NCBI RefSeq assembly: GCF_002154505.1
Contig: NZ_MUBM01000050.1
Coordinates: forward strand, 1 to 35,801
Origin: Streptomyces carpinensis
Lineage (GTDB): Bacteria > Actinomycetota > Actinomycetes > Streptomycetales > Streptomycetaceae
Length of the DNA: 35,801 nucleotides
Reading direction: 5' to 3'
Shown here: in pieces, positions 1 through 35,801 of the stretch
Numbering within the stretch: position 1 is the first letter of the stretch
Layout of the letters: the number at the start of each line of letters is the position of its first letter
Notes under the pieces: model-generated
The model's input: the letters and a program-made list of their open reading frames with translations, nothing else
Told to the model about the DNA's origin: nothing
Databases searched by the model: none
Translations under genes and position numbers: made by a program

Positions 1-1707
1 GTAGACGGCGTACAGGCAGCTGGCGCCTTGGCACTCAGGATCTTCCTCCGCCAGCCGGACGACGAGATCGTCGAGGTGGGTGAGGACCTCATCGGGGTCG
101 AGGTCGAGCTCAGCCAGGGTGTGGACGGCGGTGCGCAGCCGTCCCATGACGGCCGCCGCGTGCAGGCCGTGCCCGGTGACATCGCCGACCAGCAGGGCGA
201 CACGGGCCCCGGACAGCGGCAGGACGTCGAACCAGTCCCCTCCCGCGCCGGCGTGGGCGGCAGCGGGCAGATAGCGATAGGCGGTCTCCACGGCAGGGTG
301 GTCGGGCAGATCATGCGGGAGCAGGCTGCGTTGCAGAGCCAGAGCGGTGGTGTGCTCGCGGGTGTAGCGGCGGGCGTTGTCGATGCACACGGCAGCACGC
401 GAACACAAGTCCTCTGCGAGGGCCAAAGCCCCCACATCGTACGGAGCGGAGTCGTGGTGACGGACAAAGACAGCCACGCCGAGCGTGACACCTCGCGCCC
501 TTAGCGGCACCACCATCACCGAGCGTGCGCCGGACGCCCGCAATTTCTCGGCGATGCGTGTGTCGAAGGCCGACTGGTCGTCGGCATCCAGCTTCCGCTT
601 GAGCTCCGACCGCCCGCCGACCAGACACCGGGCCTGGGGACTGCCCGGGGAGAACGCCACCGTGTCCCCCACGGCGAACGCAGCCTCCGGATCTCCCTCC
701 CGCGCCGACCGGAGCCCCGACCGGCGAAGCAACGCCGGCTCGCCCACCGGACCGGGGGCCGGCTCCTCCCCACGTACTGTGGCCTGCAGCAGGTCCACGA
801 CGGCGAAGTCCGCCAGTCCAGGAACAGCCACGTCGGCCAGTTCCTGAGCGGTTCCCACGACATCCAGCGTGCTCCCCAACCGCGCACTGGCCTCGTTCAG
901 CAGTTCCAGCCGCTGTTTGGCCCGATGGCCTTCGGTGACGTCGACGAAGGTCTGGCACATGCCCAGAACGTGCCCGGCCGAGTCTGTCAGCCGAAAGGAC
1001 GAGGTGGACCACACACCGTCGCGCTCCAAGTCCGAGGGGAGGCGGCCGCGCAGCGGGAAGCCGATCGCCGACTCGCCGGTGTCCCGCACCCGTCGTAGGT
1101 GTTCTTCAGCCGCCTCGAAGTCGATGTACGGTGCGACGTCCCGGTTGCGGCGGCCGATGATCCGTTCGGCAGGCAGGGCGAGATCTCGTACGGCCACATT
1201 GTTGACGGCCCGGAACCGCAGATCGGTGTCCACCACGGTGATCGAGATCGGAGCCTGTTTGAACAGTGCTTCCAGGATCGCGTGATCGAACTCCAACTGC
1301 TCCACCTGCCGCATGTCGGCGGCATTGACCGACCAACCGGCCGGGCCCTGATCGCCCAGCACAGGACGCACGCGCAGCGCGACCCGCACCTCATGCCCGT
1401 CCCGGTGCCTCATGGCCGTCGCGCCGTCCCAGCCCTTGTGGGCTCCGTCCCTCCGGCGGCCCGCCATCAGTGCGGCTTCCCGGTCGTCGGGAGTGATCAG
1501 CAGGTCAACGGCGGGCGTGCCGCAGATGTCCGCTGGCCGATACCCGAGGAGGGATTCAGCCTCCCGGCTCCACAGGGAGATGCGGCCTTGGCCGTCCACG
1601 AACGCCGTGGCCTGCAAGACGTCCCACGATCCTGCGTCGGGGCCCCCGGAAGCCGTCGGTGTGCCCATCGGCATCAGCCCATTTCTGGCCTTGTCGTTGC
1701 CTCTCAT
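1..1707 (-). CDS. PAS/GAF-domain SpoIIE-type PP2C protein phosphatase (3' end beyond window)
   Basis: A leftward frame, open to the window edge, gives 569 residues. In order I read a first PAS-like sensor (about residues 28-130, with LWSREAESLLGY), a second PAS (about 135-260, ITVVDTDLRFRAVNN), a GAF-like domain (about 275-430) and the start of a SpoIIE/PP2C Ser/Thr phosphatase domain. The PP2C metal-site motifs are visible as GGDWFDVLPL and VGDVTGHGLHAAAV. The remaining PP2C part, and any kinase-like ATPase domain, lie outside. Family knowledge: such actinomycete proteins are cytoplasmic signalling phosphatases that usually act on anti-anti-sigma factors. The ATG at 1707 is chosen from family length and the MRGNDKARN reading; there is no convincing Shine-Dalgarno and the frame stays open upstream, so the start is uncertain. 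It diverges from the HPr gene, with 154 bp between the two starts. Confidence 0.88.
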   Translation of the reverse strand, partial: MRGNDKARNGLMPMGTPTASGGPDAGSWDVLQATAFVDGQGRISLWSREAESLLGYRPADICGTPAVDLLITPDDREAALMAGRRRDGAHKGWDGATAMRHRDGHEVRVALRVRPVLGDQGPAGWSVNAADMRQVEQLEFDHAILEALFKQAPISITVVDTDLRFRAVNNVAVRDLALPAERIIGRRNRDVAPYIDFEAAEEHLRRVRDTGESAIGFPLRGRLPSDLERDGVWSTSSFRLTDSAGHVLGMCQTFVDVTEGHRAKQRLELLNEASARLGSTLDVVGTAQELADVAVPGLADFAVVDLLQATVRGEEPAPGPVGEPALLRRSGLRSAREGDPEAAFAVGDTVAFSPGSPQARCLVGGRSELKRKLDADDQSAFDTRIAEKLRASGARSVMVVPLRARGVTLGVAVFVRHHDSAPYDVGALALAEDLCSRAAVCIDNARRYTREHTTALALQRSLLPHDLPDHPAVETAYRYLPAAAHAGAGGDWFDVLPLSGARVALLVGDVTGHGLHAAAVMGRLRTAVHTLAELDLDPDEVLTHLDDLVVRLAEEDPECQGASCLYAVY

Positions 1708-1861
1708 GCTAGCGACCCAGGTCACGCAGTACTGCTCGAGAATGTGCCATAGCTGCCGAGCCGCTCCGGGCGCGTTGCTCTCGTCGGCAAAGGGGGCGGT
1801 GAGCCGGTCGACGGCAGGCAACCTTCCCTCGGTCCCGTGTCAACGGACTCGTGGAAGGCCC

Positions 1862-2154
1862 GTGCCAGAACGCCGCGTCACCATCGGATCCGAGTTCGGG
1901 CTGCACGCCCGGCCGGCCTCGGTGTTCGTCCAGGCGACAGCGAAGAGCGCCACACGCGTGAGCATCACCACGGGAGACGTCACCGTGGGCGCGACCAGCA
2001 TTCTCGGAGTGATGAGTCTGGGCGCCGGCCAGGGAGACGAAGTGCTCCTGTCCATCGAGCGGCCCGATGCTGAGCGGTCGCTCGACGCGTTGAGCGAGAT
2101 GCTGGCGTGCAACCTGGACGCTGTCGCGGCTCAAGAGGCCTGCCGCCAGGCTGA
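1862..2154 (+). CDS. HPr-family phosphocarrier protein, lacking its own in-frame stop
   Basis: The GTG at 1862 gives VPERRVTIGSEFGLHARPAS. The phosphorylatable histidine falls at residue 15 (GLHARPA) and the regulatory serine at residue 46 (GATSILGVMSLG), the textbook HPr positions. HPr carries phosphate from EI to sugar-specific EII enzymes, or to regulators, in the cytoplasm. The domain is complete at about residue 90-97, but this frame has no stop: it continues through 2296 into the next gene, giving a 435-residue open frame. The neighbouring +1 frame has TGA at 2152 and 2158, exactly where an HPr should end. A single-base shift would therefore restore a normal gene. GGAAGG at 1853-1858 is a close-spaced ribosome site. 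Alternatives are a real HPr-regulator fusion, a frameshift mutation or a sequence error. Confidence 0.78.
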
Positions 2155-2168
2155 GCATGACGGAATGC

Positions 2169-2203
2169 GGTCGACCTCCGCGCCACTGTGCCGGAGGTCG
2201 GCC
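2169..2203. terminator. 12-bp stem hairpin after the HPr domain
   Basis: GGTCGACCTCCG (2169-2180) pairs with CGGAGGTCGGCC (2192-2203), with one G-T pair and an 11-nt loop. No T-run follows. A GC-rich stem without a T tract is common in actinomycete terminators, and the position just past the expected HPr stop fits termination. It lies inside the open frame linking HPr to the XRE gene, which argues against that linker being coding. Confidence 0.5.
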
Positions 2204-2296
2204 CATCCCACGCCCAGGTGCCATCTTGGCCAGGACGGCTTCCAGGGACAGATCTCTCCTCCCCACACAGCAGGTGTTCGATGGCAGGCTGGTGAC

Positions 2297-3169
2297 ATGA
2301 CCAGCGATCCTCACCGCAACGATCTGGGGGAGTTCCTCAAGGCGCGCCGTGCCGAACTCGACCCGGCCTCCGTCGGCCTGCCCGAGGGCGGCCCGCGGCG
2401 TGTCAAGGGCCTGCGCCGTGAGGAGGTCGCCGTGCTCGCCGCCATCAGCACCGACTACTACGTCCGGCTCGAACAGGGCCGTATCCAGCCCTCGCCGTCC
2501 GTGCTGGACTCCCTGGTCCGGGTGCTGCGCCTGGACGAAGATCAGCGCGCCTACCTGTACGAGCTGGCGGCAAAGCACGACTATCGGCCGCCCCGCCGCC
2601 AACCGCGCCCGAAGGTCCAGCCGCAGCTGCAGCGCATGCTCGACGACATGGCGCACACCCCCGCCTTCGTGATCGGACCGCGCACCGAGATCGTCGCCTG
2701 GAACGCCATGGGCGCCGCCCTGATCACCGACTTCGCAAAGATCCCCGAGAAGCAGCGCTACTACATCAGGCTGCTCATCACGGATCCCGCGATGCGCGAG
2801 CTGTACACGGACTGGGAGGGCGTCACCCGCCTGGCCATCGCCCAGATACGCATGCACAACGCCAACAGCCCGGGCGACGCGAAGCTGGCCGCCCTGGTCG
2901 GCGAACTCTCGATCCAGGACGCCCAGTTCCGCCAGTGGTGGGCCGCCCACAACGTCGCCGTCAGGGACACCGGGTCCAAGCACCTGCGCCACCCCGTCGT
3001 CGGAGACCTGCACCTCGACTGGAACGCCGTCACGTGGGCCGCCGATCCCGATCTACAGATCATCGTCTGGACCGCAGAGCCCGGAACCCCAACCCACGAC
3101 AACCTGCGCCTGCTGGCCTCCTGGACCGCCGACACCAGTAACACCGTCACCAGCAAAACCACCGGCTGA
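2297..3169 (+). CDS. XRE-type regulator with MmyB-like ligand-binding domain
   Basis: A 290-residue DNA-binding regulator. Residues 8-80 form the helix-turn-helix part, with the diagnostic RRVKGLRREEVAVLA and YYVRLEQGR segments. Residues about 110-280 form the MmyB-like (PAS-fold) domain, with TPAFVIGPRTEIVAWNAMG, a tryptophan/arginine-rich middle and a C-terminal HPVVGDLHLDWNAV. Family members sense fatty-acid-like or other small ligands and usually control a neighbouring oxidoreductase, hydrolase or transporter; here the MFS pump and hydrolase immediately downstream on the same strand are the obvious candidates. The ATG at 2297 is preferred because family N-termini begin here (MTSDPHRNDLGEFL). 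The ribosome site is weak. The frame is continuous with the upstream HPr frame. Confidence 0.9.
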   Translation: MTSDPHRNDLGEFLKARRAELDPASVGLPEGGPRRVKGLRREEVAVLAAISTDYYVRLEQGRIQPSPSVLDSLVRVLRLDEDQRAYLYELAAKHDYRPPRRQPRPKVQPQLQRMLDDMAHTPAFVIGPRTEIVAWNAMGAALITDFAKIPEKQRYYIRLLITDPAMRELYTDWEGVTRLAIAQIRMHNANSPGDAKLAALVGELSIQDAQFRQWWAAHNVAVRDTGSKHLRHPVVGDLHLDWNAVTWAADPDLQIIVWTAEPGTPTHDNLRLLASWTADTSNTVTSKTTG

Positions 3170-3439
3170 AGCCCCGCGACGGACCCGTCAGCAGGTATTC
3201 CCTCCAAAGGGGGAGCGTTTTCTCCTACGCAGCCCGCACCTAGGAAAAGGCTCTCCCTTCCTCGCGTGCCGCATCCCCTGGCACGCTCGACAACGAGGTC
3301 GAACCGCGCACTCCGCCCGCCCGCCTGCCAGGTGTCGCAGCGCAGCCGCTGAGGCGATCGAGGAGTGCTCCTTCGCTGCTTCGGCCTCGTCCGGCCGGTT
3401 CCTCAGCGCCGAGGCGTCGGGCCCGCCTTCTCATCTGTC
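3170..3439. other. Intergenic region upstream of the MFS pump
   Basis: No gene was read here. Its left part holds an imperfect inverted pair, TTTTCTCCTA at 3218-3227 and TAGGAAAA at 3241-3248, which shares the AGGAAA half-element with the perfect palindrome just before the pump start. It is the likely place for the promoter of the pump-hydrolase pair and for a site of the adjacent XRE regulator, but no -10/-35 match stands out. Confidence 0.4.
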
Positions 3440-3454
3440 AGGAAAGAGTTTCCT
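3440..3454 (+). promoter_or_regulatory. Inverted repeat overlapping the pump's ribosome-binding site
   Basis: AGGAAA-GAG-TTTCCT is a perfect 6-bp inverted repeat ending 5 nt before the ATG at 3460. Its left arm contains the only Shine-Dalgarno-like stretch (AGGAAAG). As DNA it could be an operator; as RNA it would hide the ribosome site. Confidence 0.45.
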
Positions 3455-3459
3455 CCGGC

Positions 3460-4896
3460 ATGTCACTGACCCAGTCCCGTCCCGGGGCTCCGTCCCGTCC
3501 TGCGACGTCGACGCTTGGCGTCGAGCTGCGCTGGACCGCGCGGCTGTGGGGCGTCCTCGCCGTCCTCTGCCTCGTGCTGTTCCTCGACGGCCTCGACGTC
3601 TCCATGGTCGGCATCGCCCTGCCGTCCATCGGCCACGACCTCGGTCTGGCCCCCAGCTCACTGCAATGGATCATCAACGGCTACGTTCTCGGGTACGGCG
3701 GACTGATGCTGCTGGGCGGACGCACCGCCGACCTCCTCGGCCGCCGCCGCGTCTTTCTGGCCGCGCTGGCCGTCTTCGCTGCCGCGTCCCTGCTCGGTGG
3801 CCTCGTCGACAACGGCTCCCTACTGATCGCCACCCGTTTCGTGAAGGGCGTGGCCGCCGCGTTCACCGCGCCGGCGAGCCTGTCCATCCTCACCACCACG
3901 TTTCCAGAGGGCCCGCAGCGCAACCGTGCGCTGTCGGTCTTCAGCCTCTTCGGCGCCCTGGGCTACTCGTCCGGCCTGATCCTCGGCGGCCTGCTCACCG
4001 GGATTGGCTGGCGTTGGACCTTCCTGATGCCGGTTCCGCTCGCACTGTTCGCCCTCGTTGCCGGCCTGACGCTGATTCCGCGCGACCGCCGGACCGAAAA
4101 CGGCGGCCACGACCCGGCGGGCGCCATCACCCTCACCGCCGGCATGCTGCTCGCCGTGTACGCCGTGGTCACGGCCCCCGACCAAGGATGGGCCTCCGCG
4201 GCGACCCTCGGTACGTTCGCCCTCGCGGTCGTCCTGCTGTTCGCCTTCGTGCTGATCGAGAGGCGCGTCCGCCACCCCCTGATCCGCTTCGGCATCCTGC
4301 GCAAGGCCACGACCGTGCGGGCCAACCTCAGCATCGTCGCCCTCATGGGCTCCTACCTCAGCTTCCAGTTCATGATGACCCTGTTCCTGCAGGACGGACG
4401 CGGCTGGTCACCGCTCCGGATGGCCTTCGCGCTGCTCCCCGTCGGCCTGATCGTCGCCATCGGCTCGCCCCTGGCCGGACGCCTCGTCAACCGTTTCGGC
4501 AGCGCACCGCTGATCATCACCTCGATGACCTCGGCAACCCTCGGCTACGTCTGGTTCCTCGCCACCGCGGGCTACACACCCGACTACGCGGTCACCATGC
4601 TCCCGTCGCTGCTGCTTCTCGGCGGAGGCTTCGCCTTCGGCTACAGCGCCATCATGTCCCAGGCCACCGAGGGCATCGACGACTCCGAGCAAGGCCTCGC
4701 CTCCGGCCTGGTACAGACCTCCGGCCAGGTCGGTGCTGCCCTCGTCCTCGCCGTCCTGACGGCCGTGCTCGCCGGGGCGGGCCAGAGCGGTGCCGACTTC
4801 ACTCCGTATCGGCCCGGCCTCGGACTGGTCTCCGGCGTCGCGGCCATCGGACTGCTCCTGAACCTGGTCCCCGTCCTCAGTCTGCGACGACGGTGA
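3460..4896 (+). CDS. MFS transporter, DHA2 (EmrB/QacA-like) drug:H+ antiporter
   Basis: A 478-residue integral membrane protein with about 14 hydrophobic segments, the size and pattern of DHA2 multidrug exporters. TM1 carries FLDGLDVSMVGIALPSI, with acidic residues typical of the family. The first cytoplasmic loop has the motif-A sequence GGRTADLLGRRR. A motif-C-like glycine-rich stretch follows (ALGYSSGLILGGLLTGIGWRW). It probably exports a toxic or signalling compound at the cytoplasmic membrane using proton-motive force; the substrate cannot be told. It sits 69 bp upstream of the alpha/beta hydrolase on the same strand, likely one transcript, and downstream of the MmyB-type regulator. The ATG at 3460 follows the inverted repeat that overlaps its weak ribosome site. 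Confidence 0.93.
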   Translation: MSLTQSRPGAPSRPATSTLGVELRWTARLWGVLAVLCLVLFLDGLDVSMVGIALPSIGHDLGLAPSSLQWIINGYVLGYGGLMLLGGRTADLLGRRRVFLAALAVFAAASLLGGLVDNGSLLIATRFVKGVAAAFTAPASLSILTTTFPEGPQRNRALSVFSLFGALGYSSGLILGGLLTGIGWRWTFLMPVPLALFALVAGLTLIPRDRRTENGGHDPAGAITLTAGMLLAVYAVVTAPDQGWASAATLGTFALAVVLLFAFVLIERRVRHPLIRFGILRKATTVRANLSIVALMGSYLSFQFMMTLFLQDGRGWSPLRMAFALLPVGLIVAIGSPLAGRLVNRFGSAPLIITSMTSATLGYVWFLATAGYTPDYAVTMLPSLLLLGGGFAFGYSAIMSQATEGIDDSEQGLASGLVQTSGQVGAALVLAVLTAVLAGAGQSGADFTPYRPGLGLVSGVAAIGLLLNLVPVLSLRRR

Positions 4897-4965
4897 GCGG
4901 GAAAACTAGAATAAAGAATCAAATCACCGGAAAACGGAAAAAGAAGGCAGAAGAGAAAGGCACCT
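4897..4965 (+). promoter_or_regulatory. A-rich leader of the hydrolase gene
   Basis: This 69-nt gap is strikingly A-rich (for example GGAAAACGGAAAAAGAAGG) in otherwise GC-rich DNA. It ends in GAAAGG, well spaced from the ATG at 4966. It should be an unstructured, efficient ribosome-loading leader; a promoter of its own is possible. Confidence 0.45.
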
Positions 4966-5913
4966 ATGATGGACAACTACATCTTCGACCTCGACGAGAA
5001 CGTCACACGCACTCCCGTCTCGTACAAGAACCGGTTCGGCATCACCATCGCGGCCGACCTGTATCTGTCGAAGGACTTCGACGACTCCCGGCAGCATCCG
5101 GCGATCATGATTGGCCCCCCGTACAGCGGCGTCAAGGAGCAAGGGCCGGGGATCTACGCACAGAACCTGGCAAAGCGCGGCTTCGTCGCCCTCGCCTTCG
5201 ACCCCTCGTACAACGGCTACAGCGCCGGCGAACCGCGCCATGTGTCGTCACCCGACATCTTCGTCGAGGACTTCAGTGCGGCCGTGGACTACCTGGGCAC
5301 GCGTGACTTCGTCGACCGCGAGCGCATCGGCGGAATCGGCCTCTGTGGCAGCGGCGGGTTCCTGCTCAGCGCCGCCCAGGTCGACCGGCGCATCAAGGCC
5401 GTCGCAACCGCTGCGATGGTCGACATCTCCAGGATGGCCTCCAAAGGCCCGCTCGACTCCCTCACCGAAGAGGAACGCAACGCCTACCTCGACACCCTCG
5501 CCCAGCAGCGGTACGACGATTTTCTGAACGGCACGCCCGTGCTCGGCCCGCGCGGTGCGCCGATCGGGTTCGACGAGAACACCGACCCCGTCGGTCGCGA
5601 ATTCGGCGAGTTCTACTCGACGCCGCGGGGCTATCACCCCAATTCCATCACCCAGTTCACGCTGACGAGCAGCATGTCGTTCATGAATTTCCCGCTGCTC
5701 ACCCACATCAAGTCGATCTCGCCGCGACCGATTCTCTTCATCACGGGCGAGGACGCCTTCTCGAGGTACTTCAGCGAGGACGCCTACAAGGAGGCGGCCG
5801 AACCCAAGGAGCTGCACCTCGTCCCGGGCGGAAACCATGTGGACCTCTACGACAGGACGGACGCAATTCCGTTCGACAAGCTGGAGGAATTCTTCACCAA
5901 GAGCCTGGCATAA
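4966..5913 (+). CDS. Alpha/beta hydrolase, dienelactone-hydrolase/YcjY-like
   Basis: A 315-residue cytoplasmic hydrolase without a signal peptide. The family fold shows in PAIMIGPPYSGVKEQGPGIYA (oxyanion region), ALAFDPSYNGYSAGEP, the nucleophile elbow GIGLCGSGGFLLSA (about residue 125), an acid in FITGEDAFSR (about residue 263) and the catalytic histidine in PGGNHVDLYD (about residue 288). The elbow has both Cys and Ser (LCGSGG), so I cannot say which is the nucleophile. Related proteins hydrolyse small esters or lactones; substrate unknown. It likely shares a transcript with the MFS pump, suggesting modification plus export of one compound. GAAAGG precedes the first of two adjacent ATGs (4966, 4969). 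Confidence 0.9.
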   Translation: MMDNYIFDLDENVTRTPVSYKNRFGITIAADLYLSKDFDDSRQHPAIMIGPPYSGVKEQGPGIYAQNLAKRGFVALAFDPSYNGYSAGEPRHVSSPDIFVEDFSAAVDYLGTRDFVDRERIGGIGLCGSGGFLLSAAQVDRRIKAVATAAMVDISRMASKGPLDSLTEEERNAYLDTLAQQRYDDFLNGTPVLGPRGAPIGFDENTDPVGREFGEFYSTPRGYHPNSITQFTLTSSMSFMNFPLLTHIKSISPRPILFITGEDAFSRYFSEDAYKEAAEPKELHLVPGGNHVDLYDRTDAIPFDKLEEFFTKSLA

Positions 5914-6614
5914 GCAGCTCATGCCGGTCCGATGATCGCGGCCAGTCCGGTCATCACGGTCAGGTGACAGCAACAGCGAGCGAAGTCGCCGCCAGAGAGC
6001 AGGCCACGGTCGGCCGCCTGGGACATCATGACGCCCCGGTGCGCCGGCCGTCGCACTGACGGGGCTGAGGCAGGCAGATCGTCGATCAATACGGGCAGCA
6101 CCAGCCCGGGGGGGGTAGCGCGGCAAGCCCGGGCGTCGCAGGCCCATCGGCGCGACTGAGACGCCACCGGGCCGAGCCCCCCATCGTCGAGCATGTGCGG
6201 CATGACGGCACCGTAGGTGCTGAAGGCCGACCGCGGCGAGTACGGGCACGATCGGCAGCTGGACCACGTTCGGCATACTCATCGGCGCACTCACGGCCGG
6301 AACCCGCACCGGCTGGCTGGGCTGGCGGCTGCCCACTCCTCGAGATCGTCTCCGGCACCGTGGAAGAACCGCGAGTCGAAGCTTCCCGGGGCTTCGAGGG
6401 CGGGCGCGGATCCGTATCGAAGCTCGCAGTGGACCTACAGGTAATGACCGGAAGCCAGGGCATTAAGGTTGCGGTGCAGGGTCGACTGGACCCCGTACTT
6501 GATGCAGGTGCGCTGGCGGACGACGCGCATATGCCGCGCAACCCGTCACCGCCAGTGCACTCGCCGGGCAGCCAGACCTGCGCCCCCCAGAACGCCCCTC
6601 CCGTTCATCCACCG
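5914..6614. other. Roughly 700 bp without a recognisable gene
   Basis: Several overlapping open frames exist on both strands, but none resembles a family I know or has a good ribosome site, and composition is mixed. Around 6260-6320 a short translated stretch (GALTAGTRTGWLGWRLP, plus strand) faintly recalls an MFS loop but is too short to call. Most likely degraded sequence continuous with the aldehyde dehydrogenase remnant next to it. Confidence 0.4.
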
Positions 6615-6865
6615 TATCCTCGGCCGTCCCGGTGAGGGAGTCCCCGGCGCCGGCCGCCGCGAGGCACAGCAGTTCGTCCGACCGGGCCTCGAGCGCGGCG
6701 GTGAGCCGGTGCAGGTACTCAGCGCGCCGGGCAGACCGGCATTCCTGCCCAGCGGGCTGCGACCATGCTGAGCGGGACTCGCCCGACGGCCTCCTCGGTG
6801 GCCGGGTCGACGCTGCGGTCTACCCGGCCACCCTCGCTCTCGACGAGCATGCCACCGGTGAGCAT
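6615..6865 (-). pseudogene. Aldehyde dehydrogenase N-terminal remnant
   Basis: Reading leftward from the ATG at 6865 gives MLTGGMLVESEGGR then VDRSVDPATEEAVGRVP, the standard N-terminal strand region of NAD-dependent aldehyde dehydrogenases. The frame hits a TGA at 6719-6721. In the next frame the homology resumes with AEYLHRLTAALEARSDELL and then CLAAAGAGDSLTG, the following helices of the same fold. The sequence between is shortened relative to the family, and nothing after about residue 100 remains (no catalytic Glu or Cys). It is therefore a frameshifted, internally deleted and 3'-truncated gene fragment. It lies next to the leftward ALDH-SDR-permease cluster and might be left from an earlier version of that pathway. 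Confidence 0.68.
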
Positions 6866-6924
6866 CAGCCTGGTCCTCTCAACGGGAACCGTCGGAGTGC
6901 CCTTGCTCAGTCTTAACCGCGGGC

Positions 6925-8316
6925 CTACGCGCTCGGCGCCGCGTCATTGTCCGACAGCTGGACCTTGCTGGTCTCGGGCGTCCGGGCTACGACGAGCAGT
7001 CCGAACAGCGCAGCTGCAATCACGTAGTAGGCGGGTGCCACCGGGCCGAAGTAGGCCACCAGCACGCCTGCGAGGAGTGGGGTGGTGCCGCCGAACAGTC
7101 CTTGGCCAATCGTGTACGACACGGCGTGGCCGGAGTACCGCGACGAGGTGCGGAAGAGCTCGAGCATGGTCGCCATCGAGACGGGGCAGAAGAGCACGAT
7201 TCCGATGCCGATCAGCAACTGGCCGATGAACGCCCCCATGAAGTCGGCCTGCTCGACCAGCAGCATTGCCGGCAACGCGGCCACCGCCAGCCAGACGAGT
7301 CCGACGACCATCATCCGGTTGCGACCGACCCGGTCCGACAGGGCACCCGCGAACGGGATCAAAACCGTGACGATGATGGAGGTCAGGGCCTGGGCCCCCA
7401 AAGCGGTGCCGGGGCTTACTCCGATGTTGCTCACCAGGTGGGTGTACATGTACGTCATCAGTAGATAGGCCGCGACACCCTGCGGCGCAACCAGCAATAC
7501 GACCCGGACCAGCGACGGAAGGTCGTGTGTGAGGGCGGTCTTGAGCGGATTGGCCACAGGGGCCTTCTTGCGGGCCTCGACGAACAACTCCGGGTCGTTG
7601 AGCCGCCGCCGCAGCCACAGCCCCACGACCGCGAGCACCCCGCCGAAGAGGAACGGCAGCCTCCAGCCCCACGCTGTGAAGGATTCCTCGCCCATGCCCA
7701 CGCGCAGCCCCAGGAACAGCAGCGCGAGGAAGGCGTTCGGCATGTACGAGGCCGCATAGACGACGCTGACCCAGCGTCCGCGGCGGCCGGCCGGACTGGA
7801 CTCCACCACGTAGGTCAGGGCACCGCTGTGTTCGCCGCCGGCCGAGAAGCCCTGGAGCAGGCGGCACAGCATGAGCAGCAACGGTGCCGCGATGCCGATG
7901 GTCTCGTAGGTGGGCAACACACCGATGAGGGCCGTGCTGCCGCCCATCAGCAAGATGGTGGCCGACAGCACCCGGACGCGCCCGTACCGGTCGCCCAGGT
8001 AGCCGAAGAGGGCACCACCAAGCGGGCGTGAGACAAAGGCAATGCCGAAGATGGCCAGTGTGCTCAGAATTGCGACTGTCTGGCTCGAGTCCGCCGAGAA
8101 GAACAGCGCGGCGAGGATCGGCGCGTTCAGTCCGTAGACGTAGAAGTCGTACCATTCGACGAAGCTGCCGACGGCCCCACCGAGCAGGCGCCGGCCAGGG
8201 CTGTCGCCGGGTGCGTGGGTCTGGGCCGAGCCCGGCTCGGGAGCCGGGCCTGGGCTCGGTTCGAGAGCCGTGGTCGGTGGCGCCGGGTCGGAAGGGAGCG
8301 GGTGTTCCGTAGGCAT
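6925..8316 (-). CDS. MFS transporter, metabolite:H+ symporter (MHS) family
   Basis: A 463-residue, 12-TM permease. The MHS signature GSFVEWYDFYVYGLNAPI opens TM1, motif A is RPLGGALFGYLGDRYGR, and LCRLLQGFSAGGEHSGA marks TM4; these match alpha-ketoglutarate/citrate/proline-betaine/shikimate-type symporters. It should import an organic acid or zwitterion with protons. The first 45 residues are a Pro/Ala-rich cytoplasmic tail. The start is firm: AAGGAGG (8324-8330 on the complement) lies 7 nt before the ATG. It is downstream of the SDR and aldehyde dehydrogenase genes on the same strand, and probably brings in the compound they oxidise. A 310-bp gap separates it from the SDR, so it may have its own promoter. 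Confidence 0.93.
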   Translation of the reverse strand: MPTEHPLPSDPAPPTTALEPSPGPAPEPGSAQTHAPGDSPGRRLLGGAVGSFVEWYDFYVYGLNAPILAALFFSADSSQTVAILSTLAIFGIAFVSRPLGGALFGYLGDRYGRVRVLSATILLMGGSTALIGVLPTYETIGIAAPLLLMLCRLLQGFSAGGEHSGALTYVVESSPAGRRGRWVSVVYAASYMPNAFLALLFLGLRVGMGEESFTAWGWRLPFLFGGVLAVVGLWLRRRLNDPELFVEARKKAPVANPLKTALTHDLPSLVRVVLLVAPQGVAAYLLMTYMYTHLVSNIGVSPGTALGAQALTSIIVTVLIPFAGALSDRVGRNRMMVVGLVWLAVAALPAMLLVEQADFMGAFIGQLLIGIGIVLFCPVSMATMLELFRTSSRYSGHAVSYTIGQGLFGGTTPLLAGVLVAYFGPVAPAYYVIAAALFGLLVVARTPETSKVQLSDNDAAPSA

Positions 8317-8626
8317 GGCAAGGCCTCCTTAGAGGGTCGGCACGAGAGGGTGTTCGGCGAGTTGCCAGAGGGCTCGCCCGGCGAGGCGCCGACCGGATTC
8401 CGATGAGTGGGCAACGTCGTCTCAGGCTTGATCAACGCCGCGGGATTCCGGAGACGACCAGGAGCGGTACTGGCCTCGACCGTGTCGATCTGGTCGCTCC
8501 CCTTCGGTGCGACCCCAACGTCCACCGATGACGGCCGCCGTCCGTTCGGTGGTGTACCCAGCACGATGTGGCATGTACTTGTCATGCAGCTTTCATCGGC
8601 TGCTCAGCGGTCACCGGGCGGCACGC
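8317..8626. other. Intergenic region between MHS permease and SDR
   Basis: No coding sequence was recognised. The only structure noticed is an inverted pair GCATG/CATGC spanning 8571-8587 (7-nt spacer), about 255 bp before the permease start. It could be an operator for the permease or part of an attenuator in a shared transcript. The strong ribosome site of the permease lies at the left end. Confidence 0.35.
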
Positions 8627-9391
8627 TCAGTGGAATGCTCGGCCGCCGTCCACGGCCAAGGCGGCCCCGGTGACGAAGGATGACTCGCTACCGGTCAAGA
8701 ACAGGACGGCTCGGGCGATCTCGATCGGATCGGCCATCCTCTTCATCGCGTAGTTCTGCACGTTCCACCCGTTGTCGCCCGCCATGGGGGTGTCCACCAT
8801 GCCGGGGCAGACGCTGTTGACCCGGGTCTGCGGTGCCAGCTCCGCGGCGAGGGCTCGGGTCAGGTTGATCACCCCACCCTTCGAGGCGGCATAGGCGGAA
8901 TGGTTCGGCGCGTTGGGAAGCAGCCCCTGGGCCGAAGCGATGTTCACCACCGTCGCGGCCGGCGCCCGCGTCAGCCACGGCAGGCAGCTGCGGATCACGA
9001 TGTAGGTACCGGTCAGGTTGACCTCCAGCATCGTGCGCCACGCCTTGGCCGGAACGTCCGCCGCCGCACCCTGGAACATGATGCCCGCGGCGTTGACCAC
9101 ACCGTCGATTCCGCCGAGCGCCTCGGAGATCTCCTCGGCCGTCCGCGCCATCACCTCCTCGTTGGTGATGTCGACGGCGAACGTACTGCCGCCCGTCTCC
9201 TCACCGGTTCGGCTCAGACCGGCCTCGTCGCGATCGAGCAGGGCGAGGGCCGCCCCCTCGGCCGCGAAGAGCCGCGCCGTCGCGCGCCCGATCCCGGACG
9301 CCGCTCCGGTCACCACCACGCGCCGACCGCGCAGCCGCTGCGCCGGCTCTCCGGCGCCGGACCCCGCGGACTCGGCAAGACCTGCCATCAT
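8627..9391 (-). CDS. Short-chain dehydrogenase/reductase (SDR), classical type
   Basis: A 254-residue soluble oxidoreductase. The NAD(P)-binding motif is VVVTGAASGIGRATARLF (about residue 24), the structural motif VNAAGI follows, the catalytic serine lies in VVNIASAQG, and the YxxxK pair is in SAYAASKGG. The acidic residue after strand 2 (LLDRDEAGL) favours NAD(H). The C-terminus has VTGAALAVDGG, typical of FabG-like SDRs. It probably interconverts an alcohol and a ketone in the catabolic set with the upstream aldehyde dehydrogenase (53 bp gap, likely one transcript). The ATG at 9391 is chosen because GAGGTG precedes it by 6 nt; a second ATG follows immediately. The frame remains open far upstream, but that extension overlaps the aldehyde dehydrogenase and is spurious. 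Confidence 0.93.
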   Translation of the reverse strand: MMAGLAESAGSGAGEPAQRLRGRRVVVTGAASGIGRATARLFAAEGAALALLDRDEAGLSRTGEETGGSTFAVDITNEEVMARTAEEISEALGGIDGVVNAAGIMFQGAAADVPAKAWRTMLEVNLTGTYIVIRSCLPWLTRAPAATVVNIASAQGLLPNAPNHSAYAASKGGVINLTRALAAELAPQTRVNSVCPGMVDTPMAGDNGWNVQNYAMKRMADPIEIARAVLFLTGSESSFVTGAALAVDGGRAFH

Positions 9392-9444
9392 GACACTCAC
9401 CTCGCTGTGCTCATATTTGTGGCTCCTGTGTGCAAAGCCGTCGG

Positions 9445-10926
9445 TCAGCGCATCACGAACGCGTTCGCAGGGGCGTCGTCCCGCGTCGAGATCACCACGC
9501 TCTTCGTCTCCAGGTACTCGTGCACCGCCTCGATCCCGTGCTCCCGGCCGAGGCCGGAGCGCTTCGTACCGCCGAAGGGCACCATGTAGCTGTACGCGCG
9601 GTAGGTGTTGACCCAGACTGTGCCGACTTTCAGGGCCTTCGACATGCGCATCGCTCGACCGATACTCGTCGTCCACACCCCTGCAACGAGGCCGTAGGCG
9701 ACGTCGTTGCCGAGGCGGACGGCCTCCTCCTCGTCGTCGAACTCGATGATCGACAGGATCGGCCCGAATACCTCCTCCTGGGCGATGCGCATGTCGTTGG
9801 TGACGCCGTCGTAGATCGTCGGCTCGACGAACTGGCCGCCGGTGAGGCCGGGGCCTGTCGCGGCCCTGCCGCCGAGCAGACGGCGGGCACCGTCCGCCTC
9901 CGCGACATCGATGTAGTGCAGGACCTTCTCGAACTGGGGCGGAGTGGCGATAGGGCCCACGTTGGTCGCGGCGTCCATCGGGTCCCCGAGCCGTACCCCG
10001 CGGGCGAGTTCGAGCAGCTTCTCGGTGAACTCCTTCTTGACCGAGCGCTGCACGAGCAGTCTTGATCCCGCCGCGCACATTTGGCCGGCCGCGCCAAAGA
10101 TGCCTGACACGGCCCCGGTCGCGGCCAGATCGAGGTCGGCGTCGTCGAACACGATGTTGGGCGACTTGCCGCCCAGCTCGAGCGAGACCCGCTTCATGGT
10201 CCGCGCCGCGGTCTCGTAGACCCGCATGCCGGTCACGTCGGAACCGGTGAAGGTCACCTTGGCGACATCGGGGTGCTCGACCAGCGCGCTGCCGACCTCC
10301 AGACCCAGACCGGTGACGACGTTGAAGACGCCGGCGGGCAGACCGGCCTGCTCGGCGAGGGCGGCGAACTCCAGCGTGCTCACCGATGCAAATTCGGAGG
10401 GCTTCACGACGACCGTGCACCCGGCTGCCAGGGCGGGGGCACACTTCACCGCGGTGAACCACAGGGGCGAGTTCCAGGCCGTGAGAGCGGCGACCACGCC
10501 GATTGGCTCCCGGTTGGTGAAGGCCACCATGTCGGGCTTCTCGAGGGGGATCGAGGCGCCCTCGATCTTGTCGGCGAGTCCCGCGTAGTAGTACCAGCAC
10601 TCCGCGACGGACCTGAGCTGTCCGCGCACCTCGGCAAGGAGCTTGCCGTTGTCGCGAACCTCGATCTCGGCCAGTCGGTCCAAGTGTTCCACGACGAGAT
10701 CCGCCAGTCGGCGCATCACCCCGCCCCGCTGAGACGCGGACATGTCCGCCCACGGGCTACTCGTCAGTGCCTGTCTGGCGGCGTCGACCGCACGTGCGAC
10801 GTCCTTGACGCCGCCACGGGCGATCCGCGCCCAGACCTCACCCCGGTACGGGTCGACGCTGTCCAGATGGTCGCCTCCCTCGGGATCCACCCACTCACCG
10901 CCGATGTAGAGTTGATGTTCCTTCAC
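9445..10926 (-). CDS. NAD(P)-dependent aldehyde dehydrogenase
   Basis: A 493-residue enzyme of the standard ALDH length that oxidises an aldehyde to a carboxylate. Visible: the Rossmann/cofactor region VVKPSEFAS (about residue 175), the general-base glutamate in VSLELGGKSPN, the nucleophilic cysteine in GAAGQMCAAGSRLL (about residue 290), EEVFGPILSI and the C-terminal PFGGTKRSGLGREHG. The substrate cannot be set from sequence; the neighbours (SDR, MHS permease) suggest degradation of an imported alcohol or amine-derived compound. The GTG at 10926 is taken as the start because GGAGGAGAG sits just before it and because MKEHQLYIGGEW is the family N-terminus. The frame stays open for another 430 bp upstream without family similarity. 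Confidence 0.93.
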   Translation of the reverse strand: MKEHQLYIGGEWVDPEGGDHLDSVDPYRGEVWARIARGGVKDVARAVDAARQALTSSPWADMSASQRGGVMRRLADLVVEHLDRLAEIEVRDNGKLLAEVRGQLRSVAECWYYYAGLADKIEGASIPLEKPDMVAFTNREPIGVVAALTAWNSPLWFTAVKCAPALAAGCTVVVKPSEFASVSTLEFAALAEQAGLPAGVFNVVTGLGLEVGSALVEHPDVAKVTFTGSDVTGMRVYETAARTMKRVSLELGGKSPNIVFDDADLDLAATGAVSGIFGAAGQMCAAGSRLLVQRSVKKEFTEKLLELARGVRLGDPMDAATNVGPIATPPQFEKVLHYIDVAEADGARRLLGGRAATGPGLTGGQFVEPTIYDGVTNDMRIAQEEVFGPILSIIEFDDEEEAVRLGNDVAYGLVAGVWTTSIGRAMRMSKALKVGTVWVNTYRAYSYMVPFGGTKRSGLGREHGIEAVHEYLETKSVVISTRDDAPANAFVMR

Positions 10927-11649
10927 GTGTCTCTCCTCCAGTCCAACAGTTGCCGCGGCCGGCTGGCAGCACTTCACACCGGTCGAACCGGCTGATCGGG
11001 ACGCCGTCGAGCCGCACGCCCGCGCTGACGTCCGTATCCATCGCCGGCGCGTCGACCCGGAGCCGTAAACCGATAGGTTCTCGGTCGGGCGGCACCGCGC
11101 GGGGGTCGTGGGACCAATCAGGCGATCGCGTCGACCAGGCACCGCGTGGCGGTGAACGCAGCCACCTCGCCCCCACCGCGCATCGCGAGAGGGCACGCGC
11201 CGCAAGCCGGCAATGATCCGGACGCTACAAAGCTCGTCTGCACCGTCAGCACGGTGCCGGGTAGGACACCTTTGTAGGGGAACTGACCCTCCTTGACCGG
11301 CCCGATGCCGTACGAGGTTGACCGGACCGCGTCCTCGAGCAGTAGTCCGGCGCAAGACAGATACACAACAGCATGTCGGTGAGCCGCGCTAGTCGCGGAT
11401 GGACCGTCCAGATCTCTGTGAACTGCTGAACCCGGCTCAACGCGCTGGCGGGATGTGTCAGCGGTTCAGCAGCGATGGCGAGCATCTCCTCGCAGCGGTG
11501 CGTGGACGATATCCTGCATTGTGAGATTTCGTCAACCAGTTGGAATCGGAACTGCTCATCATGGTGTGTGTGGCGACTTGCCGCCGTCTGGAGTGCGATT
11601 CTCGTGCAGCTGTGGACGCAGCGTCGGCTCCCGGTTCTTGCCGACGACG
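10927..11649. other. Roughly 720 bp with no recognisable gene
   Basis: A leftward frame from about 11366 to 11118 (82 codons) reads smoothly, with a stretch GPVKEGQFPYKGVLPGTVLTV and an alanine-rich end, but I do not recognise it and it lacks a convincing ribosome site; it may be the tail of a lost gene of the adjacent catabolic set. Further left, the ALDH ribosome site lies at about 10930. The right part holds the inverted repeat at 11423-11472 and then merges into transposase debris. Confidence 0.4.
11423..11472. repeat. 10-bp inverted repeat, 30-nt spacer
   Basis: CTGCTGAACC (11423-11432) and GGTTCAGCAG (11463-11472) are perfectly inverted. It lies between the unassigned leftward frame and the transposase remnant. 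It could be an operator, a terminator stem with a long loop, or a leftover terminal repeat of a mobile element; nothing in the sequence decides. Confidence 0.45.
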
Positions 11650-12570
11650 AGACGGATCCGTGACCGCGGCAGCAACGTGCTCGTCGGTGGCGGCTGCCTG
11701 GGCCAGGCGACGGTCCCTGATGCCGGCCGACCGCACCCGCAACGCCAGGAAGTGTGAGTGGATCGGCCCGCGGGGTCCTTCCCGCCAGGTGATCTCGGTG
11801 AACGCCTGTCGTACGTGGCTGGTGACCGTGTCGGCCACCGAGGAGGGCTGGTAGCGGCAGCGGGGTCGTAGCCTGCGGCCGTTGCCGGACCAGGGCGGGG
11901 TGATGGACTGGGCGTCGTCAGGGTGGACTGTGATGTCGGAGCGGACGGCCCCGACGTAGTCGATGCCCCGGTCGGTCAGGCCGTTTCGGAAGTCAGCGTT
12001 CTGGCCGTAGCCGGAATCGGCCACCACCACCGGCGGCACAAGCCCTCACAGTTCGTCTGCTCGCTCAAGGCCCTGCAGTGCTGGTGGCGACGGCGACCGG
12101 CATTCTGCCGTCCTCGGGAAACGCCCCGTCGTCGACCGCCCAGGCGTCCGGGCCGATCAGCGGCACCACCCATGGGCGATCCGGCGCCGCATCGGCACCG
12201 GATACCAGGTGAACTGGTTCACGAACTGCTGGGGGTTCTCTCGTTCCCATCCGGCAACCGCGAGGTCATGGCCTGGACGGACTTGCGGCGACCGTCCATC
12301 ATCAGTCCCCGCAGGGTGGCAGTCGCTCGTGGCCCGCTAGGCCCTGTCGTCAAACTCCCGTCGTCCGCCCGAAGGGCGGGCCCTGCGGCGTCAGGTGCGT
12401 GCTCTCGGCGTGCCGGGCGCAGACCCACGTACTGGACGTACTTGGGTCTGTGCCCGGTGCGGCGAGAGGGCGTGCATGGCGTCGCGGGGCAGACGGGAGT
12501 TTGACGACAGGGCCTAGTCCTTGCGCGGCACCGAGGCGAACACATCCGCCACGATAACGCCGGCTTCCCT
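11650..12570 (-). pseudogene. IS701-family-like transposase remnant, frameshifted and interrupted
   Basis: Read leftward, pieces of one transposase appear in order but in different frames: VADVFASVPRKD (about 12560-12518), then after the MITE RGLMMDGRRKSVQAM and WERENPQQFVNQFTWYPV, then VPLIGPDAWAVDDGAFPEDG, then PPVVVADSGYGQNADFRNGL and TEITWREGPRGPIHSHFLAL. These match the N-terminal, DDE-type core segments of IS701-family transposases of actinomycetes. At least three frame changes, a central deletion between the VDDGAF and VVVADSG blocks, and loss of the C-terminal part make it inactive. The palindromic element at 12337-12517 sits between the first two blocks. No clean IS ends were found. 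Confidence 0.8.
12337..12517. mobile_element. 181-bp MITE-like palindromic element inside the transposase remnant
   Basis: The ends are perfect 26-bp inverted repeats: 12337-12362 begins CTAGGCCCTGTCGTC and 12492-12517 is its exact complement, ending in CTAG. The CTAG (or TA) at each end is the probable target duplication. The interior is also largely self-complementary: CAGACCCA at 12420-12427 against TGGGTCTG at 12443-12450, and imperfect pairing outward of both. An extra hairpin, CCGCCC-GAA-GGGCGG, lies at 12365-12379. There is no coding capacity. These are the hallmarks of a miniature inverted-repeat element moved in trans, plausibly by an IS5-type transposase given the CTAG ends. It splits two consecutive blocks of the IS701-like gene. 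Confidence 0.85.
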
Positions 12571-12764
12571 CGAGCACGGTTCCCTTCACGTGCGTCCACA
12601 CACCCACCATGCCGCTGACCACGACTACCCGGAAGGCCTAACGGAGTACTACTGGACCCACCAGGGCAGGGGCGGACATTGTGACGGCTTGTTTCGGTAC
12701 CGCCGCCCGGGCGCGTCGGCCACGGCGGGTACCGTGACGTGGTCGTACGGATGGACGGGGACCG

Positions 12765-13424
12765 ATGAGCGAGTCGCAGGCGCAGGAACCGGATGTGGAG
12801 CCGATCGGCGGCCCGGCGGCCCGGGAGGTCGATCAGCCGTCGCCCTCCGAGGGCGAACTGGAACGGGTCATCGGAGTGCAGGTGCGTCAGTACCGGGCGG
12901 CGACAGGACTGACCGTGGGAGAGCTGGCCACGCGTGCGGGAATCTCCAAGGCCATGCTGTCGAAGATCGAGAACGCCCGGATCTCGTGCAGCCTCACGAC
13001 GCTCGCCCGGCTGGCGGCAGCCCTGGACGTACCGGTGACCGCGCTGTTCCGCGGTGCCGACACAGGGCGGGAAGCCGTTTTCACACCGTCGGGTCAGGGG
13101 GCGCGCATCGTGCAGCGCGGCTCCCGGGTCGGGCATGACTACACCCTGCTGGGCGCGCTGCGCGGTCCCCACAGACGCATGGAGGCGCACCTGGTAACGC
13201 TGACGCAGCGGAGCGAGGTGTTCCCGCTCTTCCAGCATCCGGGTACCGAGCTGCTGTACATGCTGGAGGGCGAGGTGGTCTACGGCCATGGCGACGCCGA
13301 GTACCGGATGGGTCCCGGTGACGCATTGCAGCTGGACGGGGAGGGCTTGCATGGCCCAAAGGAGCTGGTTACGCTCCCGATCCGCTTTCTGTCGGTGGTC
13401 GCGTACGGCGACACGCCGGCCTGA
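12765..13424 (+). CDS. XRE-cupin (PuuR-like) transcriptional regulator
   Basis: A 219-residue regulator. Residues about 33-95 form an XRE helix-turn-helix (RQYRAATGLTVGELATRAG, SKAMLSKIENAR). Residues about 145-215 form a cupin barrel (HPGTELLYMLEGEVVY, YRMGPGDALQLDGEGLHGP) that usually senses a small amine or amino acid. This architecture is shared with PuuR and with regulators of polyamine, ethanolamine and related gamma-glutamylation pathways, which fits the glnT-containing operon that it converges on. GGGGA just before the ATG at 12765 supports the start. It is monocistronic, facing the decayed 3' end of the amine operon. Its target is inferred only from position; the glnT promoter region is the best candidate. 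Confidence 0.9.
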   Translation: MSESQAQEPDVEPIGGPAAREVDQPSPSEGELERVIGVQVRQYRAATGLTVGELATRAGISKAMLSKIENARISCSLTTLARLAAALDVPVTALFRGADTGREAVFTPSGQGARIVQRGSRVGHDYTLLGALRGPHRRMEAHLVTLTQRSEVFPLFQHPGTELLYMLEGEVVYGHGDAEYRMGPGDALQLDGEGLHGPKELVTLPIRFLSVVAYGDTPA

Positions 13425-13509
13425 AGACGGCAAGGGGCACCCAGCTCTGTTCGCCACGTTCCGGGCCCTCTTCGCGATACTCGCGTGGCGATCAAGCCGC
13501 AGGACTGGG

Positions 13510-14230
13510 TCAGCGACGCGAGGCAGGTTCTCGGACACGCCCCCGTCGCTGACGGTGTGCGGTGGGCTCAGAACCGGCGTGGTCCCGGTCTCCGGACTCC
13601 GGGCCGAGCAGTTCCGCCTCGCGCCCGATCGTGGTGTCGTCACCGTGCCCGGTGCGCACAACGGTGTCGTCCGGCAGCACGAACAGCCGCGCGCGGATCG
13701 ACTGGTTGATGACGGCCTCGTCGCTGTACGACCATCCCGTCGCCCCCGGACCGCCCCGAAAGAGTGTGTCGCCGGTGAAAACGCAGCCGAGGTCTGGTGC
13801 GCGGAAGCAGACCGCGCCGAGTGCATGGCCCGGTGTGTGGAGCACCCGCAGCGTGGTGGCGCCCACCCGGATCTCCGCTCCGTCGGACAGGTCGATGCCT
13901 CAGGTCATGTCGGGGTGGGTCAGTGCCCACAGGGCGTTTGTCGTCCGGGTGCAGCATGACCGGTGCGCCGGTCCGCTCGCGCAGCTCGGGCGCGACCCGG
14001 ACGTGGTCGTCGTGCGCGTGGGTGCACAGGATGGCCTTCACCTCCCGGTCGCCCACGACGGACATGATGTCGTCGACGTTGTGCGGGGCGTCCATGACGA
14101 CGCACTCGGTGTCGTCGCCGACGACCCAGATGTTGTTGTCGACGTCGAACCTCTGCCCGTCGATGCTGAAGGTGCTGCTGGAGACGGAGTGGTCGATCCT
14201 GACCCGCGTCTCGGGCGTCGAAACGGTCAC
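13510..14230 (-). pseudogene. Metallo-beta-lactamase-fold hydrolase (mscR partner), frameshifted with a stop
   Basis: The GTG at 14230 overlaps the mscR stop (GTGA), so translation was coupled. Metal ligands are present: HAHDDH (about residue 70), HTPGHALG, FTGDTLFRGGPGATGW and RTGHGDDTTIG. Such hydrolases next to S-(hydroxymethyl)mycothiol dehydrogenase are a conserved actinomycete pair, thought to release formate from S-formylmycothiol. Two lesions break it here. There is one extra base in the run at about 13936 (after HPDDK the frame changes), and after correcting that a TGA at 13900-13902 stands where a Trp is expected (HPDMT*GIDLSDG). The C-terminal end after EAELLGP also departs from the family. 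Either a decaying gene or local sequence errors. Confidence 0.8.
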
Positions 14231-15263
14231 GGGAACAGCACCACCGAGCGCAGTACGTCGCTGTGGTGCATTCGTTCGAAGGCCGCCTCGACGTCCTGGA
14301 TGCCGATCTCCTCGGTGACGAAGGCGTCGAGGTCGAGGCGGCCCTGGTGGTAGAGGTCGACGAGCATCGGGAAATCGCGGCCCGGCAGGCAGTCGCCGTA
14401 CCAGCACGACTTCAGGGCACCGCCCCGGCCGAAGATGTCGATGAGCGGGATGTCGGGCACCTTCATGTCGGGTGTCGGTACGCCCACCAGTACGACGGAG
14501 CCCGCGAGATCGCGGGCGTAGAACGCCTGTTTCCAGGTCTTCGGGCAGCCGACGGCGTCGATGACGACGTCGGCGCCGAGGCCGCCGGTGAGTTCCCGGA
14601 CCGCGGCTACCGGGTCGGTGCCGGACGAGTCGACGGTAGGGTCGCGCCCAGTTTCTTCGCGACGGCGAGCTTCTTGGGGCCGATGTCTATGGCGATGATG
14701 CGGCCGACGCCGACCAGCGCGGAGCCCGCTATGACCGCCACGCCGACTCCGCCACAGCCGATGACCGCGACGGACGTGCCCCGGGTGACCCCTCCGGTGT
14801 TGATGGCGGCTCCGAGGCCGGCCATCACCCCGCAGCCGAGCAGTCCGACCGCGGCGGGCCGGGCCGAGGGGTCGACCTTCGTGCACTGGCCCGCGGCCAC
14901 CAGGGTCTTCTCGGCGAACGCGCCGATGCCGAGGGCCGACGTCAGTTCGGTGCCGTCCTCCAGCGTCATCCTCTGCGTGGCGTTCTTGGTGGCGAAGCAG
15001 TACTGCGCCTCGCCGCGGCGGCAGGCGCGGCAGTCGCCGCACACCGCGCGCCAGTTGAGGATCACGAAGTCGCCCGGCGCGACAGCGGTGACGTCGTCGC
15101 CGACAGCCTCGACGACGCCGGCCGCCTCGGGTCCCAGCAGGAACGGGAACTTATCGTTGATGCCGCCCTCTCGATAGTGCAGGTCGGTGTGGCAGACGCC
15201 GCACGCCTGCACCTTCACCCGTGCTTCGCCCGGGCCGGGGGTGGGGACGTTGATCGTCTCCAC
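14227..15263 (-). pseudogene. mscR: S-(hydroxymethyl)mycothiol dehydrogenase, frameshifted
   Basis: A zinc alcohol dehydrogenase of the mycothiol-dependent formaldehyde dehydrogenase type, which oxidises S-hydroxymethylmycothiol to S-formylmycothiol with NAD. Family-specific stretches are [35 protein letters not shown] (structural zinc cysteines), [34 protein letters not shown] and [18 protein letters not shown]. Damage: near 14638-14642, after AVAKKLGAT, one base is missing relative to the family, so the last 135 or so codons continue in another frame. The conserved GHE of the catalytic site reads GPE (codon 15129-15131). The usual N-terminus is absent, leaving the GTG at 15263 as the only reasonable start. 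It follows the MTOX-like gene by 38 bp and overlaps the next gene. Confidence 0.87.
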
Positions 15264-15301
15264 AGAGACCGACTCTCCCTGCGGTGGGGAGTTGCGGAAG
15301 T

Positions 15302-16397
15302 TCAGTCGCGGAACGCGAAGCGCGGGTGCGCCGTGCCGCCCTGCACCAGGTCCGCGACGAGCGCCCCGACGAGGGGCGCGAACTTGGCGCCATGGCCGGA
15401 GCACGGCGAGGCGACGACCACGGAGCCCAGCCGGTCGATGACGAAGTCCTCGTCGGCCGTCATGGTGTACAGGCAGCTGCCCTCGGCGGCCGGTTCGGGG
15501 TCGAGCCCCGGCAACCGATGGCTCACCCAGGAAGTGACGATGTCCCGGGAGGTGGGGTTGATCCGTCCGTCCCGCGTGGAGGCGGTTGTCGGCGTCCCTC
15601 CGTCGTGCTGGGCGACCTTCATCGCGGGAACCGGGCCCCCGTCCGCTCCCGACGGCAGGCCGAAGAGCTGGATGCCCTCCTTGTAGACCATGGTCGGCCA
15701 CGCGGCCTGCGGGTCGCGGTGCCGGAAGTGGAACACCTGCTGCTGAGTGACCCAGGAGCGGGGCATCCGGGGTGAGCCCCCGATCGAGGGCAGCAGCTCG
15801 GGCAGCCACGGCCCCGCCGCGACGACCGCGCAACGGGCACTGAACGAACGGTCGTCGGTCTGAACGAGGACACCGTACGCAGTCTGCTCGACGCGGGTGA
15901 CCGGCTTGCCCTCGACGACCGTCGCACCCAGTGACACGGCGACATCGACACCGGCCCGCACCGTACGGTCCGCGTCCAGGTGGCCGGCGTCGGGGTGGAA
16001 CATGACGGGGCCGGTGAACACCATGCCGGGGAACTGTTCCTGGGCCGCTTCGGGGCGCAACAGTTCGGCGGTGACGCCCCGTTCCTTCATCAAGGCCACC
16101 AGTGCCTCCGGATTCCGTTCGGCGCCGTGATCGAGACCGCCGGTGCGGGTGCGAAGCACCTGGCCAGAGCGGTCCTCCAGCTCGTCCCACAGTTCCCCCG
16201 GCGCGACCCGTGAGGTCGATGTAGTCCGGATCGGCGTACGCACGTCGGTAAATGCGGGACGTACCGTGCGAGCTGCCCTGGTCGTGGCCGATGGCGCGGG
16301 CCTCGATCAGGGTGGTGTCGAGGCCACGGGCAGCCAACTGCCAAACCGCCGAGGAGCCCGCCAGGCCGACTCCGACGACCACCACGTCACAGTCCAC
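15302..16397 (-). pseudogene. MTOX / monomeric sarcosine oxidase-like flavoprotein, frameshifted
   Basis: A flavin amine oxidase of the N-methyltryptophan oxidase (SolA)/monomeric sarcosine oxidase family, which oxidatively N-demethylates secondary amino acids to give the primary amine, formaldehyde and H2O2. The GTG at 16397 (GGGAGG upstream) overlaps the preceding gene by 11 bp and opens with the FAD-binding [17 protein letters not shown]. The covalent-flavin cysteine region [15 protein letters not shown] (about residue 315) and [12 protein letters not shown] are present. After YIDLTGRAG the frame breaks: a run of five Gs (about 16197-16201) has one G more than the family reading [12 protein letters not shown] needs. 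With that corrected, the protein is about 364 residues, normal length. A homopolymer indel could be a sequencing error. Confidence 0.86.
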
Positions 16398-17727
16398 CGG
16401 TGCCTCCCGGGATCCAGGAGGTCCCCGCCAGCGGGACCCTCGCCATCGCGGCCGCCTCGATGGTGACGGCAACGAGGTCTTCGGGCTCCAGGTGCGTCAG
16501 GTGTGCCTTGCCGCAGGCCCGCGCAATGGTCTGGGCTTCCATGGTGAGGACGCGCAGGTAGTTGGCGAGCCGCCGACCGCCCTCGACCGGGTCGAACCTC
16601 TGCTGCAGCTCGGGGTCCTGGGTGGTGATGCCGGCGGGGTCCTGGCCATCCTGGAAGTCGTCGTAGTAGCCGGCCGCGGAGCCCAGGGCCTCGTACTCGG
16701 CGGACCACTTCGGGTCGTTGTCGCCGAGCGCGATCAGCGCGGCGGTGCCGATGGCGACCGCGTCGGCGCCCAACGCCATCGCCTTGGCGACGTCGGCGCC
16801 CGTCCGGATGCCGCCGGAGACGATGAGCTGGACCTTGCGGTGCATACCGAGTTCCTGCAAGGCCTGCACGGCCAGTGGGATCGCGGTCAGGGTCGGGATG
16901 CCGACGTGCTCGATGAAGACCTCCTGCGTGGCGGCGGTGCCGCCCTGCATGCCGTCCACGACCACGACGTCCGCGCCGGCGTGCACGGCGAGCTTCACGT
17001 CGTAATAGGTGCGGGTCGCCCCGACCTTGACGTAGACGGGCTTCTCCCAGTCGGTGGTCTCACGGATCTCGGCGATCTTGATGGCGAGGTCATCCGGTCC
17101 GGTCCAGTCAGGGTGGCGGCAGGCGCTGCGCTGGTCGACGCCCTGCGGAAGGGTACGCATCCGCGCCACCCGCTCGGTGATCTTCTGGCCGAGCAGCATG
17201 CCGCCACCGCCGGGCTTGGCGCCCTGGCCGAGGACGATCTCGATCGCGTCGGCCTTGCGGAGGTCGTCGGGGTTCATGCCGTACCGGGACGGCAGGTACT
17301 GGTAGACGAGGTGCTTGCTCTGGCCACGTTCCTCCGGGGTCATTCCGCCGTCACCGGTCGTGGTGGAGGTGCCGGCCTCGCTCGCGCCGCGTCCCAGCGC
17401 CTCCTTGGCTCGGCCGGACAGCGCGCCGAAGCTCATGCCGGCGATGGTGACTGGGATGTCGAGGTGGAGGGGGTGCTTGGCGTTGAGGTCTCCGAGCACC
17501 ACGTCGGTGCCGCAGCGCTCGCGGTAGCCCTCCAGCGGGTAGCGGGACATGCTCGCCCCGAGGAACAGCAGGTCGTCGAAGTGCGGCAGCGCCCGCTTGG
17601 CACCCCAGCCACGGATGTCGTAGACGCCGGTGCGAGCGGCGCGCTGGATCGCGCTGATGGTGACACGGTCGAAGGTGGCGGACTCACGCAGTCCGCGCTG
17701 TTCTGCCGAGAGACGGTGATCGGTCAT
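16387..17727 (-). CDS. mgsC: FMN-binding glutamate synthase-domain protein (N-methylglutamate synthase subunit C-like)
   Basis: A 446-residue (beta/alpha)8 enzyme of the GltS central/FMN domain type. Visible: [48 protein letters not shown], the FMN-phosphate region [18 protein letters not shown] and [20 protein letters not shown]. Together with the two upstream genes it forms a three-subunit enzyme resembling N-methylglutamate synthase, which turns gamma-glutamylmethylamide and a glutamate skeleton into N-methylglutamate. The stretch aligned to the [3Fe-4S] cysteine motif of glutamate synthases reads [15 protein letters not shown], with Asp where a Cys is usual; whether this is normal for the actinomycete subfamily I cannot verify. 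AAGGGG precedes the ATG at 17727; the gap from the GXGXG gene is 21 bp. Intact. Confidence 0.9.
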
Positions 17728-17748
17728 TGGCTGGCCCCTTGGTCTGTG

Positions 17749-18438
17749 TCAGTACGCGTCGGTGTTGTCGACGTGGAAGTTGTAGAGCCGCCGGGCCGAG
17801 CCGTAGCGGGTGTAGGCCGAGGTGTCCTCGCTCTCGAATCCGGCGCTCTTGAGCAGCCCGGCGAGTTCCTCGTGGTGTTCGGGGCGCATTTCCTTGGCCA
17901 CGCAGTCGGCGCCGAGGGAGGCGACCGTGCCCCGGACGTAGAGGCGCGCTTCGTAGATCGAGCCGCCGAGCGCCTCACCGGCGTCGCCTCGCACCACCAG
18001 GCGCCCGGCCTGGGCCATGAAGGCGCTCATGTGGCCGATGCTGCCGCCGACGACGATGTCGACGCCCTTCATGGAGATGCCGCAGCGGGCGGCGGCGTCG
18101 CCCTCGACGACGAGGAGGCCGCCGTGCGCGGTCGCTCCCGCGGACTGCGACGCGTCGCCGCGGACCAGCACCGATCCGCTCATCATGTTCTCCGCCACGC
18201 CAACACCGGCGTTGCCGTTGATGACCACGTCGGCCAGCTGGTTCATTCCCGCGGCGTAGTAGCCGACCTGGCCTTCGACGGTCACGCGCATCGCCTTGTT
18301 CAGTCCCACGGCCACGCTGTGCTTGCCGGCGGGATGGAGGATGCGCACCTCGTCGGCGGCGAGGTCGGCCTGGTGGAGAAGGCCGTTGACCTCGCGCAGC
18401 CAGCGTTCGGCGAGGTCGAGTTCGAGTACGTCGTGCAC
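17749..18438 (-). CDS. mgsB: GXGXG-domain glutamate synthase-like subunit (GlxC / N-methylglutamate synthase subunit B-like)
   Basis: About 229 residues forming the right-handed beta-helix found as domain 3 of glutamate synthase. The glycine repeats are clear: GYYAAGMNQLADVVINGNAG, GSVLVRGDASQSAG, HGGLLVVEGDAAARCG, VDIVVGGSIGHMS and GRLVVRGDAGEALGGSIYEA. This domain bridges the amidotransferase and FMN parts of the synthase, here encoded on either side. The start is ambiguous: the GTG at 18438 (MHDVLELDLAERW) has AAAGG upstream, whereas an ATG at 18480 would add 14 residues and overlap the amidotransferase stop by 13 bp. I prefer 18438 because family similarity starts there. Translational coupling with its neighbours is likely. 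Confidence 0.88.
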   Translation of the reverse strand: MHDVLELDLAERWLREVNGLLHQADLAADEVRILHPAGKHSVAVGLNKAMRVTVEGQVGYYAAGMNQLADVVINGNAGVGVAENMMSGSVLVRGDASQSAGATAHGGLLVVEGDAAARCGISMKGVDIVVGGSIGHMSAFMAQAGRLVVRGDAGEALGGSIYEARLYVRGTVASLGADCVAKEMRPEHHEELAGLLKSAGFESEDTSAYTRYGSARRLYNFHVDNTDAY

Positions 18439-18467
18439 GGCGGTGGCGCCTTTCGTCGGGTGAGGGG

Positions 18468-19370
18468 TCAGCGCGTCCATGCGTAGATCCGCTCGGGCTC
18501 TGGTTCGTAGAGGGAGGCGCTCTCGATGCCGGGAAGCCCGGTCAGCGCGCGGTACTCGCTGGCCACGGCGACCCAGTCCTGGGTCTCGGCGACGACCGCC
18601 GGCTTGCAGGCGATGGCGTCGCGGACGACGGCGAAGGACTCCCGGTTGGAGACCAGCAGGGTGTAGAAGCCGTCGAAGGTGGCACACAGTTCCTTGAGCG
18701 CGGTCTCGATGTCGAGCCCGGCCGCGAGCCGGTCGGCGACGAAGCGTGCTCCGACCTCGGTGTCGTTATCACTGTCGAACACCACGCCTCGGGTCCGTAG
18801 TTCGCGGCGGATGGTGGCGTGGTTGGAGAAGGACCCGTTGTGCACCAGGCACTGGCCGGGGCCCACCGCGTAAGGGTGGGAGCCGCCCGGGGTGACGGCG
18901 GACTCGGTCGCCATGCGGGTGTGCCCGACGCCCTGCCAGCCCTGGGCCGCCGCCAGACCGAAGCTGTCGGCGAGGGCGCGGGGGTGGCCGACACCCTTCA
19001 GTACGGCGATGTTCTCGCCGAAGCCGACCACCAGGGCCCCGGGCGCCGCCGTTGCGACCGCGGTGCGCAGGGCGTCGACCTCGACGGGCACGTTGACCAC
19101 CAGCGTAGGGGACGCGTCGACGACCCCCACAGGCGTGCCGGGCGGCAAAAGTTCTTCAAGCGCGGTGCGCAGTTCCGCGGGTGTCAGCGGGCTCTCGACG
19201 AGCGAGACGGCGGCGTGCCCGGGCGGGGACCAGCGCGGGTCGCCGTAGACCGCGACTCCGGCGGAGTCGGCGCCGCGGTCCTGCATCTCGCACAGCATCC
19301 CGGTCAGCAGGGTGCCCAACTGCGGGTAGAGGGCGGGGTTGCGCAGATGGAGCCCCACAATTCCGCACAT
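18468..19370 (-). CDS. mgsA: Class II glutamine amidotransferase (N-methylglutamate synthase subunit A-like)
   Basis: A 300-residue Ntn-hydrolase. The start MCGIVGLHL exposes the catalytic Cys2 after Met removal. Other class II motifs are MQDRGADSAG, GVGHTRMATESAV, CLVHNGSFSNHATIR and DNDTEVGARF. In glutamate synthase-like systems this domain removes the amide or alkylamide from a glutamine-like donor and passes it to the FMN domain. Here the donor would be the gamma-glutamylalkylamide made by the GlnT gene just upstream (38 bp gap). The order amidotransferase, GXGXG, FMN subunit is that of glxBCD/mgsABC clusters. GAGGAA, 3 nt before the ATG at 19370, supports the start. Intact, soluble, cytoplasmic. 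Confidence 0.92.
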   Translation of the reverse strand: MCGIVGLHLRNPALYPQLGTLLTGMLCEMQDRGADSAGVAVYGDPRWSPPGHAAVSLVESPLTPAELRTALEELLPPGTPVGVVDASPTLVVNVPVEVDALRTAVATAAPGALVVGFGENIAVLKGVGHPRALADSFGLAAAQGWQGVGHTRMATESAVTPGGSHPYAVGPGQCLVHNGSFSNHATIRRELRTRGVVFDSDNDTEVGARFVADRLAAGLDIETALKELCATFDGFYTLLVSNRESFAVVRDAIACKPAVVAETQDWVAVASEYRALTGLPGIESASLYEPEPERIYAWTR

Positions 19371-19408
19371 GCGTTCCTCGTTTCTCGACAGGTGTTTCGG
19401 GCTGGGTT

Positions 19409-20734
19409 TCAGAAGGCGGTGAGGTAGTGGTCGATCTCCCAGGACGTGACCTGGGAGTGCCAGCGGAAGAACTCCTCCCGCTTCAGCTCGCCGAAGTACC
19501 GGGCCACGCCGGCTCCGGCGCAGTCCAGTGCACCGCTGATGGTGGGGTCGGCCTCCAGGGCGTCCACGGCATGCAGCAGGGTCAGCGGGAGGGCCGCACG
19601 GTCGACGCCGTTGTCCCCGCCGGGGGTGCCGGGGTCGGTGTGCCGTGCGATGCCGTCCAGTCCGGCGCCGACCGCCGCCGCGATCGCCAGGTAGGGGTTG
19701 GCCGACCCGTCCCCGCCGCGCAGTTCGATGCGGTGTGCGTCGGGGACCCGCACGTAGTGGGTGCGGTCGTTGCCGCCGTACGTCGGCACGCGGGGCGCCC
19801 ACGAGGCACCCGAGCTCATACTCACCGCGCCGGTGCGCTTGTAGGAGTTGACCGAGGGGGCGAGTACGGCCTGCAAGGCCCCGGCGTGGTCCAGGACACC
19901 GCCGATGAAGTCGTATGCGAGGCTGGACAGTCCGAGACCGCGGAGGTCTGCGGCGTCGTGGGCGGGGAACAGCGGGCTGGAACCCTTCCACAGCGACAGG
20001 TGCAGGTGGAGACCCGAACCGGTGCGATCGGCGAAGGGCCTGGGCATGAAGGTCGCGGTCATCCCGCGCTGTTCGGCGATCATGGAGATCAGGTACCGCA
20101 GGGTAATGACACGGTCGGCGGTCGTCATCGCGTCGGCGTAGGCGAAGTTCTGCTCGAACTGACCATTTGCGTCCTCGTGGTCGTTGGCGTAGTTGCCCCA
20201 GCCGAGTTCGTTCATCCCGCGCGACACCGCGGCGAGGTGCTCGTACATGCGTGTCACGCCGCGGGCGTCGTAACAGGGCCGCGCTGCGTTGTCGCCGGGA
20301 TCGGCGGTGATGAGCCCGCCGTGCTCGTCCTGGTGGACCAGGAAGTACTCGACCTCGGCGCCCACGTGCACCGACAGATCGCACTCGGCGGCCTTGTCCA
20401 AGATGGAGCGCAGGATGTTCCGCGGCGCGTACGGCCACGGCTTACCCTCGACGTAAGGGTCGCAGTGGACGATCGCCAGCCCCTCCTTGATGAACGGCAC
20501 GGGTGTGAAGGACGACGCGTCGGGCAGCGCCATGATGTCGGGGTCCTTGGGCTCCTGGCCGAGGGCACCGGCCGCGTAACCCGCGAACCCGACTCCGTCG
20601 TTCTGAAGTTCCTCGATGGCCTCGATCGGTACGAGCTTGGCGCAGGGCTTGCCGATGAGGTCGACGAAGAGGGCGAGGATGAAGGTGGTGTCGTGCTTGG
20701 CAGCCAGGGTCGCCAGGTCTGTCATGTCGGGCAT
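19409..20734 (-). CDS. glnT: Type III glutamine synthetase-like GlnT (gamma-glutamylmethylamide synthetase-like)
   Basis: A 441-residue glutamine-synthetase-fold ligase that joins glutamate to ammonia or an alkylamine using ATP. Family motifs in order are FILALFVDLIGKPCAKLVP (N-terminal beta-grasp), VHVGAEVEYFLV (metal-binding glutamates), NDHEDANGQFEQNFAYADA, FMPRPFADRTGSGLHLHLSL (ATP/glutamate loop), APSVNSYKR and IELRGGDGSANPYLAIAAA. The first and third segments are typical of GlnT/GmaS rather than GlnA. In methylamine users this enzyme makes gamma-glutamylmethylamide, the feedstock of the downstream three-subunit synthase. It is the first gene of the lower operon, after a 316-bp gap. The ATG at 20734 (GAGAGG about 9 nt upstream) is preferred; the ATG at 20725 is a close alternative. 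Confidence 0.92.
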   Translation of the reverse strand: MPDMTDLATLAAKHDTTFILALFVDLIGKPCAKLVPIEAIEELQNDGVGFAGYAAGALGQEPKDPDIMALPDASSFTPVPFIKEGLAIVHCDPYVEGKPWPYAPRNILRSILDKAAECDLSVHVGAEVEYFLVHQDEHGGLITADPGDNAARPCYDARGVTRMYEHLAAVSRGMNELGWGNYANDHEDANGQFEQNFAYADAMTTADRVITLRYLISMIAEQRGMTATFMPRPFADRTGSGLHLHLSLWKGSSPLFPAHDAADLRGLGLSSLAYDFIGGVLDHAGALQAVLAPSVNSYKRTGAVSMSSGASWAPRVPTYGGNDRTHYVRVPDAHRIELRGGDGSANPYLAIAAAVGAGLDGIARHTDPGTPGGDNGVDRAALPLTLLHAVDALEADPTISGALDCAGAGVARYFGELKREEFFRWHSQVTSWEIDHYLTAF

Positions 20735-21050
20735 CGCTGTCAGGGCCTCTCGGACGGAGTCGCTGTGGGGTGTGCAGTTCTGGCGGCGGTGCGGGTGCCA
20801 CGTGTTGCCGGGCGGCCAAGCCTGTGTCTCGCGCCGGCAACCGGCCGGCCGCGTGATCACGATATGACCTCGATCCCTTACAGGAAACTTCGTTGCTTTG
20901 GAAACAGAAGGGGTGTTTCGCGGCGATGTCCTGGCTGTTGCTGCTCGGTTGGGTGAAGCTCTCCCCCTGACGCATGGGTGCCGCGCCGCTGCGTTCGTCG
21001 CGGACGTCGCCCGCTCATCGCCCGTTCGACCGGGGCGGTGTGACGGTCCG
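20735..21050. promoter_or_regulatory. glnT promoter region with GAAAC repeats
   Basis: A 316-bp non-coding gap between mmsA and glnT. Within it GAAAC occurs at 20884-20888 and again at 20901-20905, inverted as GTTTC at 20915-20919; the first two lie in GGAAAC repeats 17 bp apart. The cluster lies 150-186 bp upstream of the glnT start and is a candidate operator for the XRE-cupin regulator at 12765. No CATAC-N4-GTATG box was seen here. No gene was read. Confidence 0.4.
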
Positions 21051-22547
21051 CTAGACGTTCTGCGGGAACCCGAGTTCGATGCCGCCGTGGCTGGGGTCGA
21101 GCCAGCGCGAGGTGACGACCTTGCCGCGGGTGAAGAAGTGCACGCCCTCGGTCCCGTGAGCGTGGGTGTCGCCGAATAGTGAGTTCTTCCAACCCCCGAA
21201 GGAGTAATAGGCCATCGGAACCGGGATGGGCACGTTGATGCCGACCATGCCGACCTCCACCTCGTTCTGGAAGCGCCGTGCCGCACCGCCGTCGTTGGTG
21301 AAGATGGCCGTGCCGTTGCCGTACGGGTTGGCGTTGATCAGTGCGAGGGCTTCGTCATAGGTGTCCACCCGCACCACGGAGAGCACGGGGCCGAAGATCT
21401 CGTCGGTGTAGATGCTCATGTCGGTGGTCACGTCATCGATCAGGGTGGGGCCCAGCCAGAAGCCGTCCGGCCCTCCATCCGCCGCGACCTGCCGTCCGTC
21501 CACGACGATGGTCGCTCCGGCGGCCTCGCCGGCGTCGACGTACGAGGCCACCCTGTCCCGGTGGGCCTTCGTGACCAGGGGCCCCATGTCGCAGTTCTTC
21601 GTCCCGTCGCCGGTTTTGAGGGAAGCGGCGCGCTCGGCGATCTTGTCCACCAGTTCGTCGGCGATGTCACCGACGGCCACCAGGGCGCTGATGGCCATGC
21701 AGCGTTCGCCCGCGGAGCCGAAGCCGGCGTTGACCGCCGCGTCGGCCGCCAGGTCCAGGTCGGCGTCTGGCAGAACGACCATGTGGTTCTTCGCCCCGCC
21801 GAGGGCCTGGACACGCTTGCCATGGGCAGTGGCGGTGGCGTACACGTACTGGGCGATGGGTGTGGAGCCGACGAAGGAGACCGCCTTGATCGTGGGGTTC
21901 TCCAGGAGTTCGTCGACGGCGGTCTTGTCGCCCTGCAGCACGTTGAAGACACCGGGCGGCAGCCCGGCCTCGGTCCACAGCTCTGCCATCCACAGAGCTG
22001 CGGACGGGTCCTTCTCGCTGGGCTTGAGCACCACCGTGTTGCCCGCGGCGATGGCGATGGGGAAGAACCACATCGGCACCATCGCCGGGAAGTTGAAGGG
22101 GCTGATGATGCCGACCGGGCCGAGAGGCTGACGGACGGAGGCGACGTCGACCTTGGTGGACGCGTTCTCGGTCATACCGCCCTTGAGCAGGTGGGGCATG
22201 CCGCAGGCGAACTCGACGACCTCCTGCCCGCGGCTGACTTCTCCGAGCGCGTCGGAGAGCACCTTGCCATGCTCGGCCGTGATGATCCGGGCCAGTTCAC
22301 CCTTGCGCTCGTTGAGCACTTCGCGGAACCGGAAGACGATCTGGGTACGGCGGGTGAGAGAGGTGTCGCGCCAGGCCGGGAAGGCCGATTGGGCGGCGCC
22401 GATGACGGCGCGGGCGTCCGCGAGGTCGGCCAGGGCTACTTGACTGGTGATCTCGCCGGTCGCGGGGTTGGTCACGGGGGCAGTCCGGGCGCTCGTACCG
22501 AGGAACGGCTTGCCGTCGGACCAGTGCGCGATGGTGTGCGTCATCAT
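21051..22547 (-). CDS. mmsA: CoA-acylating methylmalonate-semialdehyde dehydrogenase-type ALDH
   Basis: A 498-residue aldehyde dehydrogenase of the MmsA/IolA group, which converts (methyl)malonate semialdehyde to propionyl- or acetyl-CoA with NAD and CoA. Group features: GGMTENASTKVDVASVRQPL, SPFNFPAMVPMWFFPIAI, the catalytic Cys in GSAGERCMAISALVAVG, and KRVQALGGAKNHMVVLPDA, where the usual general-base Glu of ordinary ALDHs is absent as in other CoA-acylating members. The C-terminal GDTHAHGTEGVHFFTRGKVVTSRW is diagnostic. GAAGGGA precedes the paired ATGs at 22547. It lies 18 bp after the cupin gene in one transcript with the FAD oxidase, suggesting that the oxidase product is a short-chain amino- or semialdehyde. 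Confidence 0.93.
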   Translation of the reverse strand: MMTHTIAHWSDGKPFLGTSARTAPVTNPATGEITSQVALADLADARAVIGAAQSAFPAWRDTSLTRRTQIVFRFREVLNERKGELARIITAEHGKVLSDALGEVSRGQEVVEFACGMPHLLKGGMTENASTKVDVASVRQPLGPVGIISPFNFPAMVPMWFFPIAIAAGNTVVLKPSEKDPSAALWMAELWTEAGLPPGVFNVLQGDKTAVDELLENPTIKAVSFVGSTPIAQYVYATATAHGKRVQALGGAKNHMVVLPDADLDLAADAAVNAGFGSAGERCMAISALVAVGDIADELVDKIAERAASLKTGDGTKNCDMGPLVTKAHRDRVASYVDAGEAAGATIVVDGRQVAADGGPDGFWLGPTLIDDVTTDMSIYTDEIFGPVLSVVRVDTYDEALALINANPYGNGTAIFTNDGGAARRFQNEVEVGMVGINVPIPVPMAYYSFGGWKNSLFGDTHAHGTEGVHFFTRGKVVTSRWLDPSHGGIELGFPQNV

Positions 22548-22565
22548 GATTCCCTTCGGGCGGTG

Positions 22566-22913
22566 TCAGAAGATGCTGTAGGCCTTGCGGAGCGTCTCGG
22601 TGACGTCCCAGCGTCCGGTCCAGCCCGGAGGAAGGACCACGTAGTCACCTGCGGAGATCTCGACGGCGGTCCCCGACTGCTCGTCGGTGAGGGTCGCCCG
22701 GCCGGAGATGATGTAGCAGGTTTCGGTGTTGGGCCGATCGACGACGGGCCACCCGCCCGGCTCGCACTCCCAGATGCCGACCTGGGCCGGGGTGCCCGCG
22801 TCCACCGGGAGGGTGTGCAGCTGCGGGTCTCCGGAGTCGGCGCCGGGCCTCCGGCCCGCGGGGCTCAGCGGGCCGACCACCTGGTGGCGGGGAAGGTGGA
22901 TCAACGAGGGCAT
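22566..22913 (-). CDS. Small cupin-domain protein (DUF861/cupin_3-like)
   Basis: A 115-residue single-domain cupin. The barrel shows IWECEPGGWPVVDRPNTETCYIISG and SAGDYVVLPPGWTGRWDVTETLRKAYSIF, the latter being the end typical of the cupin_3 group found beside amine-oxidising flavoproteins and in ureidoglycine metabolism. Function unknown: a small-molecule binding or lyase role in amine degradation is plausible. It lies between the FAD oxidase (42 bp upstream) and mmsA (18 bp downstream) and should be co-transcribed. The ATG at 22913 follows a GGGAGA ribosome site. Confidence 0.85.
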   Translation of the reverse strand: MPSLIHLPRHQVVGPLSPAGRRPGADSGDPQLHTLPVDAGTPAQVGIWECEPGGWPVVDRPNTETCYIISGRATLTDEQSGTAVEISAGDYVVLPPGWTGRWDVTETLRKAYSIF

Positions 22914-22955
22914 GGTGTGTTCTCCCTGATGTGTGGTGCGTGGGGTTGTTCCGGT

Positions 22956-24362
22956 TCAGTGGGCGCCGGTGAGCTTTTCGAGCAGCGCCGACACCTTGGA
23001 CGGCCTGTTCGTCAGCCGCTCCTCGAAGTCGGCTGCCGCGGCCGCCTGGAGGCCGGCGTTCACTCCGATCCAGCGGAAGGGCTCGACCTCCCAGCGCGGC
23101 GAGGTGTGGTTGACGACCGGCAGCCGGTTCAGCTCGTCGTGCCGGCCGGTGATGAGATTGCGCAGGATCCGCCCGGCGAGGTTGCTGGTCGCGACCCCGT
23201 CTCCGACGTAGGGCCCGGCCCACGCGATGCCCGACTTCTTGTCGTATCCGATCGACGGGAACCAGTCACGGGGAACGCCGAGCGGTCCGCCCCACCGGTG
23301 GGTGATCTCGACGTCGGCGAGGGCCGGGAAGAACTCGCGCATCGTCTCGATGATCTTGGCGTGGATCCTGGTGTCGACGTCGAACTCGGGCGAGACCTTG
23401 GAGCGGAAGTGGTACGGGGCACCCCGGCCGCCGAAGACAAGCCGCCCGTCCGCGGTCGGGTGGGCGTAGATTCGCAGATTGCGCATGTCGTTGAACGCGG
23501 TGCGGGAATCGAGCCCCAGCTCCTTGCGTACCGCATCCGGCAGTGGAGCGGTGGCCACGACCAGCGAGTACAGCGGAGCGACATGCCTGCGGTACGCCGC
23601 GAACTGCGGGGTGAACGCCTCGGTGGCGCGGACGACGACCGACGCCGTGACCGTCCCGTGGACCGTGCGAACGCAGCCGTTTGCGATGCCGGTGACCTCG
23701 GTGTTCTCGTAGATGGTTCCGCCCAGGCTCTCCACTCGGGAGGCGAGCCCACGCACGAGTTTGTCCGGGTGCAGCAGGGCGCAGTGCGGGGTGTGGATGC
23801 CGCCCAGCACGCCGTCGGCGTTGATCTTGGCCCGCGCCTGTTCGCCGCTCAGGAGTCGCCACTGCCCGTCCACCCCGAACGCCGCCGCGCCGGCGACGGT
23901 GGCCTCGGCTCGAGCGAGCTGCGCGGGCGTACGGGCGAGCGAGACGAAGCCTTCGGGGGCGAAGTCGCAGTCGATGGTCTCCTGCTCGGTGACTCGGCCC
24001 ACCTCGGTGACGGTCTCGTTCATCGCCCGCTGCATGTCCAGTGCCGCCTGGTGTGAGTACAGCTGCCGCACCCGCTGCAGGGAGACCGGGAAGATCGCTG
24101 AGCACCATCCGCCGTTGCGGCCCGAAGCACCAAAGCCGGCGTACTCCCGCTCCAGCAGGACCACCTTCAGGGTGGGGTCCTCCTTGAGGAGGTAGTAGGC
24201 CGCCCACAGACCGGTGAAACCGGCGCCGACAATGGCGACATCGGCCGAAGTGCTGCCCGGCAGAGCGGGCCTGCGGGATGAGGACTCCCGGCTCTCCGCC
24301 CACAGGGGCACCCCCGAAGAGCTCTCCGTGCCGCGCACCGTGCGGACCTGACCGACCACCAT
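22956..24362 (-). CDS. FAD-dependent amine/amino-acid oxidase, gamma-glutamylputrescine oxidase (PuuB)-like
   Basis: A 468-residue DAO-family flavoprotein. The FAD motif is DVAIVGAGFTGLWAAYYLL (about residue 41), followed by the PuuB-type REYAGFGASGRNGGWCSAIFP. The second half has RIYAHPTADGRLVFGGRG, THRWGGPLGVPRDWFPSIGYD and GPYVGDGVATSNLAGRILRN. Relatives oxidise gamma-glutamylated or free amines to an aldehyde plus amine and H2O2. As first gene of the unit with the cupin and mmsA, it may feed the aldehyde dehydrogenase directly. GGGAGG before the ATG at 24362 supports the start. The first 38 residues are a poorly conserved extension. It diverges from the PucR regulator; a candidate PucR site lies 92-105 bp upstream. 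Confidence 0.9.
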   Translation of the reverse strand: MVVGQVRTVRGTESSSGVPLWAESRESSSRRPALPGSTSADVAIVGAGFTGLWAAYYLLKEDPTLKVVLLEREYAGFGASGRNGGWCSAIFPVSLQRVRQLYSHQAALDMQRAMNETVTEVGRVTEQETIDCDFAPEGFVSLARTPAQLARAEATVAGAAAFGVDGQWRLLSGEQARAKINADGVLGGIHTPHCALLHPDKLVRGLASRVESLGGTIYENTEVTGIANGCVRTVHGTVTASVVVRATEAFTPQFAAYRRHVAPLYSLVVATAPLPDAVRKELGLDSRTAFNDMRNLRIYAHPTADGRLVFGGRGAPYHFRSKVSPEFDVDTRIHAKIIETMREFFPALADVEITHRWGGPLGVPRDWFPSIGYDKKSGIAWAGPYVGDGVATSNLAGRILRNLITGRHDELNRLPVVNHTSPRWEVEPFRWIGVNAGLQAAAAADFEERLTNRPSKVSALLEKLTGAH

Positions 24363-24453
24363 CGCTGCCTCCCTGGTGTCTTTACTGGGGCCAGTCTTGG
24401 ATCACGGGGTCGAAGGGGACATCCGTCCGATGCACAGTGCTCTTTCCGCGCGC

Positions 24454-24467
24454 TGTACGTTCGTATG
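24454..24467. promoter_or_regulatory. Candidate PucR operator, pucR/oxidase divergent promoter
   Basis: TGTACGTTCGTATG, whose complement CATACGAACGTACA matches 11 of 14 positions of the CATACGAATGTATG palindrome found before the permease gene. It lies 24 bp upstream of the regulator's GTG and in the shared 128-bp divergent gap with the FAD oxidase gene, so it could control both directions. Confidence 0.6.
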
Positions 24468-24490
24468 AAGCACACGAGAAAGGGGCCGCT

Positions 24491-25963
24491 GTGATCACAG
24501 TCGACGGCCTGGTGTCCGTACCCTCGCTGGGCCTGACATACCTGGCCGGATCTCGCGGTGGCTCCCGCCCGGTCACCTGGGCGCACGCGTGCGACCTGCC
24601 TGATCCCTGGCGCTGGTTCAAGGCGGGCGACCTGGTGATGACCACGGGTGGAGGGCTGCCCACCGGATCGCCTGAGCAGGAGCTGTGGATCACCCGGCTG
24701 ATCGACAGCCGGGTGAGTGCTCTGGTGGTCGCACCGGAAGCCGGAGCACCGGAGGTGACCCCCGAGCTCCTTGACGCAGCCGACAGTCGGAACTTCCCGG
24801 TGCTGTCGGCAAGCTTTGACCTGCAGTTCGTCACCCTGGCCCGCACCGTCATCGAGAGTGCGGTCGAGGCAGAACGCGAGCGGCTGGCGACCATTAAACG
24901 TTTGTATGACGTGTACTGGCAGTCACTGCGTGCCCGCGGCACCTTCGACACCCGTATCTCAGCCCTGGAAGGCAGCATCGGATGGGCGCTGGAGGTACGG
25001 GATCTGGACGTCGGCGAAATGCTGGCCCAGGGTCGTCAGGCCGCCAGGCGGCGGTCGGCACACCCCGAGGGCCCCGACGCCGAAGGCACGCAGGTGCCCA
25101 TCCCTGGGGTCGGCAACGTCGCCCTGGTGGCTTATCCCGGTCGACGGCCCGTCCAGGACCGTCCCCTGCTCCAACACCTGGGCGGACTGATCGCTCTGGA
25201 ACTGGAACATCACGCCGCCCAGCGCGACCATCTGCGGGCATCCGGAGAGGACCTGCTGCTCGGCCTGCTCGACGACACCATCGACCTGTCGGCGGTCTGG
25301 CCGGAGCTGCGTCACCGAGGGATGGCCGGGGCCGTGGTCGTCGCCTGCTGGAAGGCATCCAATGACGCACCGCTTCACCACGAGAACGTTCACCACGACG
25401 TGCGCCTGCAGGACTGCGCACCGCTCCTGGCGTATCGCTCCCCCATGCTCCTGGGTGTCGTCCCCGACGACGGTGAGCTCCTGGCGTCCCTCTCGACCAA
25501 GCTCGCAGAGCACTGCGCGGTCGGCCTAAGCACTCCCCTGGCCGCCAGCACCCAGGTCTCCGAAGCCGCACGGCAGGCGCAACTCGCCGTGGCCAGAGCG
25601 CACGAGGCCGGCACATCGCTGGTGCGCTACGGAAACGACCAGCGCGACAGCGGATTCCTGCCACGCAGCCTCGAGGACACCCGCCAGCTCGTCCGCCGTA
25701 TCCTCGGTCCGTTGATCACATACGACCGTGCCCACGACGGCGATCTCATCACCTCATTGCGGACGTTCCTGGCCAATGACGGTGGCTGGCAGCGAAGCTC
25801 GGACGACCTGGGCATCCATCGACAGACCCTCGTGTACCGGCTGCGCAAGGTGGAGCAGCTCACCGGACTGAAGCCGACATCGACGCGCGGTTCAGCCATG
25901 CTGTGGCTCGCGCTTCAGGCGACGGACAGCGCGCAACTGTCTCTCGACGACCTCATGACCTGA
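24491..25963 (+). CDS. PucR-family transcriptional regulator
   Basis: A 490-residue regulator. Residues about 1-130 form the PucR N-terminal sensor (SVPSLGLTYLAG, RPVTWAHACDLPDPWRWFKA, GDLVMTTGG). The middle has no recognised domain. Residues about 420-485 are the PucR-type C-terminal helix-turn-helix (SLRTFLANDGGWQRSSDDLG, HRQTLVYRLRKVEQLTGL). PucR proteins usually activate purine, amine or amino-acid catabolic genes in response to a substrate. Divergent from the FAD oxidase-cupin-mmsA unit and followed by the permease gene, it is the natural local regulator. The GTG at 24491 is chosen because AAAGGGG precedes it and family similarity begins there; the frame stays open upstream. A palindromic box lies before this gene and before the permease. 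Confidence 0.93.
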   Translation: MITVDGLVSVPSLGLTYLAGSRGGSRPVTWAHACDLPDPWRWFKAGDLVMTTGGGLPTGSPEQELWITRLIDSRVSALVVAPEAGAPEVTPELLDAADSRNFPVLSASFDLQFVTLARTVIESAVEAERERLATIKRLYDVYWQSLRARGTFDTRISALEGSIGWALEVRDLDVGEMLAQGRQAARRRSAHPEGPDAEGTQVPIPGVGNVALVAYPGRRPVQDRPLLQHLGGLIALELEHHAAQRDHLRASGEDLLLGLLDDTIDLSAVWPELRHRGMAGAVVVACWKASNDAPLHHENVHHDVRLQDCAPLLAYRSPMLLGVVPDDGELLASLSTKLAEHCAVGLSTPLAASTQVSEAARQAQLAVARAHEAGTSLVRYGNDQRDSGFLPRSLEDTRQLVRRILGPLITYDRAHDGDLITSLRTFLANDGGWQRSSDDLGIHRQTLVYRLRKVEQLTGLKPTSTRGSAMLWLALQATDSAQLSLDDLMT

Positions 25964-25986
25964 TGCCGAACTTCTCGCCAAGCCGC

Positions 25987-26000
25987 CATACGAATGTATG
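25987..26000. promoter_or_regulatory. Candidate PucR operator upstream of the permease
   Basis: CATACGAATGTATG: 5-bp arms CATAC and GTATG, perfectly inverted around GAAT. It lies 24 bp after the pucR stop and 151 bp before the permease ATG. It matches the box upstream of pucR, so the same protein probably binds both. Confidence 0.62.
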
Positions 26001-26150
26001 AGGGTCGGCTCCAGGGTTCGCGAAACCGCGCATGGCCCGGTCAGCGCTCCGACGGGATGGTGGTCCGCATCACAGGCACACTCGGCCAGCCCCGTCCGGG
26101 CCCGCGGCTTCCTCGCGCAGACGGTCGGGGCGATGCGAAGGGAACCGCGC

Positions 26151-27593
26151 ATGGGCACGATCCCCGATGACACCACCCCGTTGCGGGCTGGTCTCAAGCA
26201 ACGCCATCTGACCATGATCTCGCTGGGCGGCGTCATCGGCGCAGGCCTCTTCATCGGTTCAAGCGCGATCATTCACGAAGCCGGCCCCGGCGCGTTCATC
26301 ACCTACGGACTCACCGGCCTCCTTGTCCTCCTGGTAATGCGGCAGTTGGGCGAGATGGCCGCGGCCCGGCCAAGCACCGGGTCGTTCACCGACTACGCCC
26401 GCATGGCCCTCGGCCCCTGGGCGGGCTTCTCCACCGGCTGGCTGTACTGGTACTTCTGGGTGATCGTCGTCGGCTTCGAGGCGGTTGTGGGCGGCCAGAT
26501 GATCAACAAGTGGTTGCCCGGGTTGCCGGTATGGCTCATCGCTCTCGGACTTCTTGTCATCATGACAGCCATCAACCTGATGTCCGTCGGCTCGTTCGGC
26601 GAGGCGGAATACTGGTTCGCCGGCATCAAAGTGGCCGCCATCATCGTGTTCATCCTCCTCGCCGGCCTCTTCGTACTCGGCCTGTGGCCGGGCGCCGAGC
26701 TGTCCTTCGCCAACCTGACCGAGCACGGTGGCTTCTTCCCCAACGGCCTGGCCCCGGTGCTCTCGGGCGTGGTCGTGGTGATCTTCTCCATGACCGGGGT
26801 GGAAGTCGTGACAGTGGCGGCCGCCGAGTCGAAGGAGCCGGGTAACGCGATCCGCAAGGCGGTCAGCTCTGTCGTCTTCCGCATCCTGGGCTTCTTCGTC
26901 CTGTCCACCTTCCTCATCGTGGTGATCAGGCCCTGGAGCGCGATCACTCCCGGCGAGTCCCCGTTCGTGGCGGCGCTGGACGGTATCGGCATTCCCGCCG
27001 CCGCGGACATCCTCAACGCCGTGGTCCTGGTCGCCGTGCTGTCCTGTCTGAACTCCGGCCTCTACACCGCGTCCCGCATGCTCTTCGTCCTGGGCGGCCG
27101 CGGAGATGCGCCTCGGTGGATGACAGCCGTCAACCGCCGGGGTGTCCCCGTCAAGGGACTTCTGTCGTGCACGGTCGTCGGATACGGCTGTGTGATGCTC
27201 TCCGCGCTCTGGCCGGACACGGTCTTCCTCTTCCTGATCAACGCATCAGGTGCGGTCTTCCTCTTCGTCTACCTCCTGATCAGCCTGTCCCAGCTACGCA
27301 TGCGCAAGCGCCTCGAAGCGGAGACACCAGGCGGGCTGACGTTCAAGATGTGGCTGCATCCGTTCCTGCCCGTCCTCGTCGCACTGGCCATCGCCGCGGT
27401 TCTCATCAGCATGGGCGTGAGGAGTGAGTCGCGGATCGAACTGCTCCAGGGGGTCGTCGTGTGGGCACTCATGTCAGCCATCTATGCCGTCCGAAAGCGG
27501 TTCGGCCCCTCCCACGGAAAGCCTTCCAACGGCGAGCCCAACGACAACCCCACTCACGGTCGATCCAAGCCATCCGCAGCGGCGTCACACTGA
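26151..27593 (+). CDS. Amino acid/amine permease, APC superfamily (GabP-like)
   Basis: A 480-residue, 12-TM transporter of the amino acid transporter family. The TM1 signature ISLGGVIGAGLFIGSSAIIHEAGPG includes the backbone-binding GAGLF turn; also seen are GEMAAARPSTGSFTDYA, the conserved TM6 region FSMTGVEVVTVAAAESKEP and LNSGLYTASRMLFVL in TM8. The C-terminal 30 residues are a hydrophilic tail. It should import an amino acid, GABA-like compound or small amine with protons and is the best uptake candidate for the amine locus. AAGGGA before the ATG at 26151 supports this start over the upstream ATG at 26133. It follows pucR on the same strand, but the 187-bp gap with its own operator-like palindrome suggests a separate promoter. 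Confidence 0.92.
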   Translation: MGTIPDDTTPLRAGLKQRHLTMISLGGVIGAGLFIGSSAIIHEAGPGAFITYGLTGLLVLLVMRQLGEMAAARPSTGSFTDYARMALGPWAGFSTGWLYWYFWVIVVGFEAVVGGQMINKWLPGLPVWLIALGLLVIMTAINLMSVGSFGEAEYWFAGIKVAAIIVFILLAGLFVLGLWPGAELSFANLTEHGGFFPNGLAPVLSGVVVVIFSMTGVEVVTVAAAESKEPGNAIRKAVSSVVFRILGFFVLSTFLIVVIRPWSAITPGESPFVAALDGIGIPAAADILNAVVLVAVLSCLNSGLYTASRMLFVLGGRGDAPRWMTAVNRRGVPVKGLLSCTVVGYGCVMLSALWPDTVFLFLINASGAVFLFVYLLISLSQLRMRKRLEAETPGGLTFKMWLHPFLPVLVALAIAAVLISMGVRSESRIELLQGVVVWALMSAIYAVRKRFGPSHGKPSNGEPNDNPTHGRSKPSAAASH

Positions 27594-28358
27594 TCCACTA
27601 CCAACAGCCGATCGGCGCTCCCGGCGCACGCATTGCGCTGCACCGAGAGGCGCGATCGCTTGTTGGCGGAAGTACAGGCCGAACTCCTCGGACAGCGACG
27701 GTGGCCTGGCCCGTTTCAGCGCCCAGGAGATCGTGGATCGTCAGGTCCCGTCGCTCGCATACGGGGAACCCGACGCGGAGGGCGTTCATGGCGTAGTCCC
27801 TTCCTCGGGCATGGGACGGCGCGCAACGCGTGTCTTCCTCAGCTATTCCCCGTTGGTGCGGGCAAAGTAGCTCACGCATGCGGCCTCATACACCAGCTGC
27901 CTGAAGTACGCCGAGGCAAGCTATACGGCATGGGCGAGACCGCTGCCGCGCTCGAGGTTGCCTACGCCACGCACGCGATCGCGGAGCCGAAGCCGAAGCC
28001 GCTGGAAGCGAACATGCTGGCTCCGTAGCGATGGCCGACATTCTCGGCGGCCCGTTGCGGTGGTTCGCGGCGACGCCCGCGAGCAGGTGCAGACCCTCCA
28101 GGCGCGTAACCCGGCGTACCTCGTCACCCCGGCGTGGCAGTACCGGCTCCTCACCACGGACGAGGTGCGCTCATGGATCGCGTGCCCCCAGTCTCACCAT
28201 CGCGAACGGCGACCAGCCGAGCGCTGGCCCGCTGCCCGGCCTGACTCGGCACGTTGTAGTGGTGGCGGGAAGAGGCCAAAAGAGAGAAGGGTCGACGGCC
28301 CGTACGCCGACCGCGCACGGCATCGGATCGGCGGCAAGCTCCGCAGGATAAGGCCGGA
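27594..28358. other. Roughly 765 bp with no recognisable gene
   Basis: Short open frames occur on both strands but none resembles a family I know, and none has a convincing start. Composition is less GC-skewed than the flanking genes. Given the TnsA-like remnant to its right, the likeliest reading is debris of a lost mobile element. No clear inverted terminal repeats were found. Confidence 0.4.
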
Positions 28359-28652
28359 ATGTCGGCGATGAGGGCGGCAAAGATGCGCGATCACGTTGTT
28401 TACACGTCCCAGCTGGAGCTGGCCAGGCTCCTGTTCGCCGACTCCGATCCACTCCTGCACAGCATCGCGGCTCAGCCGTTCTCGTTGCAGACCGTGCCCG
28501 CGGGAGCAGTCCGACGCCATATCCCTGACCACCTGCTGGTCACCGGCGAGGGCCCGGTGGTTGTGGACGTCAAGCCGCGCCTGGCGCTGCTCAAGAACGA
28601 CGTTCCGCTCCGTCCGGCCGGCTCCTACCCGGGACGCCCACGCAAAAAGTGA
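28359..28652 (+). pseudogene. TnsA-like transposase endonuclease fragment
   Basis: A 97-codon frame whose middle matches the TnsA-like endonuclease subunit of heteromeric Tn7-type transposases: RDHVVYTSQLELARLLFAD, then DPLLHSIAAQPFSLQ, then RRHIPDHLLVTGEGPVVVDV followed by KPR. The acidic residue in ELARLL, the Asp in IPDHLLV and DVK supply the PD-(D/E)xK nuclease core. Complete family members are over 200 residues, with further N- and C-terminal parts; here the sequence stops soon after the nuclease core in an unrelated tail (NDVPLRPAGSYPGRPRKK). No TnsB, TnsC or TniQ partner is visible. It is therefore most likely a truncated relic, although a small expressed protein cannot be excluded. 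Confidence 0.65.
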
Positions 28653-28688
28653 CTCGGGGCCCCTGGGGACTCGAGGCTGTTCTGACTG

Positions 28689-29936
28689 TCATTGGTGTGC
28701 TGACGTAGTGAGCTCGTCGGCCTGCCCAGTGGCGGGTGTGTGCTGGGCGACGATGCGTGAGGCGCGGGGCGCCGCGTGCATGGCGAGGGCGGCGAGGGGC
28801 AGCACGGTGCATGCGGCGATGACGGCGCCGACCACTGGGGGGCCGGCCGGTCCTGCGGAGTCGAGGGCGATGCCCGCGACTGCGGATCCGGCGGCGATGC
28901 CGACGTTGAACGCGGAGGTGGTCAGGCCGGAGGTGAGGGTCGGTGCGTCGCCTGCGAAGCGCACGGCGAGTGCGGTGACGATGGGATTGACGGTGAATCC
29001 GGTCCAGCCCATGAGCAGGACCAGTGCGGTGGCCGTGACGGCGTTGGTGGACAGCGGGATCATCAGGAGCAGCACGAGTGCGGTGGCCACGGCGGCGGAG
29101 ATGGTGGTGACCATCGGGCGGCGTTCTCCGAGCCGGCCGCCAGTGGTGGTACCGGCCAGGGCGCCGATGCCGAACGCGATGAGGACGAGCGGGACGGCAC
29201 TCTCGGGAATCCCGGCGCGTTCGAGCAGGGGCGTGATGTAGGTGTAGGTGGCCATGACGCCGCCCATGATCAGCATGGCGGAGCTCAGTGCGAGCCATAG
29301 GCGGCCCTGGCGCAGGGCATTGAACTCTGCCCGCAGGGACACGGTAGTGCGCTGATCCTGGGCGGAGATGAAGCGCCCGATGAAGACGGCGGCGAAGGCG
29401 GACAGGACGGCCAGGGCCCAGATCGGGCCGCGCCAGCCGATGTACTGGCCGACGAAGGATCCGACGGGTACTCCGACGACATTGGCCAGGGTCAGGCCGC
29501 CGATCATCAGTCCGGTGGCCCGGGTGGCTGCGGTGGGGCCATCGGCGGTTGTGGCGATGACCATGCCGATGGCCCAGAACGCGCCGGTGGCCAGCGCAGT
29601 GACGACGCGGGCGGCGAGAACAACGGTGAAGGAGCTGCTGAGGGCGGCGACGACGTGTCCGAGGCTGAAGACCGCAAGCGCCAGGATCAGGGTCTGTCGC
29701 TGGGGCAGGCGGAGGGTGGCCATCGCCATCGTCGGGGAGCCGACGATCATGCCGATGGCGAACGCGGTAATCAGTAGTCCTGCGTGGGAGACGCTGACAT
29801 TGAAGTCGTCGGCGATCTCGGGCAGCAGCCCGGCGACGACGAACTCGGTCGTCCCCATCAGGAAGGTTCCGGCGGCGAGTACCCAGACGACGAACGGGAG
29901 AGTACCGGTCCGGGAGGCGGACGGTGCGGAGGGCAT
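28689..29936 (-). CDS. MFS transporter, DHA1 family (downstream tandem copy)
   Basis: A 415-residue, 12-TM exporter. TM1 reads FVVWVLAAGTFLMGTTEFVV, typical of the CmlR/AraJ/YdhP-like DHA1 branch. GLLPEIADDFNVSVSHAGLL and TALATGAFWAIG in TM4 follow, and GWRGPIWALAVL marks the centre. It should expel a drug, sugar-like or toxic metabolite using protons. It is clearly paralogous to the next gene upstream along their whole length, so the pair arose by tandem duplication. The gap is 66 bp and they probably share a transcript. The ATG at 29936 has AAGGAAAG somewhat distant; an in-frame upstream ATG at 29993 would overlap non-conserved sequence and is not preferred. Confidence 0.92.
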   Translation of the reverse strand: MPSAPSASRTGTLPFVVWVLAAGTFLMGTTEFVVAGLLPEIADDFNVSVSHAGLLITAFAIGMIVGSPTMAMATLRLPQRQTLILALAVFSLGHVVAALSSSFTVVLAARVVTALATGAFWAIGMVIATTADGPTAATRATGLMIGGLTLANVVGVPVGSFVGQYIGWRGPIWALAVLSAFAAVFIGRFISAQDQRTTVSLRAEFNALRQGRLWLALSSAMLIMGGVMATYTYITPLLERAGIPESAVPLVLIAFGIGALAGTTTGGRLGERRPMVTTISAAVATALVLLLMIPLSTNAVTATALVLLMGWTGFTVNPIVTALAVRFAGDAPTLTSGLTTSAFNVGIAAGSAVAGIALDSAGPAGPPVVGAVIAACTVLPLAALAMHAAPRASRIVAQHTPATGQADELTTSAHQ

Positions 29937-30002
29937 GGTGGGTTGTTCTTTCCTTGAAGCAGGTGTGTGCTGCGGGCGCACATGCCGCGGCAACCGGGCG
30001 GT

Positions 30003-31259
30003 TCAGCGCTGGGCACGGCCGTTCTGCGGGACGAGCTCGTGCTCGCGGTCCGTGGAAGCTTGCTGGGCGACGATGCGCGAGTCGGCTCGGGTGCCGCGCA
30101 CGGCGAGCGCGATGAGGGGCAGCAGGGTGAGTGCGGCGAAGACGGCGCCGACCAGGGCGGGTCCGGTCAGGCCGAGAGACGAGCCGAGAGCCACGCCGGC
30201 GAGGGCCGAGCCGGCTGCGACGCCGGTCTCGTAGGCGGAGGTGGTCAGCGCGGCGGTGAGGGTCGGGGCGTCTCCGGCGAAGCGGACGGCCAGGGAGGTG
30301 ACGATGGGGTTCAGGGTGAAGCCGGTCATCGCCATGAGCGCCACCAGGATGACAGTGGGCGCCGCGCTGGTGGACAGAGGCATCAGCAGGAGCAGGGCCA
30401 GGGCGGTGGCGGCAGCGCCGGTGATTGTGGTGGCCATGGGGTGTCGGTCACCTATGCGTCCGCCGATGGCAGTGCCGGCCACGGCTCCGAATCCGTAGGC
30501 GACCAGGACCAGCGGGACCGCGTCCGCCGGGATGCCGGCGCGGTCGGTCAGCAGCGGGCTGATGTAGGTGTAGGCGGCCAACACTCCGCCCATGATCATG
30601 ACTGCTGCGGTGAGCGCCAGCCACAGCCGGGTGTTGCGCAGGGCGCGGATCTCCGCCCGTATCGACACCCTGGCACCCTGTTCGGCTGCGGGGAGGAAGC
30701 GGCCGATGACCGCGGCGGCGAGAGCAGCCAAGACGGCCAGGGCCCAGAAGGGGCCACGCCAGCCGATGAGCTGGCCTGCGAACGAGCCGATCGGCACTCC
30801 GATCACGTTGGACAGGGTCAGGCCGCCCATGATCATGCCGACGGCGCGGGTGGACCGCTCGGGCCCTGCGGCGGCGGTGGCGAGGACGAAGCCGACCGCG
30901 TAGAAAGCACCGGTGGCCAGCGCCGTCACGAAGCGGGCGACGAGAATGACGGTGAAAGAGCTGCTGGCGGCCTCGACGACGTGCCCGGCGGCGAAGACCG
31001 CGAGGGACAGGATCACGGTCATGCGTTGCGGCAGGCGCAGCGTGGCCAGCGCCATAGCGGGCCCGCCGATGATCATGCCGATCGCGAAGATGGTGATCAT
31101 GAGGCCGGTGCGGGACGTGCTCACGTCAAGGTCGCCGGCCATGTCCGGCAGCAGGCCGGCGATGACGAACTCGGTGGTTCCCATCAGGAACGCGGCCGCG
31201 GCGAGCACCCAGACGACGACGGGCATCCTGCCCGGAGCGGTCGTGGAGGCGGAGGGCAT
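30003..31259 (-). CDS. MFS transporter, DHA1 family (upstream tandem copy)
   Basis: A 418-residue, 12-TM exporter of the same branch as its downstream neighbour: VVVWVLAAAAFLMGTTEFVIAG in TM1, GLLPDMAGDLDVSTSRTGLM, TALATGAFYAVG in TM4, GWRGPFWALAVL and FAGDAPTLTAALTTSAYETG near the end. The two proteins align end to end without large gaps, with differences mainly in loops and the C-terminal tail. Having kept both copies suggests different substrates or dosage need. It lies 39 bp downstream of the cyclophilin-fold lipoprotein gene on the same strand, so the three probably form one unit read from the motif at 31925-31946. The ATG at 31259 has only a weak ribosome site. Confidence 0.93.
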   Translation of the reverse strand: MPSASTTAPGRMPVVVWVLAAAAFLMGTTEFVIAGLLPDMAGDLDVSTSRTGLMITIFAIGMIIGGPAMALATLRLPQRMTVILSLAVFAAGHVVEAASSSFTVILVARFVTALATGAFYAVGFVLATAAAGPERSTRAVGMIMGGLTLSNVIGVPIGSFAGQLIGWRGPFWALAVLAALAAAVIGRFLPAAEQGARVSIRAEIRALRNTRLWLALTAAVMIMGGVLAAYTYISPLLTDRAGIPADAVPLVLVAYGFGAVAGTAIGGRIGDRHPMATTITGAAATALALLLLMPLSTSAAPTVILVALMAMTGFTLNPIVTSLAVRFAGDAPTLTAALTTSAYETGVAAGSALAGVALGSSLGLTGPALVGAVFAALTLLPLIALAVRGTRADSRIVAQQASTDREHELVPQNGRAQR

Positions 31260-31298
31260 ACGGGGAGATCGCTTTCGGTAGAAGGCGCGGGTGTGCGG

Positions 31299-31859
31299 TC
31301 AGGAGGCGGCTTCGATGCGGATGTGCTCCGCTCCGGCGAGCCGGTCGATGTCGTCGGGGTCGGTGAGGCGGCCGAGGATGACCAGGTTCGGGGAGTGATC
31401 GCCGTCGCGGTAGAAGAGGGCAAGGTTGCCCCAGGGGGCGTAGTAGGCGAGGTCGCCGGCCTTCGGGTTCGATGCCGCAGGGGCGCCGCTGGTGTCGAGC
31501 TTGCGGGGCGGGTAGGAGATCCGCTCCGTCTGGTGGAAGTCCTCCATCTCCAGGGTGAGCGGCAGCAATTCGGCGAGATCTCGGGCGGTAGCGCTGCCGT
31601 TCAAGGCGGCACCGACTCGGTGGCCGTTGATAGTCAGGTGAATGTTCATGGCGGTGCTCCTGTCGGATGCGTGGGGCGTTGCCTCGTGCGTCGGTGCCGG
31701 ATGGCGCACGGCGGAGGACGGCGCGGAGGGCCCGGACAGTGGCGTGGGCCGGCTCGTGGTACAGGCGGATGCAGCCAGGACCAGTGCCAGTGCGGGGGCT
31801 GCGCGGACAACGGCGCGAAACACGGTCTGTCTCCTCGGGGCGGTGGGATCGGCGGTCAC
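31299..31859 (-). CDS. Cyclophilin-like-fold protein with a lipoprotein-type signal
   Basis: A 186-residue protein from a GTG at 31859 (GGAG upstream). Residues 1-33 look like a bacterial lipoprotein signal: basic start (RRQTVFR), a hydrophobic core (ALALVLAASAC) and a lipobox-like ASAC with Cys33. A Pro/Ser-rich linker follows. From about residue 71 the cyclophilin-like domain (DUF369 type) begins: MNIHLTINGHRVGAALNGSA, LPLTLEMEDFHQTERISYP and the well-conserved GDLAYYAPWGNLALFYRDGD. Most relatives are cytoplasmic and lack a signal, so an export signal is notable; an internal ATG at the domain start would give the cytoplasmic form. Function of the fold is unknown. It heads the unit with two MFS pumps. 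Confidence 0.85.
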   Translation of the reverse strand: MTADPTAPRRQTVFRAVVRAAPALALVLAASACTTSRPTPLSGPSAPSSAVRHPAPTHEATPHASDRSTAMNIHLTINGHRVGAALNGSATARDLAELLPLTLEMEDFHQTERISYPPRKLDTSGAPAASNPKAGDLAYYAPWGNLALFYRDGDHSPNLVILGRLTDPDDIDRLAGAEHIRIEAAS

Positions 31860-31924
31860 GGGCGGAACTCCGGCGCCGCCCCATCCAGGAAACCGGCCCG
31901 GCGTAAGGAGATCGAGTTACGGAT

Positions 31925-31946
31925 GAGGGGTGTACTGGCAGTGCAT
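31925..31946. promoter_or_regulatory. Shared 22-bp motif, copy 1 (upstream of lipoprotein-MFS-MFS unit)
   Basis: The core TGTACTGGCAGTGCA (31932-31946 less the final T) is close to palindromic, with ACTG-G-CAGT perfect. The full 22 bp match the copy at 34740-34761 at 21 positions. It lies 66-87 bp upstream of the GTG at 31859. Likely an operator or promoter element of one regulator. Confidence 0.65.
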
Positions 31947-32286
31947 TCGTGACGCGCCCGCCCGTCCGTACCGTCGGGATCATGGGAGGCGTGGACCGCG
32001 TGCCTCTCACGTCGGCCTGGAAGATGGTGCAATCATGAGTCGGATCCTGTGACAGGTTCCGCCGACGGGCTCGGGCGTGCGGCAGCGGCACCTGGACTGG
32101 TATCACCGGCAGCGGCAGCAGCCCCACCCGGCGGTGCGCACGACGAGGCGTTCCAGGTCCGCCTCCTGCAGGCACTGGCTGAGGAGACAGGCGCCGAGGT
32201 CCGCTGAACCCGTCCGCCGCGTACGCCGACACGCGGCAGCCGTCCCCATCGGCCCAGAGGCCGGCGGGAACGGCTGCCCTGATGGT
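31947..32286. other. 340-bp region with no recognisable gene
   Basis: Between the promoter motif of the lipoprotein unit and the end of the aldo/keto reductase gene. Short overlapping frames exist (for example a leftward frame around 32100-32200 giving DLGACLLSQCLQEADLERLV), but I recognise no family and see no good start. It may hold a terminator for the reductase transcript; no clear stem was found. Confidence 0.35.
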
Positions 32287-33276
32287 CTACCAGGCGTATG
32301 CCTCGGGAGCTTCTCCCCCGGGGCCGGGCCAGATCTCGTCGAGCCTGCGCAGGATGTCGTCCGACAGTTGCACATCGAGGGCCTTCTGGCTGGCCGCGAG
32401 TTGCTCGGGCGTGCGCGGGCCGGCGATCACCGACGTGAGCACCGGGTTGTGCAGCAGCCAGGCCAGCGCCACATCGGCGGGCTGTTCGCCGATCTCGGCG
32501 CACACGTTCTCGTACGCCTCAAGCTGCGGCCGGTACCGCTCGATGGTCTGCTGCATCTGCGCGGAGGCACGGCGGCCGTTCTCGATCTTCTTCAGGACGC
32601 CGCCCAGCAGGCCGCCGCCCAGCGGGCTCCAGGGGATGAGTCCGATGCCGTAGTGGCGCAGGGCAGGGATGACCTCGAGTTCGATGGTGCGAGCCGTGAG
32701 GTTGTACAGGCTCTGCTCGGAGACCAGGCCCATGAAGTGGCGGGCGCGGGCCTCGCTCTGGGCCGTGGCGATCTGCCAGCCGGCGAAGTTGCTGCTGCCC
32801 ACATATGTGATCTTGCCTTCGCGCACGAGCTGCTCCATGGCCTGCCAGATCTCCTCCCACGGAGTGGCCCGGTCGATGTGGTGCATCTGGTACAGGTCGA
32901 TGTGGTCGGTCTGCAGGCGCCGCAGGCTGGCCTCGGCGGCGCGGCGGATCTTGTACGCGGACAGGTACTTGTCGTTCGGGCCGAGCCCCATCGGTTGGTA
33001 GAGCTTCGTGGCGAGCACGATCTTGTCGCGGCGTCCGCCGCCCTGGGCGAGCCAACGGCCGATGATCTCCTCGGACAGGCCGTAGCCCCGCTGCATGTCC
33101 GGGCTCTGCGGGCCGCCGTAGACGTCGGCCGTGTCGAACAGGTTGATGCCCGCATCCACCGCAGCGTCCATGATCGTGAAGCTCGTGGCTTCATCGGTCG
33201 CGTCGCCGAAGTTCATGGTGCCCAGCGCCAGACGGCCGACCTTCAGACCGCTGCGGCCGAGGTGTGTGTACTGCAT
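32287..33276 (-). CDS. Aldo/keto reductase
   Basis: A 329-residue NADPH-dependent carbonyl reductase of the (beta/alpha)8 AKR fold. The catalytic tetrad can be read: Asp48 and Tyr53 (LFDTADVYG), Lys91 (VLATKLYQ) and His132 (LYQMHHIDR). Cofactor-binding elements are YVGSSNFAGWQI, SEQSLYNL, IPWSPLGGGLLGG and the C-terminal IAGPRTPEQLAAS. The sequence LGRSGLKVGRLALGTMNFG is typical of the YghZ/Tas-like branch, which detoxifies aldehydes such as methylglyoxal. It is 64 bp downstream of the Bcr/CflA-like pump gene and probably co-transcribed. GGAAAGGAAA upstream of the ATG at 33276 is the ribosome site. Confidence 0.94.
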   Translation of the reverse strand: MQYTHLGRSGLKVGRLALGTMNFGDATDEATSFTIMDAAVDAGINLFDTADVYGGPQSPDMQRGYGLSEEIIGRWLAQGGGRRDKIVLATKLYQPMGLGPNDKYLSAYKIRRAAEASLRRLQTDHIDLYQMHHIDRATPWEEIWQAMEQLVREGKITYVGSSNFAGWQIATAQSEARARHFMGLVSEQSLYNLTARTIELEVIPALRHYGIGLIPWSPLGGGLLGGVLKKIENGRRASAQMQQTIERYRPQLEAYENVCAEIGEQPADVALAWLLHNPVLTSVIAGPRTPEQLAASQKALDVQLSDDILRRLDEIWPGPGGEAPEAYAW

Positions 33277-33340
33277 GAGGGTGTTTCCTTTCCTTGGCGG
33301 CGCGGGACGCGTAGGTGTCCGTTCCGCGCGGGCGGGAGAG

Positions 33341-34615
33341 TCAGGAGGCGGCCGTCACCCGGTCGGCGACGGGCTGCCCGATGGTGACGGTGTGCTCCGC
33401 CGCCCGGGCGTGGGGGCGCACGGCGAGGACGTAGACGACGGCGGCGAGGAGTGCGCAGGTGACAGTGACGAGTCCGAGAGGGAGAGCCGTGGCGGAGCCA
33501 CCGAGGCCGACGAGCGGGGCGGCAATGCCGCCGAACGCGAAGCGTGCGGTGCCGAGCAGCGAGGACGCGGTGCCGGCGATCTGGGGATAGTGCGCGAGCG
33601 CGAGTGAGGTGGAGGGCGGGGTGGTGGTGGCGACGCCGCTGACCATGGTCAGCAGGGACAGCACGATCGCTGCCAGCGGCAGCTGCAGTGCCGCGGTGAC
33701 GAGCAGTCCGGCCGCGCCGACCAGAGTCATGGTCAGGCCCAGTAGCAGGGTGCCCTTCTCCGACCAGCGTTCGGAGAGGCGGCCGGCGATGAAGCCGAAC
33801 ACCATGAACCCTGCGGAGTTCAGGCCGAACGCGAACGAGTAGCCCTGCGGAGACAGCCCGTAGATGCCCTGGAGCACGTAGGTGGCGCCGCTGAGGTAGG
33901 CGAACAGGGCGGCGTTGACGAACCCGGTGATCAGGACCGCGCCGAGGAAGAGGCGGTCGGAGAGCAGTCGGCGGAAGTCGCGTCCGCTCTGGGCCAGGCC
34001 GCCCCCGGTGCGCTCGACGGCGGGAAGGGTCTCGCGGAAGACGGTGAGGCAGGCGATGAGGATCACGGCGCCGAGCAGGGCGAGGAACAGGAAGATGCCG
34101 CGCCAGTCGGTGAACGCGGCCAGTTGGCCGCCCAGGACCGGTCCGACGATGGCGGCCAGTCCGCCGATCACGGTGAGGCGGCCGTAGTAGCGCACGAGCT
34201 TGCCGCCGGAGTACAGGTCGCGTCCGGCGGCCTGGGCGATCACGATGCCGACGGCCCCGGCCAGGCCCTGCACGAAGCGGGCGGCGACCAACGACTCGAC
34301 GCCGGGACTGAACGCGCACAGCACCGAGGTGGCGATGTAGGCGACGGCGCCGGCCAGCATCGGGCGGCGGCGGCCGAACCGGTCCGACAGCGGGCCCGCG
34401 ATCAGCTGGCCGAACGCCAGGCCGAGCAGGCAGGCGGTGACCGTGAGCTGCGCGGCCGACGTCGATGCGTGCAGCTCGTTCGTGAGCGCCGGCAGCACCG
34501 GCAGGTACAGGTCCATCGAGATCGGCCCGAACACGGTCAGCAGGGCCAGCACGACGGCCAGGGCACGGCCGACCGTCCGCTCACGCGGCGCGCTCGGGAT
34601 CACGGGGGTACTCAC
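33341..34615 (-). CDS. MFS multidrug exporter, Bcr/CflA-like
   Basis: A 424-residue, 12-TM proton-driven exporter. TM1 has the Bcr/CflA hallmark VFGPISMDLYLPVLPAL, and motif A reads AGPLSDRFGRRRPML. ARFVQGLAGAVGIVIAQAAG in TM4 and VIGGLAAIVGPVLGGQLAAF in TM5 (motif C) mark an antiporter. Known relatives export bicyclomycin, chloramphenicol or sulfonamides; the substrate here is open. The GTG at 34615 (VSTPVIPSAPRER, GGAG upstream) is chosen because family similarity begins there; the frame stays open another 87 bp with unrelated residues. It forms a unit with the aldo/keto reductase downstream. The shared 22-bp motif lies 125-146 bp upstream. Confidence 0.92.
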   Translation of the reverse strand: MSTPVIPSAPRERTVGRALAVVLALLTVFGPISMDLYLPVLPALTNELHASTSAAQLTVTACLLGLAFGQLIAGPLSDRFGRRRPMLAGAVAYIATSVLCAFSPGVESLVAARFVQGLAGAVGIVIAQAAGRDLYSGGKLVRYYGRLTVIGGLAAIVGPVLGGQLAAFTDWRGIFLFLALLGAVILIACLTVFRETLPAVERTGGGLAQSGRDFRRLLSDRLFLGAVLITGFVNAALFAYLSGATYVLQGIYGLSPQGYSFAFGLNSAGFMVFGFIAGRLSERWSEKGTLLLGLTMTLVGAAGLLVTAALQLPLAAIVLSLLTMVSGVATTTPPSTSLALAHYPQIAGTASSLLGTARFAFGGIAAPLVGLGGSATALPLGLVTVTCALLAAVVYVLAVRPHARAAEHTVTIGQPVADRVTAAS

Positions 34616-34739
34616 ACGGCTCCAATCAGGCAAAAGGGTGAGACAGCGGGGGCTGTGCGCGACGCACGTTCCACGTCGCGATGAGGACTCCCCCGCCAAC
34701 AAGACAACCGTGTTCCGCGGCCGGCAGGGAGTTTCTGTC

Positions 34740-34761
34740 GAGGGGTGTACCGGCAGTGCAT
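34740..34761. promoter_or_regulatory. Shared 22-bp motif, copy 2 (upstream of Bcr-like pump-AKR unit)
   Basis: This copy differs at one position from that at 31925-31946 (core TGTACCGGCAGTGCA, with C replacing T). It has the same orientation relative to the leftward genes and lies in the 217-bp gap between the alcohol dehydrogenase end and the pump start. The match is too long to be chance and implies a common regulator. Confidence 0.65.
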
Positions 34762-34832
34762 CCCAGATTCGCGCTGTGCGCCCGGGGCCACGCTCGCGCG
34801 TCGACCGTCCGGGCGCGCGCCGGTGCAGCGGG

Positions 34833-35801
34833 TCAGGCGAGGGTGGCGGTGTCGATGACGAAGCGGTAGCGGACGTCGGAGGCCAGCACCCGCGCGTACG
34901 CCTCGTTGACCTGGTCGACGGAGATCACCTCGACGTCGGCACCGATACCGTGTTCGGCACAGAAGTCGAGCATCTCCTGGGTCAGGGCGATGCCGCCGAT
35001 CATCGAACCTGTCAGCACACGTCGGGCGCCGAGGAGGAACCCGTTCACGGTCAGCGGTCCAGGGGCAGCACCGACGTTCACCATGACGCCGTCAACAGTC
35101 AGCAGACCGAGGTAGGCGTTAATGTCGAGGTCGGCGCTCACCGTGTTGATGATGATGTCGAAGCGTCCCGCGAGAGCGGAGAACGTGTCCGCATCAGACG
35201 TCGCGAAGTAGTGGTCTGCGCCGAGGCGCAGCCCGTCCTCCTGCTTCTTCAGCGACTGCGACAGCACGGTCACCTCGGCGCCCATGGCATGGGCGATCTT
35301 GACGGCCATGTGGCCGAGACCGCCGAGGCCGACGACCGCGACCTGCTTGCCGGGGCCGGCGCCCCAGCGGCGCAGCGGTGCGTAGGTAGTGATGCCCGCG
35401 CACAGCAGCGGTGCCGCAGCGGCCGCGTCCAGGTTCTCCGGGACAGACAGCACGAAGTCGGCGTCCACGACGATGTGCGTGGAGTAGCCGCCCTGGGTGT
35501 GGGTGCCGTCACGGTCCGCGCTGGCGTAGGTGAAGACGGTTCCGTTCACGCAGTACTGCTCGTCACCGTCGCGGCAGGCGGCGCACTCGTCGCAGGAGTT
35601 GACCATGCAGCCGACACCCACGCGGTCCCCTACTCGATGCGTGGTGACATCGGAGCCGACCTCGGTAACTGTGCCGACAATCTCGTGGCCGGGGACGACG
35701 GGGAAGGGCTGAGGGCCCCAGTCCCCGTTGACCGTGTGGATGTCAGAGTGGCAGACGCCGGCGTACTGGATCGCAATCAGGACGTCGTGGGGGCCGACGT
35801 C
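34833..35801 (-). CDS. Zinc-dependent NAD(P) alcohol dehydrogenase, YahK/cinnamyl-alcohol type (5' end beyond window)
   Basis: The frame enters from the right edge and gives 322 residues; about 20-30 N-terminal residues are missing. Catalytic zinc ligands are in [15 protein letters not shown] and PGHEIVG, structural zinc cysteines in [15 protein letters not shown]. The Rossmann motif is [20 protein letters not shown]. Other family stretches are [17 protein letters not shown] and [16 protein letters not shown], which place it in the YahK/CAD group of broad-substrate, NADPH-preferring aldehyde reductases. Unlike mscR in this window, all zinc residues are intact. It is the first gene seen of the leftward redox/efflux run; 217 bp separate it from the next gene, which has its own promoter motif. 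Confidence 0.93.

Follow-up and report, generated by a model that had tools for sequence, protein, structure and literature searches.

A single-subunit flavoprotein as the probable N-methylglutamate oxidase of actinobacterial GlnT-MgsABC gene clusters

Overview and proposed pathway

The analysis of a 35,801-nucleotide stretch of Streptomyces carpinensis DNA (the whole of which is called the window here) and of related loci in other genomes indicates that a single-subunit flavoprotein of the MSOX/MTOX type is probably an N-methylglutamate (NMG) oxidase, standing in for the folate-linked dehydrogenase of four subunits in what is likely a route of methylamine use. The direct basis of this reading is gene content, gene order, residue conservation, the genome-wide partition of the candidate enzymes and the frame breaks found in the window; from these we infer the substrates, the products, the use of O2, the formation of H2O2 and the mycothiol step. 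A second, SoxB-like FAD protein occupies the same slot in the majority of the other actinobacterial loci of the survey. With slightly less confidence, we favor the wider proposal that in Actinobacteria the four-subunit NMG dehydrogenase has been displaced by either of two flavoprotein families, with free formaldehyde passing to mycothiol, and that the mycobacterial MgdA-D is probably a sarcosine oxidase.

In the proposed pathway, GlnT would combine methylamine, glutamate and ATP to form gamma-glutamylmethylamide, from which MgsA would release the amine, and MgsB and MgsC would place this amine on 2-oxoglutarate to give NMG. The oxidase, with its FAD on a conserved cysteine, would then oxidize the N-methyl group of NMG with O2 to yield glutamate, formaldehyde and H2O2. 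Because a single oxidase without a folate-binding domain would carry out this step, the formaldehyde is predicted to be released free; it would be trapped by mycothiol, oxidized by MscR and finally converted to formate through hydrolysis by the MBL-fold protein. Methylamine commonly serves as a source of carbon and nitrogen. If the proposal is true, many actinobacteria run an indirect methylamine pathway, most of them without the folate-linked last enzyme, and produce peroxide and free formaldehyde at the point at which methylene-folate arises in the known pathway; two enzyme activities would be named and a published gene assignment would be questioned. The literature searched, which had most subscription papers outside its scope, contained no description of GlnT-MgsABC with a single-subunit oxidase and no occurrence of the term 'N-methylglutamate oxidase'.

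Organization of the S. carpinensis locus

The initial annotation of this DNA had described a tight leftward run of GlnT, MgsABC, an oxidase, mscR and an MBL hydrolase, and this was confirmed: GlnT, MgsA, MgsB, MgsC, the MTOX-like flavoprotein, mscR and the MBL gene follow each other on the minus strand from 20734 to 13510 with short gaps or overlaps. GlnT, a GmaS-type gamma-glutamylmethylamide synthetase of 441 aa (19409..20734, minus strand), is an open frame that scores 591.8 bits against NCBIfam TIGR03105 (cut-off 469.6) and has 7cql and 9qur as its top solved relatives. It is followed, as a GmaS gene is in N-methylglutamate synthase (MgsABC) loci, by a three-gene set of amidotransferase, GXGXG and FMN subunits, all open frames on the minus strand. 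These are MgsA, a class II glutamine amidotransferase subunit of 300 aa (18468..19370; Pfam GATase_6/7); MgsB, the GXGXG subunit, whose start is uncertain (17749..18480; Pfam GXGXG 32.6 bits, cut-off 32.5); and MgsC, an FMN-binding glutamate-synthase-like subunit of 446 aa (16387..17727; Pfam Glu_synthase 305.9 bits). The assignments of MgsA and MgsB also draw on the conserved order.

The next three minus-strand genes are not intact: each of them is frame-broken in the window. The MSOX/MTOX-type FAD oxidase (about 15302..16394) changes frame near 16.2 kb, and its pieces match the intact oxidase of Streptomyces sp. NBC_01320 at 79-80%; family models also support the assignment. The gene for S-(hydroxymethyl)mycothiol dehydrogenase, mscR (about 14227..15287), changes frame near 14.64 kb; against TIGR03451 its two separate pieces score 376 and 228.6 bits, and they are 82-87% identical to the intact mscR of NBC_01320. 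The MBL-fold hydrolase (13510..14230) changes frame near 13.9 kb and has Pfam Lactamase_B on one piece. An XRE-cupin regulator on the plus strand (12765..13424; Pfam HTH_31 and Cupin_2) is convergent with the operon; it is 89% identical to the gene at the same convergent place in NBC_01320, and such a regulator is present at most actinobacterial clusters. A transposase fragment also lies near the locus.

The region 13510..27593 had been presented as one composite locus; it joins two units, with a module of its own at 21.0-27.6 kb. The alignment to the related plasmid of NBC_01320 covers 12.7-20.8 kb only, and a stretch of a Rhodococcus plasmid in which no GlnT or Mgs match was found carries PucR, DAO, cupin and MMSDH as a group (plus a partial match to APC). 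Membership of the DAO at 22956-24362 in the pathway is unsupported, as elsewhere this gene goes with PucR, cupin and MMSDH.

The chances are about even that the locus in S. carpinensis is a decaying remnant with no working pathway. Three neighboring genes each carry a frame break, the MBL gene is broken in NBC_01320 as well, and the transposase fragment supports this view. Against it, the dN/dS values of the oxidase and mscR pieces in the window (0.13-0.22) are like those of the intact genes (0.05-0.22), so that any decay would be of recent date, unless sequencing errors in this 824-contig assembly account for the breaks. Provided that the sequence is correct, the oxidation half encoded at this locus does not function in the S. 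carpinensis strain; any of five other mscR genes elsewhere in its genome might stand in for the broken one, and a remnant in this strain is compatible with our view of the family as a whole.

GlnT and its substrate

The gmaS gene is a marker for methylamine use according to PMC7948447. At 18 positions drawn from that text, which cover the ATP and amine residues and only in part the glutamate and Mg sites, GlnT is identical to RhGmaS at 16, the differences being Gln175 to Ala and Trp189 to Phe. The GmaS-type Ala48 and Trp300 are present, and the Asp50' and Glu-flap positions of glutamine synthetase are occupied by Ala and Trp, as in GmaS. GlnT has the residues expected of a GmaS, and activity on methylamine is predicted. 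The two changed positions, and the synthesis of theanine from ethylamine with GMAS (described in PMC7677707), would fit an alternative in which GlnT-MgsABC act on ammonia, ethylamine or ethanolamine and not on methylamine. We consider this improbable, given the GmaS-like Ala and Trp and the HODM, DmmA-like and Amt genes close to many actinobacterial clusters.

Conservation of gene order

The order GlnT-MgsA-MgsB-MgsC was found in 89 of 99 distinct actinobacterial loci and in all 20 proteobacterial loci, which confirms that it is conserved beyond chance. The window resembles the proteobacterial GmaS-MgsABC-MgdABCD system in its GmaS-type GlnT and its MgsABC genes in the same order, with an MgsC that is 81-86% identical to those of the 20 proteobacterial loci; it differs in having a single FAD protein, without the folate-binding domains of MgdABCD and without FolD or PurU as neighbors. 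The plasmid of NBC_01320 has the same order as the window, with oxidase and mscR intact. The idea of a conserved order extending from GlnT to the MBL gene thus held in part: GlnT-MgsABC is widespread, but the oxidase and mscR directly after MgsC were seen in few loci, namely the window, NBC_01320 and a locus (L114) that has the other oxidase family and an MBL gene with an open frame and a Lactamase_B domain.

The last-step enzyme

The linked oxidase has the MSOX fold and the residues R49, R52, K265, C315 and K348, and we take its conserved cysteine to be the residue that holds FAD in MSOX. It differs from the solved MSOX and MTOX members, to which it is 25-34% identical, by its linkage to GlnT-MgsABC and by its scores, the NBC_01320 protein falling below the NCBIfam cut-offs for MTOX (249 versus 257 bits) and SoxA_mon (210.8 versus 479.65). 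At E<=1e-5 neither single oxidase showed the folate-binding GCV_T domain, which MgdC and MgdD of one locus (L079) do contain. An Arg (~284 in the NBC_01320 protein) was considered as a candidate contact for NMG's second carboxylate and is not claimed, since it occurs in 22/22 linked and 5/9 unlinked proteins.

In an even class sample of 394 genomes, with the best 4-5 candidates per genome scored, MgsC was present in 39 genomes (16 of 137 genera), and all 39 carry one of three last-step candidates: the SoxB-like single-subunit FAD protein in 25, plus one in two pieces, the MTOX-type oxidase in eight and a true MgdA in five. Demethylation by a single MTOX-like oxidase, as first suggested, has good comparative support beyond the window, but the commoner form is the different SoxB-like protein (58 versus 23 of the 81 single-oxidase loci). 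Some observations count against the reading: 9 of the 355 genomes in which MgsC did not reach the cut-off also have MTOX-type genes. P. dioxanivorans combines MgdA with MTOX-type genes (43-46%), of which one is about 8 kb distant, and in another genome (G198) MgdA-level and MTOX-type genes coexist with no MgsC reaching the cut-off. The MgsC-linked MTOX-type proteins do not form an exclusive clade, the clade of 27 holding 22 linked and 5 unlinked members; the linked and unlinked labels change 4 times over the tree versus a shuffled mean of 9.4.

The catalytic residues of the oxidase are those of MSOX, and relatives without MgsC exist, two of them (L153, L154) with Amt and an M20 amidohydrolase as neighbors, surroundings that might provide for the release of sarcosine. 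The adjacent enzyme might on these grounds be an oxidase of sarcosine or another N-methyl amino acid that is only co-regulated with GlnT-MgsABC. We judge this unlikely, because it leaves NMG without a demethylase in most of these genomes and because two unlike FAD proteins occupy the same slot and were never found together at any of 119 loci with the cut-offs used.

Heterotetrameric sarcosine oxidase, SoxBDAG, has four subunits and a folate domain; it oxidizes an N-methyl amino acid, and the DAO fold of SoxB is common to both single oxidases. A SoxBDAG-like enzyme encoded elsewhere could demethylate NMG, as proposed for Mycobacterium, the adjacent oxidase doing something else. Methylotrophic Mycobacterium has the same gma-mgsABC cluster, hypothesized to serve methylamine, and MgdA-D were placed far from gma-mgs in two strains; that report (PMC5023230) does not mention mycothiol or, in its accessible part, a single-subunit oxidase. 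The S. carpinensis genome has a SoxB-level gene (46%, 387 bits) with SoxA beside it. This was the best match there; no MgdA-level gene was found in the genome and no MgdA near the MgsC of the window. MgdA and SoxB are separated by a clear score gap in the class sample (at least 515 versus at most 403 bits), and a gene of either level is absent from 29 of 46 actinobacterial genomes searched (E<=1e-40) and from 29 of the 34 single-oxidase genomes of the class sample (E<=1e-90). We hold a distant heterotetramer to be quite improbable and retain the adjacent oxidase as the probable last enzyme.

Formaldehyde handling

Mycothiol had been suggested as the formaldehyde carrier, and this has positional support where mscR lies near the single-oxidase locus, in 6 of 81 cases, three of them with mscR directly after the oxidase, but none elsewhere; mscR was rejected as a constant partner of the oxidase. 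FolD and PurU are close to MgdA loci and almost never near single-oxidase loci. They do not always accompany mgd, as neither was in the fetched stretch of five mgd loci of the class sample. Since these five actinobacterial MgdA loci have no FolD or PurU nearby and few loci bear mscR, the contrast in C1 carrier lies mainly between phyla.

The intact mscR of NBC_01320 scores 665.5 bits against TIGR03451 (cut-off 512.9), which identifies it as MscR. An MBL gene stands beside mscR in the window, as it does at four of the five other mscR loci of the S. carpinensis genome; the window pair differs from these in lying behind the oxidase operon and in having both genes broken. The pairing suggests that the MBL protein may be an S-formylmycothiol hydrolase.

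Organization of the operon and its relatives

The window, which is contig C446 in a 10.4-Mb genome of 824 contigs, carries the leftward run claimed in the initial annotation: genes for GlnT, MgsA, MgsB, MgsC, an MSOX/MTOX-type flavoprotein, the mycothiol-dependent dehydrogenase MscR and an MBL hydrolase lie in that order on the minus strand (20734 to 13510), convergent with an XRE-cupin regulator gene (12765-13424). The GlnT and MgsABC frames are open, and the oxidase, mscR and MBL genes each contain an internal frame change. This is a damaged copy of a likely new N-methylglutamate (NMG) pathway variant that is widespread in Actinobacteria; the gene content and co-occurrences are observed here, and the substrate, oxidant and products of the pathway, and its mycothiol step, are inferred.

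NZ_CP108391.1, a linear plasmid from Streptomyces sp. NBC_01320, has the order glnT-mgsA-mgsB-mgsC-oxidase-mscR with open oxidase and mscR frames and, as in the window, a convergent XRE gene. The MBL gene between mscR and XRE is likewise broken on the plasmid. The dN/dS of the oxidase and mscR pieces against this plasmid (0.13-0.22) is like that of the intact genes (0.05-0.22), which indicates that the window's frame breaks are either recent decay or sequencing errors. Full-length relatives of the oxidase (364-365 aa, 77-81% identity) are found in the protein database (P0002-P0007). In locus L114, which belongs to an actinobacterium of family f6, GlnT-MgsABC is accompanied by an oxidase of the SoxB-like family and then by mscR and MBL in open frames. 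Close to the window operon, 11458-12039 encodes the C-terminal part of a DDE transposase (Pfam DDE_5), and transposase genes also surround the plasmid copy.

The plasmid match (82% identity across 7.2 kb) stops at window position 20757, so the genes upstream fall outside the GlnT-MgsABC-oxidase unit and the single locus proposed at 13510..27593 divides in two. The second unit comprises MMSDH (21051-22547; TIGR01722, 698 bits), an EutQ-like cupin (22566-22913), a DAO-family oxidoreductase (22956-24362), a PucR regulator (24278-25963) and a GABA-permease-like APC gene (25998-27593). PucR, DAO, cupin and MMSDH genes occur together again, with a partial APC match, on a plasmid of Rhodococcus sp. 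JS3073.

The closest solved structures to GlnT, at 386.1 and 349.6 bits, are those of RhGmaS (7cql) and a glutamate-methylamine ligase (9qur), followed by a glutamine synthetase at 185.5 bits. When 18 GmaS positions named in PMC7948447 were mapped onto GlnT, 16 were identical, including Lys30, Tyr147, Asp177, Glu179, Glu186, Asn188 and Arg312; the two exceptions have Ala in place of Gln175 and Phe in place of Trp189. As in GmaS, Ala occupies the glutamine-synthetase Asp50' position and Trp the Glu-flap position. For MgsC, the solved proteins identified from sequence are glutamate synthases and other, more remotely related enzymes.

The enzyme encoded beside MgsC

We surveyed 119 distinct loci after removing three duplicates: 80 ranked ones (the best 80 of 579 confirmed relatives by MgsC similarity, a choice that favors close relatives), a further 35 from an evenly drawn class sample, the window, the NBC_01320 plasmid, L012 and L013. 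The order GlnT-MgsA-MgsB-MgsC was found in 89/99 actinobacterial and 20/20 proteobacterial loci. At identity cut-offs of 50% (MgdA, of the four-subunit NMG dehydrogenase), 45% (SoxB-like) and 40% (MTOX type), the actinobacterial loci held 58 SoxB-like, 23 MTOX-type and 6 MgdA genes, with none in the examined stretch of 12, and the proteobacterial loci 18 MgdA and 2 none; no locus of the 119 held two kinds. By a distance rule the SoxB-like gene lies immediately 3' of MgsC in 43/58 loci and immediately before GlnT in 7/58, and the MTOX-type gene immediately after MgsC in 17/23. MTOX-type genes of L129, L136 and the window also adjoin MgsC by coordinates; the remaining ones lie 2.0 kb (L124) and 2.7 kb (L074) downstream and 6.0 kb upstream (L135). 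The genomes of the 12 actinobacterial loci with none have a SoxB-like relative elsewhere in 10 cases (52-68% identity) and an MTOX type in 2 (45-46%); both proteobacterial ones have MgdA elsewhere.

The same partition appears in the class sample of 394 genomes, where the best 4-5 candidates per genome were scored (MgsC, E<=1e-150; SoxB-like, E<=1e-100; MTOX type, E<=1e-80). MgsC is present in 39 genomes; SoxB-like oxidases occur in 25/39 of these vs 7/355 others, and MTOX types in 8/39 vs 9/355; Fisher tests on such counts take no account of relatedness among the genomes. Five of the other six have true MgdA, and G404 has a SoxB-like gene in two pieces at its locus (L144). At these cut-offs, each of the 39 has one last-step candidate and none has two. 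The MgsC cut-off is slightly strict, since in 4 of the 7 SoxB-like genomes counted without MgsC the gene is adjoined by GlnT-MgsABC (L155-L158; MgsC 65-67%); GlnT-MgsABC was not found in the examined stretch of the other three (L159-L161).

A four-subunit enzyme encoded elsewhere could serve NMG instead. MgdA and SoxB-level genes are separated in the class sample by a clean gap (>=515 vs <=403 bits). A whole-genome MgdA search of 50 handles covered 46 actinobacterial genomes (43/60 of the ranked set plus G000, the window's genome, G014 and G054), one plasmid record and three proteobacteria. True MgdA was found in 3/3 proteobacteria and, among the 46, only in Pseudonocardia dioxanivorans; 16/46 have a SoxB-level gene alone and 29/46 neither level at E<=1e-40. 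In the class sample, a SoxB-level gene passes E<=1e-90 in 5/34 single-oxidase genomes (G000, G235, G252, G304, G479). Because these genes are missing at the cut-offs used from most single-oxidase genomes searched, the four-subunit enzyme cannot generally serve NMG there. The Mycobacterium genes named MgdA-D are described in PMC5023230 as distant from gma-mgs and present in Arthrobacter strains without gma/mgs, a placement and occurrence that fit a sarcosine oxidase, to which they might be reassigned.

On balance, we favor a displacement in Actinobacteria of folate-linked MgdABCD by either single-flavoprotein family, with free formaldehyde passing to mycothiol and with the mycobacterial MgdA-D being probably a sarcosine oxidase. 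Its odds are slightly lowered by the unlinked MTOX-type cases and by P. dioxanivorans, which also has MTOX-type genes (43-46%, one ~8 kb past its mgdA) that fall short of the E<=1e-80 cut-off. This genome counts against strict exclusion, as do G198 and G204, where MgdA-level genes occur although MgsC does not reach its cut-off. G204, 80% complete, has four MgdA-level genes (515-531 bits).

Folate, mycothiol and neighboring genes

The product of NMG dehydrogenase is methylene-folate, according to PMC7948447 and PMC13390433. Folate-binding GCV_T domains are present in MgdC and MgdD of L079, an MgdA locus; the domain search of both single oxidases gave only DAO and weaker nucleotide-binding matches and no GCV_T. 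FolD is nearby in 14/24 MgdA loci vs 0/81 single-oxidase loci, PurU in 15/24 vs 1/81, and mscR in 0/24 vs 6/81 (window, NBC_01320 plasmid, L114, L129, L053, L056), absences being soft as stretches end at contig ends and ~10 kb. This contrast is mostly one between phyla: among actinobacteria P. dioxanivorans alone has MgdA, FolD and PurU together, and the other five MgdA loci show neither FolD nor PurU nearby. The window's genome has five further close mscR genes (72-77%), four of them adjoined by an MBL gene, so the locus need not encode formaldehyde handling. Another region of this genome (L108; G000:C54, 81-18312) has, partly by eye, dimethylglycine dehydrogenase-like, FolD, GlyA, SoxB, SoxA and transporter genes, and another mscR with no MBL neighbor within the examined stretch.

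Amt-type transporters are near 46/81 single-oxidase loci and genes for HODM (haem-dependent oxidative N-demethylase) and DmmA-like proteins near 15/81, which is consistent with dimethylamine and methylamine as substrates; neither is in the matched stretch of the window. An M20 allantoate-amidohydrolase-like gene (L015:12939-14159 and relatives; NF006770, 598 bits) lies near 21/81 single-oxidase loci; at two loci that lack MgsC (L153, L154), such a gene adjoins both Amt and an MTOX-type oxidase gene. A small EutQ-type cupin (PF06249) accompanies HODM/DmmA-like genes at L053:6342-6719 and six other loci; EutQ genes adjoining methylated-amine genes are noted in PMC5023230.
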